DNA of 64,000 nt, from NCBI RefSeq assembly GCF_004359215.1, contig NW_027152213.1:903755-967754 (forward strand). The letters run 5' to 3'. The notes under the pieces were generated by a model, which was given only the letters and a program-made list of their open reading frames with translations, had not been told where the DNA came from and made no database searches. Shown one piece after another: positions 1 to 64,000 of the stretch. Numbering within the stretch: the stretch's first letter is position 1; every line of letters starts with the position of its first letter. The translations under genes and the position numbers were made by a program. This DNA comes from Bremia lactucae. Its lineage: Eukaryota; Oomycota; Peronosporomycetes; Peronosporales; Peronosporaceae.

Positions 1-484
1 GCCAAACACTGCTGACTGCGACGCACCAAGGCCTAGCCACTTTTTTATGCCCATAGCCGCAGCGACTTGAGATACTCGAGTAGTAAAGTTACTAAAAAAG
101 AAGTGAATCCAGCAGTACGGCAGCGTAGAGAGCGTCGTTCATCAGTCATATGTCTCAAGACAGAATGACTTCAATTGTTAAGGGAAACTACTTTATGCAG
201 CCTATCACTTCCTCAAAAAAAATTAAGATGATAATTTTTCAAGTTTATTAAAAGTGAGAGGCTACAGCGCGGCACATGCACACGATTTCCTGACATATGT
301 CGCGGGGCAGCCCGTTACATGATTATTATTGCCTAATACGAGGAAAGACAAAGACCATAATCTTGATTACTAGTATTGTCAATAACAAAACAAATGGTAT
401 TATTCTAGCAGTAACGTGGTATTTCTGTTCATTGGTTATCAACCTCACCAATCGCGGTGAGCAATGAGTTGCTATATAGGATGA
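1..484. other. No gene recognised
   Basis: I see no supported coding region here. The stretch is AT-rich with scattered stops in all frames and no LTR end that I can match to the families in this window. Confidence 0.4.
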
Positions 485-735
485 CGACGCCTTAACCGTG
501 TCATCTCTTATCAGTCCCGGCTTTTGAAAGCCACTGAGTTACCCTGTACATTACAAATAGCTACTTTCAATGAAGATGCACTTGTCAAGTATCGAATGTA
601 CCTGTTAAGCACCGACCATTTGTAGTTTATATGGACCACGCATCATTGCGGACCGCAATAAACTCACCGTACCTCTCGCCTAGAATGGCAAGATGGCTCA
701 CATTCTTCTCTGAATAAAGTCAGAACCATAAGATG
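485..735 (+). pseudogene. Gypsy RNase H fragment (family D type)
   Basis: A plus-strand stretch reads as retrotransposon RNase H, with the motif around DHASLRTAINSP at about 640-670 followed by an RMARW-like segment. Stops and frame changes break it. Wording upstream (about 480-560) matches the minus-strand RNase H of the family D element near 12,830-12,990 better than family A. It is an isolated fragment: the next sequence to the right is a family A LTR end in the opposite orientation. Confidence 0.55.
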
Positions 736-829
736 GTACTAGTGCGTAGGACTCATATATCAAACAGTGAAACGAGGCACTGCCGACTTGTACTGCTTCA
801 GTACAAGTCCAATTCGCACTGCCTCATAA

Positions 830-1558
830 GGATCTGATAAAATACATCCATCAGATCCATAGACGAAAAGATGGTACTCTTAGACATACCATCTATGATT
901 ACGTCTTTTATAGGTATCGGCGTTTAAGCCGGTTCCGTTGCAGCATTCAGTTTGTTGAATGCGTGCACTATCCGCCATTCTACTGGTCTTTCGCACACAG
1001 AAGGTCGGAGAGCTATGTGGGAGGGTTGACTCCTTAGATGGCCCGCTTTTAATCGATCGATAAAGAATTTATCGATCGCAAGTACTTGTTCACGAGGCAG
1101 TGGCCACTGCTTCATGAGACAGTATTTCAAGCCCGATTTGAGCTCGATTACATGTCGAGTGTCTTTATCCTTAGGCAATTCGCATGGAACTGTTTCAGAA
1201 CTTCATCCTTGAATTCAATCAAATCCTTGTATAAAGGATTTGTCTTAAGTGACTCCCAGGATCGAGTAGTAAATCTCTCAATCCGAGTCTTCACACCGAG
1301 GACACTTTCGTCCATCGATGAGCTGCAGAGAACCCCTTCGTTACCTGCAAAAATTACCGCTGACCGAATATCGATTTCGTATCCGTCCTCTGTGACGAGT
1401 ACGCGGATCTGTTTGATTCTATTGCTATGCAGATCTCTAAAGGACCGATTGGATTCTAGGGTTGGTAATTGAGTTATCTCCGAAATTAACTTCGGAGGCG
1501 CATACAGATCAAGAGTATAAGCGCCTCCTCTTGATCCGTCATTAACCAAGACATTCAA
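830..1558 (-). pseudogene. Family A reverse transcriptase, N-terminal part
   Basis: The minus strand encodes the segment leading into Ty3/gypsy RT: a pre-RT linker (SSSMDESVLGVKTRIE), then KQWPLPREQ and the start of the fingers domain (HIALRPSVCERP, LNAATEPA). Two frames are needed (1,558-1,148 and 1,178-924), so a frameshift lies near 1,150-1,180. The catalytic YFDD region is missing because the copy ends near 830. Homologous segments stand at 18,750, 29,940 and 41,040. Confidence 0.7.
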
Positions 1559-1559
1559 T

Positions 1560-2303
1560 GTCTCGGTTTCTTCTAAGATTTACCCACAGGCTGCCGAGGG
1601 ATCAATCCCTCGGAATACTGAAGTCTAGTCACTTCAGCATTAGCTATATTTAAGGTGAATTCACCTCAAGTACGTGGGGACTTATTCCCTCGACGCCTTC
1701 CGACTGTGATTGCGCTATCACAGTCGGGTCCTCTACGGTCGACTCTCTACTCGACCTAGGATCATCGTGTTGTTTATTTTGGACAACCGGTATCTTCCTT
1801 GGATGTCGCCCGCTAGGCGTACATTCATGTCTCAGACCACTCGGCTTATTCGAGTGGTGGACCTTCAGCGCTGCCTGTGCATTCACACAGCCGCCGACAG
1901 CTGACTCCACACGTGATTAGTAATCACGCTGTGATCTTGTGCAGCCGTACTTACGACTGTACCACAAGTGGGCCAACGCACTCACTTGTAGTACATCGAC
2001 ACGCTTGTGGACGCTCCAAGACGTTCATCAGATGGTCATCTGATGAACAAGTGGCAGGCATCTTTACGGATCGATGCTGCCAGCTGATTCTTAACTAATT
2101 ATTTCTGAGCCAAGGTAAACCTAGGATAACATCAAATTCATCATCCAATCCATTACGATGAAATCAGCATCATACTGTAAATCTTTTAACGTGTAGTGAA
2201 ATCTCACTGCGCGTTTCATCACTATTTTCGATGCGCCTGTCGCTAGACACACCGGCATCCTCGTGAGGAATGTCGCGCTCAACATATCTGAGCCTACGAC
2301 CCT
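1560..2303 (-). pseudogene. Family A protease-RT linker
   Basis: This stretch matches, in reverse complement, the plus-strand segments at 15,040-15,765 and 40,540-41,040 that join protease to RT. It is built of short stem-loops, for example around 1,590-1,620. Reading frames are short and broken, so it is an internal piece of the copy and not an independent gene. Confidence 0.55.
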
Positions 2304-3249
2304 CTAGCGAATGGCGACGAATAAAGTTTTCGACGCCCCACAGTCCACTACGGGTCTGAGTGACAAAGCATTTGTCACTTTTAACTTCAAGGTGATGAGG
2401 GATACCTCATCGCCAGGTGCAGAGACCCATAATGACAGTGTGGCTGGAACAACTTTCGTCAAGAGATTTGCCAATTCTCTTAAATTTGCTGGATCAGTAG
2501 GGCGTCGCGCCCCTACTGACTCCGACCGTTTTTGGCGGTCCGCCTCGCTGTTGCGATTTTGCAACAATGTCGGACCCGCGACCGTTGCCCTTTTTGACAT
2601 TCGGTCCATAATTACGTTCAGTACCTCTCGGTACTGAGCGTGGGGCACTGCACTCATGATCGTAGTGTCCTAACTTTTGACAGCGATTGCCTTTCTGCAA
2701 TCGCTTATTGTTCGAAAAGCGAGGTTTCTCGCTTTCGACATAAGAGAGATCCATAGGTTCTGGACCTCCAAGTTCGTGTCGTCTTGGAGGATCATATGAT
2801 GACGAACTAGCTTGAGCCTTTCTCAAGCTAAAGTCCTCCTGTTTCGCAACGGATATTGGCTCTTCAAGCGTATCCAGTTCCAAGCGGAACAGGTGGGTCT
2901 TCACTGGACCAACCGTAAGACCTTGCATGAACACCGTAATTAACATGTGTTTATGTACTGGGTTGATTGTGATACATGCTAAGAGTCGTACGTGCTGGGC
3001 ATAAGCGTGATCATCACGCTTGTCTTGCTTGAGTTTCAGAAGCTCTGATCGAGCTCTGAACTCAGCCCTAGGCGGTTCAAATGTCTGTTTGAGCCGGGCT
3101 TTAAAAGCCTCTAGCGACCCAAAGATATATGGGTCGCGCAACTTAAGGCCTAATGCCCAAGTTTCGGCACGACCTGCCAAATTTAATTGAGCAGATTCGA
3201 CTTGCATTTGCTCGTCGACGATGTGACGAGCCCTTATCGCATCGTCCAA
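2304..3249 (-). pseudogene. Family A Gag core, zinc-knuckle remnant and protease start
   Basis: The 251-codon minus-strand frame (3,249-2,494) has the look of a Ty3/gypsy retrotrans_gag domain (LNLAGRAETWALGLKLRD, FEPPRAEFRARSELLKLKQ) followed by a basic tail. A CCHC-like knuckle RCQKLGHYDHEC has lost its first cysteine. A second frame (2,657-2,304) continues into VVDCGASKTLF, the expected place of the aspartic protease active site; the motif is D-C-G instead of the usual D-S/T-G. Gag would assemble the particle and the protease would cut it. The frame change between them means this copy is probably dead. Confidence 0.7.
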
Positions 3250-3640
3250 CTCGACAAACCATCTGAAGGGGGAGTCTTGGTCGACTCCCCTATACTAAGA
3301 GATGTCAATCTTTAAGGTTTCGGGACGACTCGTGTGCGTCATCCCAGAACAGGGGTCTGAACCTGTTGCAACATCAACAGTTCTGCCTGTTGAAAGCCTT
3401 GCTGATTAAGCAAGGCTACCTTCTCCTTCGCCTCGTCAAGTTCATGCTGTATGAACTTGGCGATGGCTGGATGGAGGGCATCTCTGTCCAAACCGGACAG
3501 CATGGCCAAGATGGCTTCATTCCCTACGGTCGACTCATTCGTTCGACCACACTCCTTTCAATGTCACTTAGAAAGGAGTAGCTATCACGCGAAACGTGAT
3601 GCGTATTTCCATTATCATCCAACATGTTCATGCTAGATGA
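3250..3640 (-). pseudogene. Family A Gag N-terminus, frameshifted
   Basis: On the minus strand the start region near 3,624 encodes MLDDNGNTH-like residues, as at 40,007, but a frameshift around 3,525-3,540 puts a stop into the frame. The run contains the perfect stem-loop agccttgct/agcaaggct at about 3,393-3,415, which the family B gag repeats at 54,081-54,110. Confidence 0.55.
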
Positions 3641-3682
3641 TAGAACTGTGGTCCTCGGACGGACTACAAAAGTGCTATCAGG

Positions 3683-4012
3683 TGTAACGGGGCACCGCCG
3701 ACTTGTACTGCTTCAGTACAAATCCACTTCGCACTGCCTCAGTGCGAGTGGTGCCTCACGTCACTTCACGTACACTAATACGTGCAGCGGAAGACTCTCT
3801 TTGAAGCACTTGCTTTAAAAAGGGTTAAAAGACAATTATATTTAATACAATTAATTCCTTCTGGTTTTCTATCGATAAATACTTACTTAATTATATACTA
3901 ATACTTAACATGTAACAAAAGTCTACTCTCTCTCTCTCTTTGCGCGCGTCCAGCGATGAGTGGACCTCGGAGCATGTAGATATAATGGTCTATGCCAACT
4001 ACCTCACTGCAC
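3683..4012 (-). repeat. LTR-A, partial (5' LTR of copy 1)
   Basis: It begins with tgtaacggggcaccgccgac and matches the minus-strand solo LTR at 51,741-52,178 over about 330 bp. About 110 bp at its outer end are missing: the match stops near ggtctat at 4,010, where LTR-D-like sequence starts. Confidence 0.75.
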
Positions 4013-4236
4013 GTGAGAGAAGACGTCAAACCGCTTCCTCACTGTGCTTGAAGGTCTGGGCTTAAGTAACGCGTGGCTACTATAGTAGCGCCCACCTACA
4101 TTGCCTTCACCTTTATAAAGCTTTTCTCAGTATTAAAACATTGTTTTTAACCCACGCTTAGCAACTTAGATCCTTCCTCTGCACGTCGTGTAAATGAAGT
4201 ATTCGGAGGCACCTCGCCTACACGAAAGGAGCCGCG
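4013..4236 (+). repeat. LTR-D end (4,013-4,100) joined to another LTR end
   Basis: Bases 4,013-4,100 match the reverse complement of the outer end of the 63,031 LTR (ctcactgcacg, gagaagacg, ccgcttcct, gcgtggc) and stop at cctaca. Bases 4,101-4,236 resemble the inner half of an A/B-type LTR (ccttcctctgcacg ... gcgttaca). This is a mosaic of LTR scraps. Confidence 0.5.
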
Positions 4237-4263
4237 TTACATAGATCACAAAAACAGCTCAAG

Positions 4264-4720
4264 TGAAATGGGGTACCTTTCGCTAGCACTGCTAGTACTC
4301 GCCAATTTTCACTGATAACAGTGAAGGTGAGCTGTCGCTGAATACTTAACGTAAACAGCTAAAATGGTGGGCTGTGCTTCATATTTTAAAAAAGGTTTAA
4401 CTAGCTACTAAAGGCCAATACTCAAGGCTTAGTATAGAGAAAAAGTAAAACTGTATTAATATATTTAAGTTTGTTTTTATCTACTGACATTAATATTTTA
4501 ATATCAAACCATGTATTGCGATCCCTTGCGCACCGCTCATTCATGCTTCTAGTATCGACTCGGGTGGGGTGATTTAATCTTAAATCAACCAAGCAATAGA
4601 ATTGTTGTCTTGCTTTAGTATGAGGGCGGCGTCACCCCGCCACATAAATATTATTTCTATGAGATGAATAACAAAAGGTCAATTCCTATAAGAAAAAACT
4701 CAAAGAATAATAAATTTATT
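4264..4720 (-). repeat. Diverged solo LTR, family B type
   Basis: Plus-strand order parallels the minus LTR-B at 52,781-53,281: a tgaaatggggtacc end, paired ctagcactgctagt and ttcactgataacagtgaa stem-loops, a cttgcgcaccgctcat block, and an AT-rich far end. Divergence is high, and the right end is approximate. Confidence 0.5.
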
Positions 4721-4999
4721 ATTATTTAATAACTTGACAAATATTTTCGAATATTGAACCAACAGGCACTATATTGACTGATGTAAAGTGACAGAATGTA
4801 TTATTGTGTCCATCTCTGTAAGGAAGCCCTTGTTGGTTTAATTCAAAGCCAACTTTTGTTTGTAGTGGGCTCTGGCGTGACATCCAGAGTTGTTTGCGAC
4901 GCTGCTTAACGTCTGAACGCCTGAACGTCTGAACGTCTTGGTGTGGAGTCATCTTGTGATGGGTCCATTCATGATATGAAATCTGGCTATATTAACATG
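4721..4999. other. No gene recognised; short tandem repeat
   Basis: A 76-codon minus-strand frame (4,952-4,722) has no features I recognise. At about 4,908-4,938 an 8-base word tctgaacg or a close variant is repeated three times. I treat the stretch as non-coding. Confidence 0.35.
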
Positions 5000-5430
5000 C
5001 ATCACTAGGAACAAATTCATCGTAAGATCACTTCGAGCGTACTGCTAGCTCAAATGCTAACATTAACTAATGGGAGAGGAACCGCGACACGTTGCGGTCC
5101 ACTCCCGAATAGATACCCGGGTTGCCCTCCAAGGGCAACTTAATTCGTTGGTTTGGTGTGACTACCGAATGATAAAATATTCCGTTGTTGGACTCATCCA
5201 GGCTTCACAAGCCGGGTGAGGATGATACTAAACTCTTCATCGATGCCTTTGTCCGGCGTCGATAATACACTTGTAAGCGTGCCAAGGAAGCAACTTCCTT
5301 TTTCAAGCTTGGGAAACATTTATAGAGAATGTGCAAAGCATCGGCCGCGAGACCTGGCTTGACAAAATGGTTACGTTACGTAATAGGTTTGGAAGATGGT
5401 CTGTAGTTGGTGCACGCTATAAGCTGCACC
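5000..5430 (-). pseudogene. Family B 3'-end fragment, inverted
   Basis: The reverse complement of this stretch matches the region downstream of the family B chromodomain (about 60,120-60,490): tgcaccgactac, catcgatgcc, aagcctggatgag, and the paired gaccgcaa...ttgcggtc block. It points left while the adjoining family B pol at 5,430-8,285 points right, so this locus is a rearranged junction and not one element. Confidence 0.55.
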
Positions 5431-5912
5431 ATTTGTAGGCTTACTGCCTTTCGTTCATCAGATGGCGATCTCACGAACGTCTTGGAGCATCCACAAGCGT
5501 GTGGATGTCCTACGAGTGAGTGCGATGGTCTCACTTGTGGTTTGGTCGTTTGCACGACTGCAAAATGCCTCATTGTTATTACCCATTACACTGTGGAGTA
5601 AGATCTCGACGGCTTTGCACAAGCACAGGCAGCGTCAAAGTTCGACCATTCGAATAAGTTGAGTGGTTCGAAACAAGGATGCCTGCTGCAAAAGCAACAT
5701 CCAAGAAAATATCCAACGCCTGTCTATAAGAGTTAGTGCGAAAAATCCTAGATCGACTGGAGAGTCGATCGTGGAGGATCTCGCTGTGATTGAGCAACCA
5801 CAGCTAGAAGCAGTTGGGGAGGATACTCCCTGATAAAACTTGAGAGAAGAAGTCCTCAAGAATATGCAGGAATAAGTCCCCAGAAACCTGTCGTCAAAGG
5901 ATCCAGGTACCT

Positions 5913-6890
5913 TTGGAAATAAGCTCCAAAGAGGAAACTGGGAGATCAAATGTCTTAGCAAACAACGAATCATGTGTAGACGCTTATATACTTGATCTGA
6001 TAGCGCCGCCGGAGTTAATTTCGAAGATAACTCAATTGCCAATGCTAAAGCCGAAAGGGTTCTTGTGTGTTCTGCAGAGTGGCAAAGTCAAGCAGATCTG
6101 CGTACTTGTCCCAGATGACAAATATGTGTCCGATATTCGGTCGGCAATAGTATTTCCTGAGAACGAACGAGTTCTCAGCAGCTCATCGATGGCCGAAAGT
6201 GTCCTCGATGAGAAGACTCGGAGTAAACGTTTTAAATTTCAGTTCTGGGAGTCTTTGACAAACCCTCTGTATAAGAATTTAATAGAATCTAAGGATGTCT
6301 TTCCTGAATCAGTACCGTGCGAGTTACCGAAGGATAAAAGGTACTCGACACGAAAACGATCTCATACCAGGTTCAAAATACGGTGTTATGAAGCATTGCC
6401 CATTGCCTCGTGAAATAAGTATTAGCGATCCACAAATTCTTTGCCGAACGCTTAGCAGCGGGCCATGTGACGCAGTCAACCTCCCCACATAGCTCTCCGA
6501 CCTTCTGTGTGCGCAAAGCAACAGGAGGGTGGCGGAATGGGCATAAATTCAATCAACTGAGCGCTGCACCGATACCGGCCCAAATGCCGATACCATGAAA
6601 AGACGTAATTATTGATGGTATGTCAAACAGTACAATCTTTACGTCAATGCATCTGATGGGAGGACTATCAGATCCTTATGCGTGAACAGGATATCCCGTT
6701 CACAGCAGTAAGCACCCCAAGCAGAATGCTACAGGAGTGGCTAGTGATGCCACAAGAACTTAGTAATGCCCCTGCGACATTTAACAGATGTGTAACCAAT
6801 CTGTTAAGACCGGTACGAACTTTTGCACCGAGTCATTTAGATGACGTCTTCGCTATAAATGAGATATAAAAGGAAAGTCGGACGTTGTAG
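5913..6890 (+). pseudogene. Family B reverse transcriptase (broken)
   Basis: The first frame (5,913-6,413) has the pre-RT linker SSSMAESVLDEKTR and the ELPKDK region. A second frame (6,678-6,869) has PQELSNAPATFNRCVTNLL and then PSHLDDVF, where the catalytic Y-x-D-D box has become H-L-D-D. The tyrosine change and the frameshifts indicate loss of polymerase activity. Confidence 0.65.
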
Positions 6891-7249
6891 TACGCCGTAC
6901 TCACGTCCGAAAGATCTCACACTTATGCGTAAGCACAAAGTTATGCAAATCACAAGAAGTGGATATTCGCTGCAAGCAAAATACTACTTCTTGGGTGCAT
7001 CTTGGGTAAAGAAGGTGTGCGCCCTGATCCGAAATATGAAGGCAATCACCGAATGGCCTGTGCCAGCCGATTCAAAGGGACTTCGAAAGTTCCTCGGCTT
7101 AGCGGCGTACTTACATAAGTACATCCGCTATCATGCCGAAAAGACAATACATAATTCTTCTACATTCAAGAAAATGTAAAAAGTTCATGAAACGCTGATT
7201 GTCAGCGTTCCTTTGAGGGCATTAAGCAAAGCTTGTTTGGAATTCCCAA

Positions 7250-7630
7250 TCCTGGCGATTGCTAGTGGTCTATGACGCCAGCGATTTTGCAATCGGTTGT
7301 GCGTAAATGCAATATGATATAGACGGCGCAGAGCGCATTGTCCTCACCATGAAATATGAAGTAGCTAATTTTAGGGTCTATCTCTTGGGAGATAAACCGT
7401 TCATCGTAAATACGGACCATGCGTCTTTACGCACGGCTGTAAACAGTTCGCACCTCTCGCAAAGGATGGCGAGAGTGAAGTATAAACCAAGACGACTTAA
7501 CGTCGTCGCTGATGCCTTTTCGCGCCGGCCCAATTTTGAACAGGCTACGCAAATCAACAGTGAGCATAAGACCACTGTTTTCTCAATAAGTGTACCGTCG
7601 TTAACATTACTTGACGACGTTAGATAAGCT
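7250..7630 (+). pseudogene. Family B RNase H (broken)
   Basis: Residues such as YDASDFAIGC (before the frame starting at 7,307), VYLLGDKPFIVNTDHASLRT and RRLNVVADAFSRRP identify the Ty3/gypsy RNase H and its C-terminal tether. A short deletion after 7,320 relative to the copy at 57,312 removes part of the domain. Confidence 0.65.
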
Positions 7631-7815
7631 TATCAAGAAGATAAGGCTCTTAAAGGGTTGATGGATTACCTTACAGATCCATTCCAATAATCCTAGAAAG
7701 ATTTTTGACATTGTATCGATCCTCAACAGATCTATATAGAACACGCAATGGTTTGTTTTATTAAACAGCCATTGCTGGCGACACACCTCGTGTCGTCATC
7801 CCTACCCCAAAAAAT

Positions 7816-8285
7816 TTGCGATTACGCATTATGTATGAGTCCCTCGATGCACCAAAAAGTGGTCATCGTGTACATGAGGAGACTTATCTCATGATAAGTC
7901 GCGCCTTTTACTGGCCACGCCAGTGTGAGTTCGTCCGCAGGTACGTACGTGCTTGCAAATTTTGTCAACGGGTAAAGCCCAGTACCTCGTCCCGTGCTCC
8001 ATTAAAACCTCTGCTTGTTATGGCAGAGTGTTGGCAAAATCCGTATCTATGGGTGATGTCTTCGGATTCCCCGAAGACAACCAAAAGAATTATTATATTC
8101 TCGTTTTCGTTGATCGTTTTAGCAAGATGGTATATTTTTGTGCCGTCCCGGAGTCGATCACAGACAAAGGCTGTGCTCGTGTCTTTGCTGACACGATAGT
8201 TCGACTTCATGGGTACCCCGTGAGCTGGTCTCAGATCGAGACCCTTAATTTACAGCGTAAATGTTTCGTGCTTTTGCACATATAA
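7816..8285 (+). pseudogene. Family B integrase, N-terminal part
   Basis: The H2C2 zinc-binding region is visible (SGHRVHEETYLMISRAFYWPR, ARACKFCQRVKPS-like) and is followed in another frame by the start of the rve catalytic core (GDVFGFPEDNQKNYYILVFVDRFSKM). Sequence identity to integrase stops at about 8,285, where family C gag in the opposite orientation begins. Confidence 0.65.
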
Positions 8286-8339
8286 CATCTATGGATGTTC
8301 TTATGCTGTTCCACAGCTTGAAGTGCTTCTTCTCCTTTC

Positions 8340-9240
8340 TTACAAGGCTTAGATCAATGGGTTACGGCCTATTAGACGGTACTTATGTGTCGAAGAGCTT
8401 GTACGGTAACCAGGCGCGCTAGCACGAGCAGACTTAAAGTCTAATTCAGCGCGTAGCGCTATGGTAACTGCATTTTTCAAAGTAGCAGGGTGGGATTGGA
8501 ATAATTTCGTCTGAGCAACTTCCTCAGTGAGACCCCCCACAAAGATTGTTTCGGCAATTGCTTCTTGTACCGGGTCTTGATGCATAGATGCAATGAGAGT
8601 TCTCAACTCCAGGACATATCCCCCTAGGGCTCGTTTACCCTATCGAGTCGCTATGAGCCGTGATGCATGCGAAAAACCAGATCAGGCGGTGCAAACATGC
8701 CGGTGATTTGCTACTTCAGTGAATGCCATGAGGAAAAAAAGCGTCGTTTGTGGACGTGCTGCACGGGAGTGCCCACTCCATCGCTCTACCTCCGAGCTTA
8801 AAATTAGCCATAGCCACCTATAGTAGTTCTGTTAAGAAAAGGCAGAGTAAATGGACATTTGCATCTGCTTGATCCAAAAAGGTAGATTTTCTCCCACTTT
8901 TCCTCAAATGGCTTCACATTGACAACTAAAAAGCAAGCCTTAGGCTTTGAATCAGGTACAGAGATGTACCGAGTTGGCATAGAAGCCGCAAGGTCTGTCA
9001 AAATCAAAGAAGATTCATGTTGCATGAAAACTTCAAGCCTTGCATGCAGGACCTCTGGTCCCTGGGGCATAATGACTCTATATGTTGAAGCCCGAATAAA
9101 GCTTTGAGCTGGTCATACGCTATGTGTTGCGCCTCTGAAAGATCTGGAAATGTTTCCATTTCAGTGAAAGCTTAGTCTTATGTAGACTTAGGCGTAGATT
9201 GACTACGAGTGCTTCCAGGTGTAGCGGAGAAACGTCGCTC
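8340..9240 (-). pseudogene. Family C Gag fragment
   Basis: Two minus-strand frames (9,070-8,804 and 8,606-8,349) match those of the larger family C piece at 26,219-25,341: EVLHARLEVFMQHESSL and GLTEEVAQTKLFQSHPATL. The latter is the typical end of a retrotrans_gag domain. The copy is cut off on both sides: family B integrase on the left and LTR-D on the right. Confidence 0.6.
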
Positions 9241-9296
9241 CTTGAGTCAGAAGAAGACTTATAGACTTAAAGAGTTTTTAGTTAGATAGATCTAAT

Positions 9297-9521
9297 TGAG
9301 CATATCTTTCTAGATACCTTGCGTAACGGATAACGCAAGGCGTCATCCCTTCTAATGTGAATGCACCTATTTGCATCACATACACAAGGGTTGGTCACAA
9401 GTGTGAACCACACCCGAGTAGTGGGTCTAATTACTTTACTAATTTACTGATTATCCCCTTAAGTACACCAAGTGTACTTTACGGGGACTGTGTAACACTA
9501 CGGCAAATTTAGTTTGTTACA
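9297..9521 (-). repeat. LTR-D, partial 3' LTR of the family D element
   Basis: About 225 bp match 63,346-63,566. The inner end is tgtaac on the minus strand, directly preceded by a purine tract (aagggggagaatgg at about 9,522-9,535), as expected for a polypurine tract next to a 3' LTR. The outer half is missing beyond 9,297. The orientation is minus, in line with pol at 10,570-14,655. Confidence 0.65.
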
Positions 9522-9654
9522 CCATTCTCCCCCTTATAGAACGAATTTAGATTTTTAATTCGTCAAAGAGGTGCGAGGAACTGCGAGCTGCTTAACATGC
9601 CGTTAGCTCTCTCAGTCCCTCTAGCGACCTGTGCTTCCATACACGGTGCCAAAT

Positions 9655-11220
9655 ATGCCACCTAAAAGGGCCACGTTGGTGGGTCGTCTGCGTAGACACC
9701 TGCTCAACCTCGCACTAAGCGCACGCACCGCGTTAACACGTCGGCGACGTCCAATGCCTTAGTCGAAACGCCGACAGCTACTGCTGCTGTCGCGTTAACA
9801 GGGCTTAAGAAATCACCTCTTTTTAACAGTGAGGATGTTGATCCGTCGCTCATTGTCGACTACAATGAGTCGACACCGTTGCCGTCACCTCATAGTAGTG
9901 ATGCGGACAACGAATTCATGAGGAAGGATGATGGCGCATTATTGCTCATCCAAACTTCTCTCATGGCTCACAACATGGAAACAGCAACAATTACGAATGA
10001 TGTCTCGTCGTCTGCGCTGGATAGCGCAGCGACAGGTAACGAGAGCGCTGCCCATAAATGCGCAGCCGCTTTTTCGTTGGGTAAATCCACAACGCCTTAT
10101 GCTCCGACCATTATCCATAATGGTTCTCACATAAAGCATTTTTAGCCTAAAGCTCTGCCGACGACACTTGAACGTGCTCATTCGGTGTCAAAAGCCAGTC
10201 GGTTTGAACGTCGCTATGTGAAGGTGGCATATCACTGATACCTTCTCCATTTAAAATGGCCTCGTTTAAACGGGCCAAGAGCGTCGCTCTTAGAGTGCGG
10301 CCTTCTAGACGCTCATAAATATTATGGCGTCTTTAAACCATGGAAGGCTCAGAGAATATCGCTTAGTCATATTTTCCCGATCCCAATTGTGTTGCGTTAA
10401 GATGAAACGGTTGACCACCACGAGGCGGAATTCACGCACCGCATTCTTCCGCATTCCGATGCGATGGAACAGCGGTCGCAACAAATTTCTCCCGCTTGCG
10501 TGTGAAGGAAATTAGGGGCGGTACTGTACCCTCTATTGCTTCCCATAACGCTGCTTTTGCTAGTCCATTTGAGACTAGGGCAGCAGGCGCAGCTGGTGCT
10601 CCTTTTCATTGGCAATTATTAAGTCGGGCAGATCAATACGAAGGGTATCGATCGGTTCCCAAGAGTCGTCACACTTCGGGTAACCTCTCCATTGGACGAG
10701 GACCTGATACCATTGCCCCACGGAGCGGTGGGCAAGCAAGCTACTAACAAGAAAGCGTTGATTCCCACCCGCCTCCATTAGTGCAGGCGGCGCCTGATAG
10801 GAGCGGCGATCTCGCCATCCTAGTCGTGGCTGCCTTACCTTCTTCCGTTCAGTCGCCGGCGTCAAGCGGTGCTAAACGACGTATTGTGAATCTCGACAGT
10901 CAAGTCTTGCAACTGACCTCGGATCTTTATGATGTCTGAGCGAAGGTTCGTCAGCGTTATGAACACCTGAAAACTCGCTTGGACCTTCTGGGTAAGATAA
11001 TAAGGAGGGATCCGCGTTACTTGCGTGATCTCCCTCACTCTCCGAGTCCTACTCGTGGTGGGAGGAGTCGGTCGGCTGATAGTTTTCCGCGGTCTCCGTC
11101 TCCCTGACCCGAACGACGCTCGACTCACAGTCGGCGTCATCATCGGTCTCCTTAGACGGATCGGGGTATGTTACCTCATTTGGGTCTACATACCGTTTAG
11201 ACGACCCATGTAAAATACGG
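9655..11220 (+). pseudogene. Antisense ORF of family D (broken copy)
   Basis: The plus strand, opposite to pol, carries a long decayed frame. Its start (9,655) lies 134 bp inside the LTR edge, as in the intact copy at 63,699 (133 bp). A one-base deletion right after MPPKR shifts the frame, and the conserved frame reappears at 9,879 (MPSPHSSDADNEFM). Further on, one frame runs from about 10,496 to 11,110 with only two internal stops. It passes opposite the chromodomain and ends in a coiled-coil stretch (RRIVNLDSQVLQLTSDL, RQRYEHLKTRLDLLGK) and an Arg/Ser-Pro tail (SPSPTRGGRSRSADSFPRSP). Function is unknown. It could be taken for a gag of an opposite element, but LTR orientation and polypurine tract argue against that. 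Confidence 0.55.
10575..10865 (-). pseudogene. Family D chromodomain
   Basis: Residues FLVSSLLAHRSVGQWYQVLV, then QWRGYPKCDDSWEP, are the hallmark of the chromodomain found at the C-terminus of chromovirus-type integrases, which directs insertion by binding histone marks. The aromatic positions Y, W and W are present. The frame is open for 96 codons but is separated from integrase by stops. Confidence 0.7.
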
Positions 11221-11369
11221 AATGCATCTTTATATACGGGAGAAAGGTGAGCCTATAATTAAGGTCTCCATCCTCTTCTACCTAGTAAAGAGCCCAATTA
11301 AACGCGGCAACAACTTCGTAGTAACTCCATGTAGTACAGAAATTGCTTTTTTGGGTAGGGTAGCAGAAC

Positions 11370-12512
11370 TTAATAGTACTTTGCCACCCACTCTAAAGCG
11401 TTCAATATTTTTGCGACCATTTCGGTCCGCATATTTTTTTGTTTGTCCGGTGCGTTTGCATTTGCGACACGGACTTTACGTGTGATGGCTAGTCGCTCAT
11501 CCACCAAGCGTTGAACCTTACTCACGCTTTTAGCATCAAACTTGTGTATGATACCGCCAACAGGTCGGTCATAAGGCGTAGTTTTATTGACTACTGCCAA
11601 TTTGACAGGGTCACTAGGGCAAGTATCTGTCTTTGAGATGATACCTTCATGGTCATCGTCATATGGACGAAACTATGTACTTCTTTCGCACCGAGCATAG
11701 TTAAGGCCTTCCCACTAAGACTCGGGCTGCGCACAAACGAGACTGGCATCCGAGAACGGCGTAGTCTATGTATAAGAAATAGTGTGTCACCAGTACTAGC
11801 GTGGACTGTTATTTATTGCGAACTCCACAAAAAACAATTGCTTGCTTCATTTTATTGAAGTTGTCATAGCTCGTAAGATATTCGCCACGACCCGATTGGC
11901 ACGTTTTGTTTGGCCTTCGGTCTGGGGATGATCTGCGGTCGACATGTGGGGCTTGCTACTTAGCAGTTCGAACACATTTCGCCATCCCGTGTCGTCGGTA
12001 TACACGATCCAGGAACAAGAGAGCTGCCTCCTTGCCTGTGATCGATGTCTTACATGGTGCTAAATGCACAATTTTGCTCAGTCTGTCTAGAAAGACGACG
12101 AGCCCGTCCGACCCTTATGATCGGGCAACATGCGAAACATGAAGTTTAGACTTACTGACTTCCAACAGTTGGTTGGAATCGGTAGCGGCTTCAGTGGCGC
12201 ACTGCTGGACGATGCAGGCTATATGTGCTGACACTGCTCGCATAAGCGAATATAGATGGCCACCCATCTACATAGGTGTCGCCACCAAAATTCCTCTGAC
12301 ACTCGTAAGAATGCCTTTTCACGGCCCACATGCCCTTTTGATGGCGCATCATGAGACTCGTGAAGGACTATCAGCTTAATACCTGTGTCATCAGGCACAA
12401 AGATTCTCAAGGGATCACAAGGATACAGCTGATGCCACAACAGGCCATCACTGTAGCTAAAATAGCTTTCAGGTGCAACGGAAGGGTCACATTTCGTCCT
12501 TTCGTCCACCAA
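11370..12512 (-). pseudogene. Family D integrase (broken)
   Basis: The H2C2 zinc-binding segment lies at 12,512-12,219 (IVLHESHDAPSKGHVGREKA, LCEQCQHI). The core between 12,200 and 11,600 needs several frames. The C-terminal part lies at 11,600-11,370 (TPYDRPVGGIIHKFDAKSV, VDERLAITRKVRVANANAP), with the NYLDTRGT-like Ty3 spacing before the GPY/F region. It catalysed insertion of the cDNA; multiple frameshifts now prevent that. Confidence 0.6.
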
Positions 12513-12639
12513 AGTGATCCAACAGCAGGCGATAATGGTCGTCCTGACTGTAGCTCTCTTCTATTTCAAAGGCCAATGAGCTTGTCACGTGGTATGCCTT
12601 CATGGCTGCCAATCTTGACGGCTGAATTTGTGCTTTCGC

Positions 12640-13281
12640 ACTAGACACACTTTCCTGGTGTCTTACCTCGAAGTCTTGTCTGCGCGATAAAGCGTCAGCC
12701 AAGATATTCGACTTACCCGGCTTGTATTCAACTTTGAAATTAAATTTAGAGAAGAATGATAGCCATCTGTCATTCTAGGCAAGAGGTGCGGTGAGTTTAT
12801 TGCGGTCCGCAGTGATGCGTGATCCCTATAAACCACATATAGTTCGGTGCCCAATAGGTGCACACGAAACTGAAACATGAGTATACTTTATTGAAAATAG
12901 CTCTTTGCATGCACAGGGTAATTCAGTTCCGCGGCTTTTTAGAAGCCGGGACTGGTAAGAGATGACACGGGCAACGCCGTCGTCATCCTTCTGCATTTGC
13001 ACGCCGCCGATTGCAAATTACTTGCATCGCAGACGACGCCAAAGGGCTTATCCGCGTCAGGCAATGCCAAGATCGGTGCCTCCACAAGAGACTGCTTCAC
13101 TGATGTGAACCCATCTTATTGTTCTTTTAGCCAAACCCATTCTGTGTCCGTTTCTTAGGAGATCAAAAAATGTTTTAGTTTGCTCAGCGTTATTCTTGCT
13201 ACACGTATGCAAGTAATTAGCGAGTCCCATAAATTGGCGCAAATCCTTCGCATGCCGTGGGACTGGCCATTCCATTAACAA
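12640..13281 (-). pseudogene. Family D RNase H and connection (broken)
   Basis: The connection frame 13,281-13,057 has EWPVPRHAKDLRQFMGLANY. RNase H appears at 12,878-12,663 (FRVHLLGTELYVVYRDHASL, INSPHLLPRM), where the usual T-D-H has become R-D-H. The tether with MADALSRRQDF follows at 12,702. It is frameshifted between blocks. Confidence 0.65.
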
Positions 13282-13448
13282 TTTTACCTTGTCTGGGTCT
13301 GCTCGTACGCCATGTGTACCTACGATTCAACCTAGCACAGGTATCTCAGGGACCCTTATGACGCACTTTTGGAAGTTGGCGCACAATTGGGCGTCCTTCA
13401 AAGTCTGCAATACAGCGTCGAAATGGATTTTGTGCGACTCAATTCCTC

Positions 13449-14243
13449 TTAGCCCGTCTTCAGCCTATTATGCACGAATACATTGTCGAAGTAATGGGGC
13501 GCGTAGGCACGGTGCTGACGCATCACGTGAGCCACCACCCAGTTGAATGTCGCTGGTGCGCTTTTCAAACCTTGGGGCATCACAAGCCACTCCCAAAGCA
13601 TACCGCTTAGAGTGCTTACTTTCTTTTTGGCTACATCGGACTCTCTCACGAGTACGTGATAGTAGCCATCCTTCAAATCCAACGCGGAAAAGATAGTTGA
13701 ATTTCCCATGGAGTTCAACAAGACATCTTTCCGCGGGATTGGCGTTTGCGCCGGTATGGTCGCCGTGTTCAGCTTATTATAAGCATGAACCACGCGCCAT
13801 CCACCTGTGGCTTTACGCACACAAAAGGTCGGGCTGCAGTGAGGCGATTTGCTCTCACGCACATGTCCCGCCTTGGCTCGTTTGTCGAAGAACTCATCGA
13901 TATAATCGACTTGTTCTTTCGGCAACGGCCATTGCCTGGTCACACAATACTTGGTGCCAGGTTCGAGGTCTATCTCGTGCCCGATGCCCCTATCTGCTGG
14001 TAGGCGGCTCGGCACTTCTTCTGGGAACACATCACGATGTTTCCACAGAACCTCAAAGAACGGACTGTCTCTCAAGGCATCCCAGCCTTGAGCAGCGTAC
14101 CGCTTCTTTTTGTCCGTTTCTAGGACGCTCTCGTCCATTGTGGACGACGAGCAGCAGTCCACCAAGTTCTCTTCTGGAACTGGCGTGACTATTTCGTGGA
14201 TCTTTCCTTCCTTTAATTCGGCAAGGAACAGATCCCACGACAT
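13449..14243 (-). CDS. Family D reverse transcriptase domain
   Basis: A 264-codon open frame covers RT from the pre-RT linker (SSTMDESVLETDKKKRY) through the fingers (RQWPLPKEQVDYIDEFF, KSPHCSPTFCVRKATGGWR), the palm (PIPRKDVLLNSMGNSTIFSA, LDLKDGYYHVLV, GMLWEWLVMPQGLKSAPATF) and the catalytic box YFDNVFVHN. The canonical Y-x-D-D has become Y-F-D-N, so the second metal-binding aspartate is lost and polymerase activity is unlikely. There is no start codon of its own; it is an internal part of a polyprotein. Confidence 0.75.
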   Translation of the reverse strand: MSWDLFLAELKEGKIHEIVTPVPEENLVDCCSSSTMDESVLETDKKKRYAAQGWDALRDSPFFEVLWKHRDVFPEEVPSRLPADRGIGHEIDLEPGTKYCVTRQWPLPKEQVDYIDEFFDKRAKAGHVRESKSPHCSPTFCVRKATGGWRVVHAYNKLNTATIPAQTPIPRKDVLLNSMGNSTIFSALDLKDGYYHVLVRESDVAKKKVSTLSGMLWEWLVMPQGLKSAPATFNWVVAHVMRQHRAYAPHYFDNVFVHNRLKTG

Positions 14244-14289
14244 CTCCGGGAGATTTACTATCTCCTCGGCAGATTAAAGACTTGCCGGA

Positions 14290-14655
14290 GCACCTCAACT
14301 GAGGATGCCTCCGCAATTTCGTCTTTGACGGCCTCGAACACCTCGTTCGAAGGCCCGTCCTCTTCATTGAGACTGATCCAAAGGTCACTCCTTTAGATGT
14401 GCCTTTGATCGTCCTAATCTGTCGAGTACTCGTTTTCGAGTTACCACGACCCTTTTCTGGGAAGCGGGTGTCATTACACTCCTGGCTAACGCATCCCTTC
14501 CAACCGCACCAGGCTCTTGGTACTGTGCCGGTTTATGCGACGCATGACTTCTTGTCAGCTCGCCGTCTACTGCCACAGGCTCTCGGCTCTGTGCAGGACA
14601 TTCGGACGCATGACTACTTGTCATCGTCCTATTCACTACCTCAGTCTCCACGAGC
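14290..14655 (-). pseudogene. Family D protease-RT linker with internal repeat
   Basis: The minus-strand frame 14,651-14,385 contains an imperfect repeat: SSHASECPAQSREPVAVDGE and RSHASHKPAQYQEPGAVGRD. Low-complexity linkers are common between protease and RT in such elements. The frame ends abruptly where the neighbouring family A copy starts. Confidence 0.45.
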
Positions 14656-14689
14656 TAAGTAGGAATTGGTGACGTTTGACATATCGTCA

Positions 14690-15765
14690 ACGCACCCCAC
14701 GCTCAGTACCGAGAGGTACTGAACGTAATTATGGACCGAATGTCAAAAAGGGCAACGGTCGCGGGTTCGACATTGTTGCAAAATCGCAACAGCGAGGCGG
14801 ACCGCCAAAAACGGTCGGAGTCAGTAGGGGCGCGACGCCCTACTGATCCAGCAAATTCAAGAGAATTGGCAAATCTCTTGACGAAAGTTGCTCCAGCCAC
14901 ACTGTCATTATGGGTCTCTGCATCTGGCGATGAGGTATCCCTCATCACCTTGAAGTTAAAAGTGACAAATGATTTGTCACTCAGACCCGTAGTGGACTGT
15001 GGGGCGTCGAAAACTTTATTCGTCGCCATTCGCTAGAGGGTCGTAGGCTCAGATATGTTGAGCGCGACATTCCTCTAACGAGGATGCCGGTGTGTCTAGC
15101 GACAGGCGCATCGAAAACAGTAATGAAACGCGTTGTGAGATTTCACTACACGTTAAAAGATTTACAGTACGATGATGATTTTATCTTACTGGATTTGGAT
15201 GACGAATTTGATGTTATCCTAGTTTTACCTTGGCTCAGAAATTATTAGTTAAGAATCAGCTGGCAGCATCGATCCGTAAAGATGCCTGCCACTTGTTCAT
15301 CAGATGACCATGTGATGAACGTCTTGGAGCGTCCACAAGCGTGTCGATGTACTACGAGTGAGTGCGTTGGCCCACTTGTGGTACAGTCGTTAGTACGGCT
15401 GAACAAGATCACAGTGTGATTACTAATCACCCTATGGAGTCAGCTGCCGGCGGCTGTGTGAATGCACAGGCAGCGCTGAAGGTCCACCACTCGAATAAGC
15501 CGAGTGGTCTGAGACATGAATGTACGCCTAGCGGGCGACATCCAAGGAAGATACCGGTTGTCCAAAATAAATAACACGATGATCCTAGGTCGAGTAGAGA
15601 GTCGACCGAAGAGGACCCGACTATAATAGCGCAATCACAGTCGAAAGACGTTGAAAAAATAAGTCCCCATGTACTTGAGGTGAATTCACCTTGTATATAG
15701 TTAATGCTGAAGTGACTAGACTTCAGCATCCCGAGGGATTGATCCCTCGGCAGCCTATGGATATA
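14690..15765 (+). pseudogene. Family A copy 2, gag end to protease-RT linker
   Basis: Plus-strand sequence matches copy 1 (reverse of 2,657-1,600): the 101-codon frame 14,731-15,036 ends in RPVVDCGASKTLFVAIR, followed by the linker with its stem-loops. At 15,765 the family A sequence stops within ggatata and Copia sequence starts. The next family A bases, about 80 bp further on in element order, resume near 18,755. The Copia therefore sits inside this copy. Confidence 0.7.
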
Positions 15766-15846
15766 CGCAGCGCACGCCGCGATCGCGCTGAATCTGAGTG
15801 ACGCGCAGTTGATGCACATTATCGACGCGACGACGGCGGGAGAGGC

Positions 15847-16875
15847 GTGGGGAAGGCTGGCGAAGTTTCATCGCACACAAGAGTTGGCGACAATCGACTT
15901 TGGCTTAAGGAGAAGTTTGCGTCGTTTAAGTATACAGCTTCAAGCATCAGTGGTCACGTGACAGAGCTTGAAGACCTAGTCATGAAGATGAATAGCACTA
16001 ACTGCGGGCCAAGTGAAGAGGACGTATGTGCGGTGATGCTGAGGAGTCTGCCTGCAAGCTACGAGAGCTTAGGTCAGGCGTTTCGCATGTCGGTGTCAAG
16101 TTTTAATTTCAGCAACCTCGTGAGCAAGTTGATTGCTGAGGAAGTGCGGCACAAGGACACGGCACGGGTGGAAGAAGCAACGGCCCTTTACACAAGTAAA
16201 AGAAACGGCAAGCAGCACCCCAAGAAGCAGCAAGAACGGCGTGCTAAGAAACCTTCAGGAGCGTGTTTTAACTGTGGCAAGGTCGGCCACTATGCTAGGG
16301 ATTGCCGTTTAAGTCGTGGACCAAGAGAAACACAAGAAGGAGGACACGACCACTCCAACGTCGCATTTAATGCTAGGGAAGGGTCCGTCAGCGACTGCTG
16401 GGTTATGGACAGTGGCGCATCTGCACACATGTGCAAGGACCGGGAAGCTTTTGTGGAGTATGAGGAAGTGTGCCAGACGCGCACTATATCAAGCGCGAAG
16501 AGTAATGTGAAGCTCAAGGTTATCGGTCACGGAACGGTGAAGCTGCGCGTTTGGACCGGACATGCTTGGATCGACGCTCGCCTCGAAAACACTCTCCATG
16601 TCGAAGATCTGTCAAAGAATTTATTCTCGCTTACGGCTGCATCAGCGCGAGGAATGACAGTAGAGATCACCCGCAACGAGTGCGTTGTGAAGCGGGGCGG
16701 GGCACCAGTTGCCACTGAAAGGAAGCAGGGCTTCCTGATGTACCTCAACGTTGAGGTTGGTGCGGAGTGTCACGTAGCCGCGTACGAGAGCGATCTATGG
16801 CACAGAAGACTGGGCCAGGCATCGTACGGGACGATTAATGATATGATCAAGGACGGAAGGATCAAAGGCGCGTAA
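15847..16875 (+). CDS. Copia Gag-protease polyprotein part
   Basis: A 342-codon frame has a UBN2-type Gag (about residues 20-115, ELEDLVMKMNSTNCGPSEED, SLPASYESLGQAFRM), then a perfect CCHC knuckle CFNCGKVGHYARDC (about residue 139), the aspartic protease site WVMDSGASAHMC (about 180-191), and the GAG-pre-integrase motif LWHRRLGQASYGTINDM (about 318-334). It stops at 16,875 where integrase should continue, so a premature stop separates it from pol. The upstream start is uncertain because similar sequence runs back to about 15,766 in another frame. Confidence 0.75.
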   Translation: MGKAGEVSSHTRVGDNRLWLKEKFASFKYTASSISGHVTELEDLVMKMNSTNCGPSEEDVCAVMLRSLPASYESLGQAFRMSVSSFNFSNLVSKLIAEEVRHKDTARVEEATALYTSKRNGKQHPKKQQERRAKKPSGACFNCGKVGHYARDCRLSRGPRETQEGGHDHSNVAFNAREGSVSDCWVMDSGASAHMCKDREAFVEYEEVCQTRTISSAKSNVKLKVIGHGTVKLRVWTGHAWIDARLENTLHVEDLSKNLFSLTAASARGMTVEITRNECVVKRGGAPVATERKQGFLMYLNVEVGAECHVAAYESDLWHRRLGQASYGTINDMIKDGRIKGA

Positions 16876-17330
16876 ATGAAAATCGACGTCGTGGGTGACG
16901 TATGCGCGACATTTAAGCCACTACGCACGTCATTCAAGGCAAGCGAGGAAGACAAGGGACTCAGGGAGAGTGCGCGTTTTGACAACATCGTGTGCTCCGA
17001 CGTACTTGGACCAATCACCCTTAGCTTCAAGATCCGGCTTCAAGTACATTGTGAGTTTCATCATGATGAAGAGCCGGTACGTGACGGTTTATCCGTTGCG
17101 AAAGAAAAGTGAAGTCATGAGCGCGTTCGCAAGGTTTATCGGGAGATCAAGATAGCATCTTTGACTAAGATCAATATAATTCGAAGTGACAACGGTGGCG
17201 AGTACCGGAACACGGCAATGAACAACTTCTGCAAGGAGAAGTTCATCAAGCAAGAGTCCACAGCTCCATACAATCCTGAGCAGAATGGCATGGCAGAGCG
17301 CATGAATCGAACTCTGGAAAATTAAGGATT
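16876..17330 (+). pseudogene. Copia integrase remnants
   Basis: Two overlapping frames hold fragments of the rve core (SDVLGPI near 17,000; RSDNGGEY near 17,190) and the end of the core, TAPYNPEQNGMAERMNRTLE, at about 17,262-17,322. Frame changes near 17,040 and 17,110 break it. Confidence 0.65.
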
Positions 17331-17355
17331 CAAAAGCACTTCAGCAGATCCGTGT

Positions 17356-18350
17356 GTGTTTATTCGAGTGTCAAGCGGCGAATACAGCATCATTGTAATC
17401 TACGTGGACGACCTAATGCTGTTCGGCAAGACTAAGGAGCACATTACGGACATTAAGTGTGCGCTTAAGCAAGAGTTCAGCATCAAAGAGCTTGGGGATC
17501 TCAAGTACTGCTTAGGAATCGAGATTCACCGCAAGCGCGATGAACACTTGATCAAGATGAACCAGCATACATCAGGCAACTCTCGGAAAATAATGGAATC
17601 GAGAATTGCAAGGACGTGCACACACCAGCGGACAACAACTCGAAACTGGTGAAGACGCCTGAAGAGTTAGCATTTGTACCGAAATTTCCGTATCGCAAAC
17701 TGGTGGGTGCATTAATGTACATCGCGACTTGTACACGACCAGACATCGCGCATGCGGTTGGCGAAATTGCCAAGTTCTGTGAGCGCTACGAGAAGTCACA
17801 CTAGGTGGCGGCCAAGCGAATTCTCAAGTACTTGAAGACGACTAAAGATATTAGCATTGTGTTTAGCGGCGTTAACAAGGGAGAGCTTATTGGATTTGCA
17901 GACGCAAACTGGGCAGGCGACTTAGACACGCGGCGTTCAATGACAAGATACGTGCAATTCCTGAACGGCGGCACGATCTCATGGAATCCTAAGCGACAGT
18001 CAACCGTAGCGACATCAAGCAAGGAAGCAGAGTACATGAGTCTATACAGCGCAAATTAAGAGGCAGTCTGGCTTCGAAATCTGATAAAGGACTTGGAGTA
18101 CAATACTGATACGGCGACGACAATCTTTCAAGACAATCAAGGATGTATTGCGCTTGCCAAGAATCCTGTCTACCATTCGCGCACGAAGCACATCGACATC
18201 AAGTTTCATTTCTTGCGTGAGAAGGTGTCGAGTGAGGTAATTGCAGTGGAGTACAAGCCGACTGAAGAAATGATCGCGGACGGGTTAACCAAAGCTCTTC
18301 CAAGAGATAAGCACACCAAGTTTATCATGGGACTCGGCATGACAGCGTAA
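17356..18350 (+). pseudogene. Copia RT end and RNase H
   Basis: The RT palm is present with the catalytic YVDDLMLFG at about 17,400, followed by ELGDLKYCLGIEI. After a frameshift near 17,580 comes SKLVKTPEELAF and YRKLVGALMYIATCTRPDIA (17,616-17,804), then a stop, RNase H DANWAGDLDTRRSMTRYVQF (to 18,059), another stop, and the end NPVYHSRTKHIDIKFHFLRE (18,093-18,350). At least three in-frame breaks are present. Confidence 0.75.
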
Positions 18351-18382
18351 GGGCATCACTTCGAGTGCACAGCAAGGGAGAG

Positions 18383-18740
18383 TGTTGAAGATTGATGAGT
18401 TCATCGAAAGTGTTGCGCTTTATGCATATGCGTGTATAAGGGAATATGGCAAGGGATCGTATGACGAGAATGATACGGAGAATTTGTGTGTGGAAAATAT
18501 CGTGTGTTGTGGCTCAGTCAGGTAAGCATGATGGTGCTGACCACAGGTCACCGGTTCGATATCCGGCAACGACAAAAAGTAAAACCTTCGGGAACTGGTG
18601 TTTGGGGTTCACCAGCACTGTACCGCCAGACATTGACGTCCCCCATTTTATAGTAGTCCACATATGTGGGAAAGGGGGCGCAGCGAACGATAGGAAAGAA
18701 TTAACGGTAGGATAAAATTAACGGTAAGATTGAGATAAAC
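18383..18740 (+). repeat. Probable Copia LTR, partial, with tRNA-like insert
   Basis: It starts with tgttgaagattgatgag directly after a purine tract, as a Copia 3' LTR should. No second copy is in the window, so its end cannot be placed. Family A RT resumes near 18,755. A tRNA-like stretch lies inside at 18,505-18,575. Confidence 0.45.
18505..18575 (+). repeat. tRNA-like promoter head (SINE candidate)
   Basis: An A-box-like tggctcagtcagg (18,510-18,522) and a B-box-like ggttcgatatcc (18,553-18,564, one base longer than consensus) are 43 bases apart, the spacing of a real tRNA. A T-arm-like ccgg ttcgatat ccgg can pair. The acceptor stem pairs poorly, so a functional tRNA gene is unlikely. A tRNA-derived SINE head is the best reading. 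Confidence 0.4.
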
Positions 18741-18754
18741 TAAAAATATAGCTT

Positions 18755-19780
18755 CGGAGATAACTCAATTACCTACCCTAGAATCCAAACGGCTCTTTAG
18801 AGATCTGCATAGTAATAGAATCAAGCAGATCTGCGTACTCGTCATAGAGGACGGATACGTAATCGATATTCGGTCAGCGGTATTTTTTGCAGGTAACGAA
18901 GGGGTTCTCAGCAGCTCATCGATGGACGAAAGTGTCCTCGGTGTGAAGACTCGGATTGAGAGATTTACTACTCGATCGTGGGAGTCACTTAAGACAAATC
19001 CTTTATACAAGGATTTGATTGAATTCAAGGATGAATTACTGAAACAGTTCCATGCGAATTGCCTAAGGATAAAGATTCTCGACATGTAATCGAGCTCCAA
19101 CCGGGCTTGAAATACTGTTTCATGAAGCAGTGGCCACTGCCTCGTGAACAAGTTCTTGCGATGGATAAATTCTTTATCGATCGATTAAAAGCGGGCCATC
19201 TAAGGAGTCAACCTACCCACATAGCTCTCCGACCTTCTGTGTGCGAAAGACCACAGGAGGGTGGCGGATAGTGCACGCATTCAACAAACTGAATGCTGCA
19301 ACGGAACCGGCTCAAACGCCGATACCTAGAAAAGACGTAATCATAGATGGTATGTCTAAGAGTACCATCTTTCGTCTATGGATCTGATGGATGGGTTCTA
19401 TCAAATCCTTATGCGTGAACGGGACATCCCGTACCCAGCAGTGAAAGCTCCCAGTGGGATGCTCTGGGAATGGCAAGTTGTGCCACAGGGGGCTTAGTAA
19501 CGCCTCTGCAACATTCAGCAGATGCGTAACGATCTGTTGAGACTGGTGCGAGAATTCGCACCGAGTTATTTTTGATGATGTGTTCGTCCATAGCCGGGAC
19601 ATGGACGGAAACACGGACGTGAAAGTTCATAAAACTCACATTCGTCAGGTTCTTACACTTATGCGAAAGTATAAGTGTAAGCGAATCTTAAGAATTGTAT
19701 ATTCGCTGCAAGCGAAATACCACTTCTTGGGTGCATCGTCGGTAAACACGGCGTGCGCCCTGATCCCGAAAAGATCAAAG
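18755..19780 (+). pseudogene. Family A copy 2 reverse transcriptase (broken)
   Basis: Pieces seen: SSSMDESVLGVKTRIERF, KQWPLPREQVLAMDKFF (19,059-19,271), TPIPRKDVIIDGMSKSTIF near 19,310, and SYF-DDVFVHSRDMDGN with a frame change near 19,568. The stem-loop cttacacttat/ataagtgtaag lies at 19,652-19,681. Confidence 0.65.
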
Positions 19781-19969
19781 CAATAACCGAATGGCCAGTT
19801 CCAGTCGATGTCAAGGGACTAAGAAAGTCCCTTGGATAAGCGGCGTACTTGCACAAGTACTACCGTAATTATGCAGAGATGACAGTTCATCTCTCTCGTC
19901 TTTTGAAAAAAAGACGAGAAATGGTTATGGAACGCTGATTGTCAGCGTTCCTATGAAGGTATCAAGCAA

Positions 19970-20400
19970 AGCTTGATGCAATCGCCCATGTTGGCGAATC
20001 CATATCAAGACAGACCATTCCAGGTGGTCTGTGACGCCAGCGATTTCGCAATCGGCTGTGCGTTAATGCAATACGATGCAGGCGCTCGGAGCGCGTCGTT
20101 AATTACCACTCGCGTCAGCTGCACCCAGCTGATCGCAATTACCCAGTGCATGACAAGAAACTCCTTGCCATGAAAAATGCACTGGCTGAATTTAGGGTCT
20201 ATCTCCTCGGAGATAGACCGTTCATCGTTTATACGGACCATGCATCACTACGCACGGCCGTAAACAGCCCACACCTCTCGCAAAGAATAGCGAGGTGGCT
20301 ATCCTTCTTCAAGGAGTATAATTTTTCCATGTAATATAAACCAGGACGACTAAATGTCGTCGCTCATGTGTTATCACGCCGACCCGATTTCGAGACGGCT
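19970..20400 (+). pseudogene. Family A copy 2 RNase H (broken)
   Basis: Frames 19,973-20,173 (YQDRPFQVVCDASDFAIGCA) and 20,146-20,334 (FRVYLLGDRPFIVYTDHASL, TAVNSPHLSQRIARW) give RNase H in two pieces, with a frameshift around 20,090-20,150 and a stop at 20,334. The identical sequence is found at 31,084-31,514. Confidence 0.7.
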
Positions 20401-21860
20401 GCGTATTCCAACAGTGAATTTTTTTCTGCTGTTGCTACACTCATTTCAAGTGTTCCGTCATCAACCTTGTTTCATTAAAAAAAAGAAAGCTTTCGCAGAA
20501 GATAAGAGCCTTCTGCGTTTAATTGATCATCTGGTGAACCCATCCGATAATTCATTTAAAGACTTATCGGCTTTATATCGATCGTCATCCGATCGATACA
20601 CAACATGCAACGGCTTATTGTATTACACAGCCGTTGCCGGCTACACTCCACGTGTCGTCGTCCCAACTCACAATGATTTGCGCTTGCGCATCAGGTATGA
20701 GTGTCACGATGCACCAACAAGTGGGCATCGTGAACGTGAGAAAACTTATCTCACAGTAAGTCGCGACTTTTACTGGCCCCACCAGTATCAGTTCGTGCGC
20801 AAGTACATTCGTGTTTGCGAAGAGTGTCAACGGGTGAAGCCTAGCCCTTCATCCCGTGACCCTCGCCAACCTTATTACTTCCTTCTGGCAGAATGTTGGC
20901 AGTCCGTATTTATGGACTTCGCCTTCGGTTCCCCGAAGACGATCACAAAAACAATTGAATCCTTGTTTTTGTAGACAGATTCACCAAAATGGTACATCTT
21001 GTTGCAAAACCAGAGTCGATCACGGCTCCAGACTGTGCCCGTGTCATTATCGACACGGTATTCAGACTCCACGGTTGACCCCGTGAACTAGTCTCCGATA
21101 GAGATCCACGGTTCACGGCGGAGTTTTAGCAATCCGTGTTCCGAAAGATCGGAACACGGCTGACTATGTCAACTTCTGATCATCCAGAGACAGATGGTCA
21201 GACGAAACGCGTAAATCGCGTCCTCGAAGAGATACTTCGAGGTTATGTCCAATCATATCAGAATTAAAGCGAGTTTATACCGATGTTCGCGTTCGCCATC
21301 AACAATTCGGTGCATGCGTCGACAACGCATACACTGTTTTTCGTGAATGGCTTACGCCATCTACGCATAGCCACCCGATTAGAGGGATCCTTTAGTTAGA
21401 GGGGGGGGGCTTGCAGAGGCAAAGCCATTTCTGGCTCATGCACATCACGCGTCGAAGTTACAAACGACGCGAATGATGTCGATAGCTTCGCAATCGACAT
21501 CGCAGATAAGAAAGATCTCATGGCAGTGCGAACAAAGCGCACTGAAAAGACAAAACAAATGAGTCAGTAGAGGAATTTCTGCTGGCTCGAGTATCAGTAG
21601 TTCGTTTCGTACAGCATTCTATTGCTTACGCAGTATACCGGCAGAAACGGAACGCAGACAATCATGAAAGAGCAAATGTTCTTTCATTTAAAATTAATGA
21701 TCTAGTACTAGTGTCTACGTTAAACTTACCTAAGCGTGTAGTCACGAATGTGGGTAGAAATAAACAACTACTCAAGTTCATTGGGCCATTCCGTGTACTG
21801 GATCGCAGGGGCAATGCGTACAATAGAATTGCCACGTAGGATGCGAACGCATCCTACGTT
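20354..21860 (+). pseudogene. Family A copy 2 integrase (broken)
   Basis: The 206-codon frame 20,354-20,974 holds the H2C2 finger (CHDAPTSGHREREKTYLTVS, CEECQRVKPSPSSRD) and the start of the core (FMDFAFGSP). The remaining core (SDHPETDGQTKRVNRVLEE at about 21,175-21,230) and the GPY/F region (KFIGPFRVLDR, FYVGRIRPYHQY at about 21,775-21,890) require other frames. It contains the 11-bp stem-loop ccgtgttccga/tcggaacacgg at 21,134-21,159. Confidence 0.7.
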
Positions 21861-21971
21861 TTACGTTGGTCGGATCCGCCCGTACCATCAGTACGCGGTT
21901 TCTTCCGAGGACGGATCTGATCACCCTTTTCAAGAATCCCTAAACGATTCTTGTTGTCACGAACCAGATTC

Positions 21972-23545
21972 TCATGTTGACTCTGGTGATTTCTCATGCC
22001 GAATCCGAAGTTCCTCGAAATCGCGACGAGATGTCGACAGCTCGTCACGAAGAGCGTGACATTTCCGTTCGTACCTTAACATTAAGTACGCACTTTTCGA
22101 ACGGACTTTCAACCGTTCCATACGGTGAGTTTGCACCGTCTGTTTCAACGAGTGGAGCTTACCGCTCTCGTGATCAAGACCCTCCTCCAATACATGGAGG
22201 TAGTGGTCGAGTTTGTCGATCTTCGACTCTAAATCCGACACATAGGTCGGAACTAAATTTCCTTCCTCCACCACAACCATTAGTGGATTTCCACGGTGGT
22301 CAACGTCTCCTTGTGGAACGTATCGTAAACCACCGTGATGTGAAGGGGCAGCGAACGAGTTATCTTGTTCGCTGGCGCGGTTATCCACCTTCGCATGACA
22401 GCTGGAAGCCTCGTTCCCAGCTGGTTGTTGACGTTGAGGGCCTCGTCGTCAGTATGACGAGACCCATCCGATGGATCAGAAGGTCCATCGGAAAACACGC
22501 GCCCCTGGCGCATGTAAATTGATTGCAAAACGTCAATCGCATCGCGCATCTCGATCGAGATGCGAGTCCTTCCCCAGGGCGAAGAAAGGGAATAAACATC
22601 TCATTTTACTCGTTTCGTGTTGTCGACACAACACGGATAGGGATCACCCCACGTGAGGCATGGAAGTCCTGCCTCACGAGACACCCGATGCAGTTTAAAT
22701 TGTGCACCAGTTGGAGTTCGGTTTCAAACTTAACGCGAATTGCGTTAAGTCTTTAAAGCCAGGCTTCGCGTCCAATGTCTTTGACATTGCGAATAAACGC
22801 GCTCCAGGCTTGCATCAACGAGATTTTATCTCACTTGTTGCTGCCACTATACCATCGTTGCTTAAGAAAAGCATCGAGATAAAAATCTTCCTCAGCGCGA
22901 AAATTCTTCGCGCTGGGATCAAGGCCATGTAGCTTTGTCGCAATAAAGAAGGGATATTTTTTATGAGGAGCAGTCTCTCCAGAAAAGCTACTGACTAGCC
23001 GTTCGGGCAAAAGTCACGGCTTCTTCTCAGGGGCAAGACGAGACATTTTATTGTCTGCGCTTCCCTGAGTGGTACACATTGAAGCAGGGGTACTACAAGA
23101 ACTTTAAATACGATGGCGTAAGCCATCGTCATCACCACGACAGGAATATGTGCGGGTGACGGCACGGTAGACGGTGCTGGCGATGAGGAATCATCCTCAT
23201 CGTCGGAACCAATCATGCTATAGCAAACGCTATAAGCACGTCTATACGATTGAGCCCCCTCATTCGAAGGCTCATAGTCAGACGCCTAACGATGATTGGG
23301 CGACTGTTCTGTTATCCCCGAGACGGCCATTTCGTCCGACTCGCATTCGTGGTCGACCCCCAAAGAGGGGTTGTAATCACGTGGCGAATTACAACGTGCA
23401 TCCGCAACATCTAGTGTTGCGGGAGGAGATGATACTACGGCAGACGGAACGCTTCCGCAAGGGACAATAATGCGTCGCCCGCGGCTGCATGAACCGCAGC
23501 CGAAGGCGCCGCACTATTCGCATACCGCATGGACTTGTTAACCAT
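21972..23545 (-). pseudogene. Antisense ORF of family A, copy 2 (broken)
   Basis: The minus strand opens with ATG at 23,545, 117 bp inside the 3' LTR (MVNKSMRYANSAAPSAAVHA). Frameshifts break the middle. The last part (22,388-21,972, opposite the integrase-chromodomain linker) is an open 138-codon frame rich in heptads: SDLESKIDKLDHYLHVLEEG, MLRYERKCHALRDELSTSRR. Compare 46,948-45,238. Confidence 0.5.
22271..22522 (+). pseudogene. Family A copy 2 chromodomain
   Basis: The plus frame contains [20 protein letters not shown] followed by [19 protein letters not shown], a clear chromodomain fused to integrase by a Ser/Thr-rich linker. The same segment stands at 33,385, 45,666 and, for family B, 59,712. 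Confidence 0.75.
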
Positions 23546-23661
23546 GCGATCAAATAAAAATGATGGTTTTGACCAATAAAAATCTTTTTTAATAAAGTGG
23601 TCATATAGTGACCACTCTACCCAATGACAGTCAGATTGATTGTCGTTAAAGGGAGGGGGGA

Positions 23662-23979
23662 TGTAACATGAAATTAACACTTAAGGCTGTTAGTTAAAAT
23701 ATTATCTAAACGGTAGATAATATTTGGAGAATATTACGTTACATGGTAATATTCTAAAAGCTTATCCATTGGTAGATATAGACCTTTATATCTACTTGCT
23801 CTGCGGTCCAGTTAGCGCTGGACGCGCGTAAAGAGAAATACTGATAAGATTTAATTACATGTTTGTATTAGATTATAATAAAGTTTGTATTGAGTGATAG
23901 ACAAGAAGAACTTAACCATATTAAATACAGCTTACTTTAACCCTCTATAAAGCAAGTGTTATAAAAGAGAAGACTTCCT
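23662..23979 (+). repeat. LTR-A, 3' LTR of copy 2, truncated
   Basis: It begins tgtaacatgaaattaacact, lacking the usual ggggtgtatcgttaca part, and follows the 39,511 LTR up to gacttcct at 23,978. The last 120 bp or so are replaced by unrelated sequence. Confidence 0.75.
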
Positions 23980-24120
23980 GGCGTAGAGACAAGACGCCTC
24001 TCAGAGGCCGGGACAATCACGTCCCCAAATTTTCCAGCTTGTAATGGCTCAGTACCAGACATGGTGTCTTAGTCGACATCCGACAAGGCGTTAGATGACT
24101 CAATTTCCTTGTCCAGCGAA

Positions 24121-24440
24121 CGTTTACGTGTTACTTCACGTGCAATGAAAGGGTTTGACCCGAAATGCTCCGGCGAACTGCCAAAAGTGTCACTAATGAC
24201 ACTCAGTATGGTGGTACCTCGGCCTACCACACTCGCTGGACGTAGACGTGCCACTTCACGTATCTCAGGAGTATTGCACCCTTGAGGTCCTGGCGAACCG
24301 CGAATAGTGTCACTATTGACACTCAGCATGGTGCCACCTCGGCCGACCACACTTGGTGGACTTATTCGTGTACTCCACGTATTATAGGGATATTGCACCC
24401 TTGATGATTCGGCCTTAGGCCAACAATGCTTTCAGCATTC
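24121..24440 (-). repeat. 120-bp imperfect tandem repeat
   Basis: Units start at 24,121, 24,241 and 24,361 (the third is diverged and partial). Each begins with c-ttt/tag-acgtg..cttcacgt and contains agtgtcact(a)tgacactcag and ggtacctcggcc-like blocks. The period is exactly 120, so on the minus strand it encodes an in-frame 40-residue repeat (SVVGRGTTILSVISDT and SVVGRGGTMLSVNSDT) in the family C linker. Confidence 0.7.
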
Positions 24441-24912
24441 AGTGAATCGTTATTACAACGAGTGTCACTCGACAGAGTACGTGCCGTTCCACCCCCTTTT
24501 TCTGAGTCGAGCTCAGAATTAATGTTTACAACATTGGAGTTAATTATCTCAGACATTCTCAAATCTAAAGCACTGACAGACTCAGTAAGTTATCCGCGCC
24601 AATAGCGCTTTTGTTGCCTAGCAAAGGTGGGTTTATAACTCTTTAAAGCTTTGCTAACAACATTACGCGTGGTGCCTAAGGTCTTAGACCTCCAATAGAT
24701 TCATAACTCATGGCGTCCAAGCCAGGTCATACCAAAGATGAGATTATATATCGAATCCAAATCAAGAACGAGACAGCATTTCATAATGTCAAAGTCCAGA
24801 ACCTTTTGCCTAAGCTTAAAGGAACTGGAGGAACAGTGCACGAGTCCCATTTGCTAAGCTAACAGTGATTGTATCAGATTCATGCGCTTTAAGGGCCTCA
24901 ATGTATTGTTGA

Positions 24913-26219
24913 TCAAGCATAATTGCAAGACGCCCCTGAGTCAATTAAAATTGACAATGGCTTATCAAAGCCCTTCACAGTCGCTAGATGAAATAACAAG
25001 CTCGGCTTGTACTCACGCCCCGTGCCATTACGCACCGAGCTAATTGCGGCTATGTCCTGTTTACAATCATCTCCTACAGGCTCAACAGAGCCTAGGTCTT
25101 CCACAGTAGGGCGCCCCGCACCTACTTGGTATCGACGTTTTCGTGCCTCGTATCAAATTTCTGGTATAGGTCGGAATCGGTGCTCTTTCGAGATATACAC
25201 GTGTTTCGTAGGGGTAGGCCGGACGAAAACGTTTCGTGCTTCCGCACATATAACATCTACGGATTTTCTTATTATGTTCCACAGCTTGAAAAGCCTCTTC
25301 TTCTTCCTCGACGAGGCATATATTCATGGGTTCTGTTCTATTAGACGGTACACATGTGCTCGAAGCTTGATCGGTAAACAGGCGTGCTGACACAAGCCGA
25401 CTTAAAATCGAACTCATCGCGTAGCGCTATGGCAACTGCCTCTTCGAAAGTAGCAGGATGAGACCGGAATAATCCCGTCCGGGCAACGACCTCATTAAGA
25501 CCCCACATAAAAACTGATACGACAATTGTTTCGCACCGGGTCTTGATGCATAGATGCAATGAGGTCCTTAACTCCTCGACAAAGTCCTCTAGAGTTCGTT
25601 TACCCTTTTGAGTCACTAGGAGCCGTGCTTGTTAGCGATAAGCCTGATCAGGCGGTGCAAACATGCTGGTCGTTTGCTGTTTCAGCGAATCACATGAGGG
25701 AAAAGCGTCGTTTATGGACGTGGTGCACAATAATGCCCACTCAATGGCTCTACCACCGAGTTTGTTAATGGCCATAACACCTTTTGTCGTTATTTTAAGA
25801 TCAAGGCGGAGGCAATGAACATATCCATCTGCTTAATCCAAGAAAGGAGATTTTCTCCCTCTTGCCCCTTAAATGTCTTTGCATTGACGACTAGAGGGCG
25901 AGCAATCGGCTCAGAATCAGGCACAGAGATGTATCTGGCCTACCAGGGAGGATTTATATCGCATGAAGGCTTCAAGACTTGTATGCAGGACCTCTTTTTC
26001 CTCGGATATAATGAACTCTACATGTTTAAGCCCTAATGCATTTTTGAGCTTGTCATGAGATGCGCGTTGCGCCTTTGAAAGCTCTGGAAACTCTTCCATT
26101 ACAGTGAAGGTTGTCTTACAAAGACTCAGGCGTAGATTGACTAAGAGTACTACCAGGTGTAGCGGAGCTACCTCGCTCCTAAAGTCAAAGGAAGACTTTA
26201 GACTCAGAAAGTCTCTCAA
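24913..26219 (-). pseudogene. Family C Gag and protease (broken)
   Basis: Gag shows FPELSKAQRASHDKLKNALG and RTLEDFVEELRTSLHLCIKT, then GLFRSHPATFEEAVAIALRD, as in Ty3/gypsy retrotrans_gag. A CYMCGSTKRFRPAYP stretch near 25,290 is a decayed zinc knuckle. The protease site reads LSILIDSGASCNYA (about 24,915-24,955), a canonical D-S-G. Further protease wording, with a D-L-x-W pattern and YESIGGL, follows at about 24,770-24,690. Confidence 0.65.
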
Positions 26220-26230
26220 TTTTATAGAAT

Positions 26231-26582
26231 TAGTAGGTTTAACAACTCAGGGAATCTTACAAGCGTGTAAGCTTAATATAATTCTAGTTCAAGGGATATA
26301 GGAGTTCGTAGAACCAAGTGGCAACTAGTGCCCAAAGGCTTCTATCTCCTACAGATCAATGCGCAAGCTTTAGGAAGGCACTAAACCCTTTAAGATCAAA
26401 AGAAGAACTGTACTTTATGTCAGCATTTAAATCTAAATATTATCCTAGTTAATTAAAAATTGATTCCGGCCGCCAAATTTATATCTGGCGGCGACCACAT
26501 TTGTTACCCATAATAAATGGAATTCAAGTAAGTTACTATTTCAGAATAAGATAAAAGGGTATTTTACACATAAAGTTAATGT
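26231..26582 (-). repeat. Probable LTR/leader of family C
   Basis: This stretch lies where the 5' LTR of the minus family C element should be. It shares ordered words with 27,290-27,820: gttcgtaga..caagtgg, ctggcggc..cca, and aagggtattttacacataaagt against aagggtatcttacgcatagtgt. Ends are not defined by inverted termini that I can see. Confidence 0.35.
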
Positions 26583-27139
26583 ACCACAACAACGGTTCTC
26601 CAATTGATGTGTGTTCCATTACACGCGTACTTACTTCATTTATCTTTGGAATTGTTTTAAGTGGCACCACCGGGAAAGTTACATGTCTCAGACTTTTTAA
26701 GTCGATTCTTTGTCTATTAATGGATAGAATTTATCGCTCTGAACAGTTGACATACTGCGGTAAGCGCTATAACGCTCGGTTTGACATCTTATTGTCAGCA
26801 ATTGACTTCTTGCATCATTTTACTTTCAAGTTTCAAGTATGTTTTCAAATCACCCGGCTCCAGAATCATCGGTCTGCATTCTTTTCAAATGCATTTCACC
26901 ATCCTTTCATGGCATATCTGGTTCGCGTCACTCCTTCTTTTCATTTTAGACAGCATTTGAACAGACCTCTGCACTATCTTTTACTAAACTATTCCGTACA
27001 CAAGGCACCTTTAACTAATTTATGCCGGATTTTTGTTGAAAGACTTAGACAGCTTTACCGTTCGCACTATAAAAAAAGCTTGCTAGTTGCACCTATATCA
27101 CCTAGATTCTTACTTAATTCAAATATGGATACTTATTGA
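26579..27139 (+). other. Unrecognised 186-codon open frame
   Basis: This is the longest frame in a region otherwise poor in ORFs. It starts with ATG and ends at a TGA at 27,137. Composition is rich in Leu, Phe, His and Arg. I see no signal peptide, RXLR, zinc finger or transposase motif, and no match to pol or gag reading. It lies between two family C LTR-like stretches. It may be chance, an unknown gene, or part of a family C variant. Confidence 0.2.
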
Positions 27140-27289
27140 TTGAAGAGCGGATCGGTGGTCACTTTCAATGATATCTTATATTGTACAGATTATGGAAAAA
27201 TCAGTGGAACAAAATTCAATAATGAAATATTAAACCTTGCAGATAGTATGTTAAAAAAAGCTTAATTACCTCACTCTTTAAGTAAGAGG

Positions 27290-27820
27290 AAGACTTGTAC
27301 ATCTACAGAATTAATAAAGGCAACAGATCGAAGAGTTTCACAAGCTCGTAGAGCTTAAAGAGTTATGTTTTACGAACTCAATGGTTCGTAGATTCAAGTG
27401 GTACTAAGGCCCATGAGTATGTACCTTTGGAAGGTTTTGTACTCTTACTAATGAAATCGCAAGGGAACCAAGCTTAGTTTATGTTTCTGAATTGTATAAT
27501 TCTGCCAACATATCTAAAAACAGATTCTGTGGTTTGAACATACGCAGATAGTTAATTTCTAGCGGATCTTAAGTCCACCTCCTTACAGCACTCGGGCAAG
27601 ATACTAGAATAGTAAAGAAAGGCACTGCAAATTCTCGCGATCGATTTTATATGCAATCAAGTATATTATTCGAGCTGTCGACGAGTTGTCGATTCGCCTT
27701 AGCACCACTTTATTTTACCTGGCGGCTGCCACGTAAACTATCTATTAATAAAAGAAATTTAACGAAAATACCTAAATTAATGAAGAAAAGGGTATCTTAC
27801 GCATAGTGTAAATTGTGGCG
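27290..27820. repeat. Second family C LTR-like stretch
   Basis: It shares ordered words with 26,231-26,582 (see there), at clearly lower similarity, with added sequence between them. Direct orientation relative to the first. Boundaries are approximate. Confidence 0.3.
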
Positions 27821-28049
27821 TCCTTACGGTTTAGCAACCCACAGTCTAATGGGTGTGATAACGTGTACCTTATAACCCCCATCAGACGGTTGAAATCGAG
27901 TTCTGCATTTCTTCTTAGAGGTTTGATACTCAACAGCTAAATCCACGGTTGTTTTGGCATATATTTTTTCGTATGACAACTAAACGTGGATCTTCGATTC
28001 CTCGCTACCTTTTAAAGACGGAAAGTATTAGGACTTTGATAGACGTACT
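27821..28049. other. No gene recognised
   Basis: Nothing that I can support is seen here on either strand. Confidence 0.3.
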
Positions 28050-29640
28050 CCGTACCTAAGCAAAAATAAGGAGTCCCCACCCAACACGCTTTCGCGTAAA
28101 TACGAATCCTGCCGGACTCCAAAATCCGTTCCCAGAACATTGGTACATCCTTATCTTAAAATTCAACAACGCATAGGTGCTTCCGTCAAAGCGTTGGCGG
28201 TGCAATAGCACAAAAAGGCCATTTTCGATTGAGTATCGATGCAACCCCGCACGTAGTCATCTCGACATTTACCGTCCAAATGTTATACTCATTGCTTCCG
28301 ATAGCTTGTAGCAAAGCCACACACTGTTCATCATTGGCATGTGCCAATTGAATCAAGTAATGGAGTGGTGACGTTACACGTGTGAAATGAGCCAGATCCT
28401 AATCTCGCCTGCATGATAATGCATCAACCAAAGCATTTTTTTTCAGGCTTTTTTTTTCACCTAAAAAGTTTTATTCAGCAAATGAAAATCAATCGAGCCA
28501 TTCTCTGCGAGAGATGAGGCGACTTAGTCGCAGAACCTAAAGGCTCATGATCTGAATAGACTACAAAAAGCTAAGAGACTTGCAGATGTACCCTGAATTT
28601 GACAAGAACATACTTCATAGTAAGCATCTTCTCGCCACGAAGTATGCTCAGTGTCGTCACAGACAAGCTTGAAAGACCGATCAGGATTGGCAGAGCCAAA
28701 ATCGGGGCATGGGCGAGGCTATCCCTTACTGTATTCAAAACGTCATTCTATGTGCTATTCCAGCATCATTTTGATTTCTTAACGTAGATTTGATAATGGC
28801 CGAGCCATATCCGCGTAATTTTTTGCTACATTTGTGCATATAGTTGGCTAAACTCTGCTACTCACTCAGGTCTTTTGGTTCTTAGGAACCGGCCAATTAA
28901 CAACGGATTTAATTGTAGCAGGTTCTGCTCCCAGGCCTGCTTTTCCAAAGACTAACCCTAAGAAGAAAAAATCTTTTGCATTGAAGACGTATTTAGATAC
29001 GTTGTCATACAGCTTATTTGTTCGAAGGCACTTACACACTTCGCAGAATGGGTTTCCACATCAGACCGCCACTTTTCCGTCTAGCTATGAATTAAACAGC
29101 AAATAAGTATGTGAATCTTCTAGATGATGACGCAATAATTGTGTCACTAGATGTTCAAAATAGCATTAAAAAGCCCTAAAGCGTAACTAGCCAATCCTAC
29201 AGCATCCCACTAAGGCTGCTTACCGCTGTAAGCGGATGTCAGTAGCTTGCATGAGCAGCTGATAGTAATAATTGACTAAGTGAAGCGAACCGTTCCCTCA
29301 CCAAAACTTTAGGAGAAGCAGCCATTCTAGGAATTGGTGTCTGTGCCGGTATAGTAGCATCATTAAGCTTACTGTAAGCATGTACAAAGCATTTACCGTT
29401 TTGTTTATGACATAACATGTTGGTGTCGAATCATTCCAGCCTCGTGCTTAACACAGAAGAATTCATCAATGACGTCACACTGCTCGTTTGGTGAACGCCA
29501 GTAAAATATCTGATTCCAGTAACCAAGTCAATGTAATGATGCACACTTCTATGCGGACGGTTAATTGTGACACACCACGTCTCGGAATTTTGGAACTTAA
29601 GAAGAGAATCGATTCGAAGGATCGTTAATGATCGCTGATC
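28050..29640 (-). pseudogene. Highly decayed gypsy pol (RNase H to RT)
   Basis: In the minus strand, scattered blocks are recognisable across three frames: WPVPKNQKDL and LANYMHKCSKK near 28,830-28,900, APILALPNPDRSF-like wording near 28,690, and RNase H/RMARL-like wording near 28,490-28,560. Stops occur every few codons. It is a much older insertion than families A, B and D and does not group clearly with any of them. Confidence 0.45.
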
Positions 29641-29925
29641 CACTCCACACATTTAATGCGTGCTGGGCATAAGCGCGAACATCACGCTGTCATGCTTGAG
29701 TTTCAGAAGCTCCGATCGAGCTCTGAACTCAGCCCTAGGAAAATTAGAGGTCTGTTTTTTTAGCCGAGTTTTAAAAGCCCCTAGCAACCCAATGACATAT
29801 GGGTCGCGCAACATAAGGTCTAGCGCCCAATTTTTGCCACAGCCTGCCAAATTTGATTGAGCAATGCGACTTGCATTTGCTCGTCGACAATGTGACAAGC
29901 ACTTATCGCATCTGCCAACTTGACG
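29641..29925 (-). pseudogene. Family A Gag core fragment
   Basis: The 81-codon minus frame (29,898-29,653) matches the family A Gag at 3,230-2,990: AQSNLAGCGKNWALDLMLRD and FPRAEFRARSELLKLKHDSV. A small insertion turned FKARLKQTFEPP into a shifted variant. It ends at a junction with plus-strand family A RT at about 29,931. Confidence 0.65.
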
Positions 29926-29939
29926 AATCCAGTATCAGG

Positions 29940-30926
29940 CAGATCTACGTACTCGTCACAAAGGACGAATACGTTGCCGATATTCGGTCAGCGGCAATAA
30001 TTGCAGAAAACGAACGAGTTTTTAGCAGCTCATCGATGGGCGAAAGTGTTCGCGATGTGAAGACTCGGATTGAAAGTTATACTTCTTAATCCTAAGGGTC
30101 ACTTAAGACAAATTCTTTATACAAGGATTCAATTGAATACAGGGATGTATTCCCTCAAGCAGTTCCATGCGAGTTGCCTAAGGATAAAGGCACTCGACAA
30201 GGATCGAGCTCAAACCGGGCTCGAAGTACTGTGTCATCAAGCAGCGGCCACTGTTTCTTGAACAAGTAATTGCGATCGATAAATTCTTTATCGATCGATT
30301 AAAAGCAGGACATGTAAGGGAGTCAGCCTCCCCACATAACCCCCCCAACCTTCTGTGTGCGAAAGGCCAAAAGAGAGTGGCGGATAGTGCACGCATTCAA
30401 TAAACTGAATGCTACAATGGTACCGGCTCAGACACCGTGACCTAGAAAAGACGTAATTATAGATGGTATGTCTAAGAGTACCATTATTTCGTCTATGGAT
30501 CTGACGGATAACTTTTATCAGACCCTTACGCGTGAACGTAGATACCGTACACGGCAGAGAGCACTCCCAGTGGGATGCTCTGGAAATGGCTAGTGATACG
30601 TCAGGGGCTTAGTAACGCCCCTGCAACATTTAACAGATGTGTAACAACTCTGTTAAGACCGTTGCGAGAATTCGCACGAGAAATTTGACGATGTATTCAT
30701 CCATAGCCGGTTTATGGACGGAAAGACGTACGTACAAGTTCATGAAACTCACGTTCGTCAGGTTCTTACACTTATGCGAGATCATAAGTTGTACGCAAAT
30801 TTCAAGAAATGTATGTTCACTGCAAGCGAAATGCACCTTCTTGGGTGAATCGACGGTAAACACGGTGTGCGCCCTGGTCCCGAAAAGATCAAGGGAATCA
30901 TCGACTGGTCAATCCCAGTTAATTTT
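29940..30926 (+). pseudogene. Family A copy 3 reverse transcriptase (broken)
   Basis: Pieces read IRQIYVLVTKDEYVADIRSA, SSSMGESVRDVKTRIE, RIKALDKDRAQTG and, near 30,670, a decayed FDDVFIHSRFMDGK box. Frame changes occur about every 150 bp. It differs from copy 2 in this part, in contrast to the identical sequence that follows. Confidence 0.6.
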
Positions 30927-33900
30927 AAGGGACTAAGAAAGTCCCTTGGATAAGCGGCGTACTTGCACAAGTACTACCGTAATTATGCAGAGATGACAGT
31001 TCATCTCTCTCGTCTTTTGAAAAAAAGACGAGAAATGGTTATGGAACGCTGATTGTCAGCGTTCCTATGAAGGTATCAAGCAAAGCTTGATGCAATCGCC
31101 CATGTTGGCGAATCCATATCAAGACAGACCATTCCAGGTGGTCTGTGACGCCAGCGATTTCGCAATCGGCTGTGCGTTAATGCAATACGATGCAGGCGCT
31201 CGGAGCGCGTCGTTAATTACCACTCGCGTCAGCTGCACCCAGCTGATCGCAATTACCCAGTGCATGACAAGAAACTCCTTGCCATGAAAAATGCACTGGC
31301 TGAATTTAGGGTCTATCTCCTCGGAGATAGACCGTTCATCGTTTATACGGACCATGCATCACTACGCACGGCCGTAAACAGCCCACACCTCTCGCAAAGA
31401 ATAGCGAGGTGGCTATCCTTCTTCAAGGAGTATAATTTTTCCATGTAATATAAACCAGGACGACTAAATGTCGTCGCTCATGTGTTATCACGCCGACCCG
31501 ATTTCGAGACGGCTGCGTATTCCAACAGTGAATTTTTTTCTGCTGTTGCTACACTCATTTCAAGTGTTCCGTCATCAACCTTGTTTCATTAAAAAAAAGA
31601 AAGCTTTCGCAGAAGATAAGAGCCTTCTGCGTTTAATTGATCATCTGGTGAACCCATCCGATAATTCATTTAAAGACTTATCGGCTTTATATCGATCGTC
31701 ATCCGATCGATACACAACATGCAACGGCTTATTGTATTACACAGCCGTTGCCGGCTACACTCCACGTGTCGTCGTCCCAACTCACAATGATTTGCGCTTG
31801 CGCATCAGGTATGAGTGTCACGATGCACCAACAAGTGGGCATCGTGAACGTGAGAAAACTTATCTCACAGTAAGTCGCGACTTTTACTGGCCCCACCAGT
31901 ATCAGTTCGTGCGCAAGTACATTCGTGTTTGCGAAGAGTGTCAACGGGTGAAGCCTAGCCCTTCATCCCGTGACCCTCGCCAACCTTATTACTTCCTTCT
32001 GGCAGAATGTTGGCAGTCCGTATTTATGGACTTCGCCTTCGGTTCCCCGAAGACGATCACAAAAACAATTGAATCCTTGTTTTTGTAGACAGATTCACCA
32101 AAATGGTACATCTTGTTGCAAAACCAGAGTCGATCACGGCTCCAGACTGTGCCCGTGTCATTATCGACACGGTATTCAGACTCCACGGTTGACCCCGTGA
32201 ACTAGTCTCCGATAGAGATCCACGGTTCACGGCGGAGTTTTAGCAATCCGTGTTCCGAAAGATCGGAACACGGCTGACTATGTCAACTTCTGATCATCCA
32301 GAGACAGATGGTCAGACGAAACGCGTAAATCGCGTCCTCGAAGAGATACTTCGAGGTTATGTCCAATCATATCAGAATTAAAGCGAGTTTATACCGATGT
32401 TCGCGTTCGCCATCAACAATTCGGTGCATGCGTCGACAACGCATACACTGTTTTTCGTGAATGGCTTACGCCATCTACGCATAGCCACCCGATTAGAGGG
32501 ATCCTTTAGTTAGAGGGGGGGGGCTTGCAGAGGCAAAGCCATTTCTGGCTCATGCACATCACGCGTCGAAGTTACAAACGACGCGAATGATGTCGATAGC
32601 TTCGCAATCGACATCGCAGATAAGAAAGATCTCATGGCAGTGCGAACAAAGCGCACTGAAAAGACAAAACAAATGAGTCAGTAGAGGAATTTCTGCTGGC
32701 TCGAGTATCAGTAGTTCGTTTCGTACAGCATTCTATTGCTTACGCAGTATACCGGCAGAAACGGAACGCAGACAATCATGAAAGAGCAAATGTTCTTTCA
32801 TTTAAAATTAATGATCTAGTACTAGTGTCTACGTTAAACTTACCTAAGCGTGTAGTCACGAATGTGGGTAGAAATAAACAACTACTCAAGTTCATTGGGC
32901 CATTCCGTGTACTGGATCGCAGGGGCAATGCGTACAATAGAATTGCCACGTAGGATGCGAACGCATCCTACGTTTTACGTTGGTCGGATCCGCCCGTACC
33001 ATCAGTACGCGGTTTCTTCCGAGGACGGATCTGATCACCCTTTTCAAGAATCCCTAAACGATTCTTGTTGTCACGAACCAGATTCTCATGTTGACTCTGG
33101 TGATTTCTCATGCCGAATCCGAAGTTCCTCGAAATCGCGACGAGATGTCGACAGCTCGTCACGAAGAGCGTGACATTTCCGTTCGTACCTTAACATTAAG
33201 TACGCACTTTTCGAACGGACTTTCAACCGTTCCATACGGTGAGTTTGCACCGTCTGTTTCAACGAGTGGAGCTTACCGCTCTCGTGATCAAGACCCTCCT
33301 CCAATACATGGAGGTAGTGGTCGAGTTTGTCGATCTTCGACTCTAAATCCGACACATAGGTCGGAACTAAATTTCCTTCCTCCACCACAACCATTAGTGG
33401 ATTTCCACGGTGGTCAACGTCTCCTTGTGGAACGTATCGTAAACCACCGTGATGTGAAGGGGCAGCGAACGAGTTATCTTGTTCGCTGGCGCGGTTATCC
33501 ACCTTCGCATGACAGCTGGAAGCCTCGTTCCCAGCTGGTTGTTGACGTTGAGGGCCTCGTCGTCAGTATGACGAGACCCATCCGATGGATCAGAAGGTCC
33601 ATCGGAAAACACGCGCCCCTGGCGCATGTAAATTGATTGCAAAACGTCAATCGCATCGCGCATCTCGATCGAGATGCGAGTCCTTCCCCAGGGCGAAGAA
33701 AGGGAATAAACATCTCATTTTACTCGTTTCGTGTTGTCGACACAACACGGATAGGGATCACCCCACGTGAGGCATGGAAGTCCTGCCTCACGAGACACCC
33801 GATGCAGTTTAAATTGTGCACCAGTTGGAGTTCGGTTTCAAACTTAACGCGAATTGCGTTAAGTCTTTAAAGCCAGGCTTCGCGTCCAATGTCTTTGACA

Positions 33901-34231
33901 TTGCGAATAAACGCGCTCCAGGCTTGCATCAACGAGATTTTATCTCACTTGTTGCTGCCACTATACCATCGTTGCTTAAGAAAAGCATCGAGATAAAAAT
34001 CTTCCTCAGCGCGAAAATTCTTCGCGCTGGGATCAAGGCCATGTAGCTTTGTCGCAATAAAGAAGGGATATTTTTTATGAGGAGCAGTCTCTCCAGAAAA
34101 GCTACTGACTAGCCGTTCGGGCAAAAGTCACGGCTTCTTCTCAGGGGCAAGACGAGACATTTTATTGTCTGCGCTTCCCTGAGTGGTACACATTGAAGCA
34201 GGGGTACTACAAGAACTTTAAATACGATGGC
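30927..34231 (+). repeat. Long direct repeat, copy 2 (3,305 bp)
   Basis: See 19,813-23,117: same sequence at an offset of 11,114. It holds the connection end, RNase H, integrase, linker and chromodomain of a family A element, with the same stops and frameshifts in both. Confidence 0.85.
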
Positions 34232-34660
34232 TTACGCCATCGTCATCACCACGCACAGAGATAAGTGCGGGTGACGGCACGGGAGACGGTGCTGGTGATG
34301 AGGAATCATCCTCATCGTCGGAACCAACATGTTATAGCGAGCGCTATTAGCACGTCTATCCGATTGAGCCCCGTCATTCGAAGGCTCGTAGTCAGCCGCC
34401 TGACGACGTTCAAACGACTGTTCTGCTCTCCCCGAGTCGGCTGTTTCGTCCGACTCGCATTCGTAGTCGACCTCCAAAGAGGGATCGCACTGACGTGGTG
34501 ACTCACCACGTGCACCCGCAACATCTAGTGTTGCGGGAGAAGATGATTCGACGACAGACGAAAAGTCTGCCGTAAGATACAATCATGCGTCACCCGCGGC
34601 TGCATGAACCGCAGCCGAAGGTTCCGCCCTATTCGCTGACCGCATGGACTCGTTAACCAT
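33086..34660 (-). pseudogene. Antisense ORF of family A, copy 3 (broken)
   Basis: ATG at 34,660 (MVNESMRSANRAEPSAAVHA), a stop soon after, then an open stretch 34,582-34,232 with SSSPATLDVAGARGESPRQC and ECESDETADSGRAEQSFERR. From 34,231 leftward it is the same as in copy 2, including the coiled-coil frame 33,502-33,086. Confidence 0.5.
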
Positions 34661-34755
34661 GCGATAGAATTAAAAAGGATGGTTTTGACCGATCAACATC
34701 GTTTTCACTTAAGTGGTCTTATAGTGACCACCCTGTTCAATGACAGTCAGGCGGG

Positions 34756-34979
34756 ATAATGAAAACGTTTTAAGTTGTCAACATCAATCTTTGTTTTTTA
34801 TTTAATTAAATAAACAGACGGTGTAATATTATCGCTGCAATGCAACTCCGCCAATTTGTAAAAAAAGACGTTTTAATGAAGAATCTTCAAGATAGAAGGT
34901 TCAAAATGCCAGTGTAATATTCTTTTATCATACTTTTGTAGCAGCTTTAGCTTTTGTGTTGTACAATTTCAAGACATTG
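34756..34979 (+). promoter_or_regulatory. Upstream region of the TMEM14 gene
   Basis: These 224 bp between the truncated element and the start codon are the only unique DNA left for the TMEM14 promoter. They are AT-rich. I see no TATA box or other motif that I could assign with confidence. Confidence 0.3.
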
Positions 34980-35303
34980 ATGGCGCAACATCCGACGTAC
35001 ATGATGGCGGGTTTGCTCACAGTTGGTAGCGTACTCGGTTATCTGAAGTCCAGAAGCATTCCATCACTGGTGGCGGGCGTATCACTCGGTGCGGGATTTG
35101 GTGTTGCGGGCTACCTGCTGCAAAAAGGCGACATGACAAATGGACATGGTGTGGCCCTACTCGTATCGTCGATCACCATGGGCGCCATGGGTATTCGTGC
35201 TGTGCGCACTAAGAAGCCATTGCCTGTCACAATTGCTTCACTGGGAACTATATCGGCTGCTTACCATGCTCATCGTTTTAACGAGTGGCTCGACCAGGAG
35301 TAG
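34980..35303 (+). CDS. TMEM14 family membrane protein
   Basis: The single-exon gene encodes 107 residues with four hydrophobic segments, the length and layout of the TMEM14 (UPF0136) family. The signature GYLKSRSIPSLVAGVSLGAG (about residues 20-39) corresponds to the conserved GY-x-K/R-x-x-S-x-P-S-L-x-A-G of the family. TMEM14C proteins sit in the inner mitochondrial membrane and are linked to porphyrin transport for haem synthesis; other members have less certain roles, and I cannot assign this one to a subtype. ATG at 34,980 is the first in frame and fits the usual short N-terminus; the frame runs upstream without another ATG. It converges on PPIP5K, with 139 bp between the stop codons. Confidence 0.88.
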   Translation: MAQHPTYMMAGLLTVGSVLGYLKSRSIPSLVAGVSLGAGFGVAGYLLQKGDMTNGHGVALLVSSITMGAMGIRAVRTKKPLPVTIASLGTISAAYHAHRFNEWLDQE

Positions 35304-35442
35304 CACAGCCCCTAATTTCCAGAAAAAATTCTTGAAAGTATCTAAATGAACAACTTCGATGGTGCCAGACATATTTCGCTTTGACTCATATTTCGCTTTG
35401 AATCATATACTGTATTGGTATAAACGTAAACCAATAATTATG
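35304..35442. other. Convergent intergenic region with short duplication
   Basis: It holds the 3' ends of both neighbouring genes. A stretch atatttcgctttga(c/a)tcat occurs twice in tandem at about 35,368-35,407. Confidence 0.5.
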
Positions 35443-38400
35443 TTAGACAGAAGTGCTTTGAACAGATGAGACACAGGCCGCTAACATGTCTTCAAACATG
35501 ACCCCAGTCATATTTCTAGTGAGGTAAATCATATCCTCTACTCCATCCGCTCCGTCAGGAGAGTCTGCAAGTCCATCTTTAACACCGGGTGAGAACGAAA
35601 TTTCCACGCGAAAGCGTTCCTCGCTGTCCTCGGGCAGCGAAGGAGTTTCAAAAACACGAATTACGACGTGCGCGAGGTAATTAATTTCAGCAACGCGGTC
35701 TAACGCACGCCCGCTACTGTCGGAGATGAGCTTTGACTCGCGAAAAATGTACTTGCGCAGCGTCATGTGATCACTGACGTTGATTCCCATACGCTTTAAA
35801 ATTTCATTACTGTATTGTTCTTGTTCAAGCGAAATGACATACTCACCATCCTCGCCGCCTTCATGCCGAGACCGCCATGATGGACACTGAAAACGCAGTA
35901 CATTCAACAGCGTGTGAAGGTGACTCTCACTCGTAAAGTAAAGACGCGTGCGAATTTGTGTACCCGGACTCTTAATCTGAAGCTCTTTTGCAAACGACGG
36001 ATCTAATCGATAACCATTATGCTCAATGTCCTGATCAGCAAGATCGACGGCGCTCTCGTCAACAATATTTCCATTTCCATAAAGACTTCTTGAAGAAAAA
36101 GGCGTTTGCTCGAGTCCTGCCGATGCTGACATGACAGTCACAATATCGGCTCGAATCTTTGCGCACAGCGCTTGTGAAACACGGTTGCCAATTGATTGCT
36201 TTTCCGAAATATCCATCCCATACTCTTGTGAAACGTAGCATCGAGCAAGCGCCTCGGCGAGCTTAAAGAGTTCAAGACCGCATTTCCAGCCAACGTTGGA
36301 GTTGTGAAGCAAATCATACTTAATGCAGTCATGCACATCAGGTATTTTGCTCAAGTTAAAAGTGTCCGTCTTAGTTGAGTAAAAGTCACGATAGATTTTA
36401 TTCCAGCGCTCGTACATTAAAGAAAATGTTTCACCCATGTACAGCGGAGAGGTTTCATCTGCTTCTACAAAAGCAAACCAAAAAGAAGACGATAGTGTTA
36501 AATGTATGCAATAAATATGTCTCTGTATTATGCTCTGTCCACTTACGTTTGTCCAGCACATGCTCCGCGATTTCAGTCCGGAGCTTGCGAACAAGCTCTA
36601 GCAGACGAACTAGTGCTTCTTTCGGATTTTTTATAATTTCCAAAGCTTGGATAACTGATTTTGTATTTAGTGGAGCAATTGCAGCCTTCATTTCTTCCAT
36701 GGAAGAATAGTCTCGCTGCAGTAACGCCTTCAGCTTAATTTTAATAAGCTGCATCTCTTCGTTAGCATCGGCTTGCCCAGAGTGATCTAGCATTTTATTT
36801 GCATCTAAAGATGACACAGTCATGGTCAGCATGAGCTAAACAATGTTATAACAGCATGAATATACCTCTTCCAAGAGTTGTAACGAGGCTGACAAGAATA
36901 GGAGTGAGATCTCCGTCCAGTTCCAAAAAACCTTTCGCAAATGCAGCTGCAGTCACTTGCACGCGTCCTTCGTCTGATGTGAAAATTTTTAGATCGTGAC
37001 GAAACGTTGAGTGCAAGCGAAGTAAGCCCCCTTCTTCGCCTTCAATCGGATACAACTTGTTTCTAAATAGCTTTCCTAGCTCTTCTCCTTGTTTCATACC
37101 ACGTTCTGTGACGTCACCTCCCCACTTTAAAATCATAAGAACCCTCGGCTTGTCGGTTCCTTCTCGCACATCAGTATTTGCTGCGGCAGCCGCCGCGTAG
37201 CTTTTGTGCGGTTTGAACTGTACCTTTCGATTTATGCCAGCAAACTTCCATCGCTCCAACACGCGCTTCATCTGTAATAGCTTTTCAAAACTGTCACCAC
37301 CCTCAACTTCCCACACCGCATCCTTCAAGCCGACACCAGGGGCGTAAGCCTTTATTAGGCTACGCACGAGGTCAAGCAGCTCCTGAAGATCAGCAACCGC
37401 CTTGACTTTCACCTCATCATATTTGTCATCACTCCGCCGCTTCTCATAAAAGTCGACAAGGTCTTGTTCCCAAACAACAGTTTTAAGCTTCTGCTTAGGA
37501 GTGCGGTCACCATGACGTACCACAGCAATCACGCAACGCAAGGTCTCGCTACTCTCGTCATCCGGCAAATTACTAGTGCTACTGGCACTAGCTACGCTTA
37601 ATTCAGAGACATCTGAGCCTGACCTCGGTCGAGGATGAGTATGGTCACGCCACTCATTACTTCCAACACTGGGCTCTGTAGCATACTGTGGGCACATCTG
37701 CGTACCCAATGAGTTGGCACGGCGTTGGCGAAAGTATCGCGAACGCAAGGCCGACACTAAATAATTATGCAAAATAAGCCCACAATCATCATAATACTTT
37801 TTCGAGTTCTTGACAAAACTCCAACCGTTTACATCACATACGTAGGAATTGCCTCGAACACGCAGCAAGTCAAGCCCGCACACCGTCTGCTGGAACGCGA
37901 TGCACACTTTTCGTGCCATTTCCTTCTCCGTCGAATTCAAAATGACCGGATAACGCACTTCTTTGCCCACTGAGTCACGTAACACACGGCCATCGAGCAC
38001 CGGCGACTTCCGAGCCTCTGCGTGTCCATAACTCGATCCAACAGTGTATACTTTGACGTCCGTCCCTTGCGTATTCAAAAACTCTTCGTAGATGTACGAG
38101 CCATCGCGTCTAACATGATTAACATCCGGGTAGAACTCACTGGATCGATCCCCAATCTTTCGAAAAAGACGTTTGCTGCCTCCACCAGCACTTGTCGGAT
38201 AGTAAATGTAAATGTTGTGGTCCTCCGCGTCTGCAGGTTTCTCTACAAACGGTTTGTTGATGCGGACACCATTAATTTCGACGTAATTGTCATGCTCAAT
38301 AAGCTTATCTTGATTTCCATCCGGAAGATCTCGATTCACAACAACGTGACGCGGTACCTGGATGCCATGTCGCGTGAGCAGCGCGTATACTTTGCGGCGA

Positions 38401-38678
38401 TCAAAGAGCACGTGTTGCATACTCAACTCATTGACTAGTACAGGACGTACGCGATTCACATACTCCTCAGCCTTCTTTAGTGGAAAACCAGTCGAATAGA
38501 ATGAAATTAACGCGTCACACTCCGGCCACCTCTCCACAGGATGATTGATGATCGTGTCATCATCAAAAACGAGAACGTCAAACTGCCGCTTCTTCTCAAG
38601 ACGATACAAGATTTCGCGCATAGGCTTCGATCGCGTCTTCTTCTCCATCGCACATACGCCCACCACGTACTTGGACAT
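35443..38678 (-). CDS. PPIP5K: Inositol hexakisphosphate/diphosphoinositol-pentakisphosphate kinase (PPIP5K/VIP1)
   Basis: Join of exons 38,678-36,866, 36,804-36,547 and 36,464-35,443 gives 1,030 residues. Introns are 61 nt (GTATAT..TTTAG, with ctgac branch-like site) and 82 nt (GTAAGT..TGTAG). The N-terminal ATP-grasp kinase has GVCAMEKKTRSKPMREIL at its start, KPFVEKPADAEDHNIYIYY, and the metal-binding DVNGWSFVKNS near residue 280. The C-terminal histidine-phosphatase-like domain starts with VVRHGDRTPKQKLK (about 385-398) and has SHLHTLL near 870, His-Leu in place of His-Asp, which is usual for this family. The enzyme makes 1-InsP7/InsP8 from InsP6/5-InsP7 in the cytosol, and the second domain can remove the phosphate. 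An in-frame ATG 17 codons upstream (38,729) is possible, but MSKYVVGVCAM fits homologues better. Confidence 0.9.
36465..36546 (-). other. PPIP5K intron 2
   Basis: 82 nt, GTAAGT donor and TTTTGTAG acceptor. The join gives EHVLDKQADETSPLYMGET followed by the conserved LMYERWNKIYRDFY. Confidence 0.88.
36805..36865 (-). other. PPIP5K intron 1
   Basis: 61 nt, GT-AG. Chosen because the phase-1 join keeps the reading frame and restores the conserved LTPILVSLV...MLD block; a nearer AG at 36,836 would cause a stop. Confidence 0.8.
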
Positions 38679-39510
38679 GATTGGCGGTGACGAGCACGAA
38701 GTTGACGTTCTCACTAAGAGTGGCTGCATGGGTTCGAATATGAGTGATGAAAGGTTATTTATTCAAACTAATTTTGCTGAACGAGTTTGCGGCCCGGTCT
38801 CATCAAAATTAAAAAGTCCAGCGGGGATTGTTCTGAAGCCAAAATGATGCGTTCATGAGGCAAAAAGCAGTTGAGAATCTGCCCAATGAACGGTCGAGCT
38901 ATTAATACACCTCGAGATGTGATGCGACTGAGAACAACACTTTAAGAAGCAGCATGAAAGATTGATGGCTTGAAAATGCGACAATGAGAAGGCAATGCGA
39001 AGACGTCGACGAGTCACTATCATGTTTTTTTAAATAGCGTTCGCGACAAGACAGCCGTCGTGGTGACTGCCGGTTATTGTTTCGGCCAACCAATTTCGAG
39101 TGTCCTGTGTATTTCTGATAAAAATATCAAATCATGCGAAACCAATTTATTTGGGTAGGACTATTCCCGATTGTCTACCTACAGAACTTTTGATCTGAAC
39201 GCTAGCGATGAGAAATTAACAGATTTATAGGCATGAAAGCAATCTTTTAAGCAACACGAAAACGCGAGATGGTCCAAGCGAGCAGAAACTCGGAGCGCAC
39301 ACAGTACTATTCTCTTGCATGAACGATTAAATGAGTGGAGTAGCAACGGACTAAAAGGCCTAATGTTACACACCCTTTAAGTACTTAGCGGGAAGTCACT
39401 TACTTCATATGAAGTAACATGGCCTGCCACTGGGTGAGGATCACATGGTGACCCACCCTTGTGTAGGTGATGTACATAGGTACTTCCACATTGAAAGGTA
39501 TAACGTCCAA
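38679..39510. other. Upstream region of PPIP5K; no gene recognised
   Basis: It should contain the PPIP5K promoter. Only short frames occur on both strands, and none shows a motif I recognise. From about 39,365 short stem-loops (cacttacttcatatgaagta and others) suggest old LTR debris next to the family A LTR. Confidence 0.35.
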
Positions 39511-39950
39511 TGTAACGGGGTGTATCGTTACATGAAACTAATACTTAGAGGTTGTTTATTAATATATTATTTGAAAGGTAGATAATATTTGTAAAATATT
39601 ACTTTACATGGTAATATTCTAAAAGCTTATCCATTGGTAGATATAGACCACTATATCTACTTCCTCCGCGGTCCAGTCAGCGCTGGACACGCGCAAAGAG
39701 AGAAACAGATAAGACTTTATTACATGTTTTGTATAAGTTTATAATTAAAATACTATTAAATAGATAGAACAGAAGAACTTAATTATATTAAATACAGTTT
39801 TACATTAACCCTTTTTAAAGCAAGTGTTTTAAAGAGAGTCTTCCCCTGCACGTACTAGTGTACGTGAAGTGACGTGAGGCATCACTCGCACTGAGACAGT
39901 GCGAAGTGGACTTGTACTGAAGCAGTACAAGTCAGTAGCGCTCCGTTACA
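39511..39950 (+). repeat. LTR-A, 5' LTR of copy 4
   Basis: 440 bp, tgtaacggggtgtatcgttaca at the start and ctccgttaca at the end. It contains successive perfect stem-loops: tgtaacg/cgttaca (39,511-39,532), cacgtac/gtacgtg (39,849-39,866) and acttgtact/agtacaagt (39,910-39,932). Confidence 0.85.
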
Positions 39951-40006
39951 CCTGGCAGCACTTAGTAGTCCGTCCAAGGACCACAGATCCATCATCTAAC
40001 TTGGAC

Positions 40007-40480
40007 ATGTTAGATGATAATGGAAATACGCATTACGTTTCGCGTGATAGCTACTTCTTTCTAAGTGACATAGGAAGGAGTGCGGTCAAACGAATGAGTT
40101 CGATTTTAGGAAACGATGCCACCTTGGCCATGCTGTCTGGTTTGGACAGAGATGCCCTTCATTCAGTTATTGCCAAGTTCATTACAACATGATTTTGACG
40201 AGGCGAAGGAGAAGGTAGCCTTGCTTAATCAGCAATGCTCTCAACAGGCAGAACTATTGAGGTTACAACAGGTACAGACCCCTGTACCTGCGATGACGCA
40301 CACGCGTCGTCCCGAAACCTTAAAGATTGACATCTCTAAGTATAGGGGGCTCAAATATGTTGAGCGCGACATCCCTCCAACGAGGATGACGGTGCGTTCA
40401 GCGACAGGCGCATCGATAACAGTAATGAAACGCGTAGTGAAATTTCACTACACGTTAAAAATTACAGTACGATTATGATT
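40007..40480 (+). pseudogene. Family A copy 4 Gag remnant
   Basis: The start frame 40,007-40,192 (MLDDNGNTHYVSRDSYFFLS ...) is stopped after 61 codons. Downstream, PETLKIDISKYRG at about 40,310-40,350 is joined directly to LKYVERDIPPTRM, which in copies 1 and 2 lies after the protease. The Gag core, zinc knuckle and protease active site, about 1 kb, are thus deleted. Confidence 0.7.
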
Positions 40481-40539
40481 TCATCGTACTGGATTTGGAT
40501 GAGAAATTTGATGTCATCCTAAGAAAATATGAGCCAAGA

Positions 40540-41035
40540 ATCAGCTAGCAGCATCGATCCGTAAAGATATCTGCCACCTGTTCATCAGATGGCCATCTAA
40601 TGAGCGTCCACAAGCGTGTGGACGTACTACGAGTGAGTCCGATGGCCTCACTTGTGGTACGGTCATTAGTACGACTGCACAAGATCACAGTGTGATTACT
40701 ATACACCCTGTGGAGTCAGCTGTCGGCTGCTGTGCGAATGCACAGGCAGCGCCGAAGGTCCACCACTCGAATAAGTCGAGTGGTCTGAGACATGAATGAA
40801 CGCCTAGCGGGCGACATCCAAGGAAGATACCGGTTGTCCAAAATAAACAACACGATGATCCTAGGTCGAGTTGAGAGTCGACCGTAGAGGACCCGACTGT
40901 GATAGCGCAATCACAGTTGGAAGACGTTGAGGGAATAAGTCCCCACGTACTTGAGGTGAATTCACCTTAAATATAGTTAATGCTGAAGTGACTAGACTTC
41001 AGCATACCGATGGATTAATCCCTCGGCAGCATTTG
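40540..41035 (+). pseudogene. Family A copy 4 protease-RT linker
   Basis: It matches 15,260-15,765 of copy 2 and the reverse of 2,090-1,580 of copy 1. It is non-coding by broken frames, with stem-loops such as cttcagcataccgatgg and gaggtgaattcacctta. Confidence 0.55.
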
Positions 41036-42826
41036 GATATATCCCAGGAAGAAACCGAGACATTGAATGTCTTGGTTGATGACGGATCAAGAGTAGGCGC
41101 TTATACTCTTGATCTGTTTGCGCCTCCGAAGTTAACTTCGGAGATAACTCAATTACCAACCCTAGAACCCAAGCAATTCTTGAGAGAACTGCATAGTAAT
41201 AGAATCAAACAGATCTGCGTACTCGTCACAGAGGACGAATACGTAACCGATATTAGGTCAGCGGTAATTTTTGCAGAGAACGAACGGGTTCTCAGCAGCT
41301 CATCGATGGACGAAAGTGTCCTCGATGTGAAGACTCGGATTGAGAGATATACTACTCAATCCTGGGAGTCACTTAAGACAAATCCTTTATACAAGGATTT
41401 GATTGAATTCAGGGATGTATTCCCTGAAGCAGTTCCATGCGAGTTGCCTAAGGATAAAGGCACTCGACATGAGATCGAGCTCAAACCGGGCTCGAAGTAC
41501 TGTGTCATGAAGCAGTGGCCACTGCCTCGTGAACAAGTACTTGCGATCGATAAATTCTTTACCGATCGAGTAAAAGCGGGCCATGTNNNNNNNNNNNNNN
41601 NNNNNNNNNNNNNNNNNNNNNNNNNNNNNNNNNNNNNNNNNNNNNNNNNNNNNNNNNNNNNNNNNNNNNNNNNNNNNNNNNNNNNNNNNNNNNNNNNNNN
41701 NNNNNNNNNNNNNNNNNNNNNNNNNNNNNNNNNNNNNNNNNNNNNNNNNNNNNNNNNNNNNNNNNNNNNNNNNNNNNNNNNNNNNNNNNNNNNNNNNNNN
41801 NNNNNNNNNNNNNNNNNNNNNNNNNNNNNNNNNNNNNNNNNNNNNNNNNNNNNNNNNNNNNNNNNNNNNNNNNNNNNNNNNNNNNNNNNNNNNNNNNNNN
41901 NNNNNNNNNNNNNNNNNNNNNNNNNNNNNNNNNNNNNNNNNNNNNNNNNNNNNNNNNNNNNNNNNNNNNNNNNNNNNNNNNNNNNNNNNNNNNNNNNNNN
42001 NNNNNNNNNNNNNNNNNNNNNNNNNNNNNNNNNNNNNNNNNNNNNNNNNNNNNNNNNNNNNNNNNNNNNNNNNNNNNNNNNNNNNNNNNNNNNNNNNNNN
42101 NNNNNNNNNNNNNNNNNNNNNNNNNNNNNNNNNNNNNNNNNNNNNNNNNNNNNNNNNNNNNNNNNNNNNNNNNNNNNNNNNNNNNNNNNNNNNNNNNNNN
42201 NNNNNNNNNNNNNNNNNNNNNNNNNNNNNNNNNNNNNNNNNNNNNNNNNNNNNNNNNNNNNNNNNNNNNNNNNNNNNNNNNNNNNNNNNNNNNNNNNNNN
42301 NNNNNNNNNNNNNNNNNNNNNNNNNNNNNNNNNNNNNNNNNNNNNNNNNNNNNNNNNNNNNNNNNNNNNNNNNNNNNNNNNNNNNNNNNNNNNNNNNNNN
42401 NNNNNNNNNNNNNNNNNNNNNNNNNNNNNNNNNNNNNNNNNNNNNNNNNNNNNNNNNNNNNNNNNNNNNNTAAAAGCGGGCCATGTAAGGGAGTCAACCT
42501 CCCCACATAGCTCTCCGACCTTCTGTGTGCGAAAGACCACAGGAGGGTGGCGGATAGTGCACGCATTCAACAAACTGAATGCTGCAACGGAACCGGCTCA
42601 AACGCCGATACCTAGAAAAGACGTAACTATAGATGGTATGTCTAAGAGTACCATCTTTTCGTTTATGGATCTGATGGATGGATTTTATCATATCCTTATG
42701 CGTGAACGGGACATCGCGTACACAGCAGTGAGCACTCCCGGTGAGATGCTCTGGGAATGGCTAGTTATGACAGAGGGACTTAGTAACGCCCCTGCAACAT
42801 TCAACAGATGCGTACGTATCTGTTGA
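41036..42826 (+). pseudogene. Family A copy 4 reverse transcriptase, with assembly gap
   Basis: The longest RT frame of family A: pre-RT linker (TYTLDLFAPP-like, SSSMDESVLDVKTRIERY), ELPKDKGTRHEIELKPGSKY, KQWPLPREQVLAIDKFFTDR, the gap, then SPHSSPTFCVRKTTGGWRIV, NKLNAATEPAQTPIPRKDV, GFYHILMRERDIAYTAVSTP and EGLSNAPATFNRC. A small deletion near 42,815 shifts the frame; YFDDVFVHSRAMDGK follows in the next frame at about 42,850-42,895. A canonical YFDD box is present, so the copy decayed fairly recently. Confidence 0.78.
41587..42470. other. Run of 884 N (assembly gap)
   Basis: The 16 bases taaaagcgggccatgt stand directly before (41,571-41,586) and after (42,471-42,486) the gap. In other family A copies they occur once and the sequence reads on, so the true gap is probably nil. 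Confidence 0.9.
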
Positions 42827-43263
42827 GACCGGTGCGAGAATTTGCACCGAGTTATTTTGACGATGTGTTCGTCCATAGCCGGGCCATGGACGGAAAGACG
42901 GACGTGAAATATAATAAAACTCACATTCGTCAAGTTCTTACACTTATGCGAAAGCACAAGCTGTACGAGAATTTCAAGAATTGTATATTCGTTGCAAGCG
43001 AAATACCACTTCTTGGGTGCATCGCCGGTAAACACGGCGTGCGTCCTGATCCCGAAAAGATCAAAGCAATCACAGACTGGCCAGTTTCAGTCGATGTCAA
43101 GATACTTAGAAAGTTCCTTGGTTTAGCGACGTACTTGCACAAGTACTCTCGCAATTATGCCGAGATGACAGTTAATATCTCTCGTCTCTTGAAAAAAAAG
43201 ACGAGAAATGGTTATGGAACGCTGATTGTCAGCGTTTGTTTGAAGGCATCAAGCAAAGCTTGA
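42808..43263 (+). pseudogene. Family A copy 4 RT palm end, thumb and connection
   Basis: A 151-codon frame from VREFAPSYFDDVFVHSRAMD to IPLLGCIAGKHGVRPDPEKI, AITDWPVSVDVKILRKFLGL and LHKYSRNYAEMTVNISRLLK. This is the normal path from the catalytic box into the RNase H connection. It is offset by a frameshift from the preceding RT frame. Confidence 0.75.
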
Positions 43264-43734
43264 TGCAATCGCCCATCTCGGCGATTGCAGATCAGGACAG
43301 ACCATTCCATGTGGTCTGTGACGCCAGCGATTTCGCAATCAGCTGTGCGTTAATTCAATTAGATACAGACGGCGCGGAGCGCGTCGTCTGTTACCAATCG
43401 CGTAAGCTTCAACCAGCTGATCGCAATTACCCAGTGCATGACAAGGAACTCCTTGCCATGAAACATGCATTGGCTAAATTTAGGGTCTATCTCCTCGGAG
43501 ATAGACCGTTCATCGTATATACGGACCATGCGTCATTACGCACGGCCATAAACAGCCCACACATTTCGCAAATAATGGCGAGATGGCTATCCTTTTTCAA
43601 GGAGTATAATTTGTCCATGGATTATAAACCAGGACGACTAAAAGTCGTCGCTGATGCGTTATCACGCCGACCCGAGTTCGAGCCGGCTGCACACTCCAAC
43701 AGTGAAATTAATCCCACTGTGGCAACATTCATTT
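43236..43734 (+). pseudogene. Family A copy 4 RNase H, cut by nested LTR
   Basis: The frame is intact: DQDRPFHVVCDASDFAISCA, LLAMKHALAKFRVYLLGDRP, FIVYTDHASLRTAINSPHIS and MDYKPGRLKVVADALSRRPE. The catalytic D-E-D pattern (CDASD, KELLAMK, TDHAS) is present. The frame ends inside the inserted LTR at 43,735, which separates it from integrase. Confidence 0.78.
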
Positions 43735-44174
43735 TGTAACGCGGTGTATCGTTACATGAAATAACGCTTAAAGGTTGTTAATTAATATATTATCTAGAAG
43801 GTAGATGATATTTGGAGAATATTACTTTACGTAGTAATATCCGGAAAGCTTTTCCATGGGTAGATACAGACCATTATATCAACTTGCTACGCGGTCCAGT
43901 CAGCGCTGGACGCGCGCAAAGAGAGATACAGATAAGACTTTATTAAATGCTTTGTATAAGTATATAATTAAGTTTGTATTAAACAAATAGAAACAGAAGA
44001 AGTTTATCATATTCAATACAGTTTACTTTTAACCCTCTTTAAAGGAGGTGTTTTAAAGAGAGTCTTCCTCTGCATGTACTAGTGTACGTGAAGTGACATG
44101 AGGCACCACTCGCATTGAAGCAGTGCGAAGCGGACTTGTACTGAAGTAGTACAAGTCGGCAGTGCCCCGTTACA
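43735..44174 (+). repeat. Nested solo LTR-A inside pol
   Basis: 440 bp, tgtaacgcggtgtatcgttaca to gccccgttaca, with flanking cattt (43,730-43,734) and catta (44,175-44,179), an imperfect 5-bp target duplication. In copies 2 and 3 the empty site reads catttcaagtgttccgtc. Same orientation as the host element. A complete insertion has collapsed to one LTR by recombination. Confidence 0.85.
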
Positions 44175-45260
44175 CATTACAAGTGTTCCGTCATTAATTT
44201 TGTTTGATGATATAAAGAAAGCCTTTACAGAAGATAAAGACCTTCTGCGTTTAATAGATCATTTGATGAATCTATCCGATAAATGTTTTAAAGATTTACC
44301 GGCTTTATATCGATCGTCATCCGATCAATACACAACACGCAACGGCTTACTATACTACACAGCCGTTACCGGCGACATTCGACGTGTCGTTGTCCCAACT
44401 CGCAATTTTTCTGCGCTTGGCAAGTAAGCATCGTGGACGTGAGGAATGTTATCTCACAGTAAGTCGCGACTTTTACTGGCCCCGCCAGTATCAGTTCGTG
44501 TGCAAGTTATTCATGTTTGCGAGGTGTGTCAGCGGGTGAAGCCTAGCCCTTCACCCGTGCACCTCTCCATCCTCTACCACTTCTAGAATAATGTTGGCAG
44601 TCCATATATATGGACTTCGGTTTCCCGAAGACGACCACAAAAACAATGGAATCCTTGTTTTTGTAGACAGATTCAGCAAGATGGTACATCTTGCTGCAAT
44701 ACCAGAGTCGATCACGGCTCCGGGCTGTAACGTGTCTTTATGGACACGGTATTCAAACTCCACTGTTTACCCTGTGAACTGGTCTCGGATCGGCTGACTG
44801 TGTCAACTTCTGATCATCCAGAGACAGATGGTCAGACGGAACGCGTAAATCGCGTCCTCGAAGAGATACTTCGAGGTTACGTCCAATTATATCCGAATTG
44901 GAGCAAATTTTTAACGATGGTCGAATTCGCCATCAATAAATCGGTGTCAGCAGAGGAATTTCTGCTGGCTCGAGAATCAGTTATCCGTTTGTACAGGATT
45001 CCATTGCTAACACAGTGGACCAATAGAAACGGAATGCAGACAAACATGGAAGAGCAAATGTTCATTCATTTAAAATTAACGACCTAGTGCCACTTTCTAC
45101 GGTAAACTTACCTAAGCGATTAGTCACTAATGTGGTTAGTAGTAAACTACTACTCAAGTTCATTGGGCCATTCCGTGTACTGGATCGCAGGGGCAATGCG
45201 TACACAATATAATTGCCACGTAGGATGCGAACGCATCCTACGTTTTACGTTGGTCGGCTC
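44175..45260 (+). pseudogene. Family A copy 4 integrase (broken)
   Basis: It resumes after the LTR with FDDIKKAFTEDKDLLRLIDH and TTRNGLLYYTAVTGD. Small deletions remove half of the H2C2 finger (about 44,420) and part of the core (about 44,795), after which DHPETDGQTERVNRVLEEIL and, near 45,160-45,260, KFIGPFRVLDR and FYVGRLHPYHQY-like GPY/F wording follow. Frames change at least four times. Confidence 0.7.
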
Positions 45261-45665
45261 CACCCGTACCATCAGTACGCGATTTCTTCCAAAGACGGAT
45301 TTGACCACCCTTTTCAAGAATCCCTATAAGATTCTTGTGGTCACGAACCAGATTCTCATGTTGAATATGGAGATTCTCATGCCGGGTCCAAAGATCCTCG
45401 AAACTACGATGAGCTGACGACAGCTCATCGCGAACAGCATGATAGTTCCGCTCGTACTCCAACAAGGAGTACGCACTCTTCGAACGGTCTTCCAACCGTT
45501 CGATATTGTGAGCCTGCACCGTCTGCACCAACGAGCGACGCTTACCGCGCTCGTGTTCAAGTTTCTCCTCCAATTCATGGAGGTAGTGGTCGAGTTTGTC
45601 GATCTTCAACTCTAGATCCGACACATGGGTCGGATCTAATTTTCCTTCCTCCGCCACAACCATTA

Positions 45666-45960
45666 GTGGATTCCCATGGTGGTCAGCGTTTCCTTGTGGA
45701 ACGTATTCAAAACCACCGTGACGTGAAGGGGCAGCGAACGAGTTATCTTGTTCGCTGGCGCGGTTATCCACCTTCACGTGACAGCTGGGAGCCTCGTTCC
45801 CAGCTGGTGGTTGACGTTAAGGGCCTCGTCGGTCAGTATGACGAGACCCATCCGATGGATCAGAAGGTCCATCGGAAAACACGCGCCCCTGGCGCATGTA
45901 AATTGATTGCGAAACGTCAATCGCATCGCGCATGTCGATTGAGAGCGAGTCCTTCCCCAG
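45666..45960 (+). pseudogene. Family A copy 4 chromodomain
   Basis: The frame has DSHGGQRFLVERIQNHRDVK and [20 protein letters not shown], a well-preserved chromodomain, followed by a basic tail. Upstream the same frame is open through a Ser/Thr/Pro-rich linker (from about 45,345). Confidence 0.75.
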
Positions 45961-46102
45961 GGAGAAGAAAGGAAATAGAAATAACCTTACACTAGCTTCG
46001 TGTTGTCAACACACCACGGACAGGGATCACCCCACGTGAGGCATGGAAGTCCTGCCTCGCGAGACAACCGAAGCAATTTATACCTTGCACCGGTTGGAGT
46101 TC

Positions 46103-46204
46103 GACGCAGAGCCTGGCCCTAAAGACTTAACGTGATTCGCGTTAAGTTTTTTAAAAAAAACTTAACGCGAATCACGTTAAGTCTTTAGGGCCAGGCTCTG
46201 CGTC
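46103..46204. repeat. 102-bp palindrome with 50-bp perfect arms
   Basis: Left arm 46,103-46,152 and right arm 46,155-46,204 are exact reverse complements with two A between them. The right arm is the normal family A sequence (compare 22,731-22,775); the left arm is an added inverted copy. Confidence 0.92.
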
Positions 46205-47055
46205 CAATGTCTTTGACATTGCGAACGAACGCGTTCCACGCTTGCATCAACGAGCTTTTATCTCACTTGTTGTTGCCACTATACCATCGATGCTTAAGAA
46301 AAGCATCGAGATAAAAAATCTTGATCAGCACGAAAATTCGTCGCGCTGGGATCAAGGCCATGTAGCTTTGTCGCAATAAATTGGGGATATTTATTGTGAG
46401 GAGTAGTCTTTCCAGACAAGCTACTGACTAGCCAGTCGGGCAAAAGCCACGGCTTCTTCTCAGGGGCAAGACGAGACATTTTATTGTGTGCGCTCCCCTG
46501 AGCGGTACCCAGTGAAGCAGGGGTACTACAAGAATTTTTATTACGATGGCTTACGCCATCGTCATCACCACGCACAGAGATAAGTGCGGGTGACGGCACT
46601 GGCGATGAGGAATCATCCTCATCGTCGGAACCGAACATGCTGTGGCGAACGCTATTAGCACGTCCATCCGATTGAGCCCCGTCATTCGAAGGCTCATAGC
46701 CAGCCGTCTGACGATGTTTCGGCGACTGTTCTGTTCTCCCCGAGTCGGTTATTTCGTCCGACTCGCATTGGGTCACATTCACGTGGTGTACCACCACGTG
46801 CACCCGCAACATTAAGAGTTGCGGGAGAAGATGACACTACGACAGAAGGAACGTCTGCCGCAAGAGACAATAATGCGTCGCCCGCGGCTGCATGAACCGC
46901 AGCCGAAGACGCCGCACTATTCGCATACCGCATGGACTTGTTAACCATGCGATAGAATTAAAATTTATGGTTCTGACCAATTAACATCGTTTTCAATTAA
47001 GTAGTTACCACTCTATCCAATGACAGTCAGAGTGATTGTCGTTTAAGGGGGGTGA

Positions 47056-47119
47056 TGTAACGGCCCGTTACATGAAATTAACACTCAAAGGTTGTTAATT
47101 AATATATTATCTAAAAGGT
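47056..47119 (+). repeat. 3' LTR-A remnant (64 bp) of copy 4
   Basis: It begins tgtaacggcccgttacatga after a purine tract and follows LTR-A up to atctaaaaggt at 47,119, where host sequence starts. The acid phosphatase start codon is 54 bp further on. Confidence 0.8.
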
Positions 47120-47173
47120 TCTATGATTTCCAGTAAATATGATTCAAAGATTGGAATCACACAAGAAGAAACA

Positions 47174-48672
47174 ATGTTACGCTCCCATATACTCATGTTC
47201 ATCACAGCGCTGGTCACTAGAGCCGTTTCAGCCGACGTGAAGACCACAAGGTTTGTCTCGAGCAAGACATAATGCCCGCAAAGTTTAGGACTGAGCATAA
47301 AAACGTTCTGTTGATTTTTAGTGAACTCCGCCGCCTCGTGACGCTCTCGCGCCATGGCAGTCGTGCCCCAAACGACGTCGTTAAGATCATATGCCCGCGC
47401 AACAAGGCTAATATGGATGCTTATGAGGTGCCGCCTACCCAACTAACAGAAATTGGTATGAATCAGCTCCTCTCTGTGGGCGAGCACGTTCGCATCATGT
47501 ACATGGTGGACGAGTTACACCACAAGGAGGCCTTCCTGTCGCGCTCGTTGAATGGTGTTAACAATTCGCACTTCGAGACGTACTTTCGCGCTGACGCAGC
47601 AACGCGCTGTTCGCAAAGTGCCGCAGCACTCGGCTATGGCCTGTACCCAGACGGAACGGGCCCCCGTGGATTTTCCCACGAACCTGTGCCGATTACCATG
47701 CAACTTGTCGAGAACGAACATGCGTTTGCTGCTCCCAAAGGTCCTTGTAAGAATGTTTTAAACGATGACCTGGCAGTGTATGCACGTAAACGTGCACCAG
47801 AGCTCTTTGACAAGTACCGCAACGTTCTTGACAAGGTAAGTGAAGTCTGTGGCGTCGCCATCGAAGACATTCCGAGCTTAGTGGATAGTGAAGACGTAGT
47901 GCTCGGTGTAAAGGATTTGGCTGATATGTTTGTTTTTGATCGGGACGAGGGTCTACCTCTACCTGAGGGTATGACGGTTGAAGCGCGCGAGCAATTAGAG
48001 CAATTAGCGTTTACAAATCTGATGGAACGATACTTCTCAACGGATCGCCAAGTTACATACTGGGTGGGTGGATTTAGTGACTTGCTTCTTACGACGTTTC
48101 AGGATGGAGCTGTGCCAACAGCCCCCTCACCTACAGATTACCGATACTTTTCGTTCCATGGCCATCGTGAGCTGCTTCACGGCCTGGGCATGATGTTGGG
48201 CTGGGATTTTCACTTAAAAGGAATGCCAACAGCTTTAAATGTATCAGCCATCCATCCGGGAACCACCATGATTTTTGAATTGCGGGCACGTCCGCTTGAT
48301 AAAGTCGTGGCGAAGAAGCTAGTGCCCAAGGAAATGTACTTCGTGCGAACGTTCATCTGGTCACCATTTACTGAACGTGAGCAGATAAAGCTGACAAAAT
48401 GCTCAGCTTTAGATTGCGCTCTAGAAGAATTTAGTTCGATCATCACAAAACATATTGCTAAAACTGGCACATGGAAGACTATTTGCGATTACAACGAGCC
48501 AAGCGTGGGTCAAGGCCAAGTAGCACCGGCACAAAAGGCCTCCTTGGACAGCCAGTACAAATTTTCGTTTTATTTTTTCCTGTGTGCAATCGGAATTGGT
48601 ATAGTGCTGGTATTCACGCTCATTTCGTACAAAGTCTACATTGCTCGTCATAACGGATATGCTGTGGTTTAG
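47174..48672 (+). CDS. Histidine acid phosphatase, lysosomal/membrane-anchored type
   Basis: Join of 47,174-47,250 and 47,322-48,672 gives 475 residues; the 71-nt intron has GTTTGT and TTTTTAG ends and an actgag branch-like site. Without it, the frame would lack the signal peptide (MLRSHILMFITALVTRAVSA, residues 1-20). The phosphohistidine motif RHGSRAP lies at 36-42. Near residue 305, where relatives have S-A-H-D-T-T, this protein has S-F-H-G-H-R-E, so the proton-donor aspartate appears replaced. A membrane segment (about 440-463) and a short tail ending GYAVV, a Y-x-x-hydrophobic pattern used for lysosomal sorting, suggest a type I membrane protein of the vacuole/lysosome. Family members hydrolyse phosphomonoesters at acid pH. 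The gene converges on AARSD1. Confidence 0.85.
47251..47321 (+). other. Acid phosphatase intron
   Basis: 71 nt with GT-AG ends. It removes an in-frame TAA at 47,266 or so and joins ...ADVKTT to SELRRLVTLSRHGSRAP, where homologues also start the mature domain. Confidence 0.82.
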
Positions 48673-48744
48673 ATTTGTACATTAGATTTGCTTTTTCAGT
48701 AGATTTTTCGTGAACCATTCACGTCTTCAAATCTATTCATATGG

Positions 48745-50182
48745 CTACAATTCTTCTTGTAGACGTAATTCCTGAAGCTTCGCAGCTAAGGCACCAATGT
48801 TGGCCAAGTTCTTTGCTTTGCCTTGTATAATGCCATTCTTGCCCCCACCGCCCTTTCCATCAATCAAGGGCAGCACAGCTTTTCCATGTTGGCTAATGAA
48901 TTTAGAAGGTCCAGCAAGAAGAAACAAGCCTTCTTCACGAAGCTCACCAGCCGTAAGTATGAACAGAGCATCATTTTTAGCGTTGCCAAGAGAGCTATGT
49001 AATGTCTGCAAAAATCCAAGATCGCCGTCATCACGATGGTAAGTGATGACACCTTCACCAGTTCGAGCAACCAGGTCGCGCGCGATAAAAGACGCAAGCT
49101 CTTTTTGAAGATTTTTGAGCTCTTTCGTCGCACTCTTTTGAAAATACAGCAACCTTTCCACTCGAGAAGCATGATCCTCGGGCGCAGTGCTTAACAGCTT
49201 TGTCATCGCGAATTCGTTTTTGAACCTAAATCACGCACTTTTTAGCATCAGTGCCCCACCTCGTTCACAGTTGAAATTAGCACTCACATTCGTGAAAACT
49301 CGCGATTTACACGAGCTCCTGCAACAAACCAGATGCGAGAAGCTTTACGCGTAAACTCCGTATTCAACAGACGCAGAGATCCGAGTTGTGATAAATTCTG
49401 GACATGCGTACCGCAGCATGGATTCACATCCAGACCATCAATGGTAACAATGCGCATTGCCTTCGGTATATGCCCAGGCTCAAATTTCATGGCAATTTTA
49501 TTCCACTCTTCGGTTCCTGGCTTTGCAAACGACGGCGTCATTGCGAGGCCTGCCGCAATTGCTGTATTTGCTCCCTCCTCAATCTTTTGAAGTACGTCTG
49601 CAGAAATTGATTTCTCCTCCGTCTCTATAATGCCGTTTGCCGAACTTATGCATGACGCTATAGGCACAAGTTCCACGTTGCATCGCTCTTCCCCAAGTGA
49701 CCACGTAGTGGTATTGTATCCATACTTATGAGCAATTGCACTGAAGAGGTGCTGTGCCGAATGCTGCTGCATGTGATCGAACCTGCGAGTCCAATTAACG
49801 TTAATTAACACCTCTTGACCCTCCTCAAATGACATCTGAATTCCATCCTTTAAAGTGACACGATGCAGACAGCGACCGTTCTTTACGTAAACTTGGTCCA
49901 CAGGGATACCGTCAATATTACCAACATCACATGGCTGGCCTCCACCCTCAGGAAATAGCACTGCAGCAATAAATTAACGATTATAATTTTTAATGAGCAT
50001 GAGTCGGTAATCGCTCACGTACCAGTATCGTGCAGCTCGATTTCGTAGACGCGCTGAGCTTCCGCTGTTTTTAGAGATGGTGCGACAAGCTCACGCAATG
50101 AATAAATACATGTTCGCAAAGATCGCAGCGATGAGTCCCGCTGACAAGCAAGTGCGCCGGGCGGCGCAGGAGGCATTGGCAT
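48745..50182 (-). CDS. AARSD1: Alanyl-tRNA editing protein, AARSD1/AlaX-like
   Basis: Join of 50,182-50,023, 49,960-49,288 and 49,225-48,745 encodes 437 residues; both introns are 62 nt (GTACGT..CTGCAG and GTGAGT..TTTAG). Motifs: LACQRDSS near the start, TVLFPEGGGQPCDVGNIDG across the first junction, RRFDHMQQHSAQHL with the zinc-binding H-x3-H (about 110-122), NPCCGTHVQNLSQLG with C-x3-H (about 231-240), and the DHHA1-like Gly-rich end GKGGGGKNGIIQGKAKN. The protein deacylates Ser- or Gly-mischarged tRNA(Ala) in trans in the cytosol. It lacks the aminoacylation domain of AlaRS, as AlaX-II/AARSD1 proteins do. ATG at 50,182 is the first in frame; 50,176 is also possible. All metal ligands are present. 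Confidence 0.9.
49226..49287 (-). other. AARSD1 intron 2
   Basis: 62 nt, GTGAGT..GATTTAG; the phase-2 join gives NREFSRMFKNEFAMTKLLS in frame. Confidence 0.85.
49961..50022 (-). other. AARSD1 intron 1
   Basis: 62 nt, GTACGT..GCTGCAG; the join restores LHDTVLFPEGGGQP, a block conserved across the family. Confidence 0.88.
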
Positions 50183-50990
50183 TGCGGGTGAAAATACTTT
50201 CTTGCCTTCACACACAAGTTTGTATCGTGATACAAGAGCAGTTCCGATAAAAGATTATAGTTCGTGCTGCCTCAATCTGCATCGTACACATAAGAGCAGG
50301 AGAAGAAATTAGGAATATAGAAAGTTACTTAATATTAGCAATTTTAAGTAAATATTTAACTTCAGAAAATAAAAAATGCATTTCGGTACGGCTGCTGAGA
50401 GCCGGAAGCACAGGAGTCCCCCCGCCCTGGTGCAGTGGTAAAGGATTGACATGTCGACTCAAAGGTCACGGGATTGGTGCCCGCTCCAACCAGGTAACGC
50501 AAATGCAGCAGTCCATTCGATACCCTTGGGACCCCGGGTATCTAAATAGTCCAGGGCTGTCGATATTGAATTGACTTTCGATGTGAAGACGAAAGAGGGA
50601 GAAAATCTGGCCCTTCTTTGCTTGTCGGGTCTAAAAAATTGTTGCCTTTTCACAGAGGTCAAAATTACAAAATTAGAATTCGTAGAACTCGTGCGTAAGC
50701 TGAGTCATCAATAGACGGTGAATAGCGTTCGTTTAGACAGCCGAATTATTCGCACACTAAGCTACGGGAAGCGCTAGGATCTAGGCTACTATTTTGCGTA
50801 AAAGTCTCGGATAAATGTACTGGACATTGCACGAGTAGTTGACTGTCATAAGACTAGCCTTTCAAAGAGGATGTTCACTTGGTCTGAAAATTATCGACCT
50901 TGTGCAGCGAGTCTGATTGATGCTAAATAAAGGTTGGCAATGTTGCTAAACGGCTTGCTCTGCTGCCTCATATGACTCAACTAGCACCTC
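50183..50990. other. Upstream region of AARSD1; no further gene
   Basis: Apart from the tRNA-like stretch at 50,424-50,500 I see no coding or LTR sequence. The first 200 bp should hold the AARSD1 promoter. Confidence 0.35.
50424..50500 (+). repeat. tRNA-like promoter head (SINE candidate)
   Basis: An A-box-like tggtgcagtggt (50,428-50,439) and a T-arm-like acggg attggtg cccgc (50,468-50,484, four pairs and a 7-nt loop) have tRNA-like spacing. The ends cctggt and accagg (50,426 and 50,489) can pair. The T-loop is not the canonical ttcraat, so a working tRNA is unlikely; a tRNA-derived SINE fits. The body continues to perhaps 50,660. Confidence 0.35.
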
Positions 50991-51472
50991 TGTAACGGGG
51001 TGTATCGTTACATGAAATTATCACTTAAAGGTTGTTCATTAATATATTATCTAAAAGGTAGATAATATTTGGAGGATATTACTTTATATAGTAATATTTG
51101 GAGGATATTACTTTATATAGTAATATTCTGAATTCTTATCCATAAATAGGTATAGGCCATTATATCTATTTATTCCGCAGATCAATCAGCTGAAGAAGTA
51201 ATCAAAGAGAGTTACAAGATAAGATAGAGATAAAAATCTATTTTCATTTTTAGTATTAGGTTATAGCTAAGTCAGCATTTACAAAGATAGATTAGGAGAC
51301 ACTTAACTATATTAATACAGTTTTCATTTTACCCTCTTAAGTCTAGTTGTCTTATGAGAAGTCTTCCTCTGCACGTACAGTGTACGTCACCTAACGAAAT
51401 GCACCACTCACAACTGAAGCAGTGTGAAGTGGACTTGTACTGAAACAGTACAAGTCGTAGTGCCCCGTTACA
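50991..51472 (+). repeat. Solo LTR-A with perfect target duplication
   Basis: 482 bp from tgtaacggggtgtatcgttaca to tgccccgttaca, flanked by acctc on both sides (50,986-50,990 and 51,473-51,477). A 29-bp tandem duplication (51,063-51,091 and 51,092-51,120) explains part of its extra length against the 440-bp LTRs. Confidence 0.9.
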
Positions 51473-51740
51473 ACCTCTACCTTGCACAATTTTACCAGAA
51501 ATTAACTTAATCAGCCGTAGTTCGGGTTTTGGGTTGGTAGTCAGCATAGTCGCCGATCTTGAATTCGCGTCAAACGCTGTCCGTGCCTGTTGCGAGCTGC
51601 CAGTAGATGGCCGATAAAAATACTTCTGGCACGAGAACGGCTGCTGAAGAGGCGGGCAGCAACCGCTGAAGGATTACTGGGGTCTGGAGCTGTATAGCAA
51701 TGGCTGATGCGCGTACGCGTCCCGTTGGAGTCATGCACAA
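51473..51740. other. Host sequence between solo LTRs, no gene recognised
   Basis: A minus frame (51,792-51,541) is open for 83 codons but extends into the neighbouring LTR, and I see no motif. I do not call a gene. Confidence 0.35.
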
Positions 51741-52178
51741 CGTAACGGGGCACTGCCGACTGGTACTGCTTCAGTACAAGTCCACTTCGCACTGCTTCAG
51801 TGCGAGTGGTGCCTCACGTCACTTCACGTACACTAGTACGTGCAGAGGAAGATTCTCTTCAAAACACTTGCTTTAAAGAGGGTTATTTAAAAACTGTATT
51901 TAATATAATTAAATTCTTCTATTTCTATCTGTTAAATACTAACTTGAATAATATACTAATACAAACATGTAATAAAGTCTTATCTGTCTCTCTCATTGCG
52001 CGCGTCCAGTGCTGACTGGACCGTGGAGCACGTAGATATAATGGTCTATATTTACCAATGGATACGCTTTCCATATATTACTATGTAAGTATTATTCTCC
52101 AAATATTATCTACCTTAGATAATATATTAAGTAACAACCTTTAAGTGTTGATTTCATGTAACGATACACCCCGCTACA
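51741..52178 (-). repeat. Solo LTR-A (minus)
   Basis: 438 bp, cgtaacggggcactgccgac to gatacaccccgctaca, flanked by cacaa (51,736-51,740) and cacag (52,179-52,183), a 4-of-5 target duplication. It keeps the acttgtact-type and cacgtac/gtacgtg-type stem-loops of the family. Confidence 0.85.
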
Positions 52179-52780
52179 CACAGGTCAGCTGACTGGTCGA
52201 TTTTGCCTTGATCTGGCTATGCCTAAAACTGAGATAAAAAATGTTACATCAGCGACATCCACTCATCCTTGCAGACAAACGCCGCGCGCTTTTAAGTACT
52301 TAAGTTAAAGATGCTACTTCATTTTGTGAAAGCCCTGCGGCAGTCTAGACGGACGCTGGGGTCGATTTCAGATCCTTTTACAGGCTCAACTGGACCCAAC
52401 TCATTCCTTTATTAAAAGTGTCGGCGTAAAGCTCGCTTTTGATTGGCAACCATAATGTTAACATCTGCAAAAGCAATTGAATGAAGTCAAAAATTGGCGT
52501 GTTGGCGTCTTGAGACGCATGTGTAAAGCAATACTGTTTGCTGGAACAAAAGGCTCATCGTGTATCGTAACATTACATATAGGGAATAATCATATTCTCT
52601 TTTGTTGTTCCTAAACTCACTTCATCCATGTTTTTCCAATCAAATGTCATGATTACAGCCATTAAAATTAATAAATTATGACTTCATAAATTTAAAGTGG
52701 ACCAACCTACAACCCCTGGCATTATGTCCTGTTGCTTGGCAAATACTGCAACTGGAAAGGCGACGAATTTGTGGATTAGA
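52179..52780. other. No gene recognised; segment related to 62,225-62,290
   Basis: About 55 bp at 52,609-52,665 (cctaaactcac.tcatcca..gttttt.caatcaaatgtcat.attacagccatt) match 62,231-62,288. The rest has no features that I can name. Confidence 0.4.
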
Positions 52781-53281
52781 TATAACGGGGCACCTTTCAC
52801 TATACTGCTCATTACTTGTTAACCTTACACTGGTTACGGTGTAGGTTAAGTGCCTCGAAACTTCACGTACACAAGGTACAGAGAAAGGTTTCTTATGAAG
52901 ATAAGGTCTTTAGCTATAAGGTCTAGACTAAGGCTTTCTAATTAAGAGAAGTATGATGGAATATTATACTTAGTTTCCTACGTAACAATCTTCTATCTAC
53001 TACTGAACTTGATATATATATAACTAACTAACTATGGCGCCTCCTTGCGCACCGCACAATCGTGTCTTATAACGAATGGCGGGTTGATTTAGACTTGTAT
53101 CATCCAATCAATAGAGCTAATGTCTTATTGCATCAATAATACCAAATTTGGTTATCTATTTAAGTCAAAATTAATAAAGATAATAATTTTGTACTTCTTT
53201 ATTTATTTCCTCTCATGGGAAATAATATTTATGATTCTTCTTACAGAAAATAATACTTATGTAACGGGACACCCCGTTACA
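52781..53281 (-). repeat. Solo LTR-B (minus)
   Basis: 501 bp, tataacggggcacctttcac to gggacaccccgttaca, flanked by ttaga (52,776-52,780) and ttaaa (53,282-53,286), a 4-of-5 target duplication. It is the reverse complement counterpart of the LTR at 61,280-61,761. Confidence 0.82.
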
Positions 53282-53774
53282 TTAAATATCCGAGATTAAT
53301 TTTTGCCTGGAAGTACTTTTTTGCAAGGGGTGTGTTGTGTTAAATTAGCTGATAAAAAAATCCACATGGTACGGTCAGAATCTGCTGCTGGGCCTGGTCC
53401 TCGATAATCTGCTATTGCTGCTGATGCAAGCTAATTCATACTGTTGCAAGCTAATTGGTATTGTTTGCGGGCTATATTCAATGCTTTTTAATATCTCTTT
53501 GGGACTCCATGCCACATTGAAATTCCAAATGTTACTGTGTCCATGCAGATGTATTGAGTTGCATTGGTATTCTGAACTTGTTGGACTGCTCTGCATAAGA
53601 AAGCTCAATTGTAAACAGACAGTAAGGTCCCTAGATTTTTACCGGTGTATTTTAATGTTGCATGCACCCTTCATGTCTCGAGCTAGAAGGCTGACCAATG
53701 TGCTTTACATGATTGGTTCACACAGAAACAACCTTTAGTTAGGATACCAGGCTAACAACATTAGACAATAATAT
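53282..53774. other. No gene recognised
   Basis: A plus frame of 107 codons (53,415-53,738, Cys/Leu-rich) and a minus frame of 77 codons overlap here. Neither has recognisable motifs. The minus strand is rich in cag/caa-type codons near 53,390-53,440. Confidence 0.3.
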
Positions 53775-53849
53775 AGGAGGGTAGCAGCGCCAGGACAACA
53801 AGTAAGGCAATTTTTTTGGCATACGCCATAATGATCATCCACAGCGCCA

Positions 53850-54950
53850 ATGGACATCTTGGATGAAGAAGGAGGGAGCTTCCAAGCCCCTCAAAAAGGT
53901 TATCACGCAACGCGTGAAAGATTTTCTCATTTGAAAGACCTCCAATGGAGAGCGATCGAACGAATAAGTTATGTCGTAGGCGGGTTACCCGTTGGCGCTA
54001 TGCTGTACACACGGGAGAGATGGCAGCATGGACTATAGCCGAGTCCATTTAACACGAGCTGACGGGGCCCAAGAGAAAGTAGCCTTGCTTCACCAGCAAG
54101 GCTCTCAACGCACAGAGGTGTTGAGAGAACAGGGTTAGGTACATTTGGACTTTTGAGACAGCAGCATTTACATGCTGCTAATGGGCCGACGCTTCCGCGT
54201 CGACCCGAAAGCTTAAAGATCGAAATTTTTAGGATTAAGGCAGTCGAGGGCGACTCCCTTTTTGAGATGGTTTGTCGAATAAGACGATGCTATTGAAGCT
54301 CGTCGTATCAGTGATGATGCGAAGAAAGTGAAATTTGGCATGTCCACCTTAGCCGGACGTGGCAAATCTTGGGTCTTGGGGGTCAAGCTTTACGACCCAT
54401 TAGTCTTTGCGTCGTATGAGGTCTTTAAGACCCGGCTCAGACAAACATTTGAGCCGCCACGTGCCGAATTCAGGGCTCGAGTCGAGCTCCTGGAAATGAA
54501 GCAGAGCAAGCGTGACATTCACGCTCATGCCCAACATACACAACACCTGGTCAGTTGTATCGTGAGTCATCCAATTAATGAACAAACACAGGCAACTGTG
54601 CTTATTTAAGGTCTTGCGGATTGTCCTGTAAAGACCCACCTGTTCCGGCTAGAATTAAAGTCGCTAGACCAGGTGATGTCTATAGCGGAACAGGAGGACT
54701 CTAGTCTTAAACGCGCTTTTGTCCACTCTGGCGCTTATCGTCCACCGAGACGACACGAAAATAGAGGTCCAGAACCTATGGATGTCTCGTATGTAGAGAG
54801 CGAGAAGCCTCACTCTTCAAGTTACAAACAATTGTAGAAATGTAATCGTCACAAGAAAAATGGGCCACTGCGCCTATGAGTGTAATGCCCACGGCCAGTG
54901 CCTAAAAACAGTGAGCGAAAAGACCGACCTCTCGCTAGGAATAGCGGAGG
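53850..54950 (+). pseudogene. Family B Gag (broken)
   Basis: Start frame 53,850-54,038 (MDILDEEGGSFQAPQKGYHA, related to MLDDNGNTHYVSRDSY of family A) and core frame 54,328-54,609 (MSTLAGRGKSWVLGVKLYDP, FEPPRAEFRARVELLEMKQS). From about 54,610 to 54,900 the pattern of family A continues (LADCPVKTHLFRLELKSLDQ; EPMDVSYVESEKPHSS), with a decayed zinc knuckle near 54,845. Stops at 54,038 and 54,609 and a frame change near 54,840 break it. Confidence 0.7.
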
Positions 54951-55059
54951 ACTCGGATCCGACGTTGTTGCGAAATCGCGACGGCAAGACGGATCGTCAA
55001 AAAACGGTCGGGGTCGGTAGGTGCGGAGCGCCCTACTGATCCAGCAACGTCAAAAGAAT

Positions 55060-55385
55060 TTGCAGGTCTTCTGACGAAAGTTGCTCCTCACACTATAACA
55101 TTGTGTATAACTGCCCCATGGGATGTGGTTAATCTCATCACCCTAAAAAAAGTGTCAAATAAGTTGCCGCTTAAGTCCTAGTCGATTGTGGGGCGTCGAC
55201 GCCAACCGCTAGAAGATCGAAAATTTAAATTTATTGAGCGCGATATCCTTCTGTCGTGGATGACAGCGCACCTAGCAATAGGCGCATCTGTAACGTTCAA
55301 GAAACGTGTAGTTGGTATCTTATACGTTAAAGGGTAAATAGTAGGATGATAATTTCATCGTACTAGACTTGGATGACGAATTTGA
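55060..55385 (+). pseudogene. Family B protease (decayed)
   Basis: The active-site wording LVDCGAS appears at about 55,179-55,199, again D-C-G, followed by a small deletion relative to family A (KTLFVAIR is missing), then ERDILL-like and IVLDLDDEFDVIF-like wording near 55,235-55,395 in changing frames. Confidence 0.5.
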
Positions 55386-56045
55386 TGTCATCTTTTGATT
55401 ACCACGGCTCAGAAAGTACAAGCCATGTATAAATTGGCAGCATTAGGCCATGACGATGCTGTTCTTCTATCAGATGGCCAACTGATCAACGTCTTAAAGC
55501 GTCCACAAGCGTGTGGGTGTCCTACGAGTGAGCGTGATAGCCTCCCTTGTGGTTCGGTCGTTAGCATGACTGCGCAAGACCTCAGTGTGAATACTCAACA
55601 CATTGTGGAGTTAGATCCCGACGGCTGTGCACAAGCACAGGCAGCGTCGAAGATTAACCATTGTGACGTGAACATAACTACCGACGGCTGTGCACAAGCA
55701 CAAACAGCGTCAAAGCTCGACCACTAGAATATGTTGAAACTACGAAACAAGGATGTTTGCTTTAAGAAGCAACATCCAAGAAAGTTTACAACGCCAGTCC
55801 ATAAGAGACAGTGCAACAGTCCTAGATCGACTGGAGAGTCGATCGTAGAGGATCTCGCTGTAGTAGCGCAGCCACAGCCAGGGGGAAGTTGGAGAGGATA
55901 CTCCCTAAATAATTTCTGTGGGGGTAAGTCCCCGGAAATCTGTGGTCAAAGGTTCCCAGGTACCTTTGTAAATAAATCCAAGAGGAAACTAGACAATAAA
56001 TGTCTTAGTAAACAATGGATCAAGTGTAGGCACTTACACACTTGA
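55386..56045 (+). pseudogene. Family B protease-RT linker
   Basis: Frames 55,395-55,727 and 55,731-56,045 include a small tandem repeat: DGCAQAQAASKINH and DGCAQAQTASKLDH (about 55,618-55,727). It corresponds to 5,430-5,910 of the other family B copy and to the family A linkers. Confidence 0.55.
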
Positions 56046-57110
56046 TCTTATAGCGCCTCCGAAGTTAGCTTCGGATATAACTCAATTGCCAGCGCTTGAA
56101 CCGAAACGGTTCTTGCGTGATCTGCGTAGTGGGAAAGTCAAGCAGATCTGCGTATTGTCCCAGATGACAACTACGTGGCCGATATTTGGTCGCCAGTAGT
56201 ATTTCCTGAGAACAAAGGGGTTCTCCGCCGCTCATCGATGGATGAAAGTGTCCTCGGTGAAAAGACTCGGATTGAACGCTTTACGTCTCAATCCTGAGAG
56301 TCAATGAAGACAAACCTATTATATAAGGATTAAAAAAACGAATCCAAGGATGTCTTCCCTGAATCAGTACCGTGCGAGTTGTCTAAGGATAAAGGCACTC
56401 GACACAAAATCGACCTAATCTCAGGTTCGAAATACTGTGTCACGAAGCAATGGCCATTGCCTCGTGATCAACTAATAGCGATCTTCAAATTCTTGCCGAA
56501 CGCTTAGCAGTGGGCCACGTGAGGGAGTCAACTTCCCCGCATAGCTCTCCGACCTTCTGTGTGCGCAAGCGACAGGAGGATGGCGGATAGTGCATGCATT
56601 CAATAAGCTGAACGCTGCAACTGTACCGGCTCAAACGCCGATACCACGAAAATATGTAACCATTAATGGTATGTGAAAGAGTACATATCTTTTCTTCAAT
56701 GGATCTGATGGATGGGATCTATCAGATCCTTATGCCTGAAAAAGAAATCTCGTTCACAGCAGCAAGCACCCCAAGCGTTATGCTATGGGAGTTGCTAGTC
56801 ATGCCACAGGGGCTTAGTCAGGGGCTTAGTAATGTCCCTGCGACATTTAACAGATGTGTAACCAATCTGTTGAGATCGGTGCGAGATTTTGCACCGAGCT
56901 ATTTTGATGACGTCTCCGTTCATAGCAGAGCCATGAACGGAAAGTCGGATGTTGAAGTACATCGTACCCATGTCCGAAAGGTTCTTACAATCTTATGCTT
57001 AAGCACAAGTATGCAAATCTCAAGAACTGTATATTCGCTGCAAGCGAAATACCACTTCTTGGGTGCATCGTGGGTAAACACGGTGTACGCCCGGATCTAG
57101 AAAATATCAA
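56046..57110 (+). pseudogene. Family B reverse transcriptase (broken)
   Basis: After several broken blocks (SSMDESVLGEKTRIERF at about 56,230-56,285; KQWPLPRDQ near 56,445) the frame 56,666-57,100 is open for 144 codons: SSMDLMDGIYQILMPEKEIS, LSNVPATFNRCVTNLLRSVR and SYFDDVSVHSRAMNGKSDVE. The YFDD box is intact. A local duplication QGLSQGLS adds four residues near 56,815. Stem-loops ggatctgat/atcagatcc (56,701-56,729) and ccgttcat/atgaacgg (56,916-56,940) lie within it. Confidence 0.72.
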
Positions 57111-57311
57111 AGCGGTCACCGATTGACCTGTGCTAGTCGATGTAAAGGGACTTAGAAAGTTCCTCGGTTTAGCGGCGTACCTGCACGAGTACTCGAGCAT
57201 TTTTTTATTATGCTGAAATGACAGTACATCTGTCTTTTTTGTTGAAAGAAAAATGTTAAGTGGTCATGTAATGCTGATTGTCAGCGTTCCTTCGAAGGTA
57301 TTAAATAAAGC

Positions 57312-57740
57312 TTGATGCAATCGCCAACCCTGGCAATTGCTGACCAAGACCGACCTTTCCATGTGGTCTGTGACGCCAGCGATTTTGCAACCGGCTATGC
57401 GCTAATGCAATATGACACAGACGGCGCAGAGCGCGTCGCCTATTATCAATCGCGTCAGCTTCAACCAGCTGATCGCAACTATCGAGTGCATGACACGGAA
57501 CTCCTTGCCATGAAATGCGCACTGGCTAAGTTTAGGGTCTATCTCTTGAAAGATAGACCGTTCATTGTATGCACGGACCATGCGTCTTAACGCACGCCCG
57601 TAAACAGTCCACACTTCTCGCAAAGAATGGCGAGATGGTTGTCTTTCTTCGCTTAGTATAACTTCTCCGTAGAGTATAAACCAAGACGACTTAACGTCGT
57701 CGATGATGCCCTTTCGCGCCGGCCCGATTCTGAGCTGGCT
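57312..57740 (+). pseudogene. Family B RNase H (broken)
   Basis: The frame 57,312-57,590 reads ADQDRPFHVVCDASDFATGY, RVAYYQSRQLQPADRNYRVH, LLAMKCALAKFRVYLLKDRP and CTDHAS, then stops at a TAA after the catalytic T-D-H. The continuation (RMARWLSFF..., RLNVVDDALSRRPDSELA) runs to about 57,740. Confidence 0.75.
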
Positions 57741-57799
57741 ACGCAAATCAACAGTGAGCATAAGGCCACTGTTGCAACAATAAGTATTCCGTCGTCAAG

Positions 57800-59340
57800 A
57801 TTACTTGACGACGTTAGAAGAGCTTATCAAGAAGATAAGGCTCTTTGAGAATTGCTGGATTACCTTAGAAAGTCATCTAACAATCCTTAAAGGATTGTCG
57901 AAGTTGTATCGATCCTCAACACATCGATATACAACACGCAATGGTTTATTGTATTATACAGCCATTGCTGGCGACACACCTCGTGTCGTCATCTCGAATT
58001 ATACTAATTTGCGATAACGCATCATGTATTAGTACCACAATGCACCAATACGTGGTCATCGTGGACGTGAGAAGACTTATCTCACGATAAGTCGCAACTT
58101 CTACTAGCCATGCCAGTATAATTTCGTCCGCAAAAACATACGTGCTTGCGAAGGTTGTCAATGGGTAAAGCCCAGTCCTTCATATCGTGCTCGGTTACAA
58201 CCTCTGCCTGTTCCGGCAGAGTGTTAGCAGTCCGTATCTATGGACTTCGTCTTCGTATTCCCTGAAGATACTCACAAGAATAATGGTATTCTTGTTTTTG
58301 TTGACCATTTTAGCAAGATGGTACATCTTGCTGCCGCCCCGGAGTCGATCACAGCCAAAGGCTGTGCTCGTCTTTATCGACACAATATTTTGACTCCATG
58401 AATTACACCGTGAGCTGGTCTCAGATCTAGACCCCAGATTCACGGCAGAATTTTGGCAAACATTGTTCAAATCACTTGGAACACAGTTAAAAAGGTCAAC
58501 TTCTGGTCATCTTCAAACAAATGGTCAGACGGAACGTGCAAACCGTATTCTCGAAGCGATACTGCGCGGGTACATCCACTCTTTTAAAAATTGGAGCGAG
58601 TTCTTGCCGATTGTAAAATTTGACATCAACAACTCAGTGCATGCTTCTACATAGCATTCACCGTGAATGGCTTACACCAACCTCGTGTATTTACCCTGTT
58701 TGAGAGTTACTCTTATTTAGGGGGGAGCAACGAATTTGCCTCTTGCTCATCACGCATTGGCCCTAAGGTCAATGCGAAGGATACCAATGTTGAGTTAACT
58801 AACATTGAAGTAGACAAACTCAGCAATAACAATATGCTATTACTGACTTAGCAACGATGCTGAAAGACTCAGCATCGAAAACAATACTATTGATGAGAAT
58901 GATTGTACTCTACATAATAAAGAGATTAACATCTCCGCAGTGCGAGCTGCTCGCACTAAAAACAAAAATAAAATCGAGACAGCAGGTGATTTCCTGCTGA
59001 CTAGAGAAGCAGTGGTCCGTTTCGTACAGGAATCCATCGCTGATGCAGGGGACCGACAGAAACGGAACTCTGACAAAAATGGAAGAGCTAACATACATTT
59101 CATTAAAAACTATTGACCTAGTCCTATTGTCTACGGTAAACCTATCAAAGCACGTAATGACGAATGTAGGCAGTAATAATTTTCTGCCCAGGTATATCGG
59201 CCCGTTTCGTGTATTGCATCGCCAAGGCAATGCATACACGATCGAGCTGCCTCGTAGTATGCGTACGCATACTACGCTTTATGTTGGGCGTCTCCGCCCG
59301 TACCATCCGTACGAGGCTTCTTCCGATTCCGGATTAAACC
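57800..59340 (+). pseudogene. Family B integrase (broken)
   Basis: The zinc finger region lies at about 57,900-58,190 (TTRNGLLYYTAIAGDTPRVV; GHRGREKTYLT-like; ACEGCQWVKPSPSYRA-like). The core at about 58,230-58,660 includes FVFPEDTHKNNGILVFVDHF and TSGHLQTNGQTERANRILEA. The C-terminus with GPY/F is in the frame 59,043-59,585: NNFLPRYIGPFRVLHRQGNA and LYVGRLRPYHPYEASS. Stops at 58,021 and 58,399 and others break it. Confidence 0.72.
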
Positions 59341-59711
59341 GGAAGGGTCAAGGGGACCAGCTAAAGCCCGATGGTTCCGAGCCAAAGGCTCATCGTCTCG
59401 GAACAGGGTCTAATTCTCTTGAACCAGACATTCTACTCTTTCCCCAAGGAAGATATCTTCTGACGAGCTGTCAACAGCTCGTTTTCAAGGGACTGATATC
59501 TCCTTTCGTTTGCCAGTTCTTCAGTCGCAATCTGCACACAACTTTTCAGCTAGTCACGAGAAACATTGTCAATTGTCACCGCTAACGCGCGGGATGGGAT
59601 CGCTCGTTTAAAGCTTTTCCCTTAAATAACAAAGGGTATGATCTAAATCACGATGTTGAGTCGGGGTCGTTAAACGAGGCGACCCCGATCTCTCCTTCCC
59701 CTCCACGTCCA

Positions 59712-60074
59712 TTGATGGATTCAGGTGGTGTGAAGGTCTTTCTAGTTGAAAGTTTCTTGAACCACCGTGAGGCAAAGGGGGTTCGAACAAGTTATCTCGT
59801 TCGTTGGCGAGGGTATCCACCCTCGCATGATAGTTGGGAACCTCGTTCCCAACTTATGTTGGACGTTCCGGGTCCCGCTTGCAGTACGACGAGACCCATC
59901 CTCCTCGGCAGAAGGTCCATCGGAGAACGAGCGCTTCCCGCGCTCGTAAAAGGATTGAAGATTTTCAATCCTTGGACGCATCTCGTAAGAGATGAAAGTC
60001 CTCCAATGGGGATCTTTGTGGAAATATGCTTCCTTAGGGGCATGACCTGCACCCTTGAAACAGCATGGGCATGA
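59712..60074 (+). pseudogene. Family B chromodomain
   Basis: MDSGGVKVFLVESFLNHREA, then [20 protein letters not shown], is a clear chromodomain in an open frame of 120 codons; the tail beyond about 59,880 is not conserved with family A because of a small frame difference. Confidence 0.75.
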
Positions 60075-60674
60075 GTCCCCCCCCCACGAGAGCCAAGGAA
60101 ACCCTGCCTCTCTAGACATATGCTGCAACTTATAGCCTGCACCGACTACGGTCCGTTTCTCGAACGTCCACGGAAAGCATTTAGCTTGTCAAGCCAGACC
60201 TCACGGCTTATGTTTCGTACATTCTGTACAAAGGCTGTCCAAGCTTGGAACAAATGTTTGACATCCTTTGCCCGTTTGCAAGTGTACCACCGATGCCGGT
60301 AAAAGGCATCGATATAGAATTCTGTTTCATCCTAGAATGACTTGTGAAGCCTGGATGAGTCGAATGACGGAATATGATATTGATCGTTGGTCATACCAGA
60401 TCAACGAATGGAATGGGGTTTCTCTTAAAGGGTAGTTAAGGCCTCTTTTCAGGAGCGAACCGCAACGTATTGCGGTCCCTCTCCTGTTAGCTCATATTGA
60501 CGTTAACGTTAACTTGGCCCTGCGATCCCTAAATTCACTCCTTCTCTGGTGATGCGAACTAGCACCACCAGAAGCACTCTTACCTTCGCGACCACGTAGT
60601 TCCTGGTGACGCATACTAACGTCACCAGAGTGGTCATCGCCCTCGGAGTAATCTGATGATGCATCCCCACCAAT

Positions 60675-60792
60675 GAAGTCCGACGAGTTAAACAACCTCG
60701 TCATCACCTCTTTGGTAGTCACGTTAGAACCAAGAAGTCCGACGAGTTAAACAACCTCGTCATCACCTCTTTGGTTCTCACGTTAGAACCCA
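60675..60792. repeat. 59-bp tandem duplication
   Basis: Two units starting gaagtccgacgagttaaac at 60,675 and 60,734, near identical over their length. 59 is not a multiple of three, so it breaks the antisense frame. Confidence 0.85.
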
Positions 60793-61279
60793 AAGGTTTA
60801 ACGGACTCGACTTCAGGTGATCGGGCGGCCTTCTCAGTAGCCACTGAGTCGGGCGATGCAGGTGACTTGGACCGGTCACCCACAAGAGGTGTAGCAGGTG
60901 ACTTGTCCCCGTCACCTGCAATGTTATCAACAGATGACAGATGACATACACCTCTATTGGGAGTAGGAGGTGATATATCCCGCGCAGTAGACGCATTTGT
61001 GTCTACTGATACATTTTCCTTACTGACAGATACGCTGATCCGTGCAGCTGCCAGCTGAGCGGCCTCGTGGCCCACGCGAACAGACTTGTTTGTCGCCATC
61101 TTGATTTTGCTCAAAACCAAGAATGTAAATAAAATCGGGATTTTGATTAAAGTCATAATGCAAATAAAATTGGTACCTTGATTAAATTCGATAATGCTAA
61201 TTATAGGGAAAGACTTAATAATCTTTCTGTCACCCTACATCAGTCACTATAGTGACTGCTGGTTAAGGGGGTGGGGTGA

Positions 61280-61761
61280 TGTAACGGGTGTCCCGTTACA
61301 TAAGTTTTATTTCCTATAAGAGGAAATAAGCAAAGATGTATGAAAATTACTATCTAATTAATTACGACTGAAATAGTTATAATAATACCAAATTTGATAT
61401 TATTGATGAAATAAGACATTAGCTCTATTGATTGGTGAATAAAGTCGAGATCGACCCCGCCAATCGTTTCAAGACACGATTGTGCGGTGCGCAAGGAGAC
61501 GCCATACTTAGTCAGATATTAATATAATAAATTCAGTAGTAGATAGAAAAAGGTTACGTAGGAAACTAATAATATTAATACAGTTTTACTATCCCCTAGT
61601 TCTAATCCTTTGAATTACCTTTAGTAGCTAAAGACCCTTATATACCTAGAAACCTTCCTCTGTACTCTTGTGTACGTGAACTTTAGAGGCACCCTACCTA
61701 CACTGTAATCAGTGTAAGGTTAACTAGTACTTACCAGTACTAGTGAAAGGTGCCCGCGACA
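61280..61761 (+). repeat. LTR-B, 3' LTR of the long copy
   Basis: 482 bp from tgtaacgggtgtcccgttaca to tgcccgcgaca (end decayed). It follows a purine tract and pairs with the minus solo LTR at 52,781. Stem-loops include tgtaacggg/cccgttaca (61,280-61,300) and actagtac/gtactagt (about 61,723-61,744). Confidence 0.8.
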
Positions 61762-62019
61762 ATTATGATCCGAATGACATGATTTATAGTCGAGTCCGTA
61801 TGTTGTGTGAAATGGTCCTTGACTATTTGCCGAATGGGCCTTGACAAAGCCAGTGTCATCTGTACATGTGTCATAAGTTTATAAAATAGTACACAATATC
61901 CAGAACTTCTCCCTGGAACACGTCTTTAGAGCTTACTGCAAGTCGTCAGTTGGCTTTTTCTATTTTTTACGCAATTAATTCAGCCGTTAATGATCAGGGT
62001 AAGGCCTAAGCAACCATTT
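61762..62019. other. No gene recognised
   Basis: No supported reading frame or repeat is seen in these 258 bp. Confidence 0.35.
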
Positions 62020-62780
62020 ACAAATAATGGACGCTTTGGTATCCGGTTGGCAAGTTGCACCTGTGCACTAGCTATGTGGGCTACAAGCATGTACACTTAC
62101 TATACAGGTTGTGAGCTCTCAGCTTCATTTTGTGACTGCCGGATCAATGTTTGTTGGTGAGTTATTAAAAATTTAACTAATCAAATCTCTAAATCAATAT
62201 ATTGGCACTCTTAAAGTCACCCTCGCTTTTTCCTAAACTCACCCATCCAACGTTTTTTCAATCAAATGTCATCATTACAGCCATTGAAAAGTCCTGGATG
62301 ATAATATGTGGGCCACTAGCGATGGTGCCCGTTGCAATGATGGTTCGGCCGTGTACCAACCACTTTGCTCGGTTCTATTGGTAGCTGACATGCCTTGTGA
62401 TGGACTACTTTGTGATTTGACCTCGTGCAGAACATTTGATTTGGCGTTTCGCGTTGGCGATTGCTATTTTACGCTGTGTCACCGTACTAAACAATAGATA
62501 ATTTCTTCTTATTTCTTATAAAAAATTTTTTAGATCGAGCCATGCGGACCTATTCCAGGTGACACTGGGCAATTCGATAATGTCAACGTTACATTTCAGA
62601 ATAAAGAAGATTGTGTTTTTATATTTTCTCTAGGAAAGTATACAACATCTGTTATTTTGTGGATGACTCAAGCGTAGTGCAACACGCGCTCTTAAACTTT
62701 ACGGATGCACAAGGACCACGTGGCACGGAGCCACCATCTCCGAAGGAGTCAGATTTGGGATGCATAAAGCTTGAATGTTA
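62020..62780 (+). pseudogene. Cysteine-rich protein gene fragment with intron-like breaks
   Basis: Three protein-like blocks follow each other. Block 1 (about 62,040-62,160): LASCTCALAMWATSMYTYYT, CELSASFCDCRINVC, then a gtgagt donor. After a tcattacag acceptor (62,277) block 2 (62,306-62,497): ARCNDGSAVYQPLCSVLLVA, MPCDGLLCDLTSCRTFDLAF, GDCYFTLCH. After a ttttttag acceptor (62,534) block 3: PGDTGQFDNVNVTFQNKEDC and, after a one-base shift near 62,637, VYNICYFVDDSSVVQHALLN, ending CIKLEC and TAA at 62,781 or so. The even spacing of cysteines suggests a secreted or extracellular protein. In-frame stops make it a probable pseudogene; the family is not known to me. Confidence 0.35.
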
Positions 62781-62781
62781 A

Positions 62782-63030
62782 CTGGTTTAGTTAACTTTTA
62801 CATCAATCTTTTGGTAGATTCAAATTGTAAATAGAATTTTGTATACATTGTGCACAGTGGCGCGTGGGCATCAATCATCTCGTCGCAATTTCACATGCGC
62901 AGACGCAAATTCATAGCATTAGTATCGCCAAAAGTACCTTATTGCGGCAATTTATTACCAAGGATGCCACTCTACGAGCTAGTTGAATTATGTGGAGTTG
63001 CTTTCAAGCTATTATATTATAAAGCATTCA
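62782..63030. other. No gene recognised
   Basis: A 61-codon frame (62,850-63,035) runs into the LTR and lacks recognisable motifs. Confidence 0.3.
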
Positions 63031-63566
63031 TGTAGACGGGCACGTCTTAATGCGGCCACGCTCTACTTAGACACACCCTAGCACAGAAAGGAAGCGGTAA
63101 GACCGTCTTCTCTTGCGTGCAGTGAGTTAGCTGTGGTGGGCGCCTTAGCGATCTAGTAAAGTGTCGTCACGGGAGCGGTAATCCGGCTCCTCGTGCGCAC
63201 TTAGTATATAAATCAGTCTGAATATACTTCCTACTTAGTAGGAAAAAGATTCAGACCGATTTATATTTAGTGGCATTAGTTATAAATACCTATTTTTACC
63301 AATCAAAAAAGTTATCTCTGTAGAAAACACTAATATGTATTGCGAGCGTATCTTTCTAGATATCTCGCGTAACGGATGACGCTAGCCGTCATCCTCCTAA
63401 TGTGAATTCACCTTTGTGCATCACATACACAAGAATTGGTCACAATGTGAACCACACCCGAGTGTTGGGTCTAATTACTATTATTTAGTAATTGACCATC
63501 CCCTTAAGTACACCAAATGTACTTAACGGGGACTGTGTAACATTAGGGCAACTTTAGCCCGTTACA
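63031..63566 (-). repeat. LTR-D, 3' LTR of a minus-strand family D element
   Basis: 536 bp with inverted ends: tgtagacgggc at the left and gcccgttaca at the right. On the minus strand the purine tract aaagagggggatgg (63,567-63,580) precedes it, which makes it a 3' LTR of an element running from beyond 64,000 toward the left. Contains stem-loops ggatgacg/cgtcatcc (about 63,376-63,396) and aagtaca/tgtactt (about 63,506-63,522). Confidence 0.75.
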
Positions 63567-63698
63567 CCATCCCCCTCTTTAAGAACGAATTTACATTTTT
63601 AAATTCGACAAAGAGGAGAGAGGAACTGCGAGCAGCTTTACGCGCCGCTAGTTCACTCGATCACTCTAGCGCACGTGTTTCCATACACGGCGCCCAAG

Positions 63699-64000
63699 AT
63701 GCCACCTAAAAGGGGCCACGTTGGTGGGTCGTCTGCGAAGACGCCCACTCAACCTCGCACTAAGCGCACGCGCCGCGTTAATTCGCCGGCCGCGTCTAAT
63801 GCCTTAGTCGGAACGCCGACAGCCACTGCGGCTGTCGCGTTAACAGGGCTAAAGGATCCATCCCACTTTAACAGTGAGGATGTTGATCCGTCGCTCATTG
63901 TCGACTACAATGAGTCGACACCGTTGCCGTCACCTCATAGTAGTGATGCGGACAACGAGCTCATGAGGAGTGATGATGCGGCATTATTGCCCATCCAAAC
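63699..64000 (+). CDS. Antisense ORF of a family D element, 5' part, runs off the window
   Basis: From ATG at 63,699 an uninterrupted frame of 100 codons reaches the window end. It begins MPPKRGHVGGSSAKTPTQPR, very basic for 30 residues, then turns acidic with VDPSLIVDYNESTPLPSPHS. The start is 133 bp inside the LTR edge, the same as 134 bp in the broken copy at 9,655. The product is unknown. The strand is opposite to pol, judged by the polypurine tract and by the pol orientation of the 9,297-14,655 copy. It could be a gag if an opposite element were present, but no primer-binding site or gag motif supports that. Confidence 0.55.
   Translation, partial: MPPKRGHVGGSSAKTPTQPRTKRTRRVNSPAASNALVGTPTATAAVALTGLKDPSHFNSEDVDPSLIVDYNESTPLPSPHSSDADNELMRSDDAALLPIQ

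Follow-up and report, generated by a model that had tools for sequence, protein, structure and literature searches.

The Gypsy elements of families A and B in a stretch of 64 000 nucleotides of Bremia lactucae DNA (the window) are filled with short perfect hairpins, far beyond what base composition or codon use gives, and some of the hairpin loops carry the marks of copying that switched strand. Both strands of the elements fold strongly, and to the same extent. Our best reading, which we hold tentatively, is that folding of both strands is favoured and that strand switching, probably in the course of reverse transcription, reworks the hairpins. The genome assembly that holds the window comprises 116 Mb in 220 contigs.

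Perfect stems in the Gypsy elements

The A and B elements are Ty3/Gypsy LTR retrotransposons with a chromodomain, a clade which we take to be the chromoviruses. Pfam matches to reverse transcriptase (RT), RNase H, the integrase zinc-binding domain and the chromodomain were obtained with pieces of A1 and B, and LTR repeats were found; in individual copies the open reading is split into short pieces. Among the best 120 of 3136 matches to the pol of a related family, the nearest named proteins came from Peronospora effusa, followed by Phytophthora species. The relevant features of the window are listed below, with perfect stems of at least 7 bp counted against the mean of dinucleotide shuffles.

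478..3993, minus strand: related, hairpin-rich Gypsy copy, 84–95% identical to A1, A2 or B (matches of at least 590 bases); 37 stems against 2.3 (z 18)
5444..8244, plus strand: older, decayed Gypsy copy; 13 stems against 2.1 (z 7)
18749..23980, plus strand: Gypsy element A1, the reference copy, hairpin-rich across pol, the 3' region and the 3' LTR; 49 stems against 4.0 (z 24)
20354..20974 and 21974..22522, plus strand: regions of A1 containing the integrase H2C2 domain and the chromodomain, respectively (Pfam matches)
29863..34750, plus strand: Gypsy element A2, 94.9% identical to A1 across 4827 aligned columns; 44 stems against 3.7 (z 19)
39511..47119, plus strand: Gypsy element B, containing an internal LTR at 43735–44175; 73 stems against 4.2 (z 33, with a 102-nt palindrome masked)
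39511..39951, plus strand: 441-base LTR carrying 8 perfect stems
40988..42826 and 43236..43739, plus strand: regions of B containing the RVT_1 and RNase H domains, respectively (Pfam matches)
50991..51472, plus strand: 482-base LTR carrying 8 perfect stems
55227..60002, plus strand: more diverged Gypsy family with hairpin sites in common with A/B, approximately 74–80% identical to A/B (long matches); 34 stems against 3.2 (z 15)

A stem was defined as a perfect inverted repeat of at least 7 bp with a loop of at most 12 nt, and the dinucleotide expectation is the mean of 60 shuffles. The window holds 364 such stems, which are densest in the Gypsy copies. Five elements carry 7–11 stems per kb and the older copy at 5444–8244 carries 4.6, against 0.6–0.8 in the shuffles, giving an excess that runs from 6-fold in the old copy up to 17-fold in B. 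For stems of at least 9 bp, the counts were 21 against 0.17 in A1, 17 against 0.3 in A2 and 31 against 0.28 in B. The 43 sequences that we aligned to A1 have 4.5–12.1 stems per kb. Coding and LTR DNA had been predicted to be alike in this respect, and six LTRs indeed hold 6.4–18.1 stems per kb against 0.5–1.5 expected.

All 12 stems named in the original prediction, nine with their arms given and three in LTRs, were recovered in place as perfect inverted repeats, several of them longer than described (10 bp at 19929–19951, 11 bp at 39909–39933 and 10 bp at 43264–43289). The suggested spacing of one stem every 25–40 bases over several kb holds locally, for example in 19845–20030, but not overall: A1 has on average one perfect stem of at least 7 bp per 107 bases, and hairpins occupy 21% of its bases.

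Codon use had been thought incapable of giving this pattern. In 61 open sense pieces, each of at least 180 amino acids and taken from related copies, hence not independent, we counted 503 stems of at least 7 bp against 49.9 in codon-preserving shuffles (10-fold), and 163 against 5.0 for stems of at least 9 bp (33-fold). Stem enrichment is independent of codon use, and the refuting outcome named in the original prediction did not occur. Chance, codon use or composition as its source is contradicted by both types of shuffle, and we assign it a negligible probability. In the 12 copies profiled by loop length, the excess lies mostly at loops of 0–12 nt, with its maximum at 3–5 nt; a small remnant beyond 12 nt reaches up to 8-fold at 13–14 nt and fades by approximately 30 nt, and there is no excess of stems at loops of 61–150 nt. 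The same profile gave no excess of direct repeats comparable to that of inverted repeats. Confinement largely to short loops, without a comparable excess of direct repeats, matches the size range of real hairpins. The distribution of stem lengths drops above 11–12 bp.

Host genes and the Copia element had been judged by eye to lack such runs, and by count they are near or slightly above expectation. PPIP5K has 5 stems against 2.1 in dinucleotide shuffles (z 2.0; codon shuffles 2 against 1.15 and 0 against 0.95), acid phosphatase 2 against 1.0 (z 1.3; codon shuffles 2 against 0.86) and Copia 4 against 1.5 (z 2.3; codon shuffles 2 against 0.46), while the stretch 34800–35440 has 1 against 0.4 in dinucleotide shuffles. 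Three control stretches were less flat by the dinucleotide test: 48700–50500 (5 against 1.0, z 4.2), 24000–29600 (11 against 4.6, z 3.2) and 8256–13400 (13 against 3.4, z 5.5). Eight further Gypsy loci from the genome were also counted. L055 and L056, which are near B, have 9–10 stems per kb, L049 has 3.1 and L050–L054 have 0.5–1.9. Within our sample of sequences from the genome, perfect-stem enrichment is restricted to certain Gypsy families.

Recurring hairpin sites and strand-switching footprints

Hairpin sites were compared across 44 sequences, made up of 38 genome regions, five window copies and A1. Of 4177 first-look candidates, 40 were scored; seven further candidate rows corresponded to A1 and A2 in the window and to five fragments inside those regions. 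In total, 1765 hairpins were mapped on A1 (139 with an unmapped end) and fell into 186 site groups, of which 86 occur in at least six of the 44 copies and 85 were kept. Examples, in window coordinates, are as follows.

19652..19681: hairpin, 11 bp in A1; at this place L013, L027, L055 and L056 have an 8-bp stem with a GAAA loop
19875..19977: four hairpins back to back, each in 30–31 of the 44 copies
19977..20002: hairpin with a 6-nt loop, exactly inverted in L013, L021 and L035
20196..20219: hairpin present in 28 copies
21134..21159: hairpin of 11 bp; the loop of A1 and A2 is the reverse complement of the family loop with one mismatch
23110..23129: hairpin with a 4-nt loop, exactly inverted in A1 and L039
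23438..23458: hairpin with a 3-nt loop, exactly inverted in six copies

The perfect short stems and inverted loops show that copying switched strand at these hairpins. Exact loop inversions account for 9 of the 58 distinct variant loops, against 0.31 expected from other sites, and the same 58 loops include no exact complement and no exact reversal. When restricted to loops of at least 5 nt, there are 4 exact inversions in 33, against 0.07 expected. With tolerance, the number of inverted sites rises to 11 (the nine exact and two near) against 3.4 expected; seven of these are inverted in one copy only and the remainder in two to six copies. Counted copy by copy, 20 of 75 strongly variant loops match the reverse complement with tolerance, one matches the complement and none the reverse.

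Changes templated by a nearby reverse complement were also sought in 500 clusters, each in two directions, and only a minority look templated: 26 at a match of at least 8 bases, against 4 for the complement and 5 for the reverse, a lead that falls to 6 against 0 and 3 at 12 bases or more. Two cases of new arms as reverse-complement copies were observed. In L055, a 14-bp stem arose together with an insertion whose length, 18 nt, is divisible by three and which is missing from the 11 other sequences readable there. In B, the palindrome at 46103..46204 has perfect arms of 50 bp around a 2-nt loop, and comparison with A1 identifies the right half as native and the left half as an inverted copy. 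Young pairs yielded no templated clusters (0 of 13 between L055 and L056, and 0 of 78 rows among L050–L054), the L050–L054 result being weak evidence because only two or three would be expected if they were as frequent as in family A (a few per cent). In the 5' arms A is the commonest base, and there is no excess of G-C or T-A of the kind predicted for switching in one direction.

The hairpins in resident copies decay nearly freely. Diversity within copies was 0.115 in stems, 0.130 in spacers and 0.167 in loops. Private compensated changes numbered 8 against 4.05 shuffled, but since private double changes of any kind are generally raised (20 against 12.3), the compensated ones show no clear excess; with related copies included, all compensated cells came to 83 against 53.6. 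Across a greater distance, family A compared with 55227–60002 gave 13 compensated pairs of 305 against 3.6 shuffled, with 0 of 2000 shuffles as high, the comparison taking in 37 of the 85 sites. For the older copy at 5444–8244, where 21 of the 85 sites were taken in, the 5 compensated pairs against 3.3 were not significant, and B, compared with family A at 66 sites, had 3 pairs in which both sides had changed, 1 of them compensated. The two diverged copies (55227–60002 and 5444–8244) together have 18 listed compensated pairs, 15 of them double transitions. In 55227–60002, by simple count, 2 of the 11 stems with any compensated pair have two. In six of seven related pieces, stems and loops show lower amino-acid conservation than spacers do, the exception being B_L055; A_L036 looks misaligned in this comparison (0.27 in spacers). 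The pattern may reflect no more than the placement of hairpins in unconstrained parts of the protein.

Folding on both strands and the sister families

Folding of sliding windows, proposed originally as a check, sets the elements well apart. At 350 nt the MFED was 35.7% for A1, 42.6% for B, 38.7% for L013 and 40.8% for L055, against 0.2–2.4% for PPIP5K, acid phosphatase and Copia; these values, from 10 dinucleotide shuffles per window at a step of 175, are comparable with published figures, the method being not identical. The diverged family at 55227–60002 and the loci L051 and L054 reached approximately 27–29% (from 26.7%), and the control stretches gave 6.3% (24000–29600), 15.2% (8256–13400), −2.2% (48700–50500) and 1.0% (53300–54100). 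Codon shuffles led to the same picture. Four A pieces fold at −35.6 to −43.0 per 120 nt against −26.2 to −29.0 when shuffled, and L055 at −39.1 against −27.5. For these five pieces z lies between −8 and −19 on the plus strand and between −8 and −16 on the minus strand, against +0.7 to −1.4 for PPIP5K, acid phosphatase and Copia.

Minus-strand folding equals plus-strand folding or slightly exceeds it, and mismatches in the stems are also symmetrical, with 707 G-U and 766 A-C. At the level of alleles, the G-U/A-C counts are 206/221 for singletons, 130/124 for alleles in two to three copies and 31/27 for those in at least four. This near equality speaks against selection acting only on the sense RNA. 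Compared with codon shuffles (one per piece), G-U pairs are less frequent both in four pieces of A/B and in L050, L051, L052 and L054. When sense-only selection was simulated, the minus strand folded 7.4 kcal per 120 nt more weakly (1.7 without selection), and selection on both strands restored near symmetry. Computer-random proteins evolved to equal folding had only 2.1–2.3 perfect stems per kb, which means that A/B cannot be obtained by folding pressure alone; the simulation was simple (40 windows per mode, a hill-climb on synonymous codons) and serves as a guide only.

Of the further loci, pieces of L049, L050, L051, L052, L054 and L055 were folded. Strong folding was seen in the pol pieces of L050, L051, L052 and L054 (z −7.5 to −15) and weak folding in that of L049 (z −2.5). 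The strongly folded four have 36–51 bulge-broken stems per kb against 14–18 (one shuffle each), and in L054 there are 68 single-base bulges per 1359 bases when folded with pairs up to 60 apart. Strong folding without an excess of perfect stems suggests that folding itself is favoured, as does the strand symmetry that this second, bulged design has in common with A/B. In all 20 directed pairs among L050–L054 the observed partner was better folded than a randomly mutated copy, on both strands, but the design is biased by the folded common ancestor and the result carries no weight. Predicted pairings are little common to A/B and L049–L054 (z 1.3 to 3.8; 2.2 to 3.0 for L050, L051, L052 and L054), and in L049 four of the five hairpins in the aligned part of pol fall where A/B have none. 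The pairing comparison of A_L020 with B_L055 is uninformative, as the pieces barely overlap (21% identity). Viral contigs, scanned once with the L054 pol piece, yielded no relative.

Origin of the hairpins and likeness to known systems

A host DNA process acting on all DNA, such as replication-fork template switching or cruciform extrusion, and most visible in repeats could draw on the fact that template switching is known from host replication (in the portion of PMC8794818 used here) and on the mild enrichment in other window stretches (z 5.5 in 8256–13400 and 4.2 in 48700–50500). However, in host exons, Copia and the related Gypsy loci L050–L054, all from this one genome, perfect stems are about as numerous as expected, and private compensated changes are without clear excess in resident copies. 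This explanation is largely refuted by family specificity and we consider it very improbable. Selection for folded sense RNA, that is, genome-scale ordered RNA structure (GORS) of the kind seen in plus-strand RNA viruses, strand switching then being only incidental, corresponds to the structured genomic RNA of the original prediction. It fits the very high folding excess through coding DNA, and pairings little common between families have been published for GORS as well (PMC7642675, in part). On the other side, G-U and A-C mismatches are about equal in every frequency class, the minus strand folds as strongly as the plus strand, and simulated sense-only selection both weakened the minus strand and yielded just 2.1 perfect stems per kb. 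Structured sense RNA alone is thus disfavoured by strand symmetry; the explanation is already weakened, and we judge it decidedly unlikely.

A pure mutational ratchet is a more serious candidate, which we nevertheless think somewhat unlikely. Here the reverse transcriptase of the clade makes and repairs palindromes by strand switching, folding has no benefit, and purifying selection on the protein only limits the sites at which hairpins persist. Loop inversions and templated clusters, the L055 insertion, the 50-bp inverted duplication in B, the strand symmetry of mismatches and folding, the greater variability of loops than spacers and the lower amino-acid conservation at hairpins in six of the seven pieces all speak for it. 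The difficulty lies with L050, L051, L052 and L054, which fold strongly through stems with single-base bulges. A switch across a bulge would cause a frameshift, so switching should not give rise to such a design. The template switching proposed originally has left direct footprints, but alone it does not readily explain the bulged sister family and probably accounts for only part of the picture.

If two-strand folding is favoured and strand switching reworks it, the process would run as follows. A/B hairpins would form in the single strands of replication, the element RNA and its cDNA; reverse transcriptase would switch strand at them, inverting loops, copying one arm from the other and sometimes inserting a new arm; and the folded state would be kept as helpful to the element. 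Family specificity, together with the lack of a clear private compensated excess in resident copies, points to the element's own replication, and hence to reverse transcriptase. Speaking for this reading are the hairpin-sized loop range, the folding excess on both strands, the loop inversions and templated clusters, the compensated pairs between family A and 55227–60002, and the strongly folded sister loci that have few perfect stems. Weighing against it are the nearly free decay of hairpins in resident copies, the small share of templated clusters and their absence from young pairs, the scant compensation in B and 5444–8244, and the limited overlap of pairings with the sister families. The putative benefit would most likely be that sense and antisense transcripts escape recognition as long double-stranded RNA or as small-RNA targets. 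In Phytophthora infestans, oomycete Gypsy elements are covered with small RNAs in both orientations, according to the available part of PMC3522703, which makes a two-strand shield against small RNAs a reasonable guess by analogy. Shielding from or feeding of the small-RNA machinery, both raised originally, are possible putative roles. In its boldest form, the whole genome of an LTR-retrotransposon clade would be, on both strands, a self-folding string of hairpins, made and renewed by its own strand-switching reverse transcriptase, with sister families arriving at the same folded state through single-base-bulged stems, as strand-symmetric armour against double-stranded-RNA or small-RNA recognition. 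We regard this as possible but doubtful; if true, it would represent a nucleic-acid architecture, spanning the whole genome, of a kind new for mobile elements. Related families of one genome that have perfect stems, bulged stems or almost no structure offer a natural experiment on whether mutation or selection lies behind genome-wide RNA and DNA structure, and the contrast bears on whether structure protects mobile elements from silencing.

In domains and LTR repeats, A and B resemble other Ty3/Gypsy elements with a chromodomain; among the matches listed from the open-access literature, there was no description of such hairpin arrays in Ty3/Gypsy elements. The arrays are like GORS, as set out in part of PMC7642675, in their consecutive short-range stem-loops through coding sequence and, less clearly, in pairings that turn over faster than protein: A/B sites are kept within A/B and partly in 55227–60002, with little in common with L049–L054. 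A folding excess throughout the coding sequence was found, as in GORS, but it is no property of the genomic RNA strand, there being no strand asymmetry. According to the same portion of that paper, MFED is approximately 15% in SARS-CoV-2, and no vertebrate RNA virus has a recorded value above 23.4%. The 36–43% of four A/B sequences exceeds both, inside protein-coding DNA and with both strands alike, and A/B differ further in being oomycete LTR retrotransposons with many perfect short stems. Loop inversion, hairpins made by reverse-complement insertion and compensated pairs are shared with the template-switch hairpins of PMC8794818, which in the part drawn on concern RNA genes and DNA replication, with few loop inversions (69 loop-only and 6 with a compensated change). 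In the present case, by comparison, a single mobile element, a large part of which is coding, has approximately 85 hairpin sites that recur between copies; inversions are exact at nine of them and near at two more. Finally, in quasipalindrome-associated template switching in E. coli, imperfect inverted repeats are likewise mutational hotspots for template switches; these are single hotspots in the portion of PMC7202029 cited, whereas in A/B they extend across the element.

Folding in related Gypsy loci

The pol pieces of L050, L051, L052 and L054, Gypsy loci from the same genome that form a sister family to the hairpin-rich A and B families, fold strongly, with stems interrupted by single-base bulges (36-51 per kb, versus 14-18 in one shuffle of each); in these pieces both strands are poor in G-U. 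A long open pol piece of a further related locus, L049:280-2601, folds weakly. It carries five perfect stems (uninterrupted, loop of at most 12 nt) of at least 9 bp, against 0.08 expected from codon-preserving shuffles. Five L049 hairpins fall in the aligned part, and four of these lie at places without an A/B hairpin.

Within the window, 8256-13400 is other sequence, Gypsy-like in part, and represents an intermediate case for structure: its folding excess over dinucleotide shuffles (MFED) is 15.2%, and it holds 13 perfect stems of at least 7 bp where such shuffles predict 3.4.

Repeats and unsequenced bases around element B

Three features were located in element B (39511-47119, + strand):

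39511-39532, inverted repeat TGTAACG/CGTTACA, at the LTR's own beginning
43735-44175, LTR found by repeat comparison, within the pol region of B, which it interrupts
46103-46204, perfect 50-bp palindrome with a 2-nt loop, the product of an inverted duplication

Repeats resembling the one at the LTR start also occur at 47055, 53259 and 61279. All 884 N bases of the window fall within 41000-43000, and the long minus-strand ORFs called there span them and are probably artefacts.

An identical block in A1 and A2

Comparison of repeat blocks revealed 100% identity between 20084-22885 of A1 and 31198-33999 of A2, two A-family copies, while the blocks flanking these on each side are 65-91% alike. Gene conversion, recombination or a collapse in the assembly would leave a pattern of this kind.
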